In this document: positions 1-64,000 of the stretch, piece by piece
Numbering within the stretch: position 1 is the first letter of the stretch
Layout of the letters: every line of letters begins with the position of its first letter
IMG/VR virus record: IMGVR_UViG_3300042542_003631
Location: 1 to 64,000 of that record
Direction: 5' to 3' (one strand)
Length of the DNA stretch: 64,000 bases
From: a virus
Translations under genes and position numbers: made by a program
The notes under the pieces: model-generated
The model's database searches: none
What the model saw: only the letters and a program-made list of their open reading frames with translations
What the model was told of the DNA's origin: nothing

Positions 1-153
1 TTTGATGAGGCCGTAACCACCCATGACGAGGGCCATGACTTCGCCGATGTCGCCGACGGTGCCGGTCTTGAGGAAGTTCACGGCGGCGTTGGAGACGGCG
101 GCGATGATGGTGAGCACGCCGAGGATGGTGGTCTTGGAGGTGGGGGAGTTCAT
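1..153 (-). CDS. Small membrane protein, partial (runs off left edge)
   Basis: The reading frame starts at ATG 153-151 and is open for 51 codons to the window edge, so the C-terminus is missing. The protein begins MNSPTSKTTILGVLTIIAA and has one clear hydrophobic segment at about residues 8-25, followed by a second Gly/Met/Val-rich apolar stretch near the edge. Short proteins of this shape (NSPTSKTTI followed by a membrane helix) are common among phage small membrane proteins near lysis genes. It is the last visible gene of the leftward late operon, 17 bp after another small membrane protein, which fits a lysis cassette. No endolysin is visible, so the role is an inference. Confidence 0.65.
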   Translation of the reverse strand, partial: MNSPTSKTTILGVLTIIAAVSNAAVNFLKTGTVGDIGEVMALVMGGYGLIK

Positions 154-170
154 AGCGTCAAAACCTGACG

Positions 171-389
171 TCAAAGGTCGTCACCGTCAACCAGCTTCTT
201 CCGCGCCCGGATGGCGAGGACCAGTTTCACGATCGTCAGAAAGCCGACAAGGTTGCCGACCACAAGTGAGCTGATGCGCAGCCACGCTTCGATGTCCTGC
301 ATGGAGACGAGGAAAGCCAGGAGGTTGAAGGTCCCTCCAATGACTGCTGTCAGAGTGGTCTGCATGTAGTCGTGGGCGTGGTGTGTCAT
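171..389 (-). CDS. Small two-helix membrane protein, holin-like
   Basis: This 72-residue protein starts at ATG 389 (MTHHAHDYMQTTL), 5 bp after the preceding gene; the frame is open further upstream but that part overlaps the previous gene and is unlikely to be used. Two hydrophobic segments are visible, at about residues 11-28 and 39-60, followed by a short basic then acidic tail (RARKKLVDGDDL). Size, topology and place behind the tail-fibre genes match holins or holin-like lysis proteins. No specific holin family is recognised. It is in the same orientation as the rest of the late operon and probably cotranscribed. Confidence 0.6.
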   Translation of the reverse strand: MTHHAHDYMQTTLTAVIGGTFNLLAFLVSMQDIEAWLRISSLVVGNLVGFLTIVKLVLAIRARKKLVDGDDL

Positions 390-394
390 GGGCG

Positions 395-820
395 TCACAT
401 GTTGTCGAGAGCAACAGCGGCGGAGAACCATGCGTCCACCTGGCTCTGGGTCTTGTTGAGGGCAAGGCGAAATTGTTCGACGACTGGATGATCTCGCCGG
501 ACGTTGCCGCCCCCCGTCCACCAGACAGTGGCCCGGAACTTGAAGTCAGGGTCTTGAATGGTGGGTAGAAAGGCAGTGATCTCGTCGAAGACCTGCTGCC
601 CAAGCGCGATCTTGAGGGAGGCCAGCGAGACGAGGGTGTCGCCTGGCACCGCCGCGGATTCGGCGGCAAAGAGGGCCTGTGCCAGAGACTCGGTGGCGGC
701 GAGTTCTTCGGCGGTCGGTGGGGGCAGCCCATCGTCAAAGGTGACGTCGTCAATGGTGGGGCCTCGTGCGACGAGGGTGCGCGAAGGCCAGACAAGCCGG
801 AGGTGGTCGATGAGCGTCAT
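395..820 (-). CDS. Hypothetical protein downstream of tail fibre
   Basis: A 141-residue protein starting MTLIDHLRLVWPSRTLVARG, separated by 2 bp from the tail-fibre gene. The first 45 residues are rich in Pro and Asp and the centre is an Ala-rich helical segment (about 45-85). It ends with an amphipathic region containing several Trp. Its place directly after a fibre gene is where tail-fibre assembly proteins are often found, but the sequence shows no motif that proves this. It is soluble, without signal peptide or membrane segment. It probably belongs to the fibre/lysis end of the late operon. Confidence 0.6.
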   Translation of the reverse strand: MTLIDHLRLVWPSRTLVARGPTIDDVTFDDGLPPPTAEELAATESLAQALFAAESAAVPGDTLVSLASLKIALGQQVFDEITAFLPTIQDPDFKFRATVWWTGGGNVRRDHPVVEQFRLALNKTQSQVDAWFSAAVALDNM

Positions 821-822
821 GG

Positions 823-2718
823 TCAGTGGATGGGGATGGCGGTGAGGACCGAGCCTGCTTTGAGAGTGCTCGTGCCGGTGGTCTCAGTGGCAGCGCGTAG
901 GCTGAGGTTGACGGGGCTGCTGGATGTCACCACATACCCGATCAGTATAAACGGGCGGGAAACCGTCGGTCCAGGCCCAGTCAGGGCGCCCCCAGAGTAG
1001 CCATTCAGCGTTGTGGAGATGCTCACTCCATTCAGCGTGTTGATGCCAATGAAGTTGACGGACATGAACACCACGGAGCTGACGCTGCCGTCCGCCCCCA
1101 AGCTCAAAAACGTCCCCTCGGTCGTAACGCTTGTGGTATGCGGCCCAGTAGCCACCACCAGATAGGCCGTGCTGGCGTCGAGAGACACAGACATGACGTT
1201 GGCCAGGGTGGAGCTGGTCGTGGCAAAGTCACTGGATAGGGCGGCGTGCTTCCCCTGCCGGACCGGGTAGATGGTCGGGGACTCGCCGGGAGATAGTTTG
1301 ACGAGCCCGCCCTCGCCCACAGGAACAAGTGCCCGCCACACGTCGAAGAAATAGGGGATCGCCCCGTTGACCTGGTCGATGATCTTCAGGTCGTCGCCGC
1401 GAATCGGGTAGAGCTTGTAGTCTTCGAGAGATCCAGCAACAATCACAGAAGCAGAAACGGTGCCCCCAGCAGAATCGACGGAAACCCCTCCACTGGGAGT
1501 GACTGGATGGATGATCTCGACCATGTTACCGGACACCGTTCCGCCGGTCGCGCTACCGAGGGCGGCCGCCCAGGCGTAAATATCCTGGGAAGAGTCAACG
1601 GGAACGGCGACGTTGGTGACCCCAGCATAAGCGGGCGGAGGGGTGCCAACACCGTCAACGAGCCACCAGTAAAAATTATACGTCGCCGCAGAGGTGGGGA
1701 CAGCGATGTAAGCGTTGGCGAGGATGCCGGACACCGTGAGCCGCGTCGTCTCAGGAGACGCGGCGATAACATTTTCGACCCCGGTAGCCTGCCGCGCAGC
1801 TCGGGCTGAGGCCAGGGTCAAGAGGTTCCGCCCATACTCGGCCGTGGAGAGCGCTGCAATGTTGAGCAGGTCAGTGTCGCGGGGTTGGTAAGTCGTCGCA
1901 GCACTGGCTGTCGTCAGGTAATCGGAGATGGTGCCGCTTTGGGTGGCGAGGGTGCCGAGCCCGAGCAGCGTTCGCGTGGCCGACGCGCTGGTCTGCGTCA
2001 ACAGGCTGCGCCCGAATGAGTCTGTGGTAAGGGCGGCGATGCTCGTCAAGTCAGCGTCAAGGGGCTGGTAAGACGTCGCGGCGCCGGCGGACGTCAGGTA
2101 GTCAGAGAGGTTGCCGTTCTGCGTTGCCAGCGTTCCAAGTCCAAGGGTCGTGCGAGTAGCAGAGGCGTCCGCCTGAGTGAGGAGGCTCCGACCAAAAATA
2201 GACGTCGAAAGGGCCGCAATGCTGGTGAGGTCAGCGTCAAGGGGCTGGTAAGACGTCGAGGCGCCGGCGGTCGTCAGGTAGTCGGAGATGTTGCCATTTT
2301 GGGTGGCGAGGGTGCCGAGCCCGATGGCGGATCGAACGGCTGCGGCGCTTTCAAGGGTCAGGAGTCCGCGGCCGAAAGAGTTCGTCGCCAGGGCAGCAAT
2401 GCTGGTGAGGTCACCGTCAAGGGGTTGATACCCTGCAGCAACAGCAGATGCGGTGACGCCGTCGGTGATGCCGAACCCAGAGAGGGTCGTCGGCTTGCTG
2501 GTGATATTCGCCCAGGGAACGGTGATCGAAGTGTCAAACCCGGTGGCGGTGCCCTGGTTGATGATGCTCGCCCCGGGACTGATGGTGACCGAGGCCCCTG
2601 ACGGAACGACGAAGCTCTCCGTCAGAGCGTTGGTGCTGATGGTTTTGGTGACGGTCTTCGTCTGACCAAAAGCCAGCAGAGGGAGCAGCAGGAGGATCAG
2701 TAGGTAGGGAGGGCGCAT
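823..2718 (-). CDS. Tail fibre-like repeat protein with signal peptide
   Basis: The start at ATG 2718 gives 631 residues beginning MRPPYLLILLLLPLLAFGQ, which has the n-, h- and c-regions of a Sec signal peptide with a plausible cut after AFG. The frame is open upstream of this start, but that part overlaps the previous gene. Residues about 85-310 hold tandem copies of a 60-residue repeat containing YQPLDADLTSIAAL, FGRSLLT and LGLGTLATQNG. Such repeats are typical of phage fibre shafts. The C-terminal half is Ser/Thr/Gly-rich and probably beta-structured, a likely receptor-binding or trimerising end. A Sec signal on a virion fibre is odd, since fibres are normally assembled in the cytoplasm. 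Confidence 0.75.
   Translation of the reverse strand: MRPPYLLILLLLPLLAFGQTKTVTKTISTNALTESFVVPSGASVTISPGASIINQGTATGFDTSITVPWANITSKPTTLSGFGITDGVTASAVAAGYQPLDGDLTSIAALATNSFGRGLLTLESAAAVRSAIGLGTLATQNGNISDYLTTAGASTSYQPLDADLTSIAALSTSIFGRSLLTQADASATRTTLGLGTLATQNGNLSDYLTSAGAATSYQPLDADLTSIAALTTDSFGRSLLTQTSASATRTLLGLGTLATQSGTISDYLTTASAATTYQPRDTDLLNIAALSTAEYGRNLLTLASARAARQATGVENVIAASPETTRLTVSGILANAYIAVPTSAATYNFYWWLVDGVGTPPPAYAGVTNVAVPVDSSQDIYAWAAALGSATGGTVSGNMVEIIHPVTPSGGVSVDSAGGTVSASVIVAGSLEDYKLYPIRGDDLKIIDQVNGAIPYFFDVWRALVPVGEGGLVKLSPGESPTIYPVRQGKHAALSSDFATTSSTLANVMSVSLDASTAYLVVATGPHTTSVTTEGTFLSLGADGSVSSVVFMSVNFIGINTLNGVSISTTLNGYSGGALTGPGPTVSRPFILIGYVVTSSSPVNLSLRAATETTGTSTLKAGSVLTAIPIH
1800..2460 (-). 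repeat. Four tandem 180-bp repeats inside the fibre gene
   Basis: Near-identical blocks start with GGGGCTGGTAAGACGTCG at about 2058 and 2238, with diverged copies at about 1878 and 2418, giving an exact 180-bp period (60 codons). The central copies are most alike, which points to recent duplication or gene conversion. Confidence 0.9.
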
Positions 2719-2722
2719 GGGA

Positions 2723-3406
2723 TTAGAGAACTCGCTTCCAGACGCGCTGGTTGGAGGTGGCGTGGTAGTCATCCGGGCGGACCACACCGGCGGAGGGGTT
2801 CTCCGCATCTGTGCCTGTGAACAGCCTCCAGGTCTGCATCTCGCCGGAGACGTAGCACATGACGACCAGGCCATCTCGGCCGATGGTCGGGACGCCGTCA
2901 AGGGCGGTGCCGCCTCCGCCGGTGAGGGCGGTGATCTCGCGGATGTAGAGCGGTGTGGAGGGCACAGTCTCAAGCACAGGCGGCGTGGCGCCGGCGATCA
3001 GGGCGGACTGGCTGACCTCCAGGGTTACCGGGGCCGTGGCAAACGAGGAGTAGCCGGAAGTCACACGGACCTCCAGGGCCAGGGGCACGACCCGCTGCGA
3101 GGCGAAGGACGTGCCGAGCGAGTCAAGTGCAAGGCTGACAGCCGGAAAATGGTAGACCGAGGACGTGCCTCGGCCGAGCAGGGTTGGGTTGTTGGCGAAG
3201 ACCAGCGGGGTGCGAGACCCGGGTCCAGCATAGACAGCAAGGGCGACGGTGCTGCCCGCAGGCAGTGAACCAGGGCGTCCATCGCGGGAGAACGATACGT
3301 CAACCTCCAGCACGTCGCCGCGCCGTGCCGTCAACTTACGGACGGGGGTGCGGGCTCGTGGGGTGGTGACTAGCGTGTTATCAGGGAGAGCGACGTGCAG
3401 TTTCAT
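2723..3406 (-). CDS. Hypothetical virion protein
   Basis: A 227-residue protein starting MKLHVALPDNTLVTTPRART. The first 130 residues look like an all-beta, immunoglobulin-like domain (alternating hydrophobic residues, TARRGDVLEVDVSF, STVALAVYAG, VTLEVSQSA). The C-terminal 80 residues are Gly- and Thr-rich and contain REITALTGGGGTALDGVPTI followed by a Trp-containing end (RVWKRVL). It lies 4 bp upstream of the fibre gene and 5 bp after the preceding gene in the same operon, so it is probably a structural part of the head-tail region or fibre base. No family is recognised with confidence. Confidence 0.65.
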   Translation of the reverse strand: MKLHVALPDNTLVTTPRARTPVRKLTARRGDVLEVDVSFSRDGRPGSLPAGSTVALAVYAGPGSRTPLVFANNPTLLGRGTSSVYHFPAVSLALDSLGTSFASQRVVPLALEVRVTSGYSSFATAPVTLEVSQSALIAGATPPVLETVPSTPLYIREITALTGGGGTALDGVPTIGRDGLVVMCYVSGEMQTWRLFTGTDAENPSAGVVRPDDYHATSNQRVWKRVL

Positions 3407-3411
3407 CAGCT

Positions 3412-3654
3412 TCAGTCCAAGCCGGCGCTGCCAAACTTGATCTCGACCTGGTTGACGAAACCTTTGCCAGGGGCGGAATCGTCCTCCGGTTCGCCGTCAT
3501 CCTCCATCTCCTCACCACACTCGCAACCCTCAAGGCTGACGAGGGTCAGCTTGCCGTCGGGCTCCAGCCGGAGCTCGGCCATTGCCTCGAAGGTATCACC
3601 AGCCTTCTTGCCCTCAGGAACGTCAAATTCAGGCGGGACAGGGAAGCTGGTCAT
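3412..3654 (-). CDS. Small acidic protein downstream of capsid gene
   Basis: An 80-residue acidic protein starting MTSFPVPPEFDVPEGKKAGD. It contains an EGCECGEEMEDDGEPEDD stretch with two Cys close together. The pattern of a short beta domain with a DGKLTLVSLEG segment and an acidic centre is seen in small phage proteins encoded next to capsid genes. It may be a head decoration or completion protein, but this rests on position only. It lies 76 bp downstream of the major capsid gene. Confidence 0.6.
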   Translation of the reverse strand: MTSFPVPPEFDVPEGKKAGDTFEAMAELRLEPDGKLTLVSLEGCECGEEMEDDGEPEDDSAPGKGFVNQVEIKFGSAGLD

Positions 3655-3729
3655 AGGGGTGCGGGTGGTGGGTGGGAGGGGATCAGGGATTCAGGGGAGG
3701 AGGGGTTGCCTCCTCCCCGTAGTCACTGA

Positions 3730-5031
3730 TTAGGGGGCGACCGGGGTAGGATCGCTGGTGGCGTCGCAGGCCAGGCCAGCAACGCTCGGGGCGCAGCGGC
3801 GGAAGCGGAGCACCGTGGCCAGGTCGGGGGCGACCGGCTTGGAAGCGCAGCTCATCACACCGCGGAAGCGGCCGATGGTGCCGTCCGGGTTGTCGGTCTC
3901 GTGCAGGATGTTCATCCAGCGGAAGTCGCCCATGTAGTTCTGGGCGGTGAAGCTGGTGCCGCCACCAGGGGAGGTGATGGGCTTCGGCACCTGGAACTCC
4001 ACGGCCTCGCGGACGTAGACATAGGCCTCTTCGATGTCGGCGACCTCGTAGGCCGCGTTGAGCACGAACTTGCGACCGTTGGTCGTCTCAGCGGGGACGA
4101 AGGGCAGGACCTCAACGTAGGCGGTGCCGCCAGTGTTGATGTTGAACCGGCGGGGGAACATGTCCACGAGGTAGAACCAGCCCTTGTAGCTCCGCTCAAC
4201 GCCGAGGGGAGCGAGCAGCTCGTTCACCCGGGAGTTGTTGTAGCGGAAGTCGTCACGCAGGTTCAGGCCGCCGATGCCGCGGAACAGGAATTCCTGGGCT
4301 TCAGGGCTGAGGACGATGGCGAACACCGGGCGGCCGTTCTCCATGCCCCAGGGCTCGGCGCCTTCACGGACGAGCTTGAGGTAGAGGCGGTCCAGGATGC
4401 CCTGGGAGATGTGGCGCATGTTGGCCGTCTGAGCAGCGCCGTCAGCACCCGCAGGCTGAGCCCAGGTGGTGGCACCTTCGACGTCGGTCATGCCAGTCTG
4501 GACGACCACCTTGTGCTCAGCCAGGTCGGTGTAGGCGGAGCGGTAATAGGTTTCCCAGGCCCACTTGGTGTTGTCCTTCAGGATGTTGAACATCGCGGTG
4601 AGCTGGTCCTTGCGCTTCGCGGCGAAGCGGAGGTCATGGACGCAGATCTTCGGGCTGTGGACCGCGGCCTGCTTGAGGCCGTAGGAGCGGACCGTCTGAC
4701 CGAAACCGATGACGGCGGGAGTCGGGAGGCAGTTGTTCGGCGAAGCGAAGGCCGTGGGGGAGCCGTCGGCGCTCGCGTTGTCGAAGTAGGTCTGGGTGTT
4801 GATGTCGGTCCAGGTCAGGGCGGAGCCGTCGCCAGGCAGCGAGCGCTCCCAGGTGAGGACGTTGATCTGGTCGCCCATCTCGTCAGGGAACGAACCACGC
4901 TGAGCGAGGTTGATCCAGGCGGACGTGTTGAGGGACTTGGTGTAGATGTCAGGCCCGATGCGGCCAGCCTCGTTGACGAGGATGGAATTCACGGAGTCGA
5001 GCTGAGCGGCGGAGAGGGAAGCGGCAGGCAT
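3730..5031 (-). CDS. Major capsid protein (putative)
   Basis: A 433-residue protein starting MPAASLSAAQLDSVNSILVN. It is called major capsid protein because it directly follows the scaffold-like gene, has a typical length, and has the long N-terminal helical arm then mixed alpha/beta body expected of HK97-fold capsid proteins. Visible landmarks are SLNTSAWINLAQRGSFPDEMGD near residue 35, an internal VLSPEAQEFLFRGI segment, and a conserved-looking FRWMNILHETDNPDGTIGRF block near residue 375. Four Cys occur in the last 50 residues. The gene is preceded by a 150-bp structured intergenic region that may set its high expression. The fold cannot be proved from sequence reading alone. Confidence 0.75.
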   Translation of the reverse strand: MPAASLSAAQLDSVNSILVNEAGRIGPDIYTKSLNTSAWINLAQRGSFPDEMGDQINVLTWERSLPGDGSALTWTDINTQTYFDNASADGSPTAFASPNNCLPTPAVIGFGQTVRSYGLKQAAVHSPKICVHDLRFAAKRKDQLTAMFNILKDNTKWAWETYYRSAYTDLAEHKVVVQTGMTDVEGATTWAQPAGADGAAQTANMRHISQGILDRLYLKLVREGAEPWGMENGRPVFAIVLSPEAQEFLFRGIGGLNLRDDFRYNNSRVNELLAPLGVERSYKGWFYLVDMFPRRFNINTGGTAYVEVLPFVPAETTNGRKFVLNAAYEVADIEEAYVYVREAVEFQVPKPITSPGGGTSFTAQNYMGDFRWMNILHETDNPDGTIGRFRGVMSCASKPVAPDLATVLRFRRCAPSVAGLACDATSDPTPVAP

Positions 5032-5054
5032 GGAAGTGGGGGTGTAGGAGAGGG

Positions 5055-5173
5055 TTGACTGACAGGTGGGCTCCCCGAGCCAAGGGAAGGTAGGCTCAAA
5101 CTCTGACGGTGAACGGTTTCGGAGATACCGAGCGAACTCACCGTCAAACTATGACGAGCCCCCTGTCAGTCAA
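5055..5173 (-). promoter_or_regulatory. Nested inverted repeats in leader of capsid gene
   Basis: The gap between scaffold and capsid genes folds as nested stems. The outer arms are 5055-5073 and 5156-5173 (18 bp, one bulge; core TTGACTGACAGG with CCTGTCAGTC). The middle arms are 5104-5112 TGACGGTGA and 5138-5146 TCACCGTCA. The inner arms are CGGT 5114-5117 and ACCG 5127-5130. A competing local hairpin GGCTC/GAGCC lies at 5069-5081. No T-run follows in the direction of transcription, so it is not an ordinary terminator. It could be an mRNA processing or stabilising element, or an operator. Confidence 0.65.
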
Positions 5174-5182
5174 GAAAAATCC

Positions 5183-6331
5183 TCACCGCCCCGCAAAGCC
5201 GGCTTCGATCGAGTCAAGGAACGAGGTCCCGGGCTTGAGCGCGGGGGCCGTCCCGGAACCACCACTGCCAGCGGCGGGGGCCGAACCTTTGTAGGCGGCG
5301 ATCTGCCGCTCCAGCTCAGCGATGCGGGACTCGTTGGCACGCAGAGTCTTGACGAGACGCGGCAGCGCGGCGCCCGCATAAGCTGCATAGGCACGGAGGC
5401 CGGGGTCGGCCGTGTTGAAGTCGACCGTGTCAGCTTCCGCCCGGATCGCCTTAGCTGTGGACTCATCAGCGAGCATGGGCAGCTTACGGGTCATCAGTTC
5501 CCAGGTCTGGTCGGCAGCCTCCTTGTGCTTGCGGAGCTCCTCGACGGACTGCTTGCGGGCCGTCTCGGCACGCTCGACCTCGAAGCGCTTGAGCGTCTCG
5601 GCGGCGTTTTCCTCAAGGGAGGCCTTGGTGTCCACGATCTTGTCAAAGTCCTCCGCAGCGCGGTAGAGCTTCAGTCGGTCGGGTTCCAGCATGGTCTCCG
5701 CCAGCTGAGCGAGCTTCTTGACGCGCTCCTTGCGGTTGTCCTCCACCACGGCGGAATTCAGGGCTTCGAGGTCAAGGTCGTAGGTGTCGGCCAGATCCTG
5801 GACCGTGCTGCGGAGGGTGTCGAGGGGCTGTGTCACGCTGCGCTGATACTCCTCGGTGGCCTCCAGCTTGACGCCGGTGATCTCCTTCTCGTAGCTCTGC
5901 AGCTTCTCACGCAGGGTGTTGATCTCCGCCTCAGCGGTCTTGAGTTTGGCGAGCTCCTCAGGCGGGACCTGGGAGGAGGTGGCCTCCTCATACTTGCGCT
6001 TCCACTCCTTGACCTCGGCCTTGATCGCCTTCCAGCGGTCGCCGGCTTTCTGCGTCATGCCCTCGGGGACCTTGTCGTCGTCGTCACCGGCGGCCGGGTC
6101 AGCCGCAGGGGTGGTCTTGTCCTTGTCAAGGAATGAGGCGATGTCGTCGCCGTCAGTGGCATCAGGGGCAGGGGCCGGATCGGCGGCAGGGGCCGGATCG
6201 GCGGCAGGGGCCGGATCGGCGGCAGGGGCCGGATCGGCAAAGAGGTCATCCATCGCACCGAGGCGGTCGATGATGGTGTCAGAAGCCGGCTTTGGGTCGG
6301 CAGCGGGGGCGGGGTTGAGGGCGGGGTCCAT
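5183..6331 (-). CDS. Scaffolding protein (putative)
   Basis: A 382-residue acidic, highly charged protein starting MDPALNPAPAADPKPASDTI. Residues 30-55 are an Ala-Pro-Asp repeat; residues about 80-330 are almost wholly predicted helix/coiled coil with Glu, Lys and Arg (KAIKAEVKEWKRKYEEATSS, LREKLQSYEKEITG). The end is a Gly/Ala-rich linker followed by FLDSIEAGFAGR. This composition, its place between portal and major capsid genes, and the lack of a catalytic motif all fit an internal scaffolding protein. Scaffolds that interact with the capsid through the C-terminal helix are known in podoviruses. The exact family is not recognised. Confidence 0.7.
   Translation of the reverse strand: MDPALNPAPAADPKPASDTIIDRLGAMDDLFADPAPAADPAPAADPAPAADPAPAPDATDGDDIASFLDKDKTTPAADPAAGDDDDKVPEGMTQKAGDRWKAIKAEVKEWKRKYEEATSSQVPPEELAKLKTAEAEINTLREKLQSYEKEITGVKLEATEEYQRSVTQPLDTLRSTVQDLADTYDLDLEALNSAVVEDNRKERVKKLAQLAETMLEPDRLKLYRAAEDFDKIVDTKASLEENAAETLKRFEVERAETARKQSVEELRKHKEAADQTWELMTRKLPMLADESTAKAIRAEADTVDFNTADPGLRAYAAYAGAALPRLVKTLRANESRIAELERQIAAYKGSAPAAGSGGSGTAPALKPGTSFLDSIEAGFAGR
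6171..6238 (-). repeat. 18-bp tandem repeats in scaffold gene
   Basis: Three perfect copies and one partial copy of GGGGCCGGATCGGCGGCA (plus strand) encode an Ala-Pro-Ala-Ala-Asp-Pro linker near the N-terminus of the scaffold protein. Copy number is likely to vary between relatives. Confidence 0.9.
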
Positions 6332-6355
6332 AGGGAGGGGTGTGGGGTGAGATGG

Positions 6356-6691
6356 TTATTTCTTCTCGGCAGCCCCGGCATAGCTCCAGGGGCCGTCGGC
6401 TTCCAAGGTGGCGGCTTTCTGCATCCGAGAGAGGGCGGTGTCGTCAAACCCTGGCAGGCTCAGGAGCGCCTTGATGCAAGCCTCCCACCCAGCGTGATAC
6501 TGGTGGCAGAGGGCGCCGGCGGCAAGGTCAGGACTGGTCAACGCCTTCGGGGCGTTCATGTTGCGCAACACAGCGACTGCGCCGACCATGAAAGGTTGAC
6601 GCACGGCCGTGGCCAGCTGCTCGCGGAATGTGGGGGCTTTGGTCCACTCGATCAGAGTGGTTGGGACCTGGGGTGTTTTGGGTTCGCTCAT
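6356..6691 (-). CDS. Hypothetical protein between portal and scaffold
   Basis: A 111-residue protein starting MSEPKTPQVPTTLIEWTKAP. It is largely helical, with an FREQLATAVRQPFMVGAVAVLRN segment and the phrase ALCHQYHAGWEACIKALLSL. Small proteins with a Y/H-x-x-G-x-x-x-x-x-x-x-L helix are common beside portal and scaffold genes in podovirus-like phages. It lies 6 bp after the portal gene and 24 bp before the scaffold gene in one operon. A minor head protein or assembly factor is possible. No function can be assigned from the sequence. Confidence 0.6.
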   Translation of the reverse strand: MSEPKTPQVPTTLIEWTKAPTFREQLATAVRQPFMVGAVAVLRNMNAPKALTSPDLAAGALCHQYHAGWEACIKALLSLPGFDDTALSRMQKAATLEADGPWSYAGAAEKK

Positions 6692-6697
6692 GGGAGA

Positions 6698-8980
6698 TTA
6701 CACGCCGAGGCGGCGCAACTTGGCCACTTCCTTGGCGTCATTGATGGCCTGCTTCTGCGCGAATTCGGCCTGCCTCATCTGGAGTTTCTGCTGGTGCTCC
6801 TCCTGCTTCATCTGGAGGCGCAGATTGTGCTCGATGAGCTTGCGCTCAAGCTCGGGGCTGAGAGACTGATCCTGGGCTGGAGCCGCAGCCTGGCCTTCCG
6901 CAGCCTGAGCCTCAGCTTCCTGGGCGGCTTTGCGGGCTTCGGCCTTGAGCTTCTGCTGGCCGTTCCAGATGATCTCGCCTGCCTGCTGCAACTGTTGACG
7001 ATACATGGCGACCATCTCCGCGATCGCTGGGTCAACCCCGCCAAGCTCGACGTGCTCGGTGGCATGGGCGTGGATCATCACCATGGGCTGCACGACGGAG
7101 CCGATGTCAGCTTCGCCGGATTCCACGGAGTCGATGAACTGCTTCAGCCTTGCTGTGTGATTCTTCAGGTGGGTGAGGTGAAGCTCGTTGGACTGGGCGC
7201 GGATCTCCTCGCCGTTGATGAGGTGGGAGTTCTCCAGCACCGAGAGCTTGTCGTCAATGGTCGGGCGCGGCGTGGAATCATCCGGCACATACCGATCGGC
7301 GAGGTCATACCCGACACGAGCGGCGACACGGTCACGGAGCAGGTTGTGGCGACCGACCTCGTCAAAGGCCGGAGCTTCCTGCGCCAGTTCGTTGAGGATC
7401 AACTGACGAGCTTCAGGCGAACCACCACCCACAGCACGGTTGACGGTGCAGCGATCGAAGTCGATCACGCCGAAGGCCTCCGCCGGCACGCCCTCCTCCA
7501 GGAGGCGGTCACGCAGCTCGGTGACCAGGTCGCCTCCTGGCAGGTCGGGGCCGTAGTTGAGGTTGAACACGCGGCGGGCGACCTCACGCAGGAGGTTCTG
7601 GAAGGGCTCGTAGAACAGGTTCAGGCTCGTGATGCTGAGCTTGCTCATGCGGGCGACGTAGGCCTCGACCTCGAAGCGGGTTCGCTCCTTGTCGTCAGCA
7701 AACATGCCGACCGAGCTGTATTGGCCGGACTTGGCCTGCAGCATGGAAGACATGTCGCTGATGACTGGCATGGCGTTGTTCTGCAGGTTCGGCAGCGTGC
7801 GCTCGATGACCTTGTTGCCGGGGCTGAGGATGGCGTAGGGGCCGTAGTAGGTCAGGGACAGATCGGCGAGCGCCTGCTCGTCAGCCGGCTGGATGAGCAC
7901 GGAGCTGGACAGCATGGCGGAGTCAACCACCTGGTTGCGCAGCCTGTTGCTGACCTGGATGTGAGGGTAGATCTTGTAGCCGAGCCCGCGGATGCTGTGC
8001 AGGAACCCGTTGCTGCCGATGCCGAACATGAACATCTGGAAGGGAGGGCGGTTGGCTGGATACTTGTCCTCCCGCTTGTAGAGGAACGCCTTGGCATCGC
8101 CCTGGTCCAGGAACTGGTAGTGGGACCAAGAGCCGCTGAACTCCTTGACCCAGAGGTGGCCGATGTTGATCTCGTGCCCGACGCAGTCGAAGTAGAGGTC
8201 GTTGTTCTTCAGGCGCTCCTGCACCTGCTCCCAGTCCATGATCCTCCGATCGCCGGCGGCATTGACAGACTTGATGAGGGCATCACGCACCGCAGCGACA
8301 TCCCACCCGAGCTCGGCAGCCTGCTCCGGGTTCTTGATGTAGGCGTAAAGCTGCGAGGGGCGGTAGCGCTGGATGCTGCCCGCGAGCTCAAGGGCGCCAG
8401 GATCGGCGAGCGTGTGGCGGGGGAAAAAGAAGTCGCCGAGCTTGGCCACATGCCACCGCCAGTCAAGGTGGTCGGGGTAGTAGCAGACAGAGATGCCGTC
8501 CGCGATGAAGTGGTGGCAGCAGTAGAGGAACTTGTGGAAGAAGCTGCTCCACTTGCGGAGCATGCCCGTGAAGTTCTTCGAGATCCTGGACTCATACTCC
8601 AGGCGCTGCGGAGCGGGGAAGGAGTTGGGGCGCAGGCGGAACCGCATGAACTCCTCCGTGTTGGCGAAGAGGTCGACGTAGCCGCTCATGCTGAATTCCA
8701 GCAGGGCGCCGGCTTCGTCAAAGTTCAGGTTGGACCGCCCGCCCTGGCCCGTCTCGACAAGGTCCTCGTCCCGGTAGGGGCGCTGACCGTCGAACATCGC
8801 CTGCATCTGAGCCCTGCCACGACTCGACTCCACGTCATCGTCCATCATCTTCTTCAGCGCCTTCTGCGCAGAGGCTGCGTCAGCGATGCGGCGGTCAGGG
8901 ATGCGTCCTTTCGTGGAGGCGGTGAGCAGGCCGTCGTCGGTCTGCTGGAATTCGGTGAGGGCTCGTTGCATGGTGGTCAA
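6698..8980 (-). CDS. Portal protein
   Basis: A 760-residue protein starting MTTMQRALTEFQQTDDGLLT. Length, order (after terminase, before scaffold and capsid) and sequence style match the large portal proteins of podovirus-like phages. The N-terminal half has a MFDGQRPYRDEDLVETGQGG segment and Trp/Tyr-rich clip-region-like sequence (YYPDHLDWRWHVAKLGDFFF). The centre carries a long helical region with SSMLQAKSGQYSSVGMF. From about residue 640 the protein is a long charged coiled coil (QQLQQAGEIIWNGQQKLKAE, RLQMKQEEHQQKLQMRQAEF). The portal forms the dodecameric DNA entry ring and terminase docking site. The start overlaps the end of the preceding gene by 4 bp. Confidence 0.8.
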   Translation of the reverse strand: MTTMQRALTEFQQTDDGLLTASTKGRIPDRRIADAASAQKALKKMMDDDVESSRGRAQMQAMFDGQRPYRDEDLVETGQGGRSNLNFDEAGALLEFSMSGYVDLFANTEEFMRFRLRPNSFPAPQRLEYESRISKNFTGMLRKWSSFFHKFLYCCHHFIADGISVCYYPDHLDWRWHVAKLGDFFFPRHTLADPGALELAGSIQRYRPSQLYAYIKNPEQAAELGWDVAAVRDALIKSVNAAGDRRIMDWEQVQERLKNNDLYFDCVGHEINIGHLWVKEFSGSWSHYQFLDQGDAKAFLYKREDKYPANRPPFQMFMFGIGSNGFLHSIRGLGYKIYPHIQVSNRLRNQVVDSAMLSSSVLIQPADEQALADLSLTYYGPYAILSPGNKVIERTLPNLQNNAMPVISDMSSMLQAKSGQYSSVGMFADDKERTRFEVEAYVARMSKLSITSLNLFYEPFQNLLREVARRVFNLNYGPDLPGGDLVTELRDRLLEEGVPAEAFGVIDFDRCTVNRAVGGGSPEARQLILNELAQEAPAFDEVGRHNLLRDRVAARVGYDLADRYVPDDSTPRPTIDDKLSVLENSHLINGEEIRAQSNELHLTHLKNHTARLKQFIDSVESGEADIGSVVQPMVMIHAHATEHVELGGVDPAIAEMVAMYRQQLQQAGEIIWNGQQKLKAEARKAAQEAEAQAAEGQAAAPAQDQSLSPELERKLIEHNLRLQMKQEEHQQKLQMRQAEFAQKQAINDAKEVAKLRRLGV

Positions 8981-9735
8981 GGTTTGGCGCGGCGGACGAT
9001 GCGAGCGGGGGCTTGCGGAGCGACACTAACCTCGGAAACCGGGGGTGTGTCAACCTTGACGGGTTCGACCTCGACTTGCGGGGTGACTTCGGGGGTGACT
9101 TGCGGGGTGAACTTGTCAACCTTTTCAGCTGGGGTCGGGGTCGGCACGAACCCCTGGCGACTGCTGGGGATCACCACAAACGCAGCCGCCGGGGCGCCGT
9201 CAAGGCTGTCAGCGACGTGGAACATGCTCGACGGCCGGTAGATGTTGTTGAGCGCGGAGCTGTGGGACAGGTGCGGGGGCAGGCTGCCCTGCAAGCAGGG
9301 GCAGCGCCACGCCTGCAGACGCTTGGAAGCGCCGGCCCGGTAGACGCCCGTGGTGTGGAGCGTCTGCGGGCCGATGAAGAACGACGTCGCGAACCTGAGC
9401 TCGTCCTCCACTTTGCTGAGCCAGCCGTCGCTGCCGACGATCTCCGCGCCGTCGCCGAGCCACAGGGTGTCAGGGTGCGGGGCGGAGAAATAGGTGGCCC
9501 ACAGGTAGTTGTCAGGCCCCGTCATCAGGGACGGGCTGGTCACCGAGAGGATCACCCCGCCGAACTTGGTATGCCGGCGCACATCCGCCGCAAACTTTTC
9601 TGCAACCTGGTTGCAGTTAGTGACGGTGGTGATGAATACCTGGTGCCCCGGACCGGGGTTGTGGGCGCTCAAGGTCTCCAGGAGGCAGGGGAGGCGAGCG
9701 GTGGAGGACGGGGTGACAGGAATGGTCAATCGCAT
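8977..9735 (-). CDS. Glycosyltransferase-like protein (GT-A-like)
   Basis: A 252-residue protein starting MRLTIPVTPSSTARLPCLLE. The opening IPVTPSSTARLPCLLETLSAHNPG followed by QVFITTVTNC resembles the first Rossmann strand and loop of GT-A glycosyltransferases. Later, DTLWLGDGAEIVGSDGWLSK could hold an acidic metal-binding pair. The last 60 residues are a low-complexity Thr/Pro/Val/Glu tail (TPQVTPEVTPQVEVEPV) ending in basic residues. It overlaps the portal gene by 4 bp and is overlapped by the next upstream gene, so translation is probably coupled. A sugar-transfer role is an inference from pattern only; the strict DxD motif is not clear. Confidence 0.4.
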   Translation of the reverse strand: MRLTIPVTPSSTARLPCLLETLSAHNPGPGHQVFITTVTNCNQVAEKFAADVRRHTKFGGVILSVTSPSLMTGPDNYLWATYFSAPHPDTLWLGDGAEIVGSDGWLSKVEDELRFATSFFIGPQTLHTTGVYRAGASKRLQAWRCPCLQGSLPPHLSHSSALNNIYRPSSMFHVADSLDGAPAAAFVVIPSSRQGFVPTPTPAEKVDKFTPQVTPEVTPQVEVEPVKVDTPPVSEVSVAPQAPARIVRRAKP

Positions 9736-10799
9736 AGATCGGACAGGTAGCTGCTGACGGGTGGGAGGTATCTCCGAAGTTTTACTTTACGAGCCGCCGT
9801 GCGGAGCGCAAGCGCGGGTTTTTTGAATAGGCGATGGGCGACCGCCTCGTCAGCCCACTCGGGGAAGGCTTTCAGGTTTTCCTCCAGAATGAGCTTTCTC
9901 GCATACTCCCGGTTCATCAGGTTCAGGTCCGGCGAGTGGCGGCACATGTAAAAACAAGCGTCTTCAAGGGTGTCAAAATACCTCGAAGCTCTGTCACTCA
10001 CGTCAACCTTCCAGCCGTTCGGTGGGTTGGGCCAGTCTGCATAGATCGCCGCCAGCAACCCCTCAGCCCGCGACTGCACAGCCCCTCCACCGATGACCGG
10101 AGCTTCGTCAGGAGCCGCGGCGTAATTCGTGAAACAAGGGCAGGACCCAGGCCTGAGGTAGATGTTGTCGGGGTTGCTGAGGCTGACCTCTGTGATAGCG
10201 GGGACGTGTGCTCCCTCGACGACAGCCAGAGCCGGTGAGTGGTTGCCGATGTAGAGTGAGGCGCTCAGGCAGGTGTCAAGAGTTGCTCCGCCCCAGTCAT
10301 TCGCCTGCATGTGAGTGATAGTCACTCCATCAGGGATGACGGGTTGGAAGGCTGCATATTCCTCTGAACTGCCGACAAAAATGAGCTGCTGCCGGTGCAG
10401 CGCAGCCAGCAAAGCCCCCCACGGAAACAGGGGATTCTGCTGCACTGTCGTGCGTGACAGCACAACGTGCCCCCGCGTTGAAGAGATCCTCTCAAACCAG
10501 GGCTTGGGTTCGTAAATCCCACAGTAATATCGCATCTTCGTGAGCATGGCCCGGCCTTCCTGCTTGAAAGAGTAGGGGCGCAGGTCGAGTCCATACTGCT
10601 GCAGAGGAGGCAGCCCCCGCTGGACACTACGAATCCACGACATGCGTGAGGACAGCGCTACGATGTCGTCAAAATGATCGCGAGCTGCTGGCTCCCGAGA
10701 TGGGAAGTAGATGTGGTGGGGGCCTCCCGGAATGTGGGCGAGGACACCCATTGCATAAAACGCTTCGTGTAGGCTCCGGGCTGGGGAGATGACTTTCAT
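9726..10799 (-). CDS. Glycosyltransferase family 9-like protein
   Basis: A 357-residue protein starting MKVISPARSLHEAFYAMGVL. It looks like a GT-B fold: an N-terminal Rossmann half with SLHEAFYAMGVLAHI, a central strand HVVLSRTTVQQNPLFPWGALLAAL followed by QLIFVGSSEEYAAF (as in heptosyltransferases that carry a K.WP segment then a vvlvGs.eE strand), and ASLYIGNHSPALAVVEGAHVPAI, matching the typical DxxIGnDSGpmHlAaAlgvP site. It sits between the terminase and a second glycosyltransferase-like gene, overlapping the terminase stop by one base. The substrate is unknown. Decoration of virion or DNA, or of host surface sugars, is possible. Confidence 0.55.
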   Translation of the reverse strand: MKVISPARSLHEAFYAMGVLAHIPGGPHHIYFPSREPAARDHFDDIVALSSRMSWIRSVQRGLPPLQQYGLDLRPYSFKQEGRAMLTKMRYYCGIYEPKPWFERISSTRGHVVLSRTTVQQNPLFPWGALLAALHRQQLIFVGSSEEYAAFQPVIPDGVTITHMQANDWGGATLDTCLSASLYIGNHSPALAVVEGAHVPAITEVSLSNPDNIYLRPGSCPCFTNYAAAPDEAPVIGGGAVQSRAEGLLAAIYADWPNPPNGWKVDVSDRASRYFDTLEDACFYMCRHSPDLNLMNREYARKLILEENLKAFPEWADEAVAHRLFKKPALALRTAARKVKLRRYLPPVSSYLSDLCD

Positions 10800-12568
10800 T
10801 AGAAGAACCTGCGGGCTCGCCCAGCAACGTCAAGTTTGCACAGGGCCTTCTTCAGGGGAGACTTTTGACGGCTCGCTGCAGGGCGGGTGGATGGCCGTTC
10901 AGCAGAAGAGAATCCTAGTCGGGAGCGGCATAGGTCGACAAGGATGAACGCAGCATCCGCCAAGTCAGGGCTGAACCCAACACGGTCCTTCATGTCAACC
11001 TTGCTCTCAGCCCGGAGCAGCAGCTTCCCGGCTCCCTTGACGGTGTCATACTTGCGGGAGACCATCTCGCGGATGGTGGAAGCGTCCAGGCCGCTGAGCT
11101 GCTTGGCTCGGAGCAACTCTTTGCCAGCAAACCAGATCTCAGATACGCGGTCGTAGTAGCGCTCATACGAAGGCGACCTGTCAGAGGATGACACAGGCAG
11201 GTCTGACGCCCTCCCGCTGAAGTTGACCCGGAGGAATTCAGGCCCCCAGAGCACGGCGAGCACGTCCGCGAACGGGGCGCCGCCAGCGGTGGCGTCGAGC
11301 GCGAAGTTGCGGAGGGGGACCCCGCGCTTATTACACTCCTCACGCACCTGACGGCAGATTTGATGGGTTCGCGGGTCGACCTTGTTGGTCACGTCTTCCG
11401 AGATGAGCATGACCTCGTCAAAGTGGAGGTGCCGCGAGCCGCCAGTTGTCTTGCCCACAGTCCCGAAGCGGAGCACGCACCGGTCTCCACCAGCCGTGAA
11501 AGCCACGTCAAGCGCAGCCACCCTCACCTTGCCGGCATCAGAAGCCCATACGGGCTCAGAGGTTCCTCCACCCTTCTCGATCTCCACGTCAGAGTAGATG
11601 CTGTCCTCCGCCCCCAGCGGGCACCAGAAACCTTTGACCATTCGGTAGTAGGCCACCGATTTCTCCCCGAGTTTAGCGGCTTCGTCGAGGTCTTCCTGCT
11701 TGGCGAGGAACGGGAATTTGACGAACCCGAGGGTGATGTTGGGGCTGCGCTCTGCATCGAAGCGGATGAACTGGCCGTGCTTGGTGCGCCAGGCGTAGTC
11801 CGCTTCTGTGACAGAAGACCACCCATCATACGGCTCAGAGAATCGGCCGTGGGGGTCGTAGTGCGAGTTCGGGTTGCCGATGCCGACCATCTTGAAGTCC
11901 TCGTTTCGGGCGAGGTTGGAGAAGGCGGTCGTCAAGATGCTGTCAGCAAGTTCAGGCAACTCGTCCGCCACCAATCGAAGGCGGGGGGCTTTGAAACCCA
12001 TGAACTTGTTCTGCGCGTCGCGCTCCTTCTTGCGGTCAGACGCGACGAGGGTGAGACCAAACTTGTCCGACTGGATGCCGTCGGCCTCGAACCGGATCAC
12101 ACCCTGAGATGACACCAGCTTGCCGGGGAGCCCAGGCACAGCCTGGAAGTAGTCCTCGACGGTGGACCAGATACGCTTGCGGCTGTCCTTGAGGCTGGTG
12201 GAGGTGTAGAGGACCTGTGTCGCGTGCGGGGCGCACAACCACTCGATCAGCCCCCACACCGCGAAGAAGTCCGTCTTGCCAGAGCTCGCGCACCCCCCGA
12301 CCGACAGGTATTTGTTGGCACAGATGGCGTCGAGCATCTCCTCCGCCCACGGGTGCCAGATGAAGTTCTTGCTGGAGGCGGGTTGGTTCCAAAGGAGGTC
12401 GACCGCCCGGCGGAAGTGGTGAGCTTTGCCGGGCGAGCCAGGGGCTCCCTCACGGTAGCACAGGAGCTCAATGTCGAGGTCGCTGACCTCCGGCCCCCAC
12501 ATCAGGCCATAGACCTCCCGCTCTGCGGGAAGTGAAGCTCGCGAATGTTTTTTCTTGACTGAGGCCAT
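10799..12568 (-). CDS. terL: Terminase large subunit
   Basis: A 589-residue DNA-packaging motor protein. The ATPase domain shows a Walker A-like GCASSGKTDFF near residue 92 and a Walker B LRLVADELPEL near residue 190. The C-terminal RNase H-like nuclease domain shows VAALDVAFTAGGDRC (first Asp), LRNFALDATAGGAPFADVL (second acidic) and LADAAFILVDLC (third Asp) in the expected order. It translocates DNA into the capsid through the portal and cuts the concatemer. It is the first gene of the leftward late operon, divergent from the recombinase gene with only 36 bp between start codons. No small terminase is adjacent; a candidate lies at 41184. Confidence 0.9.
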   Translation of the reverse strand: MASVKKKHSRASLPAEREVYGLMWGPEVSDLDIELLCYREGAPGSPGKAHHFRRAVDLLWNQPASSKNFIWHPWAEEMLDAICANKYLSVGGCASSGKTDFFAVWGLIEWLCAPHATQVLYTSTSLKDSRKRIWSTVEDYFQAVPGLPGKLVSSQGVIRFEADGIQSDKFGLTLVASDRKKERDAQNKFMGFKAPRLRLVADELPELADSILTTAFSNLARNEDFKMVGIGNPNSHYDPHGRFSEPYDGWSSVTEADYAWRTKHGQFIRFDAERSPNITLGFVKFPFLAKQEDLDEAAKLGEKSVAYYRMVKGFWCPLGAEDSIYSDVEIEKGGGTSEPVWASDAGKVRVAALDVAFTAGGDRCVLRFGTVGKTTGGSRHLHFDEVMLISEDVTNKVDPRTHQICRQVREECNKRGVPLRNFALDATAGGAPFADVLAVLWGPEFLRVNFSGRASDLPVSSSDRSPSYERYYDRVSEIWFAGKELLRAKQLSGLDASTIREMVSRKYDTVKGAGKLLLRAESKVDMKDRVGFSPDLADAAFILVDLCRSRLGFSSAERPSTRPAASRQKSPLKKALCKLDVAGRARRFF

Positions 12569-12594
12569 GAGTGTTGTTTTTTACGACACCTGCC

Positions 12595-12623
12595 ACACTA
12601 CAGCATGAGCAAAAACAAGTCAA
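12595..12623 (-). promoter_or_regulatory. Candidate promoter for leftward late operon
   Basis: On the minus strand a TTGACT box (12618-12623) is followed by a 17-bp spacer and TAGTGT (12595-12600), then the terminase start at 12568. Spacing fits a sigma-70-type promoter, but the -10 box is weak and TTGAC is unusually frequent throughout this genome, so the call is tentative. The -35 box would lie within the start of the recombinase gene. Confidence 0.3.
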
Positions 12624-13477
12624 CCAAACCCAAGACCGCCGCCGAAGCGGTCCAAGCCTACCTCAAAAGTCACCGTTTCGACGGACTTTCCATCCACCAT
12701 ATCCGCACTGTGCGGAAGCACATGGGCATATTCACGCGGCACTTCAAGAGCATGCTGCTGCAGGAAGTAACCCCCGAAGAAGTGCTCAGATCCATGCCGA
12801 AAAGCTGGGGCCAGACATCGAAGGCCAACTACATCCGGGCGGTCAAGACGCTGGCGAACTGGGCGAGGGACAATGACTACCTCCCCTACGACCGCCGCAC
12901 CTTTGCGGAGCGTATCAGGAAGCCGAAGGAAGCCCCGGCAGAGCCGGAGTTCTTCTCGACGGATGAAATGCGCCGGCTGCTGACGGTGGCTGGCATGCTG
13001 GTTGGGGGAGAGGAAGAGTTCCTGCTGTCAATCCTGGTCCTCGGCGGATTTGTCGGACTTCGGGCCAGTGAGATCGGGCGCCTTAGCTGGGCGGATATTG
13101 ACCTTGTCCACAAGGCCGTGAGGCTGACGCCGAAGATCACGAAGACCGCGTCTCGCCGCATCGCCCTGATGCCTGACAATGCCGCGGCCTGGCTCTCCCA
13201 CATCAAGGACAAGACGGGGTTCGTGGTCCCCCAGCACCTCATCCCCAACTTGCATCGCCACACTGGAGGCCTGTCCAAGGAAGCTGGGGTAGTGTGGAAG
13301 AATAATGCTCTCCGGCACTCCTATGTCACCTATGCCATGGCGCAGGAACGCGATGCCTGGAAGGTGGCTGAACAGGTCGGAAACTCTCCCCGTGTGCTGC
13401 AAGCTCACTATAAAGGGCTTGTGCTCCTGCCGGACGCAGTGGAGTGGTTTGGTATCACCCCAGACAATACACTATGA
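12605..13477 (+). CDS. int: Tyrosine recombinase / integrase family
   Basis: A 290-residue tyrosine recombinase. Residues 1-115 form the SAM-like core-binding domain; the catalytic domain follows. Visible residues are Arg153 (GLRASEIGRL), Lys180 (ITKTASRR), Asn234 and Arg237 (NALRHSY), Asn260 (GNSP) and the nucleophile Tyr269 (LQAHY). Both usual histidines (H-x-x-R and the second His/Trp) are Asn. Integrases with NALRHS and GNSP are, as I recall, common in Verrucomicrobiota and relatives. The gene overlaps the next by ATGA and heads the replication operon, so it may serve lytic recombination or genome resolution as well as, or instead of, lysogeny. No attachment site was found. Confidence 0.85.
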   Translation: MSKNKSTKPKTAAEAVQAYLKSHRFDGLSIHHIRTVRKHMGIFTRHFKSMLLQEVTPEEVLRSMPKSWGQTSKANYIRAVKTLANWARDNDYLPYDRRTFAERIRKPKEAPAEPEFFSTDEMRRLLTVAGMLVGGEEEFLLSILVLGGFVGLRASEIGRLSWADIDLVHKAVRLTPKITKTASRRIALMPDNAAAWLSHIKDKTGFVVPQHLIPNLHRHTGGLSKEAGVVWKNNALRHSYVTYAMAQERDAWKVAEQVGNSPRVLQAHYKGLVLLPDAVEWFGITPDNTL

Positions 13478-13974
13478 GCGACACGACCCCACTCATCATC
13501 GCCGTCGACCCAGGACTCAGCGGCGGCATCGTCATCGGCAACGCGGCCTACACGTCGCCCGCATCCGTCGCATCCATGCCCGAAACGGAGGCTGACGTGG
13601 TCGGCGCCCTCCGGGCCGTCAAAGAGATCGCTGACGCCTCCCACCAGCCTGAGCCCTGGCTGGCCATCGAGAAGCTGCCCCTCTTCGTCTCCGTGCCCGG
13701 CGGACGTGTCAGCGGAGCCAGCATGGCCAAGCTGCACCGCAACGCCGGACTCATCACCGGCGCCGCCCTGGCCCTCGGCATCCGCATCGTCGAGATCGAC
13801 CCCCACTCCTGGCAGAAGCACTTCCGCCTCGGCACGAAGAAATCCGCAGGCGGATACACCGCCTGGAAGAACACCCTCAAGGGCGAGGCGCAGAAACGCT
13901 TCCCCTCCGTCAAAGTAACCCACGCCATCGCAGACGCCCTCCTGATCTGGGAGTTCGCGAAAACCATCAAATGA
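13474..13974 (+). CDS. RuvC-like Holliday junction resolvase
   Basis: A 166-residue RNase H-fold nuclease. The start at ATG 13474 overlaps the recombinase stop (ATGA) and gives MSDTTPLIIAVDPGLSGGIV. The acidic catalytic set is visible: Asp12 in AVDPGLSGG, Glu66 in LAIEKL, and Asp154 in THAIADALLI, with SWQKHF preceding as in phage RuvC relatives. It should cut branched DNA made during replication or recombination, or before packaging. It is translationally coupled to genes on both sides (4-bp overlaps), so it probably works with the recombinase and the helicase-nuclease. Confidence 0.85.
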   Translation: MSDTTPLIIAVDPGLSGGIVIGNAAYTSPASVASMPETEADVVGALRAVKEIADASHQPEPWLAIEKLPLFVSVPGGRVSGASMAKLHRNAGLITGAALALGIRIVEIDPHSWQKHFRLGTKKSAGGYTAWKNTLKGEAQKRFPSVKVTHAIADALLIWEFAKTIK

Positions 13975-16646
13975 AGAAGCCATACCCACAGCAGGCCGCG
14001 CACATTGAGGCGCTGGGCAACATCCTACGTCGCCACCGCGCAGCCATCGACTCGTCCAAGACCGGGACGGGCAAGACACTCTGCGCCGCGGAGGTCGCCA
14101 AACGCCTCGGGCTCAGTGTGTTCGTGATCGCGCCCAAGTCCACGATCGTCAACTGGTCGCGTGTGCTCAAGGAGCAGGGGGCAGAGCTCGCCGGCGTGGT
14201 GAACTACGAGAAGCTGCGCAAAGGCACAACCCTCTTCGGGAAGTGGGTCAAGGGCTCCTTCACATTCACCCTGCCGCCGGGCACCATGATCGTGTTTGAC
14301 GAGGTCCATGCGTGCAAGGGGCACTACACCCAGAACGCCAAGATGCTGATCGCGGCGAAGCCGTTCATCACCCTGATGCTCAGCGCCACGGCCTGCGAAA
14401 ACCCGGTCGAAATGCGGGCCATCGGCTACCTGCTCGGGCTGCACTGCCTCAAGGATTTCTACGGGTGGGCGCTGCGGTTCGGCGCCACCACGAACCCATG
14501 GGGCGCCCTGGAGTTCGTCAAGCGCGTGGGCAGCGACGGCCACCTCGACAGGCTCAGCCGGCTGATCTACCCGGAGCACGGGAGCATGCTGACCCGCGAG
14601 GATCTCGCCGAGTTTTTCCCTGACGGCCAGATCATCTACGACCCCATCTCATTCGGCAGCGCTGACGAGATCAAGAAGCTGCTCGATGAGTGTGCTGATG
14701 AACTGCAGTCAATCGTTGACAAGGAGATCGAGGAGCGAGTCACCCTCAAGGGCAATCCGGCCGAAGCTGTGGTCAAGCTGACCCGTGCCCGGCAGAAGGT
14801 CGAGCTCCTCAAAATGCCTGAGATCCGCCAGATGGTGCATGAGCGCCTGGAGGAGGGCAAGTCGGTGGTGGTGTTCCTGAACTACAACCAGAGCGTGCGC
14901 TACCTGTGCGACCTGCTGGAAAGCGACGGGGTGACCGCTGGCAAGATCTGGGGTGAAGAACCCCGCACAGCCCGGCGGCAGGAGGTTATCGACGCCTTCC
15001 AGCAGGACGAGGTCCATGTGCTGATCTGCAACATTGCCGCAGGCGGAACCGGCGTGAACCTCCATCATACAGATACGGCAGCCCGCCCGCGTGAGGCTCT
15101 GATCTCCCCATGCTACAACGCAAAGATCATGGACCAGGTCTTCGGCCGCATTGACCGCGCAGGGGCCAGGTCCTCGCCAATCAACCGCGTGCTGGTCGCC
15201 GCCGGGTCGATCGAAGAAAAAGTGCTGGAAGCCGTGCAAATCAAGATTGACAACATGCAGCGGCTGCACAAGAAGTCGTTTATTACAACTATGCCAAGGA
15301 CACCAACATACCCAGCGGCGACCCCCGAGGCCGCCATTGAAGTCGAAGCAACCCCCGTGGTTGACACCCCCGCCGCAGAACCCGCAGCCCCGGCCCCCGC
15401 CGAAACTCCCAAGGTGAAGCGGACCCGCAAGGCCAAGGAAGCCGCCGCAGAACCAAAGCCCGAGGCAGCCCCGGTCCCTGCAGCCGCAGAACCCGCAGCC
15501 CCTTCCACCGGGGAGGACGCTATCAAGAAGAGCGGAGAGCGCGGACACGCCGCCTTCTCGCCCTCGCAGCTTGATTCACTGTCGATCTGTCCAGGGTATC
15601 AGGGTGGCAAGTCCAGCGCCACGGCCATGAAGGCCGCCGAGCAGGGCACCCGCTGCCACGCCGCCTGCGAAACCGGTGACATGACCGGACTGGACGACGA
15701 GGAGAAGATGCTCGTCGAAATGGCGATGGGCTACGAGGCCGAGGTCGCGGAAGGTGCGCTCGACATCAAGCGTGAGATCTGCGTCGAAGTCTTCGACCAG
15801 TGGGGCTTCCTCGACACCCTCATTATCAAGCCGGATGGCAAGGCTGACATCGTCGACTTCAAGTTCGGGATCATGCCGGTGCGCGACGCGGAGCGGAACA
15901 TCCAGATGAAGGCCTACACCTTCGGGGTGATGAACATGTTCCCGAGCATCAACGAGATCACCGTCCACCTTGTGCAGCCGAAGCTCGATACCATCAGCTT
16001 CCACACATGGAACCGTGAGCGCGACCTCGACACCATCGGCGCTGAGATCAAGCTCGTCATCGAGCGTGCCAAGCTCGCGAGGACGGACTTCTTCTCGCCC
16101 GACGTCGAGAAGACCTTCTCCCCGCTGTGCGAAGCCTGCGACTTCTGTGGCAACCGTGCCCGCTGCCGCCCCCTGGCCCGCAAGACCATCAGCATCGTCA
16201 GCAAGTTTGACCCTGCCTTCGGGGTTCTCGACGATCCGATCATTCGTCCGGGCGAGACCCGTGACCCCAAGACCGCCTCCCTGCTGCTCCGTGCGGCCAA
16301 GATCGCCGCCAAATGGGCGGAGGACGTGCAGTCCTGGGCTCTGGAGATGGCCCTGACCGAGGGCATCGTGCCCGAAGACTTTCGTCTGGTGGAGGTCAAC
16401 AAGCCCCGCCGGATCAACAGCCCGCTGCTCGCCTATGAGGCGCTCAAGGACAAGGTTGCCTGGGAGGACATGCTCGCATGCGCCACCGGTGTCAGCATCG
16501 GCAAGCTGGAAGAGATTTTCACCGAATCCGCCCCCAAGGGCGAGAAGGCGAAATACAAGAACCTGCTCACGGATCGTCTCCTGACGGCAGGTGCCTTGGT
16601 GTCCGAAGGAGTCTACCACAAGCTGGACCCCATTCGGACGAAGTAA
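13971..16646 (+). CDS. SNF2-family helicase fused to PD-(D/E)XK nuclease (DUF2800-like)
   Basis: An 891-residue two-part protein. Residues 1-440 are an SNF2-type ATPase: GTGKT 32-36, DEVH 110-113, SAT 138-140, then the second RecA half with VLICNIAAGGTGVN and QVFGRIDRAGA. Residues 441-515 are an Ala/Pro/Glu/Lys linker. Residues 515-740 match the phage DUF2800 nuclease: an early Cys in SICPGYQGG, GFLDTLI then KADIVDFKFG as the PD-(D/E)XK core, and a CEACDFCGNRARC cluster likely to hold a metal or Fe-S site as in Cas4/AddB. In many phages these are separate adjacent genes. An in-frame ATG at 15291 begins the linker and could start the nuclease alone. Confidence 0.85.
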   Translation: MKKPYPQQAAHIEALGNILRRHRAAIDSSKTGTGKTLCAAEVAKRLGLSVFVIAPKSTIVNWSRVLKEQGAELAGVVNYEKLRKGTTLFGKWVKGSFTFTLPPGTMIVFDEVHACKGHYTQNAKMLIAAKPFITLMLSATACENPVEMRAIGYLLGLHCLKDFYGWALRFGATTNPWGALEFVKRVGSDGHLDRLSRLIYPEHGSMLTREDLAEFFPDGQIIYDPISFGSADEIKKLLDECADELQSIVDKEIEERVTLKGNPAEAVVKLTRARQKVELLKMPEIRQMVHERLEEGKSVVVFLNYNQSVRYLCDLLESDGVTAGKIWGEEPRTARRQEVIDAFQQDEVHVLICNIAAGGTGVNLHHTDTAARPREALISPCYNAKIMDQVFGRIDRAGARSSPINRVLVAAGSIEEKVLEAVQIKIDNMQRLHKKSFITTMPRTPTYPAATPEAAIEVEATPVVDTPAAEPAAPAPAETPKVKRTRKAKEAAAEPKPEAAPVPAAAEPAAPSTGEDAIKKSGERGHAAFSPSQLDSLSICPGYQGGKSSATAMKAAEQGTRCHAACETGDMTGLDDEEKMLVEMAMGYEAEVAEGALDIKREICVEVFDQWGFLDTLIIKPDGKADIVDFKFGIMPVRDAERNIQMKAYTFGVMNMFPSINEITVHLVQPKLDTISFHTWNRERDLDTIGAEIKLVIERAKLARTDFFSPDVEKTFSPLCEACDFCGNRARCRPLARKTISIVSKFDPAFGVLDDPIIRPGETRDPKTASLLLRAAKIAAKWAEDVQSWALEMALTEGIVPEDFRLVEVNKPRRINSPLLAYEALKDKVAWEDMLACATGVSIGKLEEIFTESAPKGEKAKYKNLLTDRLLTAGALVSEGVYHKLDPIRTK

Positions 16647-16687
16647 AGAGACCAACGAAACCACAAACCCAAAGAGACTACACTACT

Positions 16688-17479
16688 ATGGCTACCACCT
16701 CATTCAGCCGCCGCCCCGCAACCTCCGAGCCCGCCCCCACCGAGCGCTACGACTCCCCCAAGGACGTCCCTGTCGCCGGCTCCGCCCCGGCTCGCGAGCT
16801 CCCCGCAACCGTCGCTCCCTCCACGCTCAGCACGAGCGTGGCTGCAGCCTCTGACGCGGATGTGCAGGGCGACGTCAACCTCTCCGATCTGCGCCTGCCG
16901 CGGCTCAACCTCGTGCAACGCACGGGGGACCTGCCCGACAAGTTCGGCTTCGGTGAGTTCGTGCTCAACAAGACGTGCCTCATCGCCCGTCCGCTTGAGT
17001 TCATCGCCCTGTCCATCAAGAAGCAGTTCCAGGAGAAGCGCCCCTACGGCGACACTGAGCGCGGCGCCGTCTATGACAGCGTCGAGGAAGTGCGCGCAGC
17101 CGGCGGCGTCATCGGGTTCGGCGACTACCAGTTCAGCGAACTGGCTCACATCTTCATGCTCATCAAAAAGCCTGCGGATCTGGACACCATGGAAGACGCC
17201 GAAGCGGTGCGCGACCTGTTCATGTATGAGATCGCCGGAGACCTCTGGGCTCCTGTGATCTACAGCGTGGGCCGCAGCGCCTACACCAGCCTCGGCAAGG
17301 CCCTCCTCACCGCCCGTCAGTTCAGCCTCCGCAAAGGCCTCTACACCGGCCGCTGGAGCATGACCTCGTCGGTCAACAAGGGGGCCAAGGGAACCTGGGT
17401 CACACCGGTCCCGACGTTCCGTGGCAAGCTCTCCGACGCTGACGCGGAGATCGCCAACGCCATCAGGCGCGGCGAGTAA
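16688..17479 (+). CDS. Putative ssDNA-binding replication protein
   Basis: A 263-residue protein starting at ATG 16688 (MATTSFSRRPATSEPA); the frame is open upstream but that part overlaps the helicase gene. The first 55 residues are a disordered Pro/Ala/Ser stretch. The rest is probably a beta-rich domain (LRLPRLNLVQRTGDLPDKFG, FEFIALSIKKQFQEK-like core, SAYTSLGKALLTARQFSLRK). It sits where phages with a DUF2800 nuclease and family A polymerase often encode DUF2815, a putative ssDNA-binding protein, but direct similarity is not evident. The role is therefore inferred from order in the replication operon. Confidence 0.45.
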   Translation: MATTSFSRRPATSEPAPTERYDSPKDVPVAGSAPARELPATVAPSTLSTSVAAASDADVQGDVNLSDLRLPRLNLVQRTGDLPDKFGFGEFVLNKTCLIARPLEFIALSIKKQFQEKRPYGDTERGAVYDSVEEVRAAGGVIGFGDYQFSELAHIFMLIKKPADLDTMEDAEAVRDLFMYEIAGDLWAPVIYSVGRSAYTSLGKALLTARQFSLRKGLYTGRWSMTSSVNKGAKGTWVTPVPTFRGKLSDADAEIANAIRRGE

Positions 17480-17491
17480 TCTCAGCACCCC

Positions 17492-17521
17492 GCCCTCCTC
17501 GTCAAGGTTGACGAGGAGGGC
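17492..17521 (+). promoter_or_regulatory. Perfect 14-bp inverted repeat
   Basis: Arms GCCCTCCTCGTCAA and TTGACGAGGAGGGC are separated by only GG, giving a 30-bp near-perfect palindrome 12 bp after a stop codon and 33 bp before the next start. No T-run follows, only an A/C-rich leader, so an operator or 5-prime mRNA hairpin is more likely than an intrinsic terminator. Confidence 0.7.
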
Positions 17522-17554
17522 ACCCAAACCACCACAACTACCCTACCCCCAGAC

Positions 17555-17971
17555 ATGTCCGACACCCCAGCAGATACCGGAAGCTCCCCCCAGCCGGAGC
17601 AGATGAGCACCCACTTCCAGACCAGCATCCCACTCGGCGAAAACCACTTCGTCGGCGTGGCACTCGCCACAGGCCCGGACGGTGAACTCCAGTTTTTCCT
17701 CGACCAGCCCATCTCCGCAGGCCTCTTCGGCCCTGAGCAGATCATGCTCGTCTCGGCCCGCCTCAACAACCTCACCGCCTCCCTCAACAAGTATGTCACC
17801 GACCGCATCGCCGAAGCCAGGGCGACCCTCGAAAAAGAAACCCAGCCCGAGCTCCCCCTCGATCAGCAACCTGTCGGCGTTCCTCAGGAGCCTGCCTCCT
17901 GTGAAGCCAGCCCCTGTGATTGTGGACGCCGCGATGATGAAGACGCTCCACACGCTGGCCAGCCGGAATAA
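17555..17971 (+). CDS. Hypothetical protein in replication operon
   Basis: A 138-residue protein starting MSDTPADTGSSPQPEQMSTHF. Residues 20-90 form a compact hydrophobic core (FVGVALATGPDGELQFFLDQ, LMLVSARLNNLTASLN-like helix), then an acidic Pro/Glu tail with three Cys (CEASPCDCGRRDDEDAPHAG). It lies behind a perfect palindrome and an A/C-rich leader and 21 bp before the next gene. No family is recognised. A small DNA-metabolism accessory role is possible from context only. Confidence 0.55.
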   Translation: MSDTPADTGSSPQPEQMSTHFQTSIPLGENHFVGVALATGPDGELQFFLDQPISAGLFGPEQIMLVSARLNNLTASLNKYVTDRIAEARATLEKETQPELPLDQQPVGVPQEPASCEASPCDCGRRDDEDAPHAGQPE

Positions 17972-17992
17972 GATCAGCATCGCCATCCGAGT

Positions 17993-18385
17993 ATGTCCCG
18001 AGAACCCATCGAAGGCCAAACTGTGGAGGCTGGACTGACCGACCCGAAGGGTGAGGCGGGCAAGCTCAAATGCCCGCTTCACCTGCTCCCTCCGACCGCG
18101 ATGTTACAGACAGCGTGGGTCCTGGCCCTCGGCGCCCGTAAATACGGCCCGTGGAACTGGAGGGGGAACAAGGTCGAGGCGATGACCTACGTCGGAGCGA
18201 TCATGCGCCACCTGAGCGCGTGGACCTCCGGCGAGGATCTTGACCCGGAATCCGGCAAGTCCCACCTTGCCCACATTGCAGCAGGCTGCAGCATCCTCAT
18301 GGATGCAACCCACGTCGGGAACCTGATTGACAACCGTCCACATCAGCTGTTTCCGAAGACCCCCAATCCAAAGCTCCCTGTTTAA
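17993..18385 (+). CDS. dATP/dGTP pyrophosphohydrolase-like protein
   Basis: A 130-residue protein starting MSREPIEGQTVEAGL. It contains LLPPTAMLQTAWVLALGARKYGPWNWRGNKVEAMTYVGAIMRHLSAW, SGEDLDPESGKSHLAHIAAGCSILMDA (shown here in parts of the family signature), the pattern of the phage dATP/dGTP diphosphohydrolase domain (PF18909-like, MazG-related all-alpha). In that family the acidic and His residues (GED, ESG..H..H) hold metal and the enzyme splits dNTPs to dNMP and pyrophosphate. It lies just before the DNA polymerase gene, fitting control of the nucleotide pool. Some relatives serve 2-aminoadenine genomes, but no purZ or datZ is visible here. Confidence 0.7.
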   Translation: MSREPIEGQTVEAGLTDPKGEAGKLKCPLHLLPPTAMLQTAWVLALGARKYGPWNWRGNKVEAMTYVGAIMRHLSAWTSGEDLDPESGKSHLAHIAAGCSILMDATHVGNLIDNRPHQLFPKTPNPKLPV

Positions 18386-18409
18386 GGGTAGCAACCATGC
18401 AACGAACCC

Positions 18410-18434
18410 GGGCGGAAGGTGACTCCTTCCGCCC
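18410..18434 (+). promoter_or_regulatory. 10-bp hairpin directly upstream of DNA polymerase start
   Basis: GGGCGGAAGG (18410-18419), loop TGACT, CCTTCCGCCC (18425-18434) form a perfect stem ending 5 nt before the first ATG of the polymerase gene. A short T-poor tail follows, so it may act as a translation or mRNA-stability element rather than a terminator. Confidence 0.65.
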
Positions 18435-18439
18435 TCTAT

Positions 18440-20230
18440 ATGACAACAATGAAGACAGCGGCGATCGACTTTGAAACCTACTACGACGACACCTTCGGCA
18501 TCACGATCCAGGGCACGAGGAACTACATCTTCGACCCTCGTTTCGACGCCTACATGGTGACGATCAAGACCGACACCGGCATCGAGTATGCTGGCCCACC
18601 CATGCTCTTCGACTGGTCCAAGATCAGCGGGGAGGGATGGCAGTGGATTCACCACAACGCGAGCTTTGACGAGCTCGTGCTGCAGCGCCTGCGCAAGGAC
18701 TGCATCGTGCCGAAAAACGCACATCCTGAGCTCACTCACTGCACCGCGGATCTCTGCGCCTACCTCGGCGGACCCCGCAACCTTGCCGGAGCCTCCAAGT
18801 TCTTCCTTCAGCAGGAGGTGTCGAAGGACACCCGAACCGCGATGAAGGGGCAGAAATGGGAGACCATGACACCGGCCTTCCGCGAGGAAGTCACCAAGTA
18901 TGCCATGCGCGACGCGGAGCTCACCCTCGACCTGTGGATGAAGCTCAGCGACCAGTGGCCGGACCACGAGCGCCTGCTCTCCAGGCACACACGCAGCATC
19001 GCCTGGCACGGCATCCCGGTTGACGTGCCATCCCTTGACAAGGCCATCCCTGAACTGGAGCGCCGCAACTGGGAAGCAGGGACACGCATCCCGTGGTATC
19101 ACGAGGGTGAGGAGAAGCCACTCAGCCCCAGGGCGCTCGCCGAGCAGTGCCGCAAGGTCGGCATCGAACCGCCGCCTAGCCTCGCCAAGGACTCCGCGGA
19201 CTGCGCCGCCTGGGAGGACAAGTATGGTGACACCTATCCATGGGTGGCCGCCATGCGCGAGTTCCGCCGCACCAACACCCTGTTGGAGCGACTCAAGGCC
19301 ATGCGCGCCCGCGTTGTCGGGGGCGACATGAACTACGGCCTGCTCTACTTCGGAGCCTCCGTGACGGGTCGCTGGAGCGGCGCTGACGGCGTCAACGTCC
19401 AGAACCTCCCGAGCAAGCCCATGTTCGGCGTCGATTTCCGCAGTCTGCTCAAGGCTCCCACGGGATACCGGTTCATCAACGCGGACCTCAGCCAGATCGA
19501 ACCCCGCTGCCTCGCGTGGCTGGTGGGCAACGAGCCTCTGCTGCAGAAACTCCGGGAAGGCATGGCGATCTACGAGGCCCACGCCCGCACATCCATGGGC
19601 TGGACCGGTGGCAAGCTCAAGAACGAGGACCCTCACCTCTACGCCCTGGCCAAGGCCCGCGTGCTCTCGCTGGGCTACGGAGCCGGCGCGGAGAAGTTCG
19701 TGGTCATGGCCGCCAACTACGGCATCAAGCTGACCCTCGAAGAGGCTGACAGCGTGGTGCAGGCGTTCCGGGCCAGCGAACCGCTGGTCTGCGGGCGCAA
19801 CGGCCTGTGGAATCACCTGCAGGAAGGCATGACCCGGGCTGCATCCAAGCGGGAGGACTACCATGTCGAGCTCCCATCCGGTCGCCTGCTGCGCTACATG
19901 CGCCCGAGCCGCATGGGCGGGCTGACCGCCGAGACGGTCTCCGGCCGCGGGATCGTCCGCAAGAAGTGGTGGGGAGGGAGCCTGACGGAAAACCTCGTGC
20001 AGGCGACCGCCCGCGACGTGTTCGCCAGCTTCATCCCGGTCATCGAGTATGAGCTGGGCCTGCCGATCCTGTTCCACGTCCACGACGAACTGACCTGCCT
20101 CGTCCCCGAAGACAAGGCGGAAGACGCACTCCATGACCTGCTGCAGGTCATGCGCACCCCGCCGGACTTCATGCCGGGCCTCCCCCTCGACGCCGAGGGC
20201 AAGATCGTTGACACCTACCCCAACAAGTAA
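18440..20230 (+). CDS. polA-like: Family A DNA polymerase with 3'-5' exonuclease
   Basis: About 596 residues; starts at ATG 18440 or 18449 are both possible, after the strong hairpin. The exonuclease domain shows AIDFETYY (Asp10, Glu12), HHNASFDEL and YAMRDAELTLDL. The polymerase domain shows TGRWSGADGVNVQNLPSK, motif A NADLSQIEPR near residue 349, a motif B-like LAKARVLSLGYG, and motif C HVHDELTC near residue 548. There is no 5-prime nuclease domain, as usual for phage enzymes. It is the replicative polymerase, working with the primase-helicase gene that starts at the base after its stop. Confidence 0.92.
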   Translation: MTTMKTAAIDFETYYDDTFGITIQGTRNYIFDPRFDAYMVTIKTDTGIEYAGPPMLFDWSKISGEGWQWIHHNASFDELVLQRLRKDCIVPKNAHPELTHCTADLCAYLGGPRNLAGASKFFLQQEVSKDTRTAMKGQKWETMTPAFREEVTKYAMRDAELTLDLWMKLSDQWPDHERLLSRHTRSIAWHGIPVDVPSLDKAIPELERRNWEAGTRIPWYHEGEEKPLSPRALAEQCRKVGIEPPPSLAKDSADCAAWEDKYGDTYPWVAAMREFRRTNTLLERLKAMRARVVGGDMNYGLLYFGASVTGRWSGADGVNVQNLPSKPMFGVDFRSLLKAPTGYRFINADLSQIEPRCLAWLVGNEPLLQKLREGMAIYEAHARTSMGWTGGKLKNEDPHLYALAKARVLSLGYGAGAEKFVVMAANYGIKLTLEEADSVVQAFRASEPLVCGRNGLWNHLQEGMTRAASKREDYHVELPSGRLLRYMRPSRMGGLTAETVSGRGIVRKKWWGGSLTENLVQATARDVFASFIPVIEYELGLPILFHVHDELTCLVPEDKAEDALHDLLQVMRTPPDFMPGLPLDAEGKIVDTYPNK

Positions 20231-22411
20231 ATGAGCCGCTATTTTTCCCTCCCCAACCTCGCCGCAACCGACACCCGCCTGGAAGAACCGGCGGAGTGGC
20301 CACCGGAGCTCGAAGGTTCCCTCGACTTCCCCACGAAGGAAGACTTCCGCTCGTGGTGCGTCCAGCCGACCACCGACCACATCTTCTACACCCTGGTCGA
20401 AGGCGTGGCCCCGCGCATCCGCGTCAACATCCACGACAACCCGGCGCACGTCCTGCACGGGTTCGTGGCCGACTATGACGGCTCCGGCATCGACCTGCCC
20501 GACCTCATCGGCCGCTGCCGATCCCTGCCGGAGCGCATCCGCCCTACCTGGGTCACCGAGACTTATTCGCACAAGGCCCGCGTGATCTGGGAGTTTGACG
20601 AACCGGTCCAGCTGACCGGGGACCGCAAGGCTGACGACAAGTTCATCCGTCTCCTGGGCAAGGAGCTCAGGGTCGAGAAGCTGGCCCCGGGCCTCGACGA
20701 GGCGAGCTATGACACCAAAATGTATTGGGAGTTCGGCCGCGCATGGCACTCGGTCGGGGGCAAGGTTGACCGCGAAGTCACCTTCTCCAACTGGCTCAGC
20801 GTCATCGAAAAGGTCAAGTTCGAGGGCGCAGATCGCGGGGATTCTGTCATTCCTATTGAAGTGGTCGCCTCGGCGCTGGAAAAGCGCTATCCGAGCTTCC
20901 GGTCCCGCTGGGTGGGCGACTTCACCCCCGGGGCACGCGGCCCTCTCTTCTGGATCGAGGACGGCATCGAGCGCAGCGGATGCGTGGTCACGGACATCGG
21001 CGTCAGGGCGTTCTCCACACGCTCCGCCAAGGGCCTGATGACCTGGGCCGACCTGCTCGGCAGCGAGTTCGTCAAGGAGTTCCAGCAGCGCCGGCTCAGC
21101 GACGCCGCCGGGGAGGCCTACTACGACACCGGGACGGGGACCTACTGCCTCCGCAGCGGTGATGAATGGCGCCGATACGGCAAGGAGGACCTCCTGATGC
21201 GCCTCAAGGTCTCCGGGATCAGCCACAGGCTCAAGCCGGGCAAGACCGCCACGGAGGCGGAGCAGGTCCTGACCATGATCCAGGAGACCCGCAGGGTTGA
21301 CGGCCAGGGACCATTCCTCTTCAACGAGAACCCCGTGGTCACCTTCAACGGGTTCAAGATGCTGAACACCGCCTGCGTCAACGGCGTGATGCGTCCGGCC
21401 TCCGACGGAGATCCGAGCAAGTGGCCGTGGCTGCACGAGTTCTTCAACAACGTGTTCGACCCGGTGATCCAGGGCGGCCACCACCCCCGGGAGTTCTTCT
21501 TCGCCTGGCTGCAGCGCTTCTGGCGCAGCGGACTGAACTGCGAGCCGCGGCTGGGCCAGCTGGCCGTGCTGGCAGGCAAGCCGAGCCGGGGCAAGAGCTT
21601 CCTGGGCATCGCCGTGCTCCGCAAGATCATGGGCGGCGCCGTGGACGCGAGCAACTACCTGCTGGAGGGCAAGGGGTTCAACCGCGAGCTCGGGGCCAGC
21701 CCGATCTGGAACGTCGACGACTCCAAGAGCACCGCCAACTTCAACGACCACAAGCGTTTCAGCGAGATGCTCAAGAAGCACGCCGCCAGCCCGGAGCTGG
21801 TGTTCCACCCGAAATACATGGACGCGGTCACGCTCCCCTGGTTCGGGCGCATCTTCATCACCTGCAACGACGACAGCGACTCGCTGAGCATACTGCCAAC
21901 CCTTGACGGCTCCATCCTCGACAAGCTGCACCTCTTCCGGTGCCACCCCACATGGAAGGCGGAGTTCGGGACGCTCAAGGAGAACGACGAAATGCTGAGC
22001 CGCGAGCTCCCGCACTTCCTCGCATGGCTGGACGCCTGGGAACCCCCGGCCGGGGTGATCGACACGAAGAACCCGCGCTACGGGGTGGTCAGCTACCACC
22101 ACCCGGCGCTGGTCGAGAGCGCCCGTGACAGTTCACCTGACCACCGGTTTGTAGAAATTATGGAAGCCTGGAGGGTTTCGATGCTGGACATCCACGTCAA
22201 GGGCAAGCCCACGATCTGGTCAGGCTCCTGCACAGACCTCATCAGGGCCATCAACAGCGATCCGAGCCTCATGGCCCTCATGCGGAGCTACTCCCCGGTC
22301 GCCGTGGGGCGCATCCTCGCCAAGATCAGCGACTACTATAAGCCGCTGGTCCGTGTCAGCCGGGTGGGAGGCATCACCCGCTACACGATCGACTACTCTC
22401 TGACGACCTAG
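20231..22411 (+). CDS. Primase-helicase (prim-pol plus VirE/D5-like ATPase)
   Basis: A 726-residue protein starting MSRYFSLPNLAATDTRLEEP, immediately after the polymerase stop. The N-terminal third resembles an archaeo-eukaryotic primase/prim-pol module with the acidic pair Asp81/Asp83 in VADYDGSG and later WEFGRAWHSVGG. The C-terminal half is a superfamily 3-like helicase: Walker A GKPSRGKS near 449-456, Walker B-like WNVDDSKS, and GRIFITCNDDSDSLSILP as sensor region, as in virulence-associated E/D5 proteins. It should unwind the fork and lay primers for the family A polymerase. The gene ends with an intrinsic terminator. Confidence 0.8.
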   Translation: MSRYFSLPNLAATDTRLEEPAEWPPELEGSLDFPTKEDFRSWCVQPTTDHIFYTLVEGVAPRIRVNIHDNPAHVLHGFVADYDGSGIDLPDLIGRCRSLPERIRPTWVTETYSHKARVIWEFDEPVQLTGDRKADDKFIRLLGKELRVEKLAPGLDEASYDTKMYWEFGRAWHSVGGKVDREVTFSNWLSVIEKVKFEGADRGDSVIPIEVVASALEKRYPSFRSRWVGDFTPGARGPLFWIEDGIERSGCVVTDIGVRAFSTRSAKGLMTWADLLGSEFVKEFQQRRLSDAAGEAYYDTGTGTYCLRSGDEWRRYGKEDLLMRLKVSGISHRLKPGKTATEAEQVLTMIQETRRVDGQGPFLFNENPVVTFNGFKMLNTACVNGVMRPASDGDPSKWPWLHEFFNNVFDPVIQGGHHPREFFFAWLQRFWRSGLNCEPRLGQLAVLAGKPSRGKSFLGIAVLRKIMGGAVDASNYLLEGKGFNRELGASPIWNVDDSKSTANFNDHKRFSEMLKKHAASPELVFHPKYMDAVTLPWFGRIFITCNDDSDSLSILPTLDGSILDKLHLFRCHPTWKAEFGTLKENDEMLSRELPHFLAWLDAWEPPAGVIDTKNPRYGVVSYHHPALVESARDSSPDHRFVEIMEAWRVSMLDIHVKGKPTIWSGSCTDLIRAINSDPSLMALMRSYSPVAVGRILAKISDYYKPLVRVSRVGGITRYTIDYSLTT

Positions 22412-22447
22412 TCAGCCGTCAGCCACCCAGGATCGCCGCCGCGTCCG

Positions 22448-22488
22448 CCCCATGGTCCTTGCAACGAGGGCCATGGGGTTTATCTTTT
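22448..22488 (+). terminator. Intrinsic terminator after replication operon
   Basis: Arms CCCCATGGTCC and GGGCCATGGGG (11 bp with one G-T pair, 9-nt loop) are followed by TTTATCTTTT. It lies 37 bp after the primase-helicase stop and 6 bp before the next start codon. Confidence 0.8.
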
Positions 22489-22493
22489 GGGAA

Positions 22494-22973
22494 ATGGCCC
22501 TTTCAACCTGCACAGTCTGCCACCGGGAGTTCGAGCGACCCCACAACAGCAACGCCAGGTGCGGCCGCTGCCGCGGAAAAAGCGACCGCGACCGCGCCCG
22601 AGAGTGTATTGAGGCAAAAGCCCGCCTGATGGCCACAAAGGCCCGCCTGAGGGCAAAGAACAGGGGCCAGGTTTTCACGGTCGACGCCCTCAGCATCGTC
22701 ACCCAGTGGTATCGGCAGGCCGGGAGGTGCTATTTCAGCGGCCGGCCGATGACTCTGACCCCGGGACCGCGCTGCGTGAGCCTGGATCGCCTAGACAACC
22801 GGCGTGGATACACGGTCAAGAACATCGTCCTGGCTGCCATGAGGGTCAACGCCATGAAAAGCGACCTCACCGAGGCAGAATTCCGGGACTGGTGCGAGGC
22901 AGTGGCAGCAAACAGCCGGCCCGAGACCTCCGAAAAGGGTGGAGTCAAACCCCCTGAAGAGCTAGACCGCTGA
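22494..22973 (+). CDS. HNH-like endonuclease with zinc-binding cysteines
   Basis: A 159-residue protein starting at ATG 22494 (MALSTCTVCHREFERP). The N-terminus has C-x-x-C then CGRC, a likely zinc ribbon, followed by a basic helix (SDRDRARECIEAKARLMATK). The C-terminal part matches the HNH layout: GRCYFSGRPMTL, then SLDRLDNRRGYTVKNIVLAAMRVNAMKSDL. The usual first His is replaced in SLDR, as in many phage relatives of this type, so activity is not certain. It could be a homing-type or packaging/recombination nuclease. It is separated from the replication operon by a terminator. Confidence 0.75.
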   Translation: MALSTCTVCHREFERPHNSNARCGRCRGKSDRDRARECIEAKARLMATKARLRAKNRGQVFTVDALSIVTQWYRQAGRCYFSGRPMTLTPGPRCVSLDRLDNRRGYTVKNIVLAAMRVNAMKSDLTEAEFRDWCEAVAANSRPETSEKGGVKPPEELDR

Positions 22974-22980
22974 TTACCAA

Positions 22981-23279
22981 CGCCTTAGGCGAGAATTAAG
23001 TGGGGAGAGTGGGGTGATAGTGGGGATAAAAAGTTGGTCTTTACCATCCCCAATCGCCCTAAACTGTTGAAACTCAGTCGTTTATGGCGATTTAGGTGGG
23101 GAAGTGGGGTGAATCGGGGTTCGGCATAAAAGTTCCCAGGAACACAAAAAACGCAAAATGGGGGGTGAGTGCCCGAAATCAAAAACTCCCGGAAATCACA
23201 GGTATCACCGGATTACCCTATATATTATTACTTTATTATTATTAAAGTTACCTTATCCCCCACTACCCCCACTAAGGCG
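22981..23279. other. Candidate replication origin core flanked by inverted repeats
   Basis: CGCCTTAG-like sequence at 22981-22988 and CTAAGGCG at 23272-23279 flank the block. Inside the left end are three GTGGGG copies (22999-23025), and inside the right end CCCCCACTACCCCCACT (23256-23274), the inverse of them. A stem ATCGCCCTAAAC (23053-23064) with GTTTATGGCGAT (23080-23091) lies between. The AT-rich tract 23215-23251 would be the melting element. Location directly after the replication genes supports an origin, but no initiator protein site is known. Confidence 0.45.
23215..23251. other. AT-rich tract (possible DNA unwinding element)
   Basis: CCCTATATATTATTACTTTA followed by TTATTATTAAAGTTACC is the most AT-rich stretch seen in this GC-rich window and lies inside the inverted-repeat block. 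Confidence 0.55.
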
Positions 23280-23584
23280 CTGCAGCCTCGCAACGGCGGG
23301 GCTTCGATTGGTGGGTGGACTTCCAAAAAGGCCTGTTTTTGACTCCCCCTCACCACCTACTCCCGAGGTGATTTGTGGCCTTTTGCACCCCTGCAACCCT
23401 GATCCCCAGCAGCAACCCACTCAGGGGGTGTTCAGGTGAGCAGCCCATTTTCGACCCTGTTTTCGGGCATCCCCTCAAGCCTATTGAGACAGGCTCTCAA
23501 CTCAACATACCCCCGACCCTGCCCGCCGGCGACCTCCAACCCTGCACCCCTGCAGCCCTCCGACCCTGGTTGCCTGGATCCGGG

Positions 23585-23631
23585 TGACCTGGTTGACCGG
23601 TTTGGGTGACCTGGTTGACCTGGTTGACCGG
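23585..23631 (+). repeat. Tandem 9-bp iteron-like repeats
   Basis: TGACCTGGT occurs at 23585, 23607 and 23616, with TGACCGG variants at 23594 and 23625. The near-regular 9-bp spacing (one 13-bp step) resembles iterons bound by an initiator or regulator. Confidence 0.6.
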
Positions 23632-24073
23632 CTGCAGGGTTGTGGGGTTGCGGTCTTCAGCGCCGGCGACCGCGCCCAAACCCCAGGCCATTGACCTCCG
23701 CCATTGCCTCCAGGGCTGAGTGTTCATTTGACCAGGACCTGAGATTTTGGCCAAAATTCTGCGACCCACTGACCGATAAGTTTCCCAGCCCACGCGGCCC
23801 CCAGCCCTCCTACCCGGGGTGGTGTCCATCGCGCACGTCGTTGAGAATCAACGACATACGCGATGGATGACTGAGGCCGTGGTAGCCTGGTTCGATACCA
23901 CTCAAATGAACACCCCTAACAGCTTCGCTGTTGGGATTCAACGATTTACAGCTACATGCAACGAAGTTGCATTTCGCGCACGGCCCGCGCCACGCATCGG
24001 GAGCTTTAGCTCCCCTGACCCTGCCTCGTCAAACCTTGACCTCTCGCGCTACGCGCAGGCAACTCCGAAGGAG

Positions 24074-24092
24074 TTGGAACCTGAGGTTCTAA
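24074..24092 (-). repeat. Dispersed palindrome copy 1
   Basis: TTGGAACCT, single G, AGGTTCTAA; one G-T position. It directly follows the AACTCC-GAA-GGAGTT hairpin, 190 nt before the start at 24283. Confidence 0.9.
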
Positions 24093-24184
24093 GCCCTCCA
24101 ACCCTCCAACCCTCCATCGGAGCTACTCCGTAGCTCAACGCGCCTGCATCATGCGATCGCCACACGCAGGCAATTCCGAAGGAA

Positions 24185-24203
24185 TTGGAACCTCGGGTTC
24201 TAA
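24185..24203 (-). repeat. Dispersed palindrome copy 2
   Basis: TTGGAACC, loop TCG, GGTTCTAA; overlaps the end of the preceding mini-hairpin and lies about 80 nt before the start at 24283. Confidence 0.85.
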
Positions 24204-24282
24204 ACCCTTTCCTCGGCAGAGCTATGGTGACGGCAAACATCGCCGCAACAACACAACACAACACCCTACCCACCAACACAAC

Positions 24283-24798
24283 ATGAGCACTGAACTGACC
24301 AACCCTGTCATCGCCCCTAACACCGAAGCCACCGTCGCCGAAGGCAACAAAGCCCTTGCGTCCTTCGAGAAGGCCATGATCGCCTACAGCAAAGCTGTCG
24401 GCACCTTCAAGCAACGGACGGTGGCGACGGTCATCGCCCTCCGCGCCGAAGGCTACGATGACCGGGTCATCGCAACGGCCCTCCGGGCCGTCGTCGAGAA
24501 GCACGGGGTCTCCCGGCAGCACCTCAACCGGGTGCTCACCGCGCCGACCGCCGAAGGCGGCGCCGGCATGGAGGCGGAGCGCAAGCATGAGAAGAGCGGC
24601 TCGAAGGGCCTCAAGGGCAAACTCGCCAAGGATGCCGCCAAGGGCGGCGTCACCGTTGACCTCGGCGACGCGAACAGCCTGTTCGCCGCCCTTCTCACCC
24701 ACTTCGACGGCAAAGCCGTCAAGGTTATGACCTTGGCGGAAAAGCTCTCCGAGCTTGCGCAGCAGACCATCGAAAGGGCGGCTAAAGCCGCCAAGTAA
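24283..24798 (+). CDS. Hypothetical basic/helical protein, possible DNA-binding
   Basis: A 171-residue protein starting at ATG 24283 (MSTELTNPVIAPNTEATVAE) after an A/C-rich leader without Shine-Dalgarno. Residues 20-90 are helical and include DDRVIATALRAVVEKHGVSRQHLNRVL, which could fold as a helix-turn-helix. Residues 95-125 are Lys/Gly-rich (ERKHEKSGSKGLKGKLAKDA), and the end is another Ala/Lys helix. The gene stands alone between the hairpin array and its own strong terminator, which suggests an independently and perhaps strongly expressed early protein. A nucleoid- or origin-binding role is possible but not shown. Confidence 0.65.
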   Translation: MSTELTNPVIAPNTEATVAEGNKALASFEKAMIAYSKAVGTFKQRTVATVIALRAEGYDDRVIATALRAVVEKHGVSRQHLNRVLTAPTAEGGAGMEAERKHEKSGSKGLKGKLAKDAAKGGVTVDLGDANSLFAALLTHFDGKAVKVMTLAEKLSELAQQTIERAAKAAK

Positions 24799-24818
24799 GC
24801 AGGCACGACGCCACCCAC

Positions 24819-24849
24819 GGGGCACCCTTAACAGGGTGCCCCTTTTTTT
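24819..24849 (+). terminator. Intrinsic terminator
   Basis: GGGGCACCC, loop TTAACA, GGGTGCCCC, then seven T. It lies 20 bp after the stop of the preceding gene and is the clearest terminator in the window. Confidence 0.93.
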
Positions 24850-24873
24850 GTGCCCTGATTCGGCGGGCCTACC

Positions 24874-24895
24874 GCTTGGAACCTAGGTTCTAAGC
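24874..24895 (-). repeat. Dispersed palindrome copy 3
   Basis: GCTTGGAACCT joined directly to AGGTTCTAAGC with no spacer; 38 nt before the start at 24934. Confidence 0.9.
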
Positions 24896-24933
24896 CGCCC
24901 TACGAAGTAGCAACCCCGCAACCCTGACACCCC

Positions 24934-25188
24934 ATGCAACGCAACACCCTGCCCCCCTTCGGCGACCGCCTCGCCGCCTTCAACGCCCTGCCGTGGCCCC
25001 GCCACGACGCGGCCCCCCGGCCCCGCGCCGACATCCTCGGCGACCTCGCCGTCATCCGTGCGGCCCAGCCGCTCTACTGCGGCGACCGCGACCGCGCCCG
25101 CCGCCTTGAAGCGGAGCTTCAACACGAGTTCGCCCGCCTGATTGACGCCGAGTTCGCCGCCGCCCTCCGTGAGGACGACGACGGCTGA
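24934..25188 (+). CDS. Hypothetical protein
   Basis: An 84-residue protein starting MQRNTLPPFGDRLAAFNALP. The N-terminal 35 residues are Pro/Arg-rich; the rest is an amphipathic helix pair (DILGDLAVIRAAQPLYCGDR, RARRLEAELQHEFARLIDAE) with an acidic end. It follows palindrome copy 3 and an A/C-rich leader, the usual arrangement here. No family is recognised. Confidence 0.6.
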   Translation: MQRNTLPPFGDRLAAFNALPWPRHDAAPRPRADILGDLAVIRAAQPLYCGDRDRARRLEAELQHEFARLIDAEFAAALREDDDG

Positions 25189-25198
25189 CCTCTCCTTC

Positions 25199-25231
25199 GG
25201 AGGGCTTGGAACCTCAGGTTCTAAGCCCTCC
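25199..25231 (-). repeat. Dispersed palindrome copy 4 (extended stem)
   Basis: Arms GGAGGGCTTGGAACCT and AGGTTCTAAGCCCTCC around a single C form a 16-bp stem with one G-T position. A further small CTCC-TTC-GGAG hairpin overlaps its left end. It starts 10 bp after a stop codon and ends 45 nt before the next start. Confidence 0.93.
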
Positions 25232-25234
25232 ACC

Positions 25235-25266
25235 CCAGCAACCCAGCAACCCAGCAACCCAGCAAC
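25235..25266 (+). repeat. Four perfect 8-bp repeats in a leader
   Basis: CCAGCAAC is repeated four times head to tail between palindrome copy 4 and the start at 25277. The same AGCAACCC wording recurs in other leaders (25885, 35625, 39672). It makes a G-poor, unstructured 5-prime leader. Confidence 0.9.
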
Positions 25267-25276
25267 CCCGCACCCC

Positions 25277-25486
25277 ATGAACGACACGCTCAGCACCGAC
25301 CCCCAGGTCATCGCCCGATTCCTCCGCCGCCTCCGCCTGGCGCGCCGCCTCGTCAAGACCCGCCCCGCCCGTGTGGTCGACCACACGTCCGCCTTCCCCG
25401 GCCCCGCCGTGCGCCGGCTGAAGATGGGCCTGCGCCCCCGATGCAGGGGTGAAGGGTTGGAACTCAGCCAGTTCCCCGGCGCATGA
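25277..25486 (+). CDS. Hypothetical small basic protein
   Basis: A 69-residue protein starting at ATG 25277 (MNDTLSTDPQVIARFLRRLR). It is very Arg-rich (RFLRRLRLARRLVKTRPARV and VRRLKMGLRPRCRG) with a net positive charge, so nucleic-acid binding is plausible. The C-terminus is ELSQFPGA. It follows palindrome copy 4 and the CCAGCAAC leader. No family is recognised. Confidence 0.5.
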   Translation: MNDTLSTDPQVIARFLRRLRLARRLVKTRPARVVDHTSAFPGPAVRRLKMGLRPRCRGEGLELSQFPGA

Positions 25487-25548
25487 CGGGGGCGCGTTGA
25501 CCCTTCCCTCGGCAGTAATGACATGAGCCGGAATGACCCGGCCATCCC

Positions 25549-25567
25549 TTAGAACCTCAGGTTCCAA
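25549..25567 (+). repeat. Dispersed palindrome copy 5
   Basis: TTAGAACCT, single C, AGGTTCCAA; opposite orientation to copies 1-4 as judged by the conserved A-C mismatch. It lies 26 nt before the start at 25594. Confidence 0.9.
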
Positions 25568-25593
25568 CGACAACGACAACGACAACAACACCC

Positions 25594-25860
25594 ATGAAAG
25601 CACCCTGCGAAATCTGCCAGTGCCCGACCGAGTCGGGCGAATACTGCCCCCAGTGCGGGGGCGAGGTCGTCACCCTTGACGACAGCCCCCCGGCCCCCAG
25701 CCGCAAGCCCTTCGTCGTGAAGCACGGCGGGCTGGAGTATCATGTCGAGCCGGACTCCGGCTGGTGCCGGGTCTATGACCCGGAAAACGAGGGCTGCTGG
25801 GCTGACAAAGGCCCGGCGGTGGAACTACTGCCGGAGTCCCTGCGCTGGCTCGTCGATTGA
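25594..25860 (+). CDS. Small zinc-ribbon protein
   Basis: An 88-residue protein starting MKAPCEICQCPTESGEYCPQ. The N-terminus has C-x-x-C-x-C and C-x-x-C (residues 5-21), a likely zinc ribbon. The second half has a Tyr/Trp-rich beta segment (HGGLEYHVEPDSGWCRVYDP) ending SLRWLVD. The leader is CAACGACAACGACAACAACA-like and contains no Shine-Dalgarno. Small zinc proteins of this type may be adaptors or anti-host factors; no specific role can be read from the sequence. Confidence 0.65.
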   Translation: MKAPCEICQCPTESGEYCPQCGGEVVTLDDSPPAPSRKPFVVKHGGLEYHVEPDSGWCRVYDPENEGCWADKGPAVELLPESLRWLVD

Positions 25861-25862
25861 CC

Positions 25863-25883
25863 CTTAGAACCTCAGGTTCCAAG
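25863..25883 (+). repeat. Dispersed palindrome copy 6
   Basis: CTTAGAACCT, single C, AGGTTCCAAG; begins 2 bp after a stop codon and ends 38 nt before the start at 25922. Confidence 0.92.
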
Positions 25884-25921
25884 CAACCCAGCAACCCTCA
25901 CCCCCAGCAACCCACCCGCCT

Positions 25922-26146
25922 ATGAACACCCCACGATACGACCAAGCCGTCCACCTCGCCGCCACCCACTTCCTATCCGATCTGCCCCCCAAGGCTACGG
26001 CGCAGGAAATCTTCGACGCCCTCGACAGCGAGAAACTCCCGCCCGGATACGAGCTGTGCGACGTCATCCGCCTGCCGCAGGAAGATCTGCGCGAGTGGAT
26101 TGAGAACCTCGCCCAAGACTTCATGGAATTTGCCGCCCATGAATGA
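25922..26146 (+). CDS. Hypothetical protein, paralogue of next gene's N-terminus
   Basis: A 74-residue protein starting MNTPRYDQAVHLAATHFLSD. It aligns by eye with the first 45 residues of the next gene (EHPRYSAALLRAASDHLSKV): shared PRY, hydrophobic helix, then L-P-P. The rest is acidic and helical (PQEDLREWIENLAQDFMEFA). It is bracketed by palindrome copies 6 and 7, so it forms a single-gene unit. Function unknown. Confidence 0.65.
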   Translation: MNTPRYDQAVHLAATHFLSDLPPKATAQEIFDALDSEKLPPGYELCDVIRLPQEDLREWIENLAQDFMEFAAHE

Positions 26147-26148
26147 CC

Positions 26149-26169
26149 CTTAGAACCTCAGGTTCCAAG
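26149..26169 (+). repeat. Dispersed palindrome copy 7
   Basis: CTTAGAACCT, single C, AGGTTCCAAG; begins 2 bp after a stop codon and lies 75 nt before the ATG at 26245. Confidence 0.92.
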
Positions 26170-26290
26170 CCCCGAAACCCTTTCCCCCTGCGGCGCGTTT
26201 GCCGTCGGTGGACAAACCCAAACCCAAAGACAACGACAAAGACCATGAAGAACGACCCTACCATCAAACCCCTGGCCCCCCCGCAAAGCG

Positions 26291-26893
26291 GTGGAGCACC
26301 CCCGCTACTCCGCAGCCCTGCTGCGGGCTGCCTCCGACCACCTCAGCAAGGTTCCCCCGGGCCTCTGCGGCCGCCAGATCGTCAGCCTGCTGAGCTTCGG
26401 CTCCGCCGCTGACATCGCGGCGGAGGGCATCCTCCTGTGGGACAAGCTCCCCCTCGCCCGCGATGCGGCCCACCGCATCGACACCGCCGCCCGCACCGCG
26501 CTGGCGCTGGAGGAGTTCCACGCCGCTCAGGCGAAGGCCCCCGCCCCCGCCCCCGCCCCCGCCCCGGCCCCGGCCCCCGAACCTTGCCCTCTGACCGAGG
26601 CCATCAAGGCGGCGGGCATCCCGGTGCCCCCTCCCGACGTGCTCGCCCACATCAAGCGCGTCGTCGGCATCAAGCCCGGGGACAAGATCGAAGTCACCCG
26701 GACTGAGCCGGCTCCCGCCCAGGATGATGACCACGGCCTCCCCACGGAGTGCTTCATCGCCCTCCAGCGTGTGCTGCCCGGCATCCGTGTCGTGCAGCGC
26801 AAGGTGCTGTCCTGCCCCACGCTCCCCGTGGAACTGGCGCAGTCCATCCTCGACATGACTATCGCCAAGGCCGAGCGGCTCGGGATCATGTAA
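26291..26893 (+). CDS. Hypothetical protein with Ala-Pro linker; start uncertain (possible frameshift)
   Basis: From GTG 26291 the protein has 200 residues (MEHPRYSAALLRAASDHLSK). However, the ATG with the proper A/C-rich leader is at 26245, in a different frame, giving MKNDPTIKPLAPPQSGG. A C7 run at 26276-26282 lies between, and a one-base shift there would join the ATG to this frame (MKNDPTIKPLAPRKAVEHPRY). The product has an N-terminal helical domain related to the gene at 25922, an (AP)8-like linker near residue 85, and a C-terminal domain with IKRVVGIKPGDKIEVTRTEP. Function unknown. Sequencing error, phase variation or GTG start are all possible. Confidence 0.6.
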   Translation: MEHPRYSAALLRAASDHLSKVPPGLCGRQIVSLLSFGSAADIAAEGILLWDKLPLARDAAHRIDTAARTALALEEFHAAQAKAPAPAPAPAPAPAPEPCPLTEAIKAAGIPVPPPDVLAHIKRVVGIKPGDKIEVTRTEPAPAQDDDHGLPTECFIALQRVLPGIRVVQRKVLSCPTLPVELAQSILDMTIAKAERLGIM

Positions 26894-26909
26894 CGCCAGC
26901 AGTGTCGGC

Positions 26910-27074
26910 GAACCGTAGCTCACCGGAACCTCTGAGCCGTGACCAACGATAGAAGTCTAGCGGCCTCGCCCACCGCGATTAACCAACGGGCTACCCCATT
27001 TCCCTCGTGTTGGGAACAGGGTGGGCCGGGCGTGGATGACCCGTTCTGTCTCCGCGTCCGGCCCTAACACCCTG
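26910..27074. ncRNA. Structured non-coding gap, function unknown
   Basis: Between the genes lie several stems: GCTCA/TGAGC (26918-26937), CGATAGA/TCTAGCG (26947-26962, one mismatch), and a larger one in which CAGGGTG plus GGCCGG near 27018-27029 pairs with CCGGCC plus CACCCTG near 27058-27074. No complete tRNA cloverleaf could be made on either strand. It may be a structured leader or a small RNA; no coding potential is seen. Confidence 0.3.
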
Positions 27075-27107
27075 CAACCCCGACACACCTCAGCCTTTCG
27101 GCCCGCC

Positions 27108-27128
27108 CTTAGAAAATGATTTTCCAAG
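27108..27128 (+). repeat. Dispersed palindrome copy 8 (compensated variant)
   Basis: CTTAGAAAAT, single G, ATTTTCCAAG. Both arms have changed together from ACCT/AGGT to AAAT/ATTT, while the A-C mismatch is kept. It is followed by GCGCGCCGGGAACCCAAACC, nearly the same flank as copy 9, and ends 40 nt before the start at 27169. Confidence 0.92.
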
Positions 27129-27168
27129 GCGCGCCGGGAACCCAAACCCAAACATAAACATAACGACC

Positions 27169-27597
27169 ATGAAAACCAAGAAGAACAACACCTCCACGAA
27201 GAAGCCCGCCGCCCCCGCCACGAAGAAGCCCGCCGCCCCCGCCACGAAGAAGCCCGCCGCCCCCGCCACGAAGAAGCCCGCCGCCCCCGCCACGAAGAAG
27301 CCCGCCGCCGGGCATCCCATGCTCGGCCGCCGATGCGTCGTCCGCACTTACTCGGCGGGTGTCCACATCGGCAAGGTCACCCAGGTCTCGCCTGACAGCA
27401 TGGGCGTCCTGCTCACCGACGCCCTGCGCCTGTGGGAGTGGCGTGGCGGTGGCCTGAGCCTCAGCGCCGTTGCCAACAACGGCATCAAGGGCGGCCGCCT
27501 GAACCGCACGGGTGAGGTCTACCTCACCAACGTGATCGAGTTCATCCCGGTCACTGAGGCGGCGGACGCGACCTTCCTCAAGTTCATCGAGGACTAA
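27169..27597 (+). CDS. DUF6948-like protein with histone-like Lys/Pro/Ala tail
   Basis: A 142-residue protein. Residues 1-47 are a basic tail of about five TKKPAAPA repeats, like the tails of histone H1-like proteins. The remainder (CVVRTYSAGVHIGKVTQVSP, ALRLWEWRGGGLSLSAVANN, GEVYLTNVIEFIPVTEA) resembles, from memory, the DUF6948 domain of phages and bacteria: RTYSAGVH, a R-L-W-x-W segment and an E-I-P-V/C-T end. The tail probably binds nucleic acid. The gene follows palindrome copy 8. Confidence 0.7.
   Translation: MKTKKNNTSTKKPAAPATKKPAAPATKKPAAPATKKPAAPATKKPAAGHPMLGRRCVVRTYSAGVHIGKVTQVSPDSMGVLLTDALRLWEWRGGGLSLSAVANNGIKGGRLNRTGEVYLTNVIEFIPVTEAADATFLKFIED
27196..27309 (+). repeat. 24-bp tandem repeats coding for a basic tail
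   Basis: Four to five nearly perfect copies of a 24-bp unit (ACGAAGAAGCCCGCCGCCCC plus CGCC) encode the TKKPAAPA tail. Perfect identity at the DNA level implies recent slippage or strong correction. Confidence 0.9.
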
Positions 27598-27607
27598 CCC
27601 GACCTCC

Positions 27608-27635
27608 GGCGCAGGCAGCCTCCCCTGCCTGCGCC
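27608..27635 (+). promoter_or_regulatory. 11-bp perfect hairpin upstream of Gly-X gene
   Basis: GGCGCAGGCAG, loop CCTCCC, CTGCCTGCGCC, ending 8 nt before the start at 27644. No T-run follows. It occupies the same place as the dispersed palindromes do before other genes. Confidence 0.75.
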
Positions 27636-27643
27636 ATCCCACC

Positions 27644-27937
27644 ATGAACACCCAGCACCACACCCCTCCGCCCGTCGACAGCCACGGCCCTGGCCACGGT
27701 TCCGGCTCCGGCAACGGCTTCGGCGACGGCGACGGCTTCGGCTCCGGCCACGGCAACGGCGACGGTTTCGGCGACGGCTCCGGCTCCGGCTCCGGCTACG
27801 GCGACGGCTACGGCGACGGCGACGGCTCCGGCTACGGCTTCGGCTTCGGCTACGGCTTCGGCTTCGGCTACGGCTCCGGCCTCGGCTTCGGCAACGGCGA
27901 TGGCTCCGGCAACGGCGATGGCTCCGGCAATGACTGA
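27644..27937 (+). CDS. Gly-X repeat protein A
   Basis: A 97-residue protein starting MNTQHHTPPPVDSHGPGHGS. After 14 residues it is almost wholly alternating Gly with Ser, Phe, Tyr, Asp, Asn or His (GDGYGDGDGSGYGFGFGYGF). Codons are strongly biased to GGC for Gly. Such sequences are disordered, rich in aromatic stickers, and prone to condensation or adhesion. It is paired with a paralogue that starts 4 bp after its stop. The function is unknown; no homologous domain is seen. Confidence 0.7.
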   Translation: MNTQHHTPPPVDSHGPGHGSGSGNGFGDGDGFGSGHGNGDGFGDGSGSGSGYGDGYGDGDGSGYGFGFGYGFGFGYGSGLGFGNGDGSGNGDGSGND

Positions 27938-27941
27938 CCCC

Positions 27942-28178
27942 ATGAACACCCAGCACCACACCTTCCCGCCCTCCATCGACGGATACGCCCCAGGATCCGG
28001 CCGCGGCGACGGCTCCGGCCGCGGCTTCGGCTTCGGCAACGGCTCCAGCTCCAGCTCCGGCTACGGCTCCGGCCGCGGTTTCGGCTACGGCGACGGCTCC
28101 GGCTCCGGCTCCGGCTACGGCGACGGCTACGGCTTCGGCTACGGCGACGGCTCCGGCTACGGCTTCGGCCACGGCTAA
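27942..28178 (+). CDS. Gly-X repeat protein B (paralogue)
   Basis: A 78-residue protein starting at ATG 27942 (MNTQHHTFPPSIDGYAPGSG). The first seven residues match protein A (MNTQHHT), then the same Gly-X pattern with added Arg and a Ser run (GRGFGFGNGSSSSSGYGSGR). It appears to be a tandem duplicate that diverged in composition towards a more basic, Arg/Tyr form. The two may work together, but there is no direct evidence. Confidence 0.7.
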   Translation: MNTQHHTFPPSIDGYAPGSGRGDGSGRGFGFGNGSSSSSGYGSGRGFGYGDGSGSGSGYGDGYGFGYGDGSGYGFGHG

Positions 28179-28207
28179 CCCCCATGAACACCCCTTTCGG
28201 CTCAACC

Positions 28208-28228
28208 CTTAGAACCTCAGGTTCCAAG
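28208..28228 (+). repeat. Dispersed palindrome copy 9
   Basis: CTTAGAACCT, single C, AGGTTCCAAG, followed by GCGAGCCGGGAACCCAAACC; 53 nt before the start at 28282. Confidence 0.92.
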
Positions 28229-28281
28229 GCGAGCCGGGAACCCAAACCCAAACACAACAACACCCATACAAGAACACGACC

Positions 28282-29883
28282 ATGATTAACTCCATCCCAC
28301 ACCTCGACCCCGCCACCGCAACCCGCGAAGAGATGCGTGGCTGGATCAGCAGCGCCGCCCGTGCGCTGGCCACCAGCATCCACGGATCTCCGACCATCGC
28401 CTCCCTGCGTGAGGTGATGAAGAGCGTCGGTTACCCGTCGCTCTCCTCCGTCATCGCCGAGGGCACCATGGAGACGCTCCGCAAGTGCGTCTCCGGCCTC
28501 ACTGACGAGGCCTCCGTGCGCGGCCTGCTGCTGGGAGAGGCCTCCCCGGCCCCGGCCCCGGCCGCTCCCCCGGACTCCCTGCCCCCGCCTCCCGAGCGCA
28601 TCCGCGTCATCGCTGACGAGGTCGCGGAGCTTGACGAGGCCACCCGCCTCGCTGACGAGGCCGCCGACCTGGCCAAGCGCGCCGCCGCTGCTGCCGCCGC
28701 CGCCCGTGCCGCCGCCACCCCTCGCGCCGCCGGGCTGTCGCCTGCTGACCTCGCCCGCATCGACGCCTTGGAGGCCAACGCCACCGAGACCGTCAAGACC
28801 CTGGACGTGTTCCGCACCGGCATGACGGCGCTGGCTGGCACCATCGACGGCATCAACGCCCGCCTCGGCCCCCTCGACGCCGTGCTCGACGCCCTCAAAT
28901 CGAGCAGCGGTGGCGGAACCCCTGCCACCCTGCCGCCCGCCGCCGCTGCCGCCGTCAAGGCCGCCGTGTCCGGCGACCGCCTCCTGACCGAGGTGCTGCC
29001 GTTCTTCACGCCGGGCATCCCCCAGGGCAACCAGATTCCCTGCGTTGCCTCGCCGCCGAGCTTCGGCAAGACGTTTATGAGCGACGAGATTTCCCGTCTT
29101 TACGACGGCAGCTTCTTCCACCCGTTCAAGGACAGCCTTGACGAGATTGACAGCCTCGTCGGCACCCTCATGCCCCGGGCTGACGGCACGTTCGCCGTGA
29201 TCGACGGTCCCCTCGTCAGCGCCGCACGTCTCGCCAGCACCGGCGTGAATGTGCTGTTCGTCGGTGATGAGATCTTCAACGCATCGAAGAAAACCCTGGA
29301 GTGGATGCAGAGCTTCCTCTCGCCCCGCCTCGTGGAGTGCGTCAACCCTGACGATGGCACCACCAGTCTGCGCCGCTGCTTCGTCATCCAGACCAAGCAT
29401 AGCTTGGAGGACGGCACCTTCGAGGTCATCAAAGCCCCGGAGGAGTGCCTGCACTTCCTGTTCCTCGGCAACCTGCGGAGCAACCCGCCGGAAGCCCTCA
29501 TGTCCAGGTGCCGCCTGATGCGCTTCGACTACGAGGAGAAGTGGGCTGCGGAGACTGCTCTCCAGCGCCTCGTCGGCTACTCCGGCGGGGTGTTCTCCGG
29601 CGCTCCCGCCGAACGCTGGTCCAAGCAGTGGGCTGCGGCCATGACCGCTTCGCGGCAGGCATACAGCAAGATGGAGGTCAGCCGCCCGCTGTGCTTCCGA
29701 TTCCTGATCGGCGCCGTCACCCACGTCGCCCGCCAGCCTGATGCCAGCCTCACGAAGCTGACGGAATACGTCGCCAAGTGGGCACCCCACCAGATCGCCG
29801 TGCAGAATGCTGCCACGCAGGACACGGACGCCACCAGCGTCGCCACGGTCAACAGGATCATCGCCGCCACCTTCATCAAGTAA
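28282..29883 (+). CDS. MoxR/CobS-like AAA+ ATPase
   Basis: A 533-residue protein. Residues 1-85 are a helical domain, 87-105 a Pro/Ala linker, 105-205 a coiled coil, and 235-533 an AAA+ module with Walker A PPSFGKT (258-264), Walker B LFVGDE (325-330), sensor 1 FLGN (about 394-397) and SRCRLMRF (408-414) holding the likely arginine finger. Layout and the following genes match MoxR-type ATPases, which work with VWA proteins as chaperones or metal-insertion machines (for example CobS with CobT, RavA with ViaA). It heads a palindrome-led unit; another palindrome separates it from the zincin gene. Confidence 0.75.
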   Translation: MINSIPHLDPATATREEMRGWISSAARALATSIHGSPTIASLREVMKSVGYPSLSSVIAEGTMETLRKCVSGLTDEASVRGLLLGEASPAPAPAAPPDSLPPPPERIRVIADEVAELDEATRLADEAADLAKRAAAAAAAARAAATPRAAGLSPADLARIDALEANATETVKTLDVFRTGMTALAGTIDGINARLGPLDAVLDALKSSSGGGTPATLPPAAAAAVKAAVSGDRLLTEVLPFFTPGIPQGNQIPCVASPPSFGKTFMSDEISRLYDGSFFHPFKDSLDEIDSLVGTLMPRADGTFAVIDGPLVSAARLASTGVNVLFVGDEIFNASKKTLEWMQSFLSPRLVECVNPDDGTTSLRRCFVIQTKHSLEDGTFEVIKAPEECLHFLFLGNLRSNPPEALMSRCRLMRFDYEEKWAAETALQRLVGYSGGVFSGAPAERWSKQWAAAMTASRQAYSKMEVSRPLCFRFLIGAVTHVARQPDASLTKLTEYVAKWAPHQIAVQNAATQDTDATSVATVNRIIAATFIK

Positions 29884-29890
29884 CCCCTTC

Positions 29891-29927
29891 GGGGAGGGCT
29901 TAGAACCTGGGGTTCCAAGCTCTCCCC
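29891..29927 (+). repeat. Dispersed palindrome copy 10 (extended stem)
   Basis: Arms GGGGAGGGCTTAGAACC and GGTTCCAAGCTCTCCCC around TGG pair at 15 of 17 positions. It begins 8 bp after the AAA+ stop and ends 33 nt before the start at 29961. Confidence 0.92.
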
Positions 29928-29960
29928 CGCAACCCTCACACCCTCACACCCTGCAACAAC

Positions 29961-31061
29961 ATGACACCTGCACCCACCCCTCCGCCCTCGCGCCCCGTGC
30001 TGACGCACCCCGAGTATCGCAAGGCGTTCACCGCCTGCACCCGCCGTGAAACCCGCAAGCCTGACGGCAGCGTCCGCCAGCGGGCCGGCTCGCTCAGCTA
30101 CCTCGCCAAGGCCACCGCGTCCCGCGTCGTGGTCCGATACAACGAGGTTGACTGCCCCGCCCCCACCGCCAGCTGGCGCTGGGATGACGGCAAGCACCTG
30201 ATCCAGGTCAACCCCGAGCTCCCGCAGCACTCCCTCGACGACGACAAGTCCCTGCCCTCCCGCAGGATCGACCTCGCGAAGGCTGCGATCACGCACGAGG
30301 TGTGCCACGGACTCTACACCTCCCGCTCCGGCGCGGTTGCGGCTGAGTCCGCCCGCGCCAAGGTCCCCTTCCGTCTGCTTAACCTGATGGAGGACTGCCG
30401 CATCGAGTGGAAGTATGTCAAGGAGCGCGGCAAGGAATTCAAGTTCGGCTGGCAGACCCGGTTCCCCGACCGCATGGTGCTCAGCACGGACCCGGTGTAT
30501 AGCCCCATGCACTGGCTGCTGACCATGAAGCAGCGCGAGCCCATCACGTTCAAGTCGCTGGCGTCGGTGATGAGCCCCTACACCTGGGCCGGAAGGGCAA
30601 GCATCAGCTGCCCCACCGCCCCGTTCCCTCACTCCATGAAGCTCCTTGAGGGCGTGGACTGCCAGTTCAAGAGACTGGTCAACCGGTTCTACCAGGCTAT
30701 CGTCGAAGCGGAGTCCACCGAGGCGCTGATCCCCATCGCCGCCTACTGGACCCTCTGCTTCGGCCGCGAGGAGACCAGTTCCCTGCCACCCATCCTTGTC
30801 CACACGGTGCCCGGCACCGTCGGCGACACGGTGGACCCGGCGGAGCCCGGAGCTCCCGGCTCCGCATCGACGGCGGAGTGCGCCACCCGCGAGGCCATGC
30901 ACGCCCCCGTCACTGGCGAGCTCGGCGGCATGGAGCATATCGAGCGAGCCTCCATCGACGTTGACCGCGTGATGCACTACAACACCGACGAATACATCAA
31001 GCAGCGCCCGCGCCCTGGGCTGGTCCCCCTCGCTGTCTATGTCGGCGAGCTCGTGAAGTAA
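29961..31061 (+). CDS. Zincin metallopeptidase-like protein (CobT/VMAP N-terminal type)
   Basis: A 366-residue protein starting MTPAPTPPPSRPVLTHPEYR. A zincin site is visible: His112-Glu113-x-x-His116 (THEVCH), then NLMEDCRIE at 141-149, supplying the acidic third ligand as in the metallopeptidase domain that precedes VWA in CobT-like proteins. The C-terminal part has no VWA; that domain is encoded by the next gene, 24 bp downstream. Together with the AAA+ gene upstream this makes a split CobT-like partner. The protein may cut, hold or remodel a substrate presented by the ATPase. The substrate is unknown. Confidence 0.7.
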   Translation: MTPAPTPPPSRPVLTHPEYRKAFTACTRRETRKPDGSVRQRAGSLSYLAKATASRVVVRYNEVDCPAPTASWRWDDGKHLIQVNPELPQHSLDDDKSLPSRRIDLAKAAITHEVCHGLYTSRSGAVAAESARAKVPFRLLNLMEDCRIEWKYVKERGKEFKFGWQTRFPDRMVLSTDPVYSPMHWLLTMKQREPITFKSLASVMSPYTWAGRASISCPTAPFPHSMKLLEGVDCQFKRLVNRFYQAIVEAESTEALIPIAAYWTLCFGREETSSLPPILVHTVPGTVGDTVDPAEPGAPGSASTAECATREAMHAPVTGELGGMEHIERASIDVDRVMHYNTDEYIKQRPRPGLVPLAVYVGELVK

Positions 31062-31084
31062 CCCTGAACCCCATCATCATCACC

Positions 31085-31831
31085 ATGTCCACCACACCTC
31101 CCCGATACGTCAACCAGATCCCCTCCTTCAAGCCCGCCGTCGCCCAGCGCGTCGCCAATGGCTTCGCCGCCGTGATGGAGCAGGCCGAGCCCGCCGCCGC
31201 CGACCCCTCGCCCACTGGCTCCCGCCTCAACCACCGTGCCATCTTCACCCACAACTATGGCAGCGCCTTCCTACAGCCGTCAGCCGTTGACGGGTGCCGC
31301 CGCGTCCTCCTGATCGTGGACTTCAGCGGCAGCATGCTTGGCATGTGGCGGTCCGGCGCCGCCGAGTTCGTGTGGGGGCTGATGCAGTTCGCCCGCCAGG
31401 GCGGCTGCCACCTCCGCGTGATCCTGACCGGAGCCGCCAAGGGTCCGGCAGAACTCCCGGTCGAAGCCCCCTTCGAGGTGTTCACGGCACTCTACCCCGG
31501 CCACGGGCAGGAGGCGTTCGCCACCACCATGCTCAACCCCGTCGTCCATGCGATGATGGAGGAGTCTGACATCACGATCTGCTGGACCGACGGTCAGCTG
31601 ACCGACGGTTACGTTGACGCCATCCGCTGGCGTGAGCGCAACATCAACGTGATCGGCGCATGCCTCGGCGTCCCTGGCACCAAGGCGCACCACCCCACAC
31701 GCGGCATGATCCCCCTTGAGGAGGCCATGTCCGAATACTTCCATGCGTCGTTCGTTGACGCGGACCCCGCACGCATGGCCACACGCATAGCCACCTGGGT
31801 GTCTGCCGCCCCGCTGCGCGACCTCCAGTAA
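31085..31831 (+). CDS. VWA-domain protein
   Basis: A 248-residue protein starting MSTTPPRYVNQIPSFKPAVA. After about 70 residues the von Willebrand A domain begins: RVLLIVDFSGSM gives the MIDAS motif D-x-S-x-S at residues 79-83, and ICWTDGQLTDG at 166-175 gives the later Thr/Asp metal-site residues. VWA proteins of this type bind partners through a metal ion and act with MoxR ATPases. It follows the zincin gene at 24 bp, without a palindrome between them, so the two are probably one operon. Confidence 0.8.
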   Translation: MSTTPPRYVNQIPSFKPAVAQRVANGFAAVMEQAEPAAADPSPTGSRLNHRAIFTHNYGSAFLQPSAVDGCRRVLLIVDFSGSMLGMWRSGAAEFVWGLMQFARQGGCHLRVILTGAAKGPAELPVEAPFEVFTALYPGHGQEAFATTMLNPVVHAMMEESDITICWTDGQLTDGYVDAIRWRERNINVIGACLGVPGTKAHHPTRGMIPLEEAMSEYFHASFVDADPARMATRIATWVSAAPLRDLQ

Positions 31832-31841
31832 CACCTCACCA

Positions 31842-31872
31842 CGGCGGCTTAGAAAATCGTTTTCTAAGCCGC
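31842..31872 (+). repeat. Dispersed palindrome copy 11 (perfect, compensated variant)
   Basis: GGCGGCTTAGAAAA, loop TCG, TTTTCTAAGCCGCC is a perfect 14-bp stem. It keeps the CTTAGAA core but has fully restored pairing, including the position that is mismatched in other copies. It lies between the VWA gene and the next start (31922; a GTG at 31886 is also possible). Confidence 0.93.
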
Positions 31873-31921
31873 CATCCCACCACCTGTGAAACTCCACATC
31901 ATACCTGCATCACTGCAAATC

Positions 31922-32194
31922 ATGGCCACCAGATCCATCCCCGCTGACCGCGCCAAGGTCACGCTGATTGACCAGAACAACCCCGACTTCCACTCCGTCT
32001 CCCTCGTGTGGACGGATGCGACGCACCGCATCACCGACTTCCAACTCTCCCGGCTCGGCGAGGTCGCCGCCACGCAGGATGACCTGCTTGCCTGCCCACC
32101 CCGTGGGTGGGTGTCGCTGGTCGGTCGCTGCCAGGTCCGCCGAGGCACCTTCATCAAACTCCTCCCCCGCAGGCTCCGCCCCGCCCGCCCACGA
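31922..32194 (+). pseudogene. Hypothetical protein; stop codon apparently mutated (TGA to CGA)
   Basis: The protein starts MATRSIPADRAKVTLIDQNN at ATG 31922 (a GTG at 31886 would add 12 residues). Around 90 residues look like a normal small beta protein (VSLVWTDATHRITDFQLSRL, VSLVGRCQVRRGTFIKL). At 32192-32194 the frame reads CGA where a T in place of the C would give TGA and, in the other frame, an ATG for the next gene. As written, the frame runs on to 32290 with Ser/Thr-rich out-of-frame-like sequence. It may be a damaged gene, a sequencing error or an extended product. Function unknown. Confidence 0.55.
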
Positions 32195-32559
32195 ACACAG
32201 AGCTCCCTGTCATCTACCTCCGCGGCAACCCCGAGCAGCGCTACCGATTCCTGGAGGACGGCGAGCTCATCGAAGCCGGCGACACCATGATCTACAAATA
32301 CGAGATCACCGAGGTGCGCGACGGCCTGAACATCATCCCCAACCACGAGCCTTGGTGGTCAACTGCGGAGGGCTGCAAGGCCCACCCATCCAGCGAGAGC
32401 TACTGCTACCTCCGGCCGATCACCCTGAGCCTGCGGGAGGCAGCGCTCCCCCTCCTCGACTACTGGTTCGGCAAATACCAGTTCACCTGCACCGACGACG
32501 AAGAGCGCCGCGTCTGGCAGGCAGTCATCGACAACCTTACCCCCAAAGAACCCACCTGA
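32191..32559 (+). pseudogene. Hypothetical protein; start codon apparently mutated (ATG to ACG)
   Basis: Starting at ACG 32191 the frame reads (M)NTELPVIYLRGNPEQRYRFL, 122 residues, with the NT-start wording seen in other genes here (MNTPRY, MNTQHH, MNTITT). No ATG precedes the well-formed part; the next in-frame ATG is 32287, which would remove the YRFLEDGELIEAGDTM segment. The rest contains NHEPWWSTAEGCKAHPSSES and a Trp-rich helical end (PLLDYWFGKYQFTCTDDEER). The gene probably used an ATGA overlap with the previous gene. An ACG start is possible but would be weak. Confidence 0.55.
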
Positions 32560-32560
32560 T

Positions 32561-32794
32561 ATGAGCCCTGCAACCCGACCCCGCAACCCCCTGACCCGCA
32601 ACCCCGACGGCACCGTCTCATGGACGGCGCAGGAGGGCGACACCTACCTTGTCACCGGCACCGACCGCGATGGCAGGCGCTTCCGCGCCACCTGCTCCAC
32701 ATGGAGGCATGCCTCGTCGATCAACATCTGGCGCGGCTCGCGCTGGCTGATCCGCGACGGCCGCAAGTTCCGCATCAACACCACCTGCAACTGA
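32561..32794 (+). CDS. Hypothetical small basic beta protein
   Basis: A 77-residue protein starting MSPATRPRNPLTRNPDGTVS, one base after the previous stop. It is Arg-rich with a likely beta-barrel-like core (GDTYLVTGTDRDGRRFRATC, INIWRGSRWLIRDGRKFRIN). Small basic barrels of this type often bind nucleic acid or are toxin/antitoxin-size regulators, but nothing specific can be recognised. It belongs to a run of closely spaced genes from 31922 to 33054. Confidence 0.55.
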   Translation: MSPATRPRNPLTRNPDGTVSWTAQEGDTYLVTGTDRDGRRFRATCSTWRHASSINIWRGSRWLIRDGRKFRINTTCN

Positions 32795-32799
32795 ACCCC

Positions 32800-33054
32800 A
32801 TGAAGTCATCCTTCCACAACCCTCGCAGATACCGCCGCAGGCCCGGCACCTACACCCAGGGCAGCGTCGACCCCCACGTTCCGCACGAGATCATTGTGCA
32901 TCTTGACGACACTGACGAGCGTCGCATTACCCTCGGCACCACCGAGGTCCGCCGCGTCCTCTGCCGCAATGGCGGCTACCACATCACCATGACGAAGGAC
33001 CCTCGCCTCGTCACATGCCCCGTCTGCCTCGCCAAACTCCTCCCCGCCAAGTAA
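32800..33054 (+). CDS. Hypothetical protein with Cys/His residues
   Basis: An 84-residue protein starting at ATG 32800 (MKSSFHNPRRYRRRPGTYTQ), 5 bp after the previous stop. The N-terminus is Arg-rich; the centre has an IIVHLDDTDERRITLGTTEV beta segment; the end has VTCPVCLAKLL with C-x-x-C, which may pair with the Cys in VLCRNGGYH to bind zinc. Function unknown. Confidence 0.55.
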   Translation: MKSSFHNPRRYRRRPGTYTQGSVDPHVPHEIIVHLDDTDERRITLGTTEVRRVLCRNGGYHITMTKDPRLVTCPVCLAKLLPAK

Positions 33055-33076
33055 TCCCACACCCCACAACATACCC

Positions 33077-33514
33077 ATGAAAACACAGACCGAAATCGTA
33101 ATCGAAACCATCCAGTTCTACCTCGCCGACCCAGATAACAGGAGGTCCGTCTCTGAACAAGGGTGCCACTACGTCATACCGGGAGAGCCCAGCCGCCACT
33201 GCGCCGTCGGACGCTGCATGACGCCAGATGCGCTGCGCCGCCACGGCCATATTTTGGGCAATGTCCACGGCCTTGTCAGGGACGCTGGCGCTCGTCACCT
33301 CGACGACCTCCTGCAAGCTGAGTATCGTGGGCACCCCGTCACGTTCTGGCAGGACCTCCAGGTCCTCCACGACTACCTCGGGGCCTGGACTGGCGGTGAA
33401 AACGCGGCCCGAACCCGGGGCATCTTTGTCAGGGACCGCCTCCCCGATGCCCTCGCCCCCTGCATCGCACTCGGCCTCGTCGCCGACCCGGCCGCCACCG
33501 TGTCCTCCAAGTAA
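33077..33514 (+). CDS. Hypothetical protein, tandem paralogue 1
   Basis: A 145-residue protein starting MKTQTEIVIETIQFYLADPD. It shares with the next gene the opening MKT-EIVIET-QFYLADP, a central C-H-Y-x-x-P-G-E-P-S-R-x-C-A-V-G-R-C-M-T block, a helix with EYRG then F-W-x-x-L-Q-x-L-H-D, and the end PDALAPCIALGLVADP. The conserved Cys/His set (about residues 30-47) could bind metal. No known family is recognised. The leader is A/C-rich without Shine-Dalgarno. Confidence 0.7.
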   Translation: MKTQTEIVIETIQFYLADPDNRRSVSEQGCHYVIPGEPSRHCAVGRCMTPDALRRHGHILGNVHGLVRDAGARHLDDLLQAEYRGHPVTFWQDLQVLHDYLGAWTGGENAARTRGIFVRDRLPDALAPCIALGLVADPAATVSSK

Positions 33515-33537
33515 CCTTCACACCCCACACACAGCAC

Positions 33538-33963
33538 ATGAAAACCGAAGCCGAAATCGTAATCGAAACCCTCCAGTTCTACCTCGCCGACCCCGCTGCC
33601 CGGAGGGCTAAGAGTTGGGACGGACCTTCCTGCCACTACGCCATGCCGGGAGAGCCCAGCCGCCGCTGCGCCGTCGGACGCTGCATGACCGAGGAAGCCG
33701 TCAAGGAGGTCGGCAGCTACATGGGCGAAGTCGGGTTCCTGGTCGATGACCACGGAGCCCTCGACCGAATGCTCCGCGAGGAATACCGTGGGCTCTCGGA
33801 AGACTTCTGGAGACAACTCCAAACCCTTCACGACGAGGACTGCTACTGGACTGCTGACGATGCCGCAGTCCGCCGGGGGAAACTGGTGGGAATCTACTTC
33901 CCCGACGCCCTCGACCCCTGCATTGCGCTCGGCCTCGTCGCCGACCCCGACATCGCCGAATAA
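33538..33963 (+). CDS. Hypothetical protein, tandem paralogue 2
   Basis: A 141-residue protein starting MKTEAEIVIETLQFYLADPA, a clear tandem duplicate of the gene before it, with the same Cys/His block (CHYAMPGEPSRRCAVGRCMT) and the same end (FPDALDPCIALGLVADPDIA). The middle has diverged more (VKEVGSYMGEVGFLVDDHGA). DNA identity at the 5-prime ends is high (AAATCGTAATCGAAACC in both). Retention of both copies suggests dosage or separate targets. Function unknown. Confidence 0.7.
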   Translation: MKTEAEIVIETLQFYLADPAARRAKSWDGPSCHYAMPGEPSRRCAVGRCMTEEAVKEVGSYMGEVGFLVDDHGALDRMLREEYRGLSEDFWRQLQTLHDEDCYWTADDAAVRRGKLVGIYFPDALDPCIALGLVADPDIAE

Positions 33964-34000
33964 TCCCTCACCCCCAACGACAACGACAACACACATACCC

Positions 34001-34894
34001 ATGAAAACCAAACTGCACTCCTACTCCTTCAACACGGGCAACATCCCCGACCACCAAGCCTACAACCTGCTGCGCCTCACCATGGCGGAGCAGTCCCGCC
34101 GCGACCCGATCGTTTTCCTCGAAGGCGGACCTACCAGCGGCAGCGGGTTCGAGCACCTCGTGCTGCTCGGGTCCCCCACCCACAACCACTCGATCTATGA
34201 GGTGGAGCTCGACCCGAAGCACCTGTTCAATGACCAGTGGAACACTGTCGAGCGCGGCGACCACAGCGGCTACCGCGTGTTCGATTGGGTGGAATACATC
34301 AGCCCCCACAGCCGCAACATCAAGCGCGGTCACTGGCTTGAGGTCACTGACGAGATGGCCGACGCCCGCCAGCGGACATTCGCCTGCGGCTACTGCAGCG
34401 CCCTGTATGGCACGGTCCACCCTGACCACCTGACCGCGCCCCGTCACGACATCGGGCGCAAGTTCTGCAAGAAGTGCCTCGGCTCCAGCTACCTCAAGGA
34501 GGATGACCTCCCGCTGCTCCGCTTGTGGGCCGTCAATGTCAAGGCCAGCCGCATGCGGGAAGGTTTGACGGCGGAGGAACGCGAGTGGCTCATGCCCCGC
34601 TACCTCGCAGCGCAGACGGAGGCCAAGGCGGAGGCTGACGTCGCTGCCCTCGCCGCCTGCCTGAAACGTGCCGAGGACGCGCACGCCCTCGCCACCATGG
34701 AGTATGAGGGCATGAAGCTGCTGATCGAGAGCGGCATCAACACCGACAACGTGATCTTCCACAGCCACAGGCCCGAGTTCAAGTTCGGCTGGCGCTCCCC
34801 GCTCTCGCCCAGCGTGGCTGACGCAATGCGCGAGCGGCTCACGGCGATCGGCTTCATCCCCAAGTTCCCCGTCAACCTCCACACCGGAGCATGA
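34001..34894 (+). CDS. Hypothetical protein with zinc ribbon and C-terminal helices
   Basis: A 297-residue protein starting at ATG 34001 (MKTKLHSYSFNTGNIPDHQA) after a CAACGACAACGACAACACAC leader. Residues 1-115 are a mixed domain (FEHLVLLGSPTHNHSIYEVE). A zinc ribbon follows with C-G-Y-C (about 128-131) and C-K-K-C (about 155-158). Residues 165-245 are long charged helices (EEREWLMPRYLAAQTEAKAE). The end has FHSHRPEFKFGWRSPLSPSV. No family is recognised; nucleic-acid or protein scaffold roles are possible. Confidence 0.65.
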   Translation: MKTKLHSYSFNTGNIPDHQAYNLLRLTMAEQSRRDPIVFLEGGPTSGSGFEHLVLLGSPTHNHSIYEVELDPKHLFNDQWNTVERGDHSGYRVFDWVEYISPHSRNIKRGHWLEVTDEMADARQRTFACGYCSALYGTVHPDHLTAPRHDIGRKFCKKCLGSSYLKEDDLPLLRLWAVNVKASRMREGLTAEEREWLMPRYLAAQTEAKAEADVAALAACLKRAEDAHALATMEYEGMKLLIESGINTDNVIFHSHRPEFKFGWRSPLSPSVADAMRERLTAIGFIPKFPVNLHTGA

Positions 34895-34905
34895 CCAACC
34901 CCGCT

Positions 34906-34938
34906 GCGACCTTTGGAACCTGAGGTTCTAAGGGTCGC
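34906..34938 (-). repeat. Dispersed palindrome copy 12 (extended stem)
   Basis: Arms GCGACCTTTGGAACCT and AGGTTCTAAGGGTCGC around a single G pair fully if two G-T pairs are allowed. It is in the same orientation as copies 1-4, begins 11 bp after a stop codon and ends 44 nt before the start at 34983. It is the last copy seen. Confidence 0.93.
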
Positions 34939-34982
34939 GGCCCACCTAACCAACAACACCGCAACACCCGCCCCACCACACC

Positions 34983-35615
34983 ATGAGCAAACCCGTTGAA
35001 GTTAAACTCGGCCCCGCCGTCTTCCAATCCTTGAAGGAGATCCTGTTCAAGCAGGGCGAGAGCCATCCACACGACGCGCTATTCGACATCCTCCACGAGG
35101 AAGCCTGCGACGCCGTCGACATCGAGCTCACCGCCGCAGAGTATGACTACAATGAACTTGACGACGACCAGCGCCATGAGTTGATCGACGCCTACAAGGC
35201 CGGCTTCTGGGAACCCACTCACAAGGACGAGAGGCGTGAGCTCAAGGAGCAGGTCGCCGACCTCTACAACGCACTGGCTGACAAGACGGCCTCCGCACCC
35301 TGCACCCCTGACCCCCGGTTCCCCGGCATGTTCGTGCCCCGCGTCCCCACGCTGAGCCTCAACCACCTGCCGCTCAAGGATGCCGCCCGGTTGTGCGACC
35401 CGGCAGACCTCGCCCACCCGGCGGTGATCGGGGCCTCCTCTGACGGAGCCATCCTCCACATCGGGGACCTCAGCGACGACATCGAGAACGAGTTCGCCGG
35501 GTTCAGCGAGGCATTCCGCAACATCGTGCTCCGCCTCACTGAGGCAGGCTACAACTACGTTCGATTTGACGCGACGCATGAGACGGTCGAATCCTTCCCC
35601 ACCTTCGACTGGTGA
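34983..35615 (+). CDS. Hypothetical protein with DUF5983-like C-terminus
   Basis: A 210-residue acidic protein starting MSKPVEVKLGPAVFQSLKEI. The first 110 residues are helical (LFDILHEEACDAVDIELTAA). The C-terminal part (SLNHLPLKDAARLCDPADLA, GFSEAFRNIVLRLTEAGYNY, VRFDATHETVESFPTFDW) resembles, from memory, DUF5983 proteins, which end with a W/Y-x-R-x-D-x-D-G-x-x-I-x-x-L-P-x-F-x-W pattern. These are common on plasmids and phages and have no known activity. It is led by palindrome copy 12. Confidence 0.6.
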   Translation: MSKPVEVKLGPAVFQSLKEILFKQGESHPHDALFDILHEEACDAVDIELTAAEYDYNELDDDQRHELIDAYKAGFWEPTHKDERRELKEQVADLYNALADKTASAPCTPDPRFPGMFVPRVPTLSLNHLPLKDAARLCDPADLAHPAVIGASSDGAILHIGDLSDDIENEFAGFSEAFRNIVLRLTEAGYNYVRFDATHETVESFPTFDW

Positions 35616-35641
35616 TAACCAGCGACAACCCAGCAACCCAC

Positions 35642-35833
35642 ATGATACTACGCAAACCACAGATCATCGAGCTCATGGACAAGCTCGACCACAAGGCCAC
35701 CAACGCCGAGACCGAAGCCATCGCCAAGCGCCGAGCCGCGCTGCCCCACCTGCGCGAGCAGGGCGAGGCCGCAGCCAGGCGTGCCCGTGAGCTCCGCGAC
35801 AACATCCGTCAACTCGCAGCCCTCATCCACTGA
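35642..35833 (+). CDS. Small coiled-coil protein
   Basis: A 63-residue protein, start at ATG 35642 (MILRKPQIIELMDKLDHKAT), almost entirely one charged amphipathic helix (AKRRAALPHLREQGEAAARR). It probably forms a dimeric coiled coil. It lies 26 bp after the previous gene and 4 bp before the next. Function unknown. Confidence 0.55.
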   Translation: MILRKPQIIELMDKLDHKATNAETEAIAKRRAALPHLREQGEAAARRARELRDNIRQLAALIH

Positions 35834-35837
35834 AACC

Positions 35838-36044
35838 ATGAACACCATCACCACCCCCGACAAGACAGGTAGACGCGGCGGCCGCCGCGAGCTTCCCGCC
35901 GAAGTCCGAGCCGCCAGGGTCCGCCGCGTGCGGGCCATCCTGGACCTCGGCTACAGCCACGACATCGCGCACAGGCGGACCAGGACCACGATCGCCACCG
36001 CCCGCAAGTGGGCGGCTGAGCTCGGCATCAAGTTCAACTACTGA
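35838..36044 (+). CDS. Small helix-turn-helix-like protein
   Basis: A 68-residue basic protein starting at ATG 35838 (MNTITTPDKTGRRGGRRELP). Residues 20-66 (ARVRRVRAILDLGYSHDIAH, RTRTTIATARKWAAELGIKF) have the length and hydrophobic spacing of a helix-turn-helix: helix, turn with Gly, then T-T-I-A-T-A-R-K-W recognition helix. It is a candidate transcription regulator, perhaps acting on the repeated palindromes, but this is speculation. Confidence 0.6.
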   Translation: MNTITTPDKTGRRGGRRELPAEVRAARVRRVRAILDLGYSHDIAHRRTRTTIATARKWAAELGIKFNY

Positions 36045-36051
36045 CGCACCC

Positions 36052-36207
36052 ATGAAACTCCTGCTCCGAACCATCTGCCTGCGCACCCGCTACTGGTGGC
36101 ACAGGCTCGTCACCATCTTCGACTGGTGCCCGAAATGCTGGGCCACCCTGAACTACACCCGCAGCCACAAACTATGCCCAAGATGCAACTTCCGAACCCT
36201 ACGATAA
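36052..36207 (+). CDS. 51-residue zinc-ribbon microprotein
   Basis: An open frame from ATG 36052 to TAA 36207, 7 bp after the previous stop. It reads MKLLLRTICLRTRYWWHRLV then a W-C-P-K-C ... L-C-P-R-C pair, a clear two-knuckle zinc site, with basic flanks. The next gene starts inside it at 36174 in another frame. Two CPxC knuckles and tight spacing argue that it is real. Confidence 0.6.
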   Translation: MKLLLRTICLRTRYWWHRLVTIFDWCPKCWATLNYTRSHKLCPRCNFRTLR

Positions 36208-36707
36208 TCCGCCACGACAAACCCGCCCTCCCCCGTGACTGGTCAACCTTGCCCGGCGCTGAGGGCCTCGTCTTCCAAGGCGATGTCGCCGTCTCCAAGA
36301 GGTCCTCGCTCCGCGCCAAGGTCCTCCTGTTCCGCGACCACGAGAGCATGCGCCGCTTCTGGAGCAAGGCCCTCGGGCGCCCAGCCCTCAGCCATGACAC
36401 CCTCGCCGTCAGCAATCCGCTGACCGTCAAGGTCCACTTCTGCAAGGTCAAGGGCAAGCCCCAGCGCCCGCCCGAGTTGCGCGTTGACCCCCGCTACTTC
36501 TGCGCCCTCGGGTTTGCGCAGGGTGCGCTGACGCCGGAGTTCATCATCCACGAGTCCGTCCACGCCGGGTTCGCCTACAGCCGCCGCGTCGGGGGCAAGC
36601 ACGACTGGGTTGACGACTGCGAGGAGGAGCGCGTCTGCTACCCCGCCGGCCGCATCGCTGACGGAATCATCCGCATGTTCAGCAAGGGAGGGTTCTTCGG
36701 TGGCTAA
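36174..36707 (+). CDS. Zincin-like metallopeptidase (HESVH)
   Basis: A 177-residue protein starting at ATG 36174 (MPKMQLPNPTIIRHDKPALP). The zincin motif FIIHESVHAGFAYSR lies near residue 125, followed by DDCEEERVCYPAGRIADGII whose Glu residues can give the third ligand. Small phage proteins with HESVHA and a downstream E-E/E-x-x-C/A-Y-x-x-G helix are known as putative metallopeptidases. Its target is unknown. It overlaps the microprotein before it and the gene after it (8 bp), so it is part of a compact operon. Confidence 0.7.
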   Translation: MPKMQLPNPTIIRHDKPALPRDWSTLPGAEGLVFQGDVAVSKRSSLRAKVLLFRDHESMRRFWSKALGRPALSHDTLAVSNPLTVKVHFCKVKGKPQRPPELRVDPRYFCALGFAQGALTPEFIIHESVHAGFAYSRRVGGKHDWVDDCEEERVCYPAGRIADGIIRMFSKGGFFGG

Positions 36708-37074
36708 CTTCTCACCCGGCTCCCGCGTGTTCCTCGCCGACGGGCCTGTCACCCCCGGCGTGGTGCTCCCACCGGGCGAGGAGATTGGCCTGCACAACAG
36801 GCTCGTGCTGCTGGATGGTGAGACCGAGCCCGTCATCCTCCGCCCGAGCCAACTGACCCCTGCAACCCTGATCCCCGGCCGCCGCGTGTTTCGCCACACC
36901 GGCGGCCCTCACCGATTCGGCGTCATCCCCACGCCGGGCGAGATACCCAAGACCATGAGGAAGGCCCGCATGGCTGCGGAGGAGGAGTCGATCGTGGTCC
37001 GGTGGGACAACGGCGAGTTCGACGTAGTTGTAAAAGACCACTTGACTCCGGTGATCTACGAGCTAAGGCCGTGA
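36700..37074 (+). CDS. Hypothetical protein with two KOW-like segments
   Basis: A 124-residue protein starting at GTG 36700 (MANFSPGSRVFLADGPVTPG), overlapping the zincin gene by 8 bp. Two similar segments, FSPGSRVFLADGPVTPGVVL and LIPGRRVFRHTGGPHRFGVI, look like KOW/SH3-type barrels, and the end is another beta segment (IVVRWDNGEFDVVVKDHLTP). Such barrels often bind nucleic acid or ribosomes. The specific function is unknown. Confidence 0.6.
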   Translation: MANFSPGSRVFLADGPVTPGVVLPPGEEIGLHNRLVLLDGETEPVILRPSQLTPATLIPGRRVFRHTGGPHRFGVIPTPGEIPKTMRKARMAAEEESIVVRWDNGEFDVVVKDHLTPVIYELRP

Positions 37075-37084
37075 GCTCTGTCTG

Positions 37085-37303
37085 ATGAAGACACCTCACC
37101 ACACACTCCACCGCATCTACCCCCATGGGTGGATGTGGCACGTCTGGAAACACCACAAGACCGGGGAGCTTCGTTCCCAGCACCGCCCATTCGGCGCTGC
37201 TCCGTTGTCCCCCGGCAGCCAGTGGAACCTAGTCCGATCCACACCAAACAACCCAAAAATATGTCGAAGAAAATTTGCCGACGAACTATTCGCCGGACTG
37301 TGA
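37085..37303 (+). CDS. Hypothetical small Trp/His-rich protein
   Basis: A 72-residue frame starting MKTPHHTLHRIYPHGWMWHV, 10 bp after the previous stop. The first 55 residues (HVWKHHKTGELRSQHRPFGA) look protein-like. The last 14 overlap the start of the next gene at 37261 in another frame, and their composition is less convincing. It is reported because start context and spacing fit the operon, but it could be truncated or spurious. Confidence 0.4.
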   Translation: MKTPHHTLHRIYPHGWMWHVWKHHKTGELRSQHRPFGAAPLSPGSQWNLVRSTPNNPKICRRKFADELFAGL

Positions 37304-37635
37304 AGCCCCACGCCCCCGCCTACACCCGCAAGGAAATCGCCAGGCTCCGAGAGCTCGGCATGAAGTATCCTATGAGCAAGTGGTCGAAGGTGCTCGACGT
37401 CAGCCACATCACGCCCCGTGCCTACTGTGTAGCCAAGCCCGCCGCCTGCATGGCGGTGTTCGCCATCCCGCCCTCCGACAACGAGCCGCAGGTGGGCAGC
37501 GATGCCTTCACCACCGTGCATGGCAGCTCGGCGAGCAGCGTCAAGCTCGGCGATTGGTGCGCCCTCGCCTACCTCAGCACCTCCACTTGCGGGGAACCCG
37601 TGGTCCTCGAAACCCTCACCCCTCCTGCACGATGA
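37261..37635 (+). CDS. Hypothetical protein with N-terminal HTH-like region
   Basis: A 124-residue protein starting at ATG 37261 (MSKKICRRTIRRTVKPHAPA). Residues 20-55 (YTRKEIARLRELGMKYPMSK, WSKVLDVSHITPRAYC) could form a helix-turn-helix; the rest is a small Ser/Val/Cys-rich domain. The gene overlaps the next start by 4 bp (ATGA), so it is probably translated together with the UV endonuclease. Function unknown; DNA binding is possible. Confidence 0.55.
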   Translation: MSKKICRRTIRRTVKPHAPAYTRKEIARLRELGMKYPMSKWSKVLDVSHITPRAYCVAKPAACMAVFAIPPSDNEPQVGSDAFTTVHGSSASSVKLGDWCALAYLSTSTCGEPVVLETLTPPAR

Positions 37636-38738
37636 AAACTAAACCCGACGACCGCCTTCGCTTGTCCCTCGTCTGCATGAGCGAGGAAGCGTTCGCGAAG
37701 CACGGCCGCTACCGAACCATGACCTTGTCGCAGGCTCGCAAGGTCCTCGACCTGGACGGCGAAGAACGCTTCCGCTCGCGGCTCGCCGCGATCATTTACC
37801 ACAACCTCAACGTGACCTACCACATGGTCCACCACTGCGCGGACCAGGGCATCCAAGGGCTGCGCATCAGCGCCGACATCTTTCCCCTGATGAGCAGCGA
37901 CATCATAGGCGGGGGAACATTGACGGCCGCCTTCCACCCTTATGAGGCTGAGCAGATCAAGCTGGCCTGTTACGCGATTGGCCAGGCGGCGCGGCTGCGG
38001 GGGGTCCGCCTCTCCTTCCACGGGTCGCACTACATCAGCCTGACATCCGGGGACCCCGTCAAGGTCAGGAACAGCATCAAGGATCTCAGCATCCTGGCGC
38101 AGTTCCTTGACCTGGCTGACATGCCAGCCTCTCCCGAGGCTCCGATCAACATCCACATCCGCGGGGAGAGGCGCTCGCCCGAGGACATCGCCTCCGCTTT
38201 CTGTGCCCGCTGGGGGTGGCTCCCGCTCGGTGTCCAGCGCCGGCTCGTGGTGGAGCAGAACGACAACCCAGACGGGGCGTGGAACCTGGAGCGGCTCATC
38301 AGGAGGATCCACGAACCGCTGGGGATTCCCTTGACGTTCGACACCCTCCACCAGCAGCGCCTCCCCGGCACACTGACCGAACGCGAAGCGTTCTGCCTCG
38401 CGTGGGAGACATGGCCCTGCGAGCCCCTGTTCCACTACAGTGACGGGCGTGCGGTGGGGGGCGTCTCACTCCCGTCCTCCTCCCACCGCGACCTGCCCGT
38501 GCGCCTGCCCCCTGACTACGGCCTGCCCGTGATGTGGGACGTGGAGTTCAAGGCCAAGAAGGAGGCGGTTGACTGCCTGCGCAGCATGGAAAAGATTCAC
38601 CGCGTGTGGGCCTCCGACAGCTACGAGCCGCCTCGTTACTGGGGAGTCCCCGACTTGTCCCGCGCCCCATTCCCCGACGGCCTGGGTGGCACGATCACGA
38701 CCGTAAAATTTCCTCACATCTCGCTTGACGGGAGGTGA
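37632..38738 (+). CDS. uvsE: UV damage endonuclease (UvdE/UVDE family)
   Basis: A 368-residue protein starting at ATG 37632 (MKTKPDDRLRLSLVCMSEEA). It follows the UVDE TIM-barrel layout: RLSLVCMSE, RTMTLSQ, NLNVTYHMVHHCADQGIQGLRISADIFPL-type region (seen in pieces), RGVRLSFHGSHYISLTSGD, INIHIRGERRSPEDIASAF, RLVVEQNDNPDGAW and PLTFDTLHQQRLPG, giving the His, Glu and Asp metal ligands in order. UvdE nicks DNA 5-prime of UV photoproducts using divalent metal. In a phage it would repair genomes after sunlight exposure, pointing to a surface-water or similarly lit habitat. It is the last gene before the tRNA. Confidence 0.8.
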   Translation: MKTKPDDRLRLSLVCMSEEAFAKHGRYRTMTLSQARKVLDLDGEERFRSRLAAIIYHNLNVTYHMVHHCADQGIQGLRISADIFPLMSSDIIGGGTLTAAFHPYEAEQIKLACYAIGQAARLRGVRLSFHGSHYISLTSGDPVKVRNSIKDLSILAQFLDLADMPASPEAPINIHIRGERRSPEDIASAFCARWGWLPLGVQRRLVVEQNDNPDGAWNLERLIRRIHEPLGIPLTFDTLHQQRLPGTLTEREAFCLAWETWPCEPLFHYSDGRAVGGVSLPSSSHRDLPVRLPPDYGLPVMWDVEFKAKKEAVDCLRSMEKIHRVWASDSYEPPRYWGVPDLSRAPFPDGLGGTITTVKFPHISLDGR

Positions 38739-38764
38739 GGCAGGTTAGATAAGCCCACATACCC

Positions 38765-38839
38765 GGCAGGGTAGCTCAGAGGCAGAGCGCCGGGCTCATA
38801 ACCCGGAGGCCGAATGTTCGACCCATTCCCCTGCCACCA
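38765..38839 (+). tRNA. tRNA-Met (anticodon CAT)
   Basis: A complete cloverleaf: acceptor GGCAGGG (38765-38771) with CCCTGCC (38829-38835), D-arm GCTC/GAGC, anticodon stem CCGGG/CCCGG with loop CTCATAA (anticodon 38797-38799), T-arm GAATG-TTCGACC-CATTC, discriminator A and encoded CCA (38837-38839). The three G-C pairs in the anticodon stem are an initiator feature, but position 1 pairs normally with 72 and C11-G24 is elongator-like. A lysidine-type tRNA-Ile is also possible for CAT. Confidence 0.93.
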
Positions 38840-38860
38840 AACTCAACAACAGCACCACCT

Positions 38861-39043
38861 ATGATAAACAGAGAAACCGTAGCCGAAGCACTCTACACCG
38901 CATACTGCGCTGCTGTCGGAGGTGTCGCGTTCAATGGCGACCCTCTCCCCGACTGGAAAACATTTTCCAACGACCCCGAGAAAGTGAAGCAGGCCCGGGC
39001 GTGGCTCGCCGCCGCTGACCGTGCGATGGACCTCCTCGTGTAG
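38861..39043 (+). CDS. Small conserved-looking phage protein
   Basis: A 60-residue protein starting MINRETVAEALYTAYCAAVG, 21 bp after the tRNA. The layout A-x-x-L-Y-x-A-Y-C ... G-D-P-L-P-D-W ... KQARAWLAAADRAM is often seen in short phage proteins of unknown function. No catalytic motif is visible. Confidence 0.65.
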   Translation: MINRETVAEALYTAYCAAVGGVAFNGDPLPDWKTFSNDPEKVKQARAWLAAADRAMDLLV

Positions 39044-39065
39044 CCCCCTCCGCCAACAACACACA

Positions 39066-39533
39066 ATGCCCGACCAATCCATGCAGTATCACGTCCGGTG
39101 GCAGCAGCACCCTCTCGACGCGATTATGACTCTCCTTGACGGAGTCAACCACCTCCTCTCAAAGTCACTGGCTCCCCTCACATTCGCCGTCAGTGCCAGC
39201 GAGAACCTCATCACGATCACCCTCCAACCCACAACCCCGCCCACCCCCATGCCCATCATCGAAGTCCCCAAAGCCAGCATCGACCACGAGATCGAAGTCA
39301 ACAAGTCCCTCCGCCGTGACATTGACGCCCGCATTCAGGAGCTCAAGTCCGCCACCCCCAGCCGTGAGCGCAGCCTCGCGATCACCAAATTGCAGGAGGC
39401 GGTGATGTGGCTCGGCATGGACCTCAAGCGCATCGGCGAGGAGAACCCTGGCTACATCGCCAACCCCTACCCGAACTCCAAGGACCCAGGCAACACGGTC
39501 ATCGACCGCACCGCTGACGGCTTGAAGCTCTGA
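39066..39533 (+). CDS. Acb2/Tad1-like cyclic-nucleotide sponge with N-terminal extension
   Basis: A 155-residue frame from ATG 39066 (MPDQSMQYHVRWQQHPLDAI). An in-frame ATG at 39249 with a C-rich leader gives a 94-residue product, close to the size of Acb2. That part reads as a helical hairpin: KASIDHEIEVNKSLRRDIDA, then PSRERSLAITKLQEAVMWLG, MDLKRIG, and an end with NPYPNSKDPGNTVIDRTADG-L-K-L. This matches my memory of the Acb2/Tad1 hairpin family, whose oligomers trap signalling cyclic nucleotides of CBASS and Thoeris defence. The N-terminal 61 residues are unrelated and may be a separate domain or an upstream gene without its stop. Confidence 0.6.
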   Translation: MPDQSMQYHVRWQQHPLDAIMTLLDGVNHLLSKSLAPLTFAVSASENLITITLQPTTPPTPMPIIEVPKASIDHEIEVNKSLRRDIDARIQELKSATPSRERSLAITKLQEAVMWLGMDLKRIGEENPGYIANPYPNSKDPGNTVIDRTADGLKL

Positions 39534-39689
39534 CCCCTTTGGGCGGCGCGGAGTCGTGCCCCCTGGGCTACTGGTATAGTGTGCAATGACGCCCACTTTA
39601 ACCCGACGGTCCAGCCACACCGGAGTCGTTCATGCTCCCTTGTGGGCCGCCCACCCACTCACCCCATACACAGCAACCCAGCAACCCAG

Positions 39690-39878
39690 ATGGATAACGG
39701 ACCCTACACCGAACTCGAACGCACCGCGATCAACCACATCGCCAAGATGTGCGCGTCAACCTTCAAAGCCGCCGCTGCCTACCTCGCGCTGATGCGTGCG
39801 ATCAAGCTCCGCATCGAGCTCGAAGGCTACACTCCCCCCGCCAAAGAGAAAACCAAACCCGAACCCAAAAAGAACTAA
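39690..39878 (+). CDS. Small helical protein with basic tail
   Basis: A 62-residue protein starting at ATG 39690 (MDNGPYTELERTAINHIAKM) after a CAGCAACCCAGCAACCCAG leader. A long helix (STFKAAAAYLALMRAIKLRI) is followed by a Pro/Lys tail (PPAKEKTKPEPKKN). The 155 bp before it (39535-39689) hold a TGGGCGG ... CCGCCCA inverted repeat and a TATAGT box at about 39574 but no clear gene. Function unknown. Confidence 0.55.
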   Translation: MDNGPYTELERTAINHIAKMCASTFKAAAAYLALMRAIKLRIELEGYTPPAKEKTKPEPKKN

Positions 39879-39883
39879 CCACC

Positions 39884-40201
39884 ATGTTCCCACCAAAGAA
39901 CCAGCTATCCACCCACGTCTCCGAGAACCTTGCCTGTGAGCCTACCGGGCACCACTCGCTCGCGCAGGCGCTCAACCACCTCACCAAACTCACCGAGGAT
40001 CTGAGCGACAGCCTCCACCGGGCGATCAATGTGGCCCGCCCACACCTGGTCATGGACCCCCGAGACGTTGACAAGGCGTCTGTGGGGTCGGAGCCTACTC
40101 CGCTGGCATCCCCGTTCTGCCATGAGATTCGCTCCGTCAACACCCGCCTTGAGTGCCTCCTCGAACTCCTCACCCGCTTCGGCAGCAACTTCGACACCTG
40201 A
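39884..40201 (+). CDS. Hypothetical helical protein
   Basis: A 105-residue protein starting at ATG 39884 (MFPPKNQLSTHVSENLACEP), 5 bp after the previous stop. Residues 22-50 (HHSLAQALNHLTKLTEDLSD) and 80-105 (HEIRSVNTRLECLLELLTRF) are amphipathic helices that could form a bundle. No family is recognised. Confidence 0.55.
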   Translation: MFPPKNQLSTHVSENLACEPTGHHSLAQALNHLTKLTEDLSDSLHRAINVARPHLVMDPRDVDKASVGSEPTPLASPFCHEIRSVNTRLECLLELLTRFGSNFDT

Positions 40202-40228
40202 GCATCAACCCCTCAACCCCTACCCCCT

Positions 40229-40447
40229 ATGAAAATCAAAACCCGTAAATCCGGCCACTACTGGACCCGAGCCCGCCTCGCCGCCGCAGCCCTTGCCAAG
40301 ATGGCTGCCGGGGAGGGCGTCGCCGCAACTTCGCTCTGGTCACGGGTCGAAGTTCGCGACCAGCGCCCGGTCTACAACCAGCGCCAGCGCCGCAAGCAGC
40401 GCCGTCAACTCTTCGCCGCCGGCGACCGCTTCGCCTTCGCCCGATGA
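40229..40447 (+). CDS. Small highly basic protein
   Basis: A 72-residue protein starting MKIKTRKSGHYWTRARLAAA. It is Arg/Lys/Gln-rich, with RDQRPVYNQRQRRKQRRQLF near the end, so nucleic-acid binding is likely. It overlaps the next start by 4 bp (ATGA). Function unknown. Confidence 0.6.
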   Translation: MKIKTRKSGHYWTRARLAAAALAKMAAGEGVAATSLWSRVEVRDQRPVYNQRQRRKQRRQLFAAGDRFAFAR

Positions 40448-40680
40448 ACATGTGCAACGACGGGCACGATGAGGTCGCATACGAGGGCCGTCACTGCCCC
40501 GTGTGCGATCTGATCCGCTCCCACCGAGAGGAGGTCGAGGTGTTGCTGGACAAAGTTGACTCGCTCAGGTCGGACGTTGAAACTCTGGAACAGAGTGTCA
40601 TCGACCTCACCGCCGAATCAACCGAACTCCGCAGCCAGATCCACGACCTCGAAAGCCTCATCAAGTTCACGCCCCTATGA
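40444..40680 (+). CDS. Small zinc-knuckle coiled-coil protein
   Basis: A 78-residue protein starting MNMCNDGHDEVAYEGRHCPV. The N-terminus has C-x-x-x-H and C-P-V-C, a likely zinc knuckle; residues 25-72 are a long coiled coil (EEVEVLLDKVDSLRSDVETL). The MCNDGHDE-x-x-x-Y-E-G-R-x-C-P-x-C opening is familiar from small phage proteins. It overlaps both neighbours by ATGA. Function unknown; a dimeric adaptor is plausible. Confidence 0.7.
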   Translation: MNMCNDGHDEVAYEGRHCPVCDLIRSHREEVEVLLDKVDSLRSDVETLEQSVIDLTAESTELRSQIHDLESLIKFTPL

Positions 40681-40748
40681 CCGCCGCCATCGTCATCTTC
40701 CTCGTCATCGCCTCCCTGATTTTCATCGACGCCCACCTCAACCCATGA
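40677..40748 (+). CDS. 23-residue membrane microprotein
   Basis: The frame from ATG 40677 to TGA 40748 reads MTAAIVIFLVIASLIFIDAH-L-N-P, a single transmembrane helix. Its start overlaps the previous stop (ATGA) and its stop overlaps the next start (ATGA at 40745), so it is exactly fitted between two genes, which strongly suggests that it is translated. The role is unknown; small membrane peptides can alter host envelope proteins. Confidence 0.6.
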   Translation: MTAAIVIFLVIASLIFIDAHLNP

Positions 40749-41071
40749 AACGCACGACCTTCACCATCTGGCGGCAGACCCCTCACCTGCTCGGCCCGTT
40801 GGGCACCGAGCCGTGGGCCAAGGTGCAGGCCCGCCTCTTTGCACGAGGGGCGCATGCGCACTTCTACCACGTCATCAAATCTCGCCAACCACGGCAGACC
40901 TCGCTGGCAGGCAGCCAGCAACCAACACCCCAAAACACCACACCCACCATGGCCAAGAAAGCCACCCCCGCCCCCGCCAAGAAGGCCGCCGTCAAGGCCG
41001 CCGCCCCCGCCAAGAAGGCCGCCGCCTCCAAGGCTCCTCCCTACGCCAAGAAGGGCGGCATGATGAAGTAA
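40745..41071 (+). CDS. Hypothetical protein reading into a histone H1-like tail
   Basis: From ATG 40745 the frame gives 108 residues: a 68-residue part (MKRTTFTIWRQTPHLLGPLG, ARLFARGAHAHFYHVIKSRQ) and a 40-residue Lys/Ala/Pro part (MAKKATPAPAKKAAVKAAAP, AKKAAASKAPPYAKKGGMMK) that starts with its own ATG at 40949 behind an ACACCCACC leader. The second part looks like a separate histone H1-like DNA-binding peptide. Either the two are a fusion, or both starts are used. A strong terminator follows. Confidence 0.6.
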   Translation: MKRTTFTIWRQTPHLLGPLGTEPWAKVQARLFARGAHAHFYHVIKSRQPRQTSLAGSQQPTPQNTTPTMAKKATPAPAKKAAVKAAAPAKKAAASKAPPYAKKGGMMK

Positions 41072-41096
41072 TCCCCAGCGGACTACGCCATCAACC

Positions 41097-41133
41097 ATCC
41101 CCGGTTGCCTCACCGCAGCCGGGGATTTTTTTT
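41097..41133 (+). terminator. Intrinsic terminator
   Basis: ATCCCCGG and CCGGGGAT pair around a 14-nt loop and are followed by seven further T. It closes the accessory operon 25 bp after the stop at 41071. Confidence 0.92.
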
Positions 41134-41183
41134 GTGCCCGCGCCAACCCTTGACGCCCCGCAGCCCTGCCGCGATGTTGGAGA

Positions 41184-41672
41184 ATGCTCATCCCCGAGAA
41201 AACCCGAGACGTCATCAGGAAGCTCTTCGAGAGCGGCCAGTCATTCCCGGACATTGCCGAGGCCACCGGTGTTCCCGTCGTCGAGGTCAAAGCCCTGAAG
41301 AAGGAGGGCAAGTGGACCCGTCAACCCAAGCAGCAGCTTGCCCGGGCCGAAGCGCAGGTGGCCGATGACGAGGCTGCCGCCGCGGACATACTCGCCGCTG
41401 CTGACGAAGCCCTGCAGACCAACCCCGGCAAGCGCCACTCCGCCATGGTGTTCAAGCGGGTCCACGCCGCCCTCGCCGCCATCAAGACCCTGCCCCCGTT
41501 GAAGACCTGGAAGGACATTGAGATGGCGGACAAGATCGCCCGGCGCGCCGCAGGCCTTGACCGTGAGGGCGCAGGCGGAGGCACCGTCATCAACCTCGGC
41601 ATCATCTCCGGCAGCTACAAGCCCAAGCTCGCCCCAGGCAAAAAGGTGATTGACGTCGCTGTGGACAAGTAG
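41184..41672 (+). CDS. terS: Candidate small terminase subunit
   Basis: A 162-residue protein starting MLIPEKTRDVIRKLFESGQS. The N-terminal DIAEATGVPVVEVKALKKEGK reads as the helix-turn-helix of small terminases (I-A-x-x-x-G-V-P-x-x-x-V-x-x-x-K-K-x-G-x-W). The middle is a helical oligomerisation region (DDEAAAADILAAADEALQTN, KDIEMADKIARRAAGLDREG), and the end GGGTVINLGIISGSYKPKLA resembles the C-terminal beta segment. It would recognise packaging DNA for the terminase at 10799-12568, some 29 kb away. Another phage regulator with HTH is possible. Confidence 0.55.
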   Translation: MLIPEKTRDVIRKLFESGQSFPDIAEATGVPVVEVKALKKEGKWTRQPKQQLARAEAQVADDEAAAADILAAADEALQTNPGKRHSAMVFKRVHAALAAIKTLPPLKTWKDIEMADKIARRAAGLDREGAGGGTVINLGIISGSYKPKLAPGKKVIDVAVDK

Positions 41673-41685
41673 TAGCTCGGTGGCC

Positions 41686-42168
41686 ATGACTGACATCAAC
41701 ATTGACGCTCCCTATGAGGAGTTCGTCGCCCAACTTGCAAGCCGCCAGTGGAGCGAGGACGCCCTCGAAATTGCGCGCCTCGGGCTCAACCAGCGCATCG
41801 TCGCCATCACCGCGCAGATTGCGTGCCCTGAGCGTGCCGACAACACCGGGTGGCTGACCTCCTCCATCACCGCCCGCAAGTATTTCCAGCGCAAGCTCAA
41901 CGCTATCTCTGGAGCCCTGCTCACCCTGAGGACTTCGACCCCGCCCACCCCGGCCAAGAAACCTGCCGGAGGCCACGGCTTCCTGCTCACGTTCGTCCAC
42001 AAGGGCGAGCACTTCGTGATCGCCACCCGCCGCAACCCGGCTGAGGTGTGGGCTGACATGCTGGCCGAGGAGGATCTGTCCTCCCCGCCCGCGCTGGTCG
42101 CCTTCCTGAGCCTCACGGAAGACGCCGCGAAGCAGATCCCCCCGGTGCTCTGGGCTGACGACCTATGA
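41686..42168 (+). CDS. Hypothetical protein
   Basis: A 160-residue protein starting at ATG 41686 (MTDINIDAPYEEFVAQLASR), 13 bp after the candidate small terminase. Residues 1-85 are helical (WSEDALEIARLGLNQRIVAI, ARKYFQRKLNAISGALLTLR); residues 95-160 are a separate mixed domain (FLLTFVHKGEHFVIATRRNP). No family is recognised. Its last bases overlap the next start (ATGA). Confidence 0.6.
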   Translation: MTDINIDAPYEEFVAQLASRQWSEDALEIARLGLNQRIVAITAQIACPERADNTGWLTSSITARKYFQRKLNAISGALLTLRTSTPPTPAKKPAGGHGFLLTFVHKGEHFVIATRRNPAEVWADMLAEEDLSSPPALVAFLSLTEDAAKQIPPVLWADDL

Positions 42169-42290
42169 GGATGCAGCTCTGGCAAGGCTCATTCTTCCTG
42201 CTGGCCAGCTACACTTTCGGGGTCGGGTATGGAGTGGCTGCGTTCGTGGCCCTGTGGGTGGTGCAGGTCGCGATCGAGTGTGCTGACTGA
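42165..42290 (+). CDS. 41-residue membrane microprotein
   Basis: The frame from ATG 42165 to TGA 42290 reads MRMQLWQGSFFLLASYTFGV then GYGVAAFVALWVVQVAIECA-D, one or two short membrane helices. The start overlaps the previous stop. It is the last plus-strand gene, ending 8 bp before the convergent late genes. The role is unknown. Confidence 0.6.
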   Translation: MRMQLWQGSFFLLASYTFGVGYGVAAFVALWVVQVAIECAD

Positions 42291-42298
42291 CGCCGGCG

Positions 42299-42640
42299 TC
42301 ATTTCTTGACGGGGCGGACCCTGGCACCCATGCCCACGCGGGACTTCTCACGCAGCTTGCCAGCAAGCTCTGACCGGGACATCTCCTTGCGGGTCTTGGG
42401 CGTCTCCGCCGACACACGCTTGGTCGGGCGGCAATACTCATTATCACCCCCAGCCCCACACGGTTTGCCGGTGCGCTGGTCCACCCACTTTTCCCGCTCC
42501 CAGCGTTTCAGCGACTCGCCCTTCGCCCCTTTGCGCACAGCGCCGCTTTCCTTGCGGCACTTGGCAATAGCTTGGCTGGCCCTCGCGGATGGGAAGATGT
42601 CATAGGCGGCCTTGGCGCGGTAGTAGCACTTGTCTTTCAT
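42299..42640 (-). CDS. DUF5872-like basic phage protein
   Basis: A 113-residue basic protein starting at ATG 42640 (MKDKCYYRAKAAYDIFPSAR). The phrases FPSARASQAIAKCRKESG, SLKRWEREKWVDQRTGKPCG and EYCRPTKRVSAETPKTRKEM match, from memory, the DUF5872-type phage proteins (S-A-Y-A-S-x-A-L-x-K-C-R-K; K-W-V-D-x-K-T-G-K-P-C-G; Y-C-R-P-S-K-R-V-S-x-K-T-P-K-T). Their role is unknown; they often accompany virion proteins. It ends the leftward operon, facing the plus-strand genes. Confidence 0.7.
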   Translation of the reverse strand: MKDKCYYRAKAAYDIFPSARASQAIAKCRKESGAVRKGAKGESLKRWEREKWVDQRTGKPCGAGGDNEYCRPTKRVSAETPKTRKEMSRSELAGKLREKSRVGMGARVRPVKK

Positions 42641-42645
42641 GGTCG

Positions 42646-43236
42646 TCAGAGGTTGCGTTCCTTCGTCACCCAGCACCACTCAGGGTAGTAGGCGGTGTCC
42701 TCCTTGTAGGACTCCAGGGGCAGCTGAACCTTGAGGTTCAGGCGGCACCCGCACTGCGCACAGTTGTGGAGGCGATCGGCCGCGTCCGGGCGGCGCCCGG
42801 CCGGGAGCACGCCATCCATGGCGATGATCTCCCCGAGCCGCTCATCGCAGGAGGCGCATCCCCCGGCCCTGACATTGCGCGGGCAGGTGGCGCACGCCTC
42901 GGCGCGGGAGTTGACAACCTCCATCGTGACCAGGTTGGCCCCGCCGAGAATCCAGTTCTTGGCCGTGGTGAAGAAGCGGCCGAGCGTCTCGAAGGTCACG
43001 CCCATCACAGGGGTGGAGGTCGTGCTCTCGCAGTAGGGAGGCTTCAATCCCATCTGCTCGCATACCGCACACTCGATCTGTTCATCCGTCATGGAGTCCC
43101 GCCCATTGCTGGACAGGAATCCCTTGACGGCGACGATCAGTTTGCGGGAACTAAAATTGGCGATGTAGCTGCCCGTGACCGGGTCGCGCCAGCGCCACTT
43201 TCCGTTGGGGGTGGGTGCGTGGTGGTTGATTTTCAT
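42646..43236 (-). CDS. Cys-rich zinc protein next to giant virion protein
   Basis: A 196-residue protein starting MKINHHAPTPNGKWRWRDPV. It has a central helix pair then a cluster of zinc-type Cys: ECAVCEQMG, EACATCPRNVRAGGCASCDE and NCAQCGCRLNLKV. This multi-knuckle arrangement recurs in phage proteins encoded beside structural genes. It overlaps the giant gene by 4 bp (ATGA), so it is probably translated with it. The role may be structural or DNA-linked; no enzyme motif is seen. Confidence 0.65.
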   Translation of the reverse strand: MKINHHAPTPNGKWRWRDPVTGSYIANFSSRKLIVAVKGFLSSNGRDSMTDEQIECAVCEQMGLKPPYCESTTSTPVMGVTFETLGRFFTTAKNWILGGANLVTMEVVNSRAEACATCPRNVRAGGCASCDERLGEIIAMDGVLPAGRRPDAADRLHNCAQCGCRLNLKVQLPLESYKEDTAYYPEWCWVTKERNL

Positions 43237-46200
43237 TTCGCTTGCCAGTGGGGGACGATCTCACGGTTGAAGATGCGCGCCTGGATGACCTCCTTCGCAT
43301 AGTTGCGGGCGGCGGTGCATTGCTCATTGAGCATTTCCTGCGCGGCCTTGCGGCCTGCCTGGCCTTCCGCTGCGAGGTCGGTCAGTTCCTTGATGAACTC
43401 AGGAGTCATGCGATCACGCATCTGCTCGCCGAACATCTTGATGGCGTCAACCTCGACCTCCGGCTCGAAGGAGTTTAGCAGCCCGCCCTCGGTGTCAATC
43501 TCGTCAGAGCCGTCCTCGTAGGTGTCGAAGCTCATCTGGCTGCCCTTGGGAGGAGACAGGAACAGACCGGCGCTGACCAGCGGGGTGATGATCGGGTCCA
43601 CGGTCGGCCCCGCCGTGGTGGGCAGGATGCGCTTGGTGGCGGGAGCATACCAGAAGTTGGTCACTGGGGTGCCCATGGTGTTGACCATGTCCTGCTGGCC
43701 AAGCTCCGCGCCGTAGATCTCGTTGGCGGGCAGCATGCTGAGGGCAGCTGCGGCGAACCCACGGGAGTCCTTGAGCGTGTATTCCCCGCCGCCGGCGAGA
43801 CCACGACCCATGGAGGTCACATCTCGCAGCAGGCGAGGGTTGGTCGCGCCGCCGATGAAGTTGGTCAGCAGCTTGCCCATGTTCCTGGCGGTCATAGCCT
43901 CGGCAAGGTCGTTGTCGCTCAGGAGTTCCCCGGCCTGCGCGAGGCCCTGCAGGGAGTTCTTGACGGTCACGGCCTTGATGAAGGCGATCGAGGCGTCAGC
44001 CAGATACTCCAGCTCCTTGATCTTCTTGGGGTCCTTGAAGCTGTTGACCATGCGCATGTCCGTGATGGACGCGAGGCCGCCGAGCAGCAGGTTGAACCCC
44101 GGGATGTCCTTCCAGGAGAGATAGAGGTCGCCGATCTTGACGGTGTAGGGAGACCAGTTCGGCTGACGGTAGCGCAGCTGGCGGTTGCGCTCAGCGTCCG
44201 GGTAGCCTTTGCCGTAGACCATGAACCAGGGCACGCGGCCCTCGTCCTCGTCGTCCATCCCAGCCCAGTAGGCGGCACCGATGGCAAGCTGCGCGACGGT
44301 AGCCACAAGGCCCTGCGACATCAGCTTCCCATATTTCAGGGAGCCAAACTCCACCCGCTCACGCTGGTAGCGGCTGTCTTCACCCAGCAGCCAGCGGGAG
44401 GGGCTCATGTTATGTGCCCGCGCAAAGGAGAGGAGCGGGAAGCTCATGGCGAGGGAGAAGTCCAGCAGGTTGCCCATGGCTCGCGGGAACGAGACGATGA
44501 TGGAGGACAGGCCCTTGGTCTTGCGCTCGATCGAGCCGAACACGCTGTCAAAGATCATGCCAGCGACGCCGGTCGGGGTGGTGCCCAGGTTGGCAAAGCG
44601 GGCCGACTCGCGGCTCGCCTCCATGAAGTCTTCCTTGTCCTTGGCCTCCATGCGGGAGGTGAGCTCCGCATAGGCCTCCGCACGCCGCTGCTCCAGCAGT
44701 TGGTAGCGGCGCGACTCCATGGCGAGATCAGGGCGCGGGCTGTTGCGGAACTGGTCACGCTCCGCGTCCAGGATCGCGTTGATCTCGCGGCTCTGCAGCT
44801 CGTCCGGGGAGAAGGACTTGCGCATGACCTCCTTGATCTTCTGGCGGTCGGCACCGCTCTTGGTCAGGGCATACTGCAGCGCCAGACGTTGACGAGCCAG
44901 GGAGGCTGGCACGGACACGGTGGCGTCAACCACGGCGCCGATGCGGCCGAGCAGCTTGTAGAAGGTGGCCGAGCTCATCAGTTGCTTGATGACCGGGATG
45001 TCCAGCGTGGGGATGTCCCGTTCGAGCACCAGCATGTTCTCAGACTGCTCCGAGGCGAAGCGGGTGCGCCCCGTCAGGGCGGCTCGCTTGATCTCCGTCC
45101 AGACCTCCTTGCGACCGAGAGGGTCGGCGATCCACCCCACGGCGCGCATCAGCGTCAGGAGGTTGCTGGCAGCCAGCGCCGGTTCCCCGGCCTTGACCGC
45201 GTAGGCGGAGGCGTTGAACCCGAGATCCATGATGGACTGGATGGTGCCGAAGCCAAAGTTGACCTCGGAGGTGCCAAAGCCGCTGAGCACTCCGGCCTTC
45301 CACATGGCGACCGGGACTCCGGCAAGGTATTCCCAGAGCATGCTGCGATCCTTGACGAGTGCCTTGGCACCGTAGGCATCCAGCAGGCTGCGGTAGGTCT
45401 CGTTGGCGATGCGGGCATTGAGGTCACGGATGGCGTCGTTGCGCTGCACGGAACCGACCGGCATGGCCGAGATGCGCTCAGCCTCGCGGTCAAGCTCTGC
45501 GGCGACCGCCGGGTCGTAGGTCGGCAGGCCGAACTCGGTGGCCATGGCGTTGTAGAACTCATCCTTGCGCAGGCCGCCGATGCGGGCGAGGCGGAGGAAC
45601 CGCTCGCTCCGGGAGTAGCGCTCTGCACCCCCGCGACCCTCATACATGGAGCGGCGCTGCGCGTAGTTCGTCAGCGTCTTCTGGATGCGGCGGTTGGCCT
45701 CGGCTTCGTAGGCGGTCTTGAACGCCTCAGCCACCTTGCGTGACTGCTCGGCGTCGAGGCCGGCGGCGTTGGAGATCATCGTGGCGAGGTGTGTGACGCT
45801 GGCCCGCTGGTCAGACAGGGAGAGGTAGACCTGCTCCCGCATGTCGAAGGACCTGCGGACGATGTCCGTGGCCATCTGCATCGGGACAATGTCAAGCTGC
45901 ATGGCTGCGATCGCTGCCTTGGCTGCCGCATACTGCTTCAGGGCTTCGGGGGTGGAGCCCTTCTTCGCTTCGAGGTGGGCGAGGAGCTTGGCCTTGCTCT
46001 GGTTGAAGGCGCGCTCCACGCTCGGGGCGTAGTCGAATGAGGCGACCATCTTGCGAATGGCGCTGTCGAGCGCTGCACGGTCGGCGGCTTCCTGCTGCGC
46101 GGGGGTAAGGGCTGGGTTCGGCGGGGCGACTTCAGCCAGCGCTGCGTTGACGCGCATGGCGATGAGGCGCTTCACCTCGTTGGAGTATTCCTCGAAGAAG

Positions 46201-49200
46201 GTCTGCTCGGGCTCACCGGCTGCGCCAGCGACCCGCTTGACCTGCGCCTGAACAGTCCCTTCCACCATGCTGAAGATGCGGTTGGCGACCCAGTCAGCCA
46301 TCCTGGCCGGGATCGGCACGCCGGTGCCACGGTCACGGAGGTCCTGCAGGAGCTTGACCGGCATGGTCTCCATGAAGTCGAACATCATCTGGACCTCGGC
46401 GGGGCTGCCACCGGCGGCCCTGGTCATGGCCTCCACGATCTTCTTGGTCAGGGGCGACTTCTTGACAACGCCGGCGGCCACATCGTCAGCCTCCTTCTGG
46501 AGGTCGGAGAACACGTCGTCAAGGTCCTTGGGCAGGCTCTTCTCCGCACTTTTGGTGGCGGCGTCACGGTAGACGGCCGTCGCGACGCGGGGGTTGAGGA
46601 CCTCGCGGGCGATGTTCGCAGCGTTGAGCATCGTGCCGGAGGTGGACGCGACGTCCTGCACATCGCGGCCAATCCTCTTGGCCACGTCTTCGTAGTCGGC
46701 AAGCATGCGGAGCCCGCCGGGGGTGGGCGCTTTGACCATGGCTTCCTGCAGGGCGAAGATGCGCCCGTTGACCGCCTGCAGCAGCACCACCTTGGCAAGG
46801 AACCGCTGGGGGTCGGTCAGGGCTAGGCGACCTTTGTCAAGGGCATACGCGAGATTAGAGAACTCCGCTGCGCCTGTGGCTCCTGCGATCGACCGGCCGA
46901 GGAGCCTGTCAATGATTTCCAGGTCAGCCTTGGCGACACCGCTGAAGTAGGTGCTCTCCTGCAGGTAGTCCTGCACACGGGCAGGCATGGCAGGCAGTGA
47001 GTTCTTCAGGGCTTCCGTGCTCTTGCGCTCGCCGGTGACTTTGCCAGGTCGGAACAGCGGCGCCGGGGCGAACCGAATGTCGGGCGACGCGGGCTGGAAC
47101 CGCTTGGAGGGAGGGATGACGTTGCCGGACTCGTCGCGGGTAATGGGGTCGGCCAGCTTGAGCTGAGCCGGATCGAGCAAAGCCACGACTGGCACAGCCG
47201 GAGGAGTCTCGACCCGCTTGGACTCATAGAACCTCACCGCTGAGTAACCTGCTCGCGCAATCGCGTCCCTCAGCTTCCCTTCATCTGCCGCAAAAGCCCG
47301 GAATAGCGGCTCTCCGCCACCCAACTGAGCCACCGGAACATCTCCCTCAGTAACATCTACCCCGGATTTTTGCAGAGCACTCGCGATGTCTTGGCGGCTC
47401 ATTCGGAAGATAGACTCTTCTCCGAGAGCCGTCAGATCGAGAGTGTTGCCTTCTTTGACGAAGAAGTCCGTCACGGCCCCATACGAAGCTGCATAGTTTC
47501 GGTTTTCAGTCAGCCAGATATAAGGGCGTCGTGCATCAGCAACAGTGAATGAGCCTCCTCCGCGAGAGTAGGACTTGTCGTAGCCAGCGGCCTTCGCGGC
47601 CGCGTCAACCATGCGCTGCAACTCCTCGCGGTTCTTCTCAGGGTCCTTGGCCAGTTCAAGGTATCGAGTGTCCTGCTCAGAGAGCGGCGACGGGGCGAAG
47701 TAGGTGCCAGTGCCGAGCTTGGACTCGTAGGCCGCGATCTCGTCGGCGGCTGCGTCAAGTTCGTCCTGCTCGTCAAGGAAGGCGTCAACCTCGTCAGCCA
47801 TGGCGGCTCCTTCCTCCCCATACTGGATGACCCGTTCCTGCTGGGACAGCTCCTCCTCGGTGAGGAGCCCGGCACCTTTGAGCACCTTCATGCTCTGGAA
47901 CACACCCACCCCGCCGAACGCCTTGCTGGAGGGCTTGACGACCACATGGGGGTAGGAGGCGATGTCAAAGATCCGGGCGAGGCTCTTCTCCATCACGGAG
48001 TCGACCTCCAGGTCGGGGAACACGATCCGGTAGATGTGGGAGAGCACGCGCTTGATGAAGCTGACAGGCCCCTTGGCCCCGGGGACCTGGGCGCCGACGG
48101 AGGCAGGGACTTTGGACAGCCACTCCACAAAGCGCGGATTGGACATCACGCCGGCGGCGAACTCGTCAAGATCGCTCAGCTGGTAGGCGAACTCTTCCGA
48201 TCCTTTCTGAGCCTTGACGGCTTGGCGCAAGGCGCTCAGTTCCCTGATCGCAGCCTCCACCTTCGGCGGCTGGCTGACGCCCTGCTCGTGCCGGAAGATC
48301 GCGAGGGTAGTCACCGCATGGGTGGCCTCGTGGACCAGCGCTTCGACGACCCACGTCTTGGACCACAGGGTGGCCTTCTTGTCGTGGGCAAACTCGTTGG
48401 AAATCTCAGGCAGGTTCAGCGCGATCGTGTGCGTGGCTGCCTCGTAGAATCCAGCCGGGCGAGCCCCGCTGCTGTCGGTCTTGCCGCCGACAAAGAACAG
48501 GAGGTTGGACAGCTTCTTGATGTCCGGGTTCTTGCTCAGCTCCTTGGCGATGGCCCGGGTGGCTGGGTTGACGCCAGGCAGGTCAGCGATGCGTGCGAGC
48601 GCGACGGCCACAGAGCTGCCGTCACCCTCCGCGAGCCCGAGGGTGTCCTTGACGAAGCCTTCGAGTTCGGTTGACGAGAGCTGCGTGGTCTCCGGCGTTT
48701 CCCCGTCAAGCACCTGGCGGCGCATATCCTCGCGGATACGGGCGACCCGCTGCGCGTCGGCGAGGACTTCGTCAATCGTCTTGCCCTGGAGATTGGCAAC
48801 CACCTGGGCCGCCTCATGCTTGGACGGCTTGGGAGCCGGGGCTGCCGGGGCGGGGGCGGCGGCCGGGGTGACAGCCTGGAGGAACTCGTCAATGTTGAGG
48901 ATCGCCCGGGTGGCGTTCACATCGCCGTAGGCGCGCCACCAGGTTGCGAACTGCCGGGCGGTCGCCTTCAGGAAAGCGGCCGTGCGGGCAAAGGTGCCTG
49001 GGGAGGCGGCGATCATGTCGAGCACGTCCTCCGAGGTGTAGCCGGTCTCGGACACCTGACGCATCATGCGGTAGTAGTCCGCGCCGAGCTGGATCATGTC
49101 GGCGGTGACGTCCTGTGAATAACCGCTGCGGCCGGTCTGGAAGTAGTCCATGAACCCAGGGTCGCCGGGGTTGAGCCCATAGACTCGCTTGATGATCCGG

Positions 49201-52200
49201 CGGCGCTGGTCGTCCGAAAGGTCGCGGGCGGTGGCCAGCAGCTCGCCGTTGCTGAACCTCTGGAGGATCGCAAGGGTTGACGCCTCCCGGTCAAGCAGGG
49301 CGTTGAGGTAGGCGGTGGTCTCGGCGGTGCTGTAGCCGCGGGCGCGGAGGCGCCCCACGAGCTCAGTCATCGCACCCCGGTTCATATAGATGGTGGTGTC
49401 CGTGCGGTCGTTGCGCACATAGAGCGGCTGCTCCGGCACGCCTGGACCAGCGTCCACCATGGCGACCTCGCGGCCGGTCTTCGTGCGGGCGGCGCGGAGG
49501 AACGGACCGAAGTCGAGTGGCTCCTTGGCGCCGCTCTCGGTCACGGTCTCGACATAGGGCTCGGCGAATGGGACCTCTTCCTCGGCGGGCTCGGCCACCG
49601 GGACCTCTTCCTCGGCGGGCTCGGCCACCGGGACCTCTTCCTCGGCGGGAGCGGCCGGCTTCGCAGCCTTCAGCGTCCGCTTCCTCTTGCGAACCTTGGG
49701 GGTGCGCTTGACGCGGCTCGTGCCCTGGGGCTCCGTTGCCGGGGCGCTGCCGAGGGCAGCATCGTCCGGCAGCAGCGCAGCATCGAGTCCAGCCACTTCC
49801 TCAGGGTCAGCAGCCGGGGAGTCATCGCCGGTGAGGCGTGCCTCCACCGTGTCGGTAGTGTCGGGGGAGTCGGCCAGTTCCACCGCCTCGTTGGCGGCCT
49901 GCTGGTGGTTGACTTCCTCGGCGCTGGCGGTGCGGCTTTTCGGGAAAGCGATTTCGGGGTTGTGGAGCACCGCCTTGATGGAGTCGAGGAACCGCTTGCC
50001 GGGGCAAGGGCTCTTCGTCATCAGATCGCCGGCGGTCATCAGCCCGGCGTGCAGGCCGGAGCCAAAGCTCATCGGCTTGCCAGTCAGGAGCTCGCCCAGA
50101 GCCAGCCAGAAGCGGCCCCATGCGGACTTGAGCTTCGGAGCTTTGACGACACCCGTCTCGTAGGACTGGAGCATGCTCGCGAACTCGGGGGAGGTCAGCA
50201 TCGCCTGCATGAAGGAAGGGGTGTCCTTCAGGGCATCAGTGAATCGGGGCTGCAGACCTTCAGGGCGGAGCTTCGCTTCCATGGCAACCGCTTCCAGGCG
50301 AAGCTCTTCGAGCTTGGCGAGGGCGGCTTGCTGGGTGGCGGTCAGCGGGGTGCCCGGGGCGGTGAGGCTGGTCACTGCGTGAGTGACCAAGCCGCGCAGC
50401 AGGGCTTCAGGGGCTCGGGGCGTGCCGTCAAGGGTAGGCGTCATGGCAGCCACGTTGAGCACCAAGTTGCCTTCGACCACGCTGACGTCGGCGGAGAGCG
50501 CCGGGTCTTCGATGATCTGCACATTGTCGATGCCGTCCAGCAGGGAGGGCTTGCCGTGGAAGACGCGGGCCAGTGACTTGAAGTAGTCGCTGGCGGCGGA
50601 GGCTTTGAGGCTCATCCGCTTCAGCGCATCGTAGAGGCTGACGCGGTCGGCGCCGTCCACCAGGCCGATCGCGGCGAGCTCGCTCCTGAACATGGAGCGT
50701 TCCTCCGCCGTGTTGACCGGCTCGGGGACAATCGCCTTGGTCGGGACCACACCGGCCTTGACCGCCTTGGTCGGCGCGGGAGAAGTCATGTCCCGGCGCT
50801 TGGCCACTCCCCTGGCTTCCGCAGCCTTGAGATCCGCGTCAACCTTGGCTTTGGCGACAGAGAGCACAGCCGCCGGAGGCGGGGCGACCTTGCTGCGGAT
50901 CGCCGCGTAGGCGCGGGTGACGCCCTCAAGGGAGTCGGCGGCGTCGCGCAGGTTGATGTCTGACAGCTGGCGGGACTCGTTCAGGGAGGAGAGCTCCGCG
51001 TTGAGCTTGGCGAGCTCCCTGCGGTTGGCCTCCTGCGTCTTCTTGTCCAGGTTGGGGTCCTTGCTCTGCGCCCTGAGTTCATCAATGCGCCCGCGGACCA
51101 CACGCTGGCGTGCCTCGATGCGGTCCATCTCGGCCTTGATGCGGGCGACGAGGGCCTTGCCGCTCTCGACGCTGGTCTGCAGTTCCGCGACCCGCTCCTG
51201 AACCCGTCGCTCAGAGGCGGCGCTAGGGGGAGCGGCACGCCCCACAACTTCCGTGGTCCGGGCGGTCGATTGCAACACGCGGCGGAGCCAGGCCCTGGCC
51301 TCCGCATGGGTGAGGTGCGTGTATCCGGCGTTGGCCGCGATGTTCTTGACGGCCTGGTCGATGATGCGGCCGGCCGTAGAGGTGTCGCCCGTGTGGACCA
51401 CGGTGAACACCTCCACGAGGTTCTTCTTGCGGATGTCCTCTTCCGAGAACATCGGCGCCCCGATCGGAGTCTTGGCGCTCCGCATGACCGCACGTCCGAG
51501 AGTCGTCATCTCCAGAAAGAAACGGGCGACATCGGGGACGCTGGCAAGGTGCTTGGCCAGGTCGTTGCTGCCAGGAGGCACCACGCCGTTGAGGACGCCG
51601 TCAAGCGCCGTGCGCTCATCCTGAGACAGGGGAGGGCCGTGCTCGAAGAGCAGGTTGCCATCAGGCCCGACCTTGAACTGGAGCCCCTGCTCAGCGGCTT
51701 CCAGAGCCCGGCGGGCCTGCAGCGGGTTGGCTCGGAGCAGCCCCAGCGAGACCGGGTCGGGGTTGCCATCATTCATCTCCTGCAGGGTGTCCTTGAGCTC
51801 GCTGACTTCATCCCCCGTGAGCGGGGTGACCGAAGCCTCATCCGTGCTGATCTGCTCGGCGAGGGCTTCGGCGTCAATCGAGGCCGCCTCCGCAGCCAGG
51901 CCGGCTGTCAGCTGGTCAGCAGTTGACAGCTCCTCGTCAATGCTGCCGGTAATCAGGGCGCGGTGGGTCCGGGCGGCGTCGTTAAACTTCCTCAGGACGT
52001 TTTTGTAGACCAGAGTCACGAAGTTCGGCAACTTGGGCAGCAGGGTTGCAGGGTCGGCATCCGGGTTGGCCAGGAGCGCCTTGCGAACCTTGACCAGCGC
52101 CTCGTTGTTGACCGCGTTCTCCATGGTCTCGACCAGGTCGCTGTCAGCCAGCCGGGGGAACTGCTCCTCCAGCGTCCTGCGCACGACGGCCTGGACATAC

Positions 52201-55200
52201 GTCATGCCGGAAGCGGGGTCAGGCCTGGTGTCCAGGCGGAGGTAGCTCGTCAGGAGGGCTCCTTCCCCGGGGGCTTCGGCGGGGGCGTGCTGGCTCACAT
52301 AGGCATCCGTGCCGATGAATGGGACGCGGGGGTCGCGCTCCTTCTGCAGGGCCATGATCTGCTTGATGAGCTGCCTCTTTTCCTCCTTCATCTCGGCGAG
52401 CGCAGTGGGGGCAAGCGGCCGCTTGCCCGAGACGGCGTCAACGAGGACATTGGTCGCTGCACGCAGGTCATCCAGGAGCTGCTCCATGGTCTTACCCGTC
52501 TTCTTGGCGACGTTCTCGCCTGCCTTCAGCATGGCCTCGACGCGGGCCTGACGCCGTGGGCTGGCTTTGTAAAGCTCATACCACTCGCCTTCCCCGGTGA
52601 CGGGGGTGTCGCCACGGGAGTAGTCATAGGCGGCGGTCACCTGGCCGGTGGCCTCGTCAATCTCAATGCCCTTGGCCAGTTTGTCGCGCAGGTCAGCAGG
52701 CACGGTGACCTTCAGCCCGGAGTTGAGCTGCTTGGCCGTCAGCACAGGGTCGTTGGTGAAGAACCCGACACGCTCGCCATTGACGGTCTTGAACGGGACT
52801 GCACCGCCAGCATTGTCAATCGCCTCCTTGGTGTCAGGCAGCGGCTTCATCCTAGGCCCATACTTCGAGCCGGTGAAGAAGCCTTCAGGCTCGCCACCCT
52901 CAGGCGGATGAGCATCAGCCCAGGCCTTGCGCACGCGGGCTTCCAGAGCTCGCGCCTCGGGGCTGCCATTCGATGGGCCGCGTTTGGTCAACGCCTTGAT
53001 CGCCGAGTTCAGCTCGGAGCTTGACGGGATGAAGCCGGTCTCAAGCATGAGCTTGATGACCCGGGACTCAGCTTCCTCCTGCTGAGTGGGGGCGGCAGGT
53101 GCCGGGGCAGGCTTGCCCCGCTTGACGAGTTTGACGGCAGGCGGAGTCGCTCCCGCAGAGAGGCGGGCGGCAAGCTCGGCGGCCTCCCGCGTGACGCGGG
53201 CGCGCTGCGCCTTAGCTTCCGCTTTGGTCAGCTTCCGGCCCGGGGCTGCTTGACCTTGACGAGTCCCTGATGGAGCTCGCGCTGGAGCTTTTTCTTCTGC
53301 GACTCGTCCAGCGGGCTGCCCTTGGACAGGAGATACGCCACTTGCTTGCGGCTCTTTTGCTTGGGTGTCATCGGCTTTGGGGGTGGGGGGTTTCGGGGCT
53401 GGGGCTGCGGGGGAGGGTGCGACGGGCTGGGTGGGGGCAGGGGCAGCCTCTGCAGCTTTGACAGTCGTGATGAATCGGTCAGCGAGGTTGCCGCGGCGTT
53501 GCGACCCGGTAAAGGTGGCAGGGTATTTCCACTCACCATCCTCGAACACCGCATCACCGGTGACGATGATGTCACCCTCACTACGGTAGACGTCAGAGGT
53601 CACAACCGAGCCCTTGCCGAGCACGTTCTTGGGTCCGGGGGCCGGAGTGGCTGCGGCGGCAGGAGCAGCGGGGAATTTAGCAGCCTTCTTCGCTTCGAGA
53701 TCGGCAATCTGCTTCTGGAGGTCAGCGTCACCCGCCTCTCCATAAGTGAACTCAGAGGCGAACTGCTTGCGGTATTCAATGTCCTTGGTCAGCTCCTCTT
53801 CGGTGGCTGTGTCAAGAGGGAGAGGGGGCGGAGGGATCGTCGCGGGCTTCTTGACAGCGGCAGGAGCGGCAGTCTCCGAGGGCTCACTTGGAGTGGCAAA
53901 TGGGTCGGCCGTCGCCTGCTCGGGTTCGGCCACAGGGACCATGGTGTCAGGGTTGGCGGAGATCGCAGCGCGCAGGCCATCAAGGCGTTGCTGCAGCTCC
54001 TCGCGCTGGGGGTCGTCAGCGGGGAGAGCGTTGAGCTGAGCCTCCACGTCGCGAGCGACCACCGTGGCTTGGGCGTAGGCGGGCTGACCTTGCAGCGCAG
54101 CCTCCGCGTCAGCCTGTGCTTGCGCGGCTTGCTGATCGAGTTCGGCCTGCGAGACCTGCTGGTTGGCCTTCTCGCGCATGGCCGCGGCCGAGGCAGGAAG
54201 ACCGGCAGCGTCAAGATTGTCGGCGGCGGCGAGCTGATCCTTGACCGCAGGGTTCTTCTTGAGTTCGCGGCGGGCCAGGTAGGCGTCCATCGTGGCGAAT
54301 GGCGCGGACATGCCAGCACCGAGCAGGCCGCCAGCGGCCGCAGCCTTCAGGGTGTCCATCACGATTTCAGAGACCGGCTTGCCCGGGTCGACCGCGATCT
54401 TGTCGATGACGCCATTGACGAACTCGTCAAGACCTTCCTCGGTGGCTTCCGAGAGGGCCTCTTTACCGAGCGACTTGCCGAGGAACACGGCCATGCCTTC
54501 CTTGGCGGCTTGCGCGGCTTTACTGACCTGGGGAGCAGCGAGCTTTTCAGCACCGGTGGCACCGAATCCAGCGGTGATCGCGCTGGTGACGAGGCCGGAA
54601 ACGATCGCACGAGCACGGGCGCCATCACGGGCGCGACGACGGGCAGCCTCGACGACTTCGGGGGTGCGCTCCGCATCGGGGATGCGGGAGAGCTCGTCCT
54701 TGAGGAACTCGTCAAAGTATTGGTTGAACGCTCCGCCAGCGCTCTGCATGCCAGCGGCGAACGACGAGGCGGCGAGACCGCCGGTCTTGGCCAGGGCCAG
54801 GCGGCGGGCTTCGATCTTGGCAGCCGCAGCACCTCCGGCCCTGAGCGCGGCGGCTGTGGCGAAGGTGCCAGCGCCGACACGGCCTGCGGTGGCGGCGGCA
54901 GCGGTGCGGCCCGCGAGCGTGCCCACCCCGCGAAGTCCAGCAACCACACCTCGACCAGCAAGGCCTGCGGGGGCGGTGGCCAGGGAGGTGACCATCATCG
55001 AGGCCGCGTCGGAGGCGTATGTTGCTCCCCCGGTTGCCTCGCTGGCGGCAGCCAGCTCGCCACTGAGTTTCCCTGTGGCTTCGGCACGGGCGACGGTCTC
55101 CTCGTCCTCCACCCCGACGAGTCGCTTGACGCCGTAGTAAGCACCGAGGGTATCGCTCATGCCCCGCAAGGCTCCGAGCTTGATCTGGGTGCCGAGATTG

Positions 55201-56000
55201 GAATACCACGCACCGTTCTCTTCCTGCCAGCGCTCCATGACATCAGCGTCCGTGGCGTCAGGGTTTGCCTCACGGAGGTCCCGCTCAAACTGGTTGAACT
55301 TGTTGGAGCCCCAGACGGAGTCGCCAAAGGCGTCCTCCATGCTGGTGATCTCGCCACGGAGCTTGGCCCCCACATCCTCGCGGAGCCGGCGGCCCTCCAT
55401 CATGGCGTCAGCCTTCTGCTCATCTGTCAGGTTGGTCGCCTTGACAGCGTCGCGGTAGCGAGACTTGGACAGGGCGAGGGAAGGGCTGGCGTAGAACTTG
55501 CCGTTGGCGACATGGAACTCACGGTCGTCGTTGGCGACTTCCTCGACTGCGTCAAGGTCATCGTCGTCAGAGGCTCCCAGGACGCTCTTCAGCTTCTGGA
55601 GTTCGTCACGGTCTTCGGGCGTCAGGGTGGCAAGGTCAGTCCCGCCGAAAGTTGACCTGGCCTTCGACTCGATCTCGCGCTTGCGGGCCGCGAGCTGCAT
55701 CCGGTCAGGAGCCGCGGACGAGGCCTCATTGTCAGCCTCCTCGGTAGCTGCGGCGAAGCCGCTGGCCCCACGCAGCTCGGCCCCCTTCTGCTTGCGGAAC
55801 TCCTTGAACTTAGCCCACCGCTCAGGCGAGATGTTGTCAGAGTCGTCAGCCGCGGCCTTGGTGAACTTCTGCTGCCAGATGTCAAAGGTCTCCTTGCGGG
55901 TCTTGGGGTCCCAGGTCGAGTAAGAGGGGGACTGTTCGATGTCAGTCCAGCGTGGGAGTTCAGCGAAAGTCTGGGGCTTGGTTTCGGTCGCAGTGGCCAT
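43233..56000 (-). CDS. Giant polyvalent ejection-type protein (about 4255 aa)
   Basis: Start at ATG 56000 (MATATETKPQTFAELPRWTD). Layout by approximate residue: 1-230 charged helical start; 250-420 Ala/Gly-rich hydrophobic segments; 420-570 helical domain with KEALSEATEEGLDEFVNGVI; 600-1000 linkers; 1850-1890 a degenerate metallopeptidase (LVTHAVTSL); 2557-2561 an intact HEATH zincin site (VEALVHEATHAVTTL); 2780-2985 an ADP-ribosyltransferase-like domain ending SPDIRFAP; 3000-3800 helical; 3850-4200 an LPD-like end (SWKDIPGFNLLLGGL). These fit the polyvalent proteins that phages inject with DNA to counter host defence. The long single frame has no stop. Individual activities are inferred. Confidence 0.8.
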   Translation of the reverse strand: MATATETKPQTFAELPRWTDIEQSPSYSTWDPKTRKETFDIWQQKFTKAAADDSDNISPERWAKFKEFRKQKGAELRGASGFAAATEEADNEASSAAPDRMQLAARKREIESKARSTFGGTDLATLTPEDRDELQKLKSVLGASDDDDLDAVEEVANDDREFHVANGKFYASPSLALSKSRYRDAVKATNLTDEQKADAMMEGRRLREDVGAKLRGEITSMEDAFGDSVWGSNKFNQFERDLREANPDATDADVMERWQEENGAWYSNLGTQIKLGALRGMSDTLGAYYGVKRLVGVEDEETVARAEATGKLSGELAAASEATGGATYASDAASMMVTSLATAPAGLAGRGVVAGLRGVGTLAGRTAAAATAGRVGAGTFATAAALRAGGAAAAKIEARRLALAKTGGLAASSFAAGMQSAGGAFNQYFDEFLKDELSRIPDAERTPEVVEAARRRARDGARARAIVSGLVTSAITAGFGATGAEKLAAPQVSKAAQAAKEGMAVFLGKSLGKEALSEATEEGLDEFVNGVIDKIAVDPGKPVSEIVMDTLKAAAAGGLLGAGMSAPFATMDAYLARRELKKNPAVKDQLAAADNLDAAGLPASAAAMREKANQQVSQAELDQQAAQAQADAEAALQGQPAYAQATVVARDVEAQLNALPADDPQREELQQRLDGLRAAISANPDTMVPVAEPEQATADPFATPSEPSETAAPAAVKKPATIPPPPLPLDTATEEELTKDIEYRKQFASEFTYGEAGDADLQKQIADLEAKKAAKFPAAPAAAATPAPGPKNVLGKGSVVTSDVYRSEGDIIVTGDAVFEDGEWKYPATFTGSQRRGNLADRFITTVKAAEAAPAPTQPVAPSPAAPAPKPPTPKADDTQAKEPQASGVSPVQGQPAGRVAEEKAPARAPSGTRQGQAAPGRKLTKAEAKAQRARVTREAAELAARLSAGATPPAVKLVKRGKPAPAPAAPTQQEEAESRVIKLMLETGFIPSSSELNSAIKALTKRGPSNGSPEARALEARVRKAWADAHPPEGGEPEGFFTGSKYGPRMKPLPDTKEAIDNAGGAVPFKTVNGERVGFFTNDPVLTAKQLNSGLKVTVPADLRDKLAKGIEIDEATGQVTAAYDYSRGDTPVTGEGEWYELYKASPRRQARVEAMLKAGENVAKKTGKTMEQLLDDLRAATNVLVDAVSGKRPLAPTALAEMKEEKRQLIKQIMALQKERDPRVPFIGTDAYVSQHAPAEAPGEGALLTSYLRLDTRPDPASGMTYVQAVVRRTLEEQFPRLADSDLVETMENAVNNEALVKVRKALLANPDADPATLLPKLPNFVTLVYKNVLRKFNDAARTHRALITGSIDEELSTADQLTAGLAAEAASIDAEALAEQISTDEASVTPLTGDEVSELKDTLQEMNDGNPDPVSLGLLRANPLQARRALEAAEQGLQFKVGPDGNLLFEHGPPLSQDERTALDGVLNGVVPPGSNDLAKHLASVPDVARFFLEMTTLGRAVMRSAKTPIGAPMFSEEDIRKKNLVEVFTVVHTGDTSTAGRIIDQAVKNIAANAGYTHLTHAEARAWLRRVLQSTARTTEVVGRAAPPSAASERRVQERVAELQTSVESGKALVARIKAEMDRIEARQRVVRGRIDELRAQSKDPNLDKKTQEANRRELAKLNAELSSLNESRQLSDINLRDAADSLEGVTRAYAAIRSKVAPPPAAVLSVAKAKVDADLKAAEARGVAKRRDMTSPAPTKAVKAGVVPTKAIVPEPVNTAEERSMFRSELAAIGLVDGADRVSLYDALKRMSLKASAASDYFKSLARVFHGKPSLLDGIDNVQIIEDPALSADVSVVEGNLVLNVAAMTPTLDGTPRAPEALLRGLVTHAVTSLTAPGTPLTATQQAALAKLEELRLEAVAMEAKLRPEGLQPRFTDALKDTPSFMQAMLTSPEFASMLQSYETGVVKAPKLKSAWGRFWLALGELLTGKPMSFGSGLHAGLMTAGDLMTKSPCPGKRFLDSIKAVLHNPEIAFPKSRTASAEEVNHQQAANEAVELADSPDTTDTVEARLTGDDSPAADPEEVAGLDAALLPDDAALGSAPATEPQGTSRVKRTPKVRKRKRTLKAAKPAAPAEEEVPVAEPAEEEVPVAEPAEEEVPFAEPYVETVTESGAKEPLDFGPFLRAARTKTGREVAMVDAGPGVPEQPLYVRNDRTDTTIYMNRGAMTELVGRLRARGYSTAETTAYLNALLDREASTLAILQRFSNGELLATARDLSDDQRRRIIKRVYGLNPGDPGFMDYFQTGRSGYSQDVTADMIQLGADYYRMMRQVSETGYTSEDVLDMIAASPGTFARTAAFLKATARQFATWWRAYGDVNATRAILNIDEFLQAVTPAAAPAPAAPAPKPSKHEAAQVVANLQGKTIDEVLADAQRVARIREDMRRQVLDGETPETTQLSSTELEGFVKDTLGLAEGDGSSVAVALARIADLPGVNPATRAIAKELSKNPDIKKLSNLLFFVGGKTDSSGARPAGFYEAATHTIALNLPEISNEFAHDKKATLWSKTWVVEALVHEATHAVTTLAIFRHEQGVSQPPKVEAAIRELSALRQAVKAQKGSEEFAYQLSDLDEFAAGVMSNPRFVEWLSKVPASVGAQVPGAKGPVSFIKRVLSHIYRIVFPDLEVDSVMEKSLARIFDIASYPHVVVKPSSKAFGGVGVFQSMKVLKGAGLLTEEELSQQERVIQYGEEGAAMADEVDAFLDEQDELDAAADEIAAYESKLGTGTYFAPSPLSEQDTRYLELAKDPEKNREELQRMVDAAAKAAGYDKSYSRGGGSFTVADARRPYIWLTENRNYAASYGAVTDFFVKEGNTLDLTALGEESIFRMSRQDIASALQKSGVDVTEGDVPVAQLGGGEPLFRAFAADEGKLRDAIARAGYSAVRFYESKRVETPPAVPVVALLDPAQLKLADPITRDESGNVIPPSKRFQPASPDIRFAPAPLFRPGKVTGERKSTEALKNSLPAMPARVQDYLQESTYFSGVAKADLEIIDRLLGRSIAGATGAAEFSNLAYALDKGRLALTDPQRFLAKVVLLQAVNGRIFALQEAMVKAPTPGGLRMLADYEDVAKRIGRDVQDVASTSGTMLNAANIAREVLNPRVATAVYRDAATKSAEKSLPKDLDDVFSDLQKEADDVAAGVVKKSPLTKKIVEAMTRAAGGSPAEVQMMFDFMETMPVKLLQDLRDRGTGVPIPARMADWVANRIFSMVEGTVQAQVKRVAGAAGEPEQTFFEEYSNEVKRLIAMRVNAALAEVAPPNPALTPAQQEAADRAALDSAIRKMVASFDYAPSVERAFNQSKAKLLAHLEAKKGSTPEALKQYAAAKAAIAAMQLDIVPMQMATDIVRRSFDMREQVYLSLSDQRASVTHLATMISNAAGLDAEQSRKVAEAFKTAYEAEANRRIQKTLTNYAQRRSMYEGRGGAERYSRSERFLRLARIGGLRKDEFYNAMATEFGLPTYDPAVAAELDREAERISAMPVGSVQRNDAIRDLNARIANETYRSLLDAYGAKALVKDRSMLWEYLAGVPVAMWKAGVLSGFGTSEVNFGFGTIQSIMDLGFNASAYAVKAGEPALAASNLLTLMRAVGWIADPLGRKEVWTEIKRAALTGRTRFASEQSENMLVLERDIPTLDIPVIKQLMSSATFYKLLGRIGAVVDATVSVPASLARQRLALQYALTKSGADRQKIKEVMRKSFSPDELQSREINAILDAERDQFRNSPRPDLAMESRRYQLLEQRRAEAYAELTSRMEAKDKEDFMEASRESARFANLGTTPTGVAGMIFDSVFGSIERKTKGLSSIIVSFPRAMGNLLDFSLAMSFPLLSFARAHNMSPSRWLLGEDSRYQRERVEFGSLKYGKLMSQGLVATVAQLAIGAAYWAGMDDEDEGRVPWFMVYGKGYPDAERNRQLRYRQPNWSPYTVKIGDLYLSWKDIPGFNLLLGGLASITDMRMVNSFKDPKKIKELEYLADASIAFIKAVTVKNSLQGLAQAGELLSDNDLAEAMTARNMGKLLTNFIGGATNPRLLRDVTSMGRGLAGGGEYTLKDSRGFAAAALSMLPANEIYGAELGQQDMVNTMGTPVTNFWYAPATKRILPTTAGPTVDPIITPLVSAGLFLSPPKGSQMSFDTYEDGSDEIDTEGGLLNSFEPEVEVDAIKMFGEQMRDRMTPEFIKELTDLAAEGQAGRKAAQEMLNEQCTAARNYAKEVIQARIFNREIVPHWQAK
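49571..49650 (-). repeat. 30-bp tandem repeats in giant gene
   Basis: Two perfect copies and one partial copy of a 30-bp unit (GGACCTCTTCCTCGGCGGGC plus TCGGCCACCG, plus strand) encode VPVAEPAEEE in a linker of the giant protein before the second metallopeptidase domain. Confidence 0.9.
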
Positions 56001-56042
56001 ATTCAACCACCATGCCCAAAGAAGCCCCGTTCGTCAAGGAAC

Positions 56043-57062
56043 CTAGAAGGCCTCGCTGGAGCCCTGGGTGCTGGGAGGCGATCCCGCAGCCCCCCTGTTC
56101 CTGTCCAGGAAATCTTGGGCGGCGTCAGGGCGTCCGGCAGCCCCGAGGTTCTTGGCCTGTGTGAGGAGCCTGTCAAGCTCCGCCATGTATTCCCTGCGCC
56201 GTGCCGGCTCCGCCTTGATCTTGTATTGGAGCGTCTCGATCTCGGCGTTGAGGATGGCCGTCGCGGAAGCGGCCTGCTTGCGCCGACCGATCTGAGCCCG
56301 GGCGTTGTCCCCGAGTTTGCCGCCGTCAAGTTTCTTCAGGGCTTCGATTTCAGCGGGGGAGAAGCCGAGGTCGAGCAGATCCTTCTTCGTGGACCGCTGG
56401 TTGCGGTCGCGGGTAAGCTCCTCCGTCAAGGAGGCTAGTTTGGCAGGAACCTCCGTCGGGCGGGTCTGCTGGAGCGAGCGGATTTCGTTGATCTTCTTGG
56501 AATAGGAGGGCAGGAAGTCCTCGTCACCGAGGTCTTCAGCATACTTCTGAGCCAGACGCTCCACGCCTTCGAGGCTACTGCGGGCGTCAGCGCGGTCTTC
56601 GCGGGCGACCTCACGCTCAGCGATGCGGCCTTCCTCTTCGATTCGGCGCTGATTCGCGTCAGCCAGTTCCTTCTGGCGGGTGCTTTCGGCACGCGCTTCC
56701 CCAGCGACCCCGAGGAATGACTGGACGGAGCGTGAGGCGAGGGCATTGGCGGCCCCGGGCTTGGACAGCTCGCGGGTGAGATCCTGGAAATAAGTCGGGC
56801 TCCGGGGATCGAGGCTCGTCAAGCCCGGCATCAGGGCAGCAGCGGCGGCTTCCTCCTCCTTGCGGCGGCGTTCAGCATCGCGTTGACGCTGAGCTTCCTC
56901 CTCGTTGATCCGCAGGGACTGCTCCTGACCGGCAAGTCCGAGCGCGGTCTTGCGCACGTCGGCGGCAGCCTTGAAGTATTCGGGCACAACGACACCCATC
57001 GCACGCGAGGTGAGGTAGGTGGGCTGCGGGGTTGCGGGGTTGAGCCAGTCAGCGAGAGCCAT
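56043..57062 (-). CDS. Coiled-coil internal virion protein (putative)
   Basis: A 339-residue protein starting MALADWLNPATPQPTYLTSR. It is mostly charged helix, with long Glu/Arg/Ala coiled coils (INEEEAQRQRDAERRRKEEE, DANQRRIEEEGRIAEREVAR). The N-terminus has VVPEYFKAAADVRKTALGLA. Position between the giant ejection-type protein and the tape-measure-like protein points to an internal or ejected virion protein as in podoviruses. No enzyme motif is visible. Confidence 0.6.
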   Translation of the reverse strand: MALADWLNPATPQPTYLTSRAMGVVVPEYFKAAADVRKTALGLAGQEQSLRINEEEAQRQRDAERRRKEEEAAAAALMPGLTSLDPRSPTYFQDLTRELSKPGAANALASRSVQSFLGVAGEARAESTRQKELADANQRRIEEEGRIAEREVAREDRADARSSLEGVERLAQKYAEDLGDEDFLPSYSKKINEIRSLQQTRPTEVPAKLASLTEELTRDRNQRSTKKDLLDLGFSPAEIEALKKLDGGKLGDNARAQIGRRKQAASATAILNAEIETLQYKIKAEPARRREYMAELDRLLTQAKNLGAAGRPDAAQDFLDRNRGAAGSPPSTQGSSEAF

Positions 57063-57074
57063 GGTGGGGGAGAG

Positions 57075-58151
57075 TTACTTTTTTGCGAGGGCGGCCTGGA
57101 GAAGTTTGCGAGCCTTCTTTTTCTTCAGGTCCTTGTTGGGAACCACTTCCCCATCCTCGGCAGGGACGACAATTTCGGGGCCGCGCTCGCCCACAAGATA
57201 GGGCCGGCCAGCCTTGACAGGGCCGCCTTGCTCACGAGCGGCAATCATCGGAGGCTTAGGCAGCGCGGCAGCTGGGAGATAGCTGGGGTTGTTCTTCAGC
57301 AGCTCCTCAGCGGAGCGAACACGAACTCCACGCATTGTGTCAACAGTCTTACCGATCCCACGAGCGATTTCGCTACTGTCCGCCATCTGCGGAGCAGCCG
57401 GAGCAGCTAGTTGAATTGGCGGACGGGACGACACAGGAGCCGTGGGCTTTGTCACAGACGTAGCCGCAGGAGCAGGAGCAGGAGCAGCAGGGGCCGGGGC
57501 GGCAGGAGCAGCAGGAGCCGCTGGTAGCTCCGGCAGCGGCTTGTTCATGTCCTCCATCTCCTCCTTGGTGTATTCCCGGGCCAGGCTAAACCCAGCCTTA
57601 ACGGGACCGCGAACGTCCCCCGCGTCGGGCGTGGTCGACTCGGTGGGAGGGGGAGGAGTCGAACCAGCGGGCGGAGGAGTCGAACCAGCGGGCGGAGGAG
57701 TCTCGCCTGAGGGAGCCGGGGGAGTTTCCTTCGGCAGATCTGTGATGTTACCAGCCTCGTCCATGACCTTGCCGAAGGACTTGGCCGACTCGTTATACTT
57801 CTGACGGGTGGACTCAAAGGTGCCGGCGGCCTTGGCCGCAGCGATCTTGCCCTCACGGGTCTGTCCCGCCATGGCTGGCAGCTGCCCACGCATCTGGTTG
57901 GCCAGGGCTTCACGGGAGGCCACACGGCCCTGGGCGATGGAGGCAACATCTTCGGCGCGGCCAGTGCTACCGTAGGCCTGGCCCTCCCCTTCGAGACCGG
58001 CCGCGAACTGCAGCGCCTTCTCGTAGTTCTTCTCCTTCTTGGCCTGGCGCAGCCCCTTGCGCAGGAGCGAAGCGCGGCCACGGGAAGCGGCAGCCTCGCG
58101 AGGGACTTCGCGATCCATGCCGAGGGTGTATCGTGAGGTGGTGATAGCCAT
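57075..58151 (-). CDS. Tape-measure-like / internal virion protein
   Basis: A 358-residue protein starting MAITTSRYTLGMDREVPREA. Residues 1-145 are helical; 145-250 a long Pro/Ala-rich linker with repeats (GSTPPPAGSTPPP, PAAPAAPAAPAPAAPAPAPA); the end holds REQGGPVKAGRPYLVGERGP then EIVVPAEDGEVVPN, the well-known C-terminal signature of phage tape-measure proteins. In a short-tailed phage it may be an internal core or tail-extension protein. It lies 1 bp from the next upstream gene. Confidence 0.65.
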   Translation of the reverse strand: MAITTSRYTLGMDREVPREAAASRGRASLLRKGLRQAKKEKNYEKALQFAAGLEGEGQAYGSTGRAEDVASIAQGRVASREALANQMRGQLPAMAGQTREGKIAAAKAAGTFESTRQKYNESAKSFGKVMDEAGNITDLPKETPPAPSGETPPPAGSTPPPAGSTPPPPTESTTPDAGDVRGPVKAGFSLAREYTKEEMEDMNKPLPELPAAPAAPAAPAPAAPAPAPAATSVTKPTAPVSSRPPIQLAAPAAPQMADSSEIARGIGKTVDTMRGVRVRSAEELLKNNPSYLPAAALPKPPMIAAREQGGPVKAGRPYLVGERGPEIVVPAEDGEVVPNKDLKKKKARKLLQAALAKK

Positions 58152-58152
58152 A

Positions 58153-59085
58153 TCAGTAGCCGGTGCGGAGTCCGGGAGAGCCGTAGTGGAAGGTTGGAAT
58201 CACGCGAGCCTTGCCGCGCAGGCGGCGCAGCTCAGCGTTGAGCAGGGCGTAGGCCTGGTCAAAGTGGGCGATGGACGAGTCAAGGTCTGACGAGTCCTCC
58301 AGGCGCAGAGCGATCAGCCCGTGCTTCAGCGCGCCGACGTTGCTGGGAATCACCAGGTCATCCTCGTGGACGAGTTCGACATGGCGGCGGCTGCAGAGGG
58401 CGGAGATGGTGCAGTTGTCAGAGATGGCTCCGACCTTGTAGCGCCGGTAGCTGGGGTCATCCTCGCCGGGTTCATAGATCCCGAGCTCCGTGTCGCCGGA
58501 GCGGAGGGAGCAGTATTTGCTCATGCCAGGGAGCGTGAGGCTCTCGATCTTCAGAACCTGCTGGGGGAAGGTGTTGTCGCCGGCGGCGAGTGTGACGCGC
58601 ATGCCGTCGACGCCATCAGCGTCCACAATTCGCTGGCCTTCAGCATCATACCCACGCAGCACAGCCTCGCCACCGATGCCGGTGTCGCCAGCCGCCACCC
58701 GCAGGAAAACGGAGGCCTCCTCGGTCAGATCGGTGTGGACGCAGACGTCCGACATCTCGATCACGGAGTTCATGGTGCGGTCAAAGTTATGGGCGCCCGG
58801 GCCGACTTCGTTGAACTCGTGGGCGAGGGCGTAGATGCGGCGGGGCGACTGGTTGGATACCTGCAGGCCGAGCAGCGCCGCAGCCCTGCGCGGGAGTGTG
58901 ATGTATCCGTTGGGGGCGCTGACCTCCACCACGAACTCGGACTTGGCCCACAGGCCGCTGTCAAGGAATCGCTGGGTCACCTGGTTGAGGCACCGCAGGA
59001 ATTTCTCATCCATCGGGTTGCGCGCATCCACATGCTCGAAGAGCAGGTCGCGGGCCTTGGCAACAGTGAGACGGGCGGAGGGCAT
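58153..59085 (-). CDS. Head-tail adaptor / tail tube-like protein
   Basis: A 310-residue protein starting MPSARLTVAKARDLLFEHVD. The pattern of an N-terminal helix (NPMDEKFLRCLNQVTQRFLD, SGLWAKSEFVVEV), then PNGYITLPRRAAALLGLQVS and RRIYALAHEFNEVGPG, is shared with podovirus-like tail tube A/adaptor proteins. The C-terminal half is beta-rich and ends in helices (HFDQAYALLNAELRRLRGKA). It probably joins portal to tail. Confidence 0.6.
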   Translation of the reverse strand: MPSARLTVAKARDLLFEHVDARNPMDEKFLRCLNQVTQRFLDSGLWAKSEFVVEVSAPNGYITLPRRAAALLGLQVSNQSPRRIYALAHEFNEVGPGAHNFDRTMNSVIEMSDVCVHTDLTEEASVFLRVAAGDTGIGGEAVLRGYDAEGQRIVDADGVDGMRVTLAAGDNTFPQQVLKIESLTLPGMSKYCSLRSGDTELGIYEPGEDDPSYRRYKVGAISDNCTISALCSRRHVELVHEDDLVIPSNVGALKHGLIALRLEDSSDLDSSIAHFDQAYALLNAELRRLRGKARVIPTFHYGSPGLRTGY

Positions 59086-59115
59086 GGGGGAAGGTAACTG
59101 GTTGGGTGGCAGGCG

Positions 59116-60003
59116 TCAAACCTTTCGGTAAGCCATCAGGGCGACCTCACCGTAGGAACCCCACCCTGGGGAAGACAGATCGGGGCCGTTGACCAGGGGG
59201 AAGAAGGTGAGTGAGACGGGGTAGAACCCAACCCTGACGCGGCTGGAAGTCAGGCGCGGGTTGGTGCTCCAATAGGCCTCACCGTCAACATAGTAGTCGG
59301 GGCCTTTCACAAGGTCATCCTGGCGGAGGATCAGATCGTAGCTCCCAACCCCAACCCCCTTGGAGAACTCCGGGTCCAGGCCCCGGTTGGCTCGGTCGTC
59401 AAGATATTCGGGCGTGTAGCCCCGGATCGCGATCTCCATGGAGACCGTCGATGAGACCCTGCCGCTGGGAGCGGCGCTGTCCTGGGGGTAGTAGTTCGCC
59501 CCTCCCGTGAGAGGGGTCTCCGTGGGCAGCGGGGAGTTTGTGAATGACCGTATGGGGGCGAGATACTGATGCACACCTGGGCGGTAGACAGGGCGGTAGT
59601 AGCCGGGCTGCCCCGGCACATCCTCCAGTAGGTCGGAGTCCCTGAACACGGTCTTGTCGTATTCTGACGGGTATTCACGGGAGGCGAGCCAGCTAAGGGG
59701 GAAAGGCACATACCACCCCGTCACCTCGGTATCCACGCCGCCTGGGTCACCCGCCCCGCCGCCACCAGGGATGCTGACAGGTTCGCGCACCGTGACCCGG
59801 CGTGAGTTGACCCACAGGTAGACGTCCAGCACAGCAGGCTCCTTGCCCTCCTCCTCGCCCTCCGGTGCCACCGCAACCATCTGGCCGGTTGGAGAGTCCC
59901 AGGTTTCCACGCCCCGGCCGGTGTTGATGCGGAGGCGGTCCTTCCACTCGGCGATGTAATCGGCGGCGTCCTGGATGACTTGGCGGGCTTGTTCGGGGCT
60001 CAT
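59116..60003 (-). CDS. Hypothetical virion protein
   Basis: A 295-residue protein starting MSPEQARQVIQDAADYIAEW. The N-terminus is helical; the rest is rich in Tyr, Pro and Gly with beta character (YYRPVYRPGVHQYLAPIRSF, GWGSYGEVALMAYRKV). Its place between the adaptor-like gene and the adhesin-like gene points to a tail or baseplate part. It overlaps the previous gene by ATGA. No family is recognised. Confidence 0.6.
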   Translation of the reverse strand: MSPEQARQVIQDAADYIAEWKDRLRINTGRGVETWDSPTGQMVAVAPEGEEEGKEPAVLDVYLWVNSRRVTVREPVSIPGGGGAGDPGGVDTEVTGWYVPFPLSWLASREYPSEYDKTVFRDSDLLEDVPGQPGYYRPVYRPGVHQYLAPIRSFTNSPLPTETPLTGGANYYPQDSAAPSGRVSSTVSMEIAIRGYTPEYLDDRANRGLDPEFSKGVGVGSYDLILRQDDLVKGPDYYVDGEAYWSTNPRLTSSRVRVGFYPVSLTFFPLVNGPDLSSPGWGSYGEVALMAYRKV

Positions 60004-60182
60004 GGTGCGTCGCGGACTACTACAACAGGGAAGCCGGGGTGGGTCAAGGTGTCAGCGTCGGCGGAGTAGACCCCGCCAACCTCCTGCACCGCAGCGTCAA
60101 TCATTGACGAAACGATGCGCAGCACCTCGTTCGCCTGGGCTTCCGGGCCGGCGAGTCCGTCGAGCAGCTGGTCAGAGGTCAT
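60000..60182 (-). CDS. Small hypothetical virion-operon protein
   Basis: A 60-residue protein starting MTSDQLLDGLAGPEAQANEV, overlapping both neighbours by 4 bp. One helix (ANEVLRIVSSMIDAAVQEVG) is followed by a short beta end (GFPVVVVRDAP). Tight coupling to the genes on both sides supports that it is real. Function unknown. Confidence 0.6.
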   Translation of the reverse strand: MTSDQLLDGLAGPEAQANEVLRIVSSMIDAAVQEVGGVYSADADTLTHPGFPVVVVRDAP

Positions 60183-60388
60183 TTGAGGAAGAGGAATTGC
60201 TCGGTCGAAGATGAGCGTCCGCCCACACGCCCCGCGCCGAGCACGCAGAACAGGCTGAAGGCCCCGTCAATCTGCTGCCTGGTCACCGTCTTCAGCGCAG
60301 TGAACTGAGCGTCCCCGCCCGCGCCTCCGTTGAGGATCTCAAGGAAGCTGGGCTGCTGGGGTTCGGGGTTGTCGGGGGGTTCGGTCAT
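60179..60388 (-). CDS. Small hypothetical virion-operon protein
   Basis: A 69-residue protein starting MTEPPDNPEPQQPSFLEILN. The N-terminus is Pro-rich; the middle is QFTALKTVTRQQIDGAFSLF and the end STEQFLFLK. It is coupled by 4-bp overlaps to the adhesin-like gene before and the small gene after. Function unknown; a small structural part or chaperone is possible. Confidence 0.6.
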   Translation of the reverse strand: MTEPPDNPEPQQPSFLEILNGGAGGDAQFTALKTVTRQQIDGAFSLFCVLGAGRVGGRSSSTEQFLFLK

Positions 60389-63300
60389 GGCTTGAAGATG
60401 ACGACCCGGTTGTCGTCGCGCACGAGCAGGTCGCCGCCGAACCAGGACAGTCCTTTGATCTCGGAAAGTGTCTGCCCTGAACGGGAAGGGATCGAGGCCG
60501 TCACGAAGTCAGGCTGGCCAAGCGCGGCACCCGGCAGGCTGCCAGTGGTCGGCGAGGTGTAGAACAACAGGGCGCGCCGGTTGCTGGCATCAGCGACGAC
60601 CAGTTGATTCGCCGTGTTGGCGGACACCCCGACCGGCAGGTCGCACAGGCCTTGGCCGAGTCCGGTGTCAGCGCTCGTCAAGGACGACTGGAACAGGACC
60701 CCGGTGGGCACCGCGTCAGCTGCTGACGGGACGGAGGCATAGACAACCACGCGGTCATGGTTAGTGTCGGCCACATACATCTTGCCGTCCGTGGGGCTCA
60801 CGCACACTCCGGTAGGAGTGTAGAACCTCGGGCAGATGGAAGACCCTGCGAGGTAAGTCCGTGCCGTGGGGGCTGTCCCAGTCGTAGCATTCGGCTGCCC
60901 GAGCACGAAAGCTGCAGAGGCTCCGTTCGCGGCGGGGAATGTGGTCCATACCATGACCCGGTGGTTGTCTGGGTCGGCGGCGACAACCACTCCAGTAGAG
61001 GTGACATAGAGGGAGGTGATGCGCTTGAATTTGGTCAGGCTAATTCCTGAAGTGCTGGTGGTGAACGAAGTTCCCTGCCCAAGCACCAGATCAGCCGGAG
61101 TGGCGTTAGACAGTGGGTTATTCCAGAGCAGGATGCGGTTGTTGCCTGTGTCTCCGACGAGCAACTTCTGACCATACCACGCCACTGCGATCGGAGAAAC
61201 CATAGACAGCGAGCTCGTCCCAACAGACTGCCCGAGGACAAAGTCAGCTGGGGCACCCGTGGCAAGGCTTGCATAGGAGTTCCAGATCATCACTCGGTGG
61301 TTTTGCGTGTCAGCGACAGCCACGCGACCACTCGCACTCACTGCCACAGACCCCCCGTAACTCCCGTAACTCATGGAGTCTGCGTCGCTCCCATCCGCGT
61401 CAGAGGTAGTCGATGGTTGTCCCAAGATCAGCGAGCTTGCCTGGTAATTCTGGAGGCTGCCGGAGTTGTAGCCGTAGCCGGTCAGGTTAATCACGAAGGG
61501 GTCCTCATCATGGTCATTGCTACCAATGTTGATCGTAGCCGTGAGCGGGCCTAGGCTGGTGCCGGGGGTGAAAGTGACGTCAAAGTAAGTCGACTCCCCT
61601 CCATCAAGGTAACTTGGCGGGGTCGTCCCTGAGACAGGGGCCAGGGCAGTCACAAAAAACTTGGCTGCATCCGTGCCGGTGATCGTCACCGGGGTAGCGT
61701 CAAATGTGAGGCGGGCGTTGCCTACGTTTCGGATGGTGAAACGGCGGGCAGCGCTGGACGACCCGGTGAGAATGGACCCGAAGGACACCCCTCCGCCAGT
61801 GGTCAGGTTGGTGCCGACCGGACTTTCAACCTGGATCTCATGCTCAGTGCCACCAGTGCCGGTGATGTTGACGGCGTAGGTTGGTTGGTCAGGGTCGCTG
61901 CTGGAGAACGTCAGCACGGCGGAGCGCAGGTCCGTAGCTGAGGGAGTGAACCCGACAGTGATCGTTCCGGTGCCCCCCGCTGGAATAGATGCGGGGGAGA
62001 TGGACCCGAAAGAAAAGTCAGCGGCGTTGGTCCCAGACAGCGCGGCAGACAGGGAGTTTAGCGCCCCAGTCCCGACGTTGCGGATGGTGAATGTGGCCTG
62101 CTTGAGTGTCGAGACGGCGGAGAACCCGAAGTAGTAGCTCCCGCCTGGGGACATGTCAGCCCCGTCGGGGGAGGTCAGGTCGATGCGCCCGACGTCAACC
62201 CCTGTGGCGGACAGCGTCAGCAGATACGGGTTTTCGCCGCCCGTCGGGTCATTGTTGCTGATGGAGATATTGAGCGTGCGGGCTCCGCCAGCGGAGGGGG
62301 CGAAGGTGGCGGCAAAGGTAGCCGAGCCTCCGGCCGGGATGTCAGCCGAGGGAGCGGAGACGAGCTGCCAGGGAGGCTGGGCATCCCCGGGGGTTGGAGT
62401 AGATGAGGCTGAAACGACAGCCGACAACGGGCCGTTGCCTGTGTTGTTGATCGTGAAGGTGAAGGTCGAGTTGCTGCCGGTGTTGACGTTGCCAAGGGAA
62501 ACCGTGCTGCCGGTGGCCACGGGCGTCACGCCATAGTAGACGTCAATCTCGGGCTGGACTGCGGTGCCGGTGACGTTGACGGCGTAGGACGGGATGTTCG
62601 CCGCGTTGGAAGTGACCGTCATGGTCACATCGACGGCGCCCACAGCTGAATCCGGCAGCAGGCGGAGGTTGACCACAGCAAACTCACCGGGAGCGATCGA
62701 CGCCGGGAGGGAGCCGACGACAGAGTAGAAGGCCTTACGCGGGCCGTCAAAGTCGATGACCAGCCCGGTGAGCGGCAGGAGCCCGGGGTTGCGGATCACG
62801 AGTTGCTTCGTGACCCCTCCCACAGTCTGCGCTTGACCAAAGGCAAAAGTGCCGGTGACCGGCGTCAGCTCGATGTCGTCAGCCGTGCCAGCAACCCCGT
62901 CAGCCCCGGGGGTGTAGAGCGTGATCTCGGGCTGCGGAGGGCACATCACGACAACCGTGTTGGACACGGTGTTGAAGGTGGAGGCTCCGATGGTGCGCGT
63001 TGCGGTCAGGCGGACATAGTAAGGGATGCCACGCGGCACTGGCGTCACCGTGTGGGTGGTGTTACCGAGCACGCTGAACCCATTATAACCAGGTAGAAAC
63101 CCGGTTCTAAAGGTAGGGTCAGCTGCGACGTCGAGTTTCAGCGCCGTGGTGCCGGTCAGATTGGCCCACGAAACGCGGAAGGAGGTCGCAAATGTTTCGG
63201 CCAAGGTGAGATAGAGATCCGGGAGTGTGCCTGCGGCAGAAGGGGCGTTGACAATCATCACCCGCTTCATCCACCCACCTTGATGAGGCTGTAGTGTGAC

Positions 63301-64000
63301 TTCCGCCACGACACTGCCGGGCCAGCGAACGTGGTTGGTCGCCGGGTAGGCATGCTGGAAATTGGCGGCGAAGAACTCGATGTAGTCGTGCAGGCACTCC
63401 GGGACCACGACGTCAAGCAAGGGGCTGCGGAAGGTGATCGACTTCGGCAGGAGCGTGGTCGGCTCCTCCAGATAAGGGCTCGTCTCCGCGTCACTGTCCC
63501 AGGACGTATCGCCGCCGACAACAGGGAGCTTAGAGGTCCACGTCTCGATGATGGTGGCGAGGCAAGGGCCAGAGTAAGCATCCGCAGCGAAGACGGGAGC
63601 AGTGATATACCCCGTGATCGCGGAGTAGACAGTCGTGTTATCAGCATAGACCGGGGTGATCTTGATGTAGTCGAGCACGGCAGGCCAGGCCCAGTTCGTC
63701 ACGATCTGGAAAGTCCTGGAAGCCTTGCCCTTGACCGCAGAGCCGGCGAGCCCGGCAGCCTGCTTGGTAGTCTTGATCGACCAAAGCGAGTTGACGGGCT
63801 GCAACTCGATGATCGTGCCGTCCGGCTGGATGCCGGACGGAATGGAAGACCCGGCCGGGACCTTGGCGCGGCGGTAGGGCGTGGTGTCGTTGATGTCAGC
63901 GTCAAACTCGCGGCCAATCAACTCGTTCTCGACGTAGCTGACCACGGTCGCAGGGAACGTGCCGGTGGCAAAGGCTTGGGCCGCAGTGACCACCGTGCTC
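60385..64000 (-). CDS. Adhesin-like virion protein with ASH and NHL repeats, 5-prime partial
   Basis: The frame is open to the right edge, so the N-terminus lies outside; at least 1204 residues are present. After an N-terminal region unlike known folds comes an Fn3-like domain (ATSFRVSWANLTGTTALKLD), then about four to five ASH/choice-of-anchor D domains (FTIRNVGTGALNSLSAALSG, ASIPAGGTGTITVGFTPSAT, DPDQPTYAVNITGTG), and a C-terminal NHL-type beta-propeller (VAVADTQNHRVMIWNSYASL, LLVGDTGNNRILLWNN, MYVADTNHDRVVVYASV). These domains are typical of secreted proteins of Verrucomicrobiota-like bacteria. It is probably a tail spike or fibre that meets the host surface. Confidence 0.75.
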   Translation of the reverse strand, partial: STVVTAAQAFATGTFPATVVSYVENELIGREFDADINDTTPYRRAKVPAGSSIPSGIQPDGTIIELQPVNSLWSIKTTKQAAGLAGSAVKGKASRTFQIVTNWAWPAVLDYIKITPVYADNTTVYSAITGYITAPVFAADAYSGPCLATIIETWTSKLPVVGGDTSWDSDAETSPYLEEPTTLLPKSITFRSPLLDVVVPECLHDYIEFFAANFQHAYPATNHVRWPGSVVAEVTLQPHQGGWMKRVMIVNAPSAAGTLPDLYLTLAETFATSFRVSWANLTGTTALKLDVAADPTFRTGFLPGYNGFSVLGNTTHTVTPVPRGIPYYVRLTATRTIGASTFNTVSNTVVVMCPPQPEITLYTPGADGVAGTADDIELTPVTGTFAFGQAQTVGGVTKQLVIRNPGLLPLTGLVIDFDGPRKAFYSVVGSLPASIAPGEFAVVNLRLLPDSAVGAVDVTMTVTSNAANIPSYAVNVTGTAVQPEIDVYYGVTPVATGSTVSLGNVNTGSNSTFTFTINNTGNGPLSAVVSASSTPTPGDAQPPWQLVSAPSADIPAGGSATFAATFAPSAGGARTLNISISNNDPTGGENPYLLTLSATGVDVGRIDLTSPDGADMSPGGSYYFGFSAVSTLKQATFTIRNVGTGALNSLSAALSGTNAADFSFGSISPASIPAGGTGTITVGFTPSATDLRSAVLTFSSSDPDQPTYAVNITGTGGTEHEIQVESPVGTNLTTGGGVSFGSILTGSSSAARRFTIRNVGNARLTFDATPVTITGTDAAKFFVTALAPVSGTTPPSYLDGGESTYFDVTFTPGTSLGPLTATINIGSNDHDEDPFVINLTGYGYNSGSLQNYQASSLILGQPSTTSDADGSDADSMSYGSYGGSVAVSASGRVAVADTQNHRVMIWNSYASLATGAPADFVLGQSVGTSSLSMVSPIAVAWYGQKLLVGDTGNNRILLWNNPLSNATPADLVLGQGTSFTTSTSGISLTKFKRITSLYVTSTGVVVAADPDNHRVMVWTTFPAANGASAAFVLGQPNATTGTAPTARTYLAGSSICPRFYTPTGVCVSPTDGKMYVADTNHDRVVVYASVPSAADAVPTGVLFQSSLTSADTGLGQGLCDLPVGVSANTANQLVVADASNRRALLFYTSPTTGSLPGAALGQPDFVTASIPSRSGQTLSEIKGLSWFGGDLLVRDDNRVVIFKP

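Follow-up and report, generated by a model that had tools for sequence, protein, structure and literature searches.

N4 virion RNA polymerase (vRNAP) gp50 and the core proteins of the T7/phiKMV type are packaged in the particle and ejected. In N4 gp50 a C1 domain with an HExxH motif is followed by a helical C2, ~1,100 residues (PMC12633501); the protein is packaged uncut, yet its metallopeptidase (MPTase) region is required for encapsidation (PMC5512222). For the phage polyvalent proteins described by Iyer et al. 2017, one to five MPTases per protein have been reported, multi-zincin, ART-bearing members are known, and P1 DdrB is processed (PMC5512222). Both podophage ejection proteins and N4 vRNAP repeatedly feature HExxH domains, which may or may not have a cutting role; a review of ejection proteins leaves proteases unmentioned (PMC8954989).

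The window analysed here, a stretch of 64,000 nucleotides that corresponds to bases 1-64000 of a linear, 69,220-bp IMG/VR virus record, encodes a giant protein of the same multidomain late type, with zincin MPTase and ART-like parts: several unrelated domains lie in one chain that is encoded among late virion genes. The class is already known; the new part is the pair of an intact and a dead zincin. The giant differs from the polyvalent proteins of PMC5512222 in having, besides its active zincin, a dead one that is conserved in this state; a text search of that paper found no dead MPTase and only an inactive PBECR domain, and the open-access literature searched yielded no case of an active zincin accompanied by a conserved dead one. 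A natural protein that has an intact copy together with a dead one maintained by selection makes the question of the peptidase role testable.

The gene is located on the minus strand at 43233..56000. Its stop-free frame (56006..43233) opens with TTG and has 4257 aa, but the start is likely the ATG at nt 56000 (4255 aa), since a Met at residue 3 is invariant in both relatives. This agrees with the start and the extent given in the initial annotation, which did not state the strand. Residue numbers used here are counted from the TTG; ATG-based numbers are lower by 2. Viral contigs yielded two relatives of full length, G001 (IMGVR 3300042319_001750) with 68% and G002 (3300032213_001563) with 55% overall identity. 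The gene order around the giant is kept in all three genomes, and the proteins are colinear apart from plug-in segments. The named-phage collection gave no close DNA match, and its protein-level matches were confined to the zincin and to the tail of the ART module. A scan of the GTDB genomes gave no relative, prophages included, and searches of Pfam, NCBIfam and PHROGs with the full-length protein gave nothing usable.

Judged by its HExxH, its third Glu and its relation to solved zincins, the domain at aa 2485-2690 (47937..48554, minus strand; profile matches, 55-row tree) is a zincin metallopeptidase. HEATH at aa 2559-2563 (48318..48332, minus strand), the zinc-binding and catalytic motif, lies in the stretch VEALVHEATHAVTTL (aa 2554-2568) and is the sole HExxH of the entire giant. 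All three genomes keep it intact (HEATH, HEATH, HESSH). The complete zincin motif noticed earlier near residue 2557 is thereby located, and E2615 (48162..48164, minus strand) can be added as the predicted third zinc ligand; this position is Glu in 51 of 52 sampled intact rows of the family, all of which have HExxH because they were selected on it. In tblastn, aa 2558-2634 match internal virion or core proteins of Autographiviridae (Proteus PM75 and PM16, Vibrio VP93, Escherichia IK_ECO1), whose genes sit between a gene for an internal virion protein with a lysozyme motif, or for an internal core protein, and the tail fibre genes. Altogether, 324 phage records carry the intact-zincin domain; the HExxH is kept in six of six further ones examined and is also intact in the zincin domain of phiKMV gp37. 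An alignment of seven zincins has invariant H, E, H and T as well as a Tyr and a Glu further downstream. The profile made from it matches the solved ejection proteins 23sg gp10 (1.2e-36) and tetrameric PhiM1 gp48 (8vb2; 1.4e-11), the internal virion protein 9sfn (7.8e-7), thermolysin (1e-3) and N4 vRNAP (1e-2), and a profile of the three giants only still matches N4 vRNAP and gp48 (2e-3 to 5e-3). The intact zincin is most closely related to those of phiKMV gp37, the PM75, VP93 and KP34-like proteins and PhiM1 gp48. The large internal virion proteins of Autographiviridae have a single zincin in ~1,200-1,340 aa, whereas the giant chain has 4,255 aa.

The second zincin is degenerate and covers aa 1765-2022 (49941..50714, minus strand). 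The segment RGLVTHAVTSL (aa 1871-1881; 50364..50396, minus strand), part of the degenerate-motif stretch EALLRGLVTHAVTSL (aa 1867-1881), corresponds to the HExxH helix; the relatives have RGIITHATKSL and RGLLTHATSEL at this place. The active site is gone in all three genomes (RGLVTH, RGIITH, RGLLTH) and the position of the third ligand is Ser. The exact register depends on the partner. Compared with the active copy, the second His is apparently kept (HEATHAVT/LVTHAVT); with zincins that carry HELLHHAT, a gapless LLRGLLTHAT is the better fit (H to R, E to G, H to T). The H/E/H positions are therefore occupied by R/G/T or, in the alternative register, by G/L/H, and the 55-row alignment places the motif in a third way. 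The site is dead under every one of these placements. The reading of the initial annotation, a degenerate copy near residue 1870 that lacks the first His and Glu, is borne out, and the third-ligand Glu is lost as well.

The likeness of the two 15-residue motif stretches, taken alone, would be weak evidence, but the relation extends over the whole domain. In hhalign the profile of seven zincins and the profile of three degenerate domains align over 195 columns with a score of 49.9 (E 1.5e-6); the maximum in 100 column shuffles was 23.2 (E 0.021) and the reversed profile scored 15.2. When the giant was divided into 32 segments, good scores were obtained only with segments that reach the active zincin or lie inside the degenerate copy. 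An HMM of the dead copy, built without zincins, matches intact HExxH zincins of unrelated polyvalent proteins (L040, L045) at ~1e-10, and one stretch of locus L027 is recognised by the HMM of the active copy as well as by that of the dead copy. The AlphaFold model of the dead copy, based on three sequences only (pLDDT 76.8), has the order of elements of a zincin, with N-terminal helices, three strands, the motif helix and further helices, in keeping with the fold proposed earlier. Its top Foldseek matches among viral models are podophage internal core proteins, a virion-encapsulated RNA polymerase and polyvalent proteins (E 5e-5 to 9e-3). Foldseek against the PDB gave no significant match, and in a second structure comparison with the PDB zincins are among the top ten rows with a Z of only about 4. 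Profiles, HMMs and the AlphaFold2 model together argue that the domain has zincin fold and ancestry; the PDB structure matches alone are weak.

Where do the two zincins come from? The 55-row tree places the active copies with the Autographiviridae internal virion zincins (support 96/90) and the dead copies, with weak support, among zincins of polyvalent proteins (84/79 and 92/67 for neighbours). Duplication is left unproven, because the best tree parts the copies and the AU test keeps one clade for both (pAU 0.17). The dead copy probably did not arise by simple internal duplication of the active one, as had been assumed in the initial annotation, although a single clade is compatible with the data; separate acquisition of two different zincins appears at least as likely. 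Neither HMM found a second such domain in the other sampled polyvalent proteins, in a search that selected for HExxH, and the pair of intact and dead zincin therefore looks private to this clade.

Downstream of the intact zincin, aa 2773-2981 (47064..47690, minus strand) form an ART-PolyVal-like insert that is absent from G001 and G002. Its boundaries are clean against both, including the more distant G002, and its GC content is 59.6%, compared with 65.2% for the giant gene. The simplest reading of its absence in the relatives and its lower GC is that it was gained in the lineage of the window. Seventeen viral loci match the insert, including the flank of G001. It aligns end to end with L021 and L025, both of which pass the cut-off of the Pfam family PF18760 (ART-PolyVal), and the other two relatives used in the profile approach it; the window sequence itself has no match to PF18760. 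A profile of the four relatives recognises the region with an E-value of 3e-35, and its core alone with 2.4e-5, both in a 4-sequence test set. These matches relate the insert to the ART-PolyVal/Tox-ART-HYD2 clade. H, Y and D are the defining residues of the HYD2 clade (PMC5512222); in the insert, within a loose core alignment, these positions read R2815, W2831 and E2928, the His of YHGT being changed to Arg and the Tyr position being Trp. ADP-ribosyltransferase activity is doubtful because the triad reads R-W-E. The AlphaFold model of the insert is poor (pLDDT 55.8). The ART domain postulated earlier from SPDIRFAP (aa 2974-2981) is thus supported as to its family by the profile, but it is a strain-private insert and its catalytic His is replaced. 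The ends of the ART module are strongly conserved in L021-L036 and L015 (DARYLELAKDPEANREELQRMVDEAAKAAGY ... SADPxTxDExGNVIPLSxRF), and the core varies; L034 and L015 have a different core, possibly of the R-S-E type. The module resembles a cassette whose contents can be exchanged. Since the ART effector cassette has been plugged into an otherwise colinear protein, the giant can be viewed as a delivery chassis.

The remaining parts of the chain also link the giant to polyvalent proteins. The N-terminal domain (aa 3-600; 54207..56000, minus strand) consists of Ala/Gly-rich helices, has a low dN/dS and is also found in the polyvalent giants L039, L040 and L041 (E 7.5e-9 to 7e-11). One of these, the 4151-aa protein of L039 (2120-14572), combines in a single chain an intact zincin, an ART, a SprT-like HEIGH segment and an ATPase domain of the GHKL/histidine-kinase type, the last with a match below the cut-off (HATPase_c 1.6e-4). 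By composition, two linkers follow the N-terminal domain in the giant, one rich in Pro, Ala and Glu (aa 684-747; 53766..53957, minus strand) and one rich in Pro and Ala (aa 839-893; 53328..53492, minus strand). G001 has extra modules at the latter: ~300 additional residues, partly domain-like, stand opposite aa ~780-870 of the window (around 12.5-13.7 kb of L003) and are missing from the window and G002, which makes this a second plug-in site. The middle segment (aa 985-1560; 51327..53054, minus strand) has short similarity to the polyvalent proteins L050 and L052. A linker that is basic, then Glu/Pro-rich (aa 2099-2163; 49518..49712, minus strand), with three repeats of AEEEVPxAEP, separates the dead from the active zincin block. 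The C-terminal region (aa 2985-4257; 43236..47054, minus strand) is conserved, with 64-79% identity of the last 829 aa in the relatives, and is shared with the polyvalent protein L025/L026 (2e-13). A large polyvalent-protein-associated domain had been suspected here; the region is indeed shared with a phage polyvalent protein, but no LPD family of Pfam matches the giant, G001 or L025.

The giant gene lies near the end of a late operon with TerL, head and tail genes. On the minus strand, TerL (10.8-12.6 kb) is followed by more late genes down to base 171 and, provided that the two ends of the linear record are adjacent, the late genes continue from 69 kb as far as the giant. The genes directly upstream (56043..60388, minus strand) have a conserved order with the giant, and one of them (57075-58151, minus strand) has a C terminus that matches tape-measure PHROGs. 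Two small genes are located directly downstream (42299..43236, minus strand), of which 42646-43236 adjoins the giant in both relatives. The giant then converges with plus-strand genes at 12.6-42 kb, replication genes among them. The gene of N4 gp50 has the same place, at the end of the late operon and converging with replication genes, and the two proteins share the order of a zincin and a large C-terminal region. They differ in that the N- and C-terminal regions have no detectable homology and that the giant has two zincins and the ART insert. With profiles of the main segments, similarity to N4 gp50 is confined to the zincin, a full-length profile of the three giants revealed no RNA polymerase domain in the PDB, and neither the giant nor G001 has a Pfam match to a lysozyme or lytic transglycosylase of the T7 gp16 type. 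The phage is probably short-tailed.

To judge from homology and gene position, the virus particle probably contains the giant and delivers it into the host along with the DNA; entry into the cell, as proposed in the initial annotation, is likely in view of the zincin shared with solved podophage ejection proteins and the N4-like position among the late genes. Nothing in our analysis directly contradicts a late cytoplasmic protein that is produced when infection ends and stays outside the virion, but homologues of the intact zincin have been solved within virions or ejectosomes (PMC11440229) and the gene order matches that of N4, which makes this improbable. We consider it likely that the giant is a virion-packaged, ejection-type polyvalent protein with an active zincin for processing, a dead zincin with a structural or docking role and an optional ART effector. 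It would be the counterpart of N4 gp50 and of the phiKMV/KP34-like large internal virion proteins, without the RNA polymerase, and would thread from the capsid into the host together with the DNA or before it. The intact zincin, with HEATH and E2615, may then act as a zinc peptidase that cuts the Pro/Glu-rich linkers of the giant or, after entry, a host protein. Self-cleavage is not a given, because N4 vRNAP is packaged uncut (PMC5512222). The ART-like cassette would be a recent, strain-specific, optional effector insert, possibly inactive.

The role of the dead zincin has to be seen in the light of its conservation. The copies from the three genomes are full-length and in frame with 61-68% identity, and their pN/pS is 0.41-0.44, compared with 0.28-0.57 for the active copy. 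On the basis of this identity and these ratios the domain is not decaying but is under purifying selection in the three genomes. Roleless debris from an old duplication would account for the loss of all catalytic residues, but is highly improbable for a domain that is folded in three phages, at a pN/pS of about 0.42 and with no intermediate decay. The degenerate domain could also have gained a new binding or catalytic function on the zincin scaffold, for example with nucleic acid or a host factor as partner; RG..TH is conserved, with R1871, G1872, T1875, H1876 and A1877 invariant in all three copies, but three sequences are few and no family of that kind is known, so that we regard this as quite unlikely. 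It is tempting to speculate that the dead zincin regulates the active one, which it would cover at its substrate or dimer surface until ejection or refolding, in the manner of an inhibitor built into the chain. The two domains share one chain, and towards G002 the dead copy is constrained at least as much as the active one (pN/pS 0.42 vs 0.57). However, the best tree puts them in different subgroups, so that a shared interface is not implied, and the long basic/Glu-Pro linker plus another domain lie between them; we therefore consider such regulation possible but unlikely. We favour a pseudopeptidase that descended from active polyvalent-protein zincins and has been retained as a module that folds but does not catalyse, most likely with a structural or docking role in the packaged or ejected assembly. 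In a tentative extension that we would not expect to hold, the inactive zincin was recruited from another lineage of polyvalent proteins than its active partner and, as a built-in pseudopeptidase, controls or positions that partner during packaging and ejection; if this were true, the giant would be the first injected phage protein in which a peptidase is paired with a pseudopeptidase.

Some further features of the genome should be mentioned. The late gene at 60385-64000 (minus strand; it extends to 64629 of the record) encodes a 1414-aa protein with Ig-like and NHL-like propeller repeats (DTNHDRV...), as judged by eye, and is perhaps involved in receptor binding. A small gene and a large one lie at either end of the record as paralogues, 171-398 plus 823-2718 and 66329-66544 plus 66897-69110 (all minus strand); the small genes are 82% identical and the large proteins are alike mainly N-terminally, with 50% identity over 220 aa. 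The large protein is possibly a tail fibre. On the plus strand, 13971-16646 encodes an 891-aa protein whose N-terminal half resembles DNA helicase PHROGs and whose C-terminal half resembles exonuclease PHROGs, apparently a helicase-exonuclease fusion, and a single tRNA gene, tRNA-Met (CAT), is present at 38765-38839 (plus strand).
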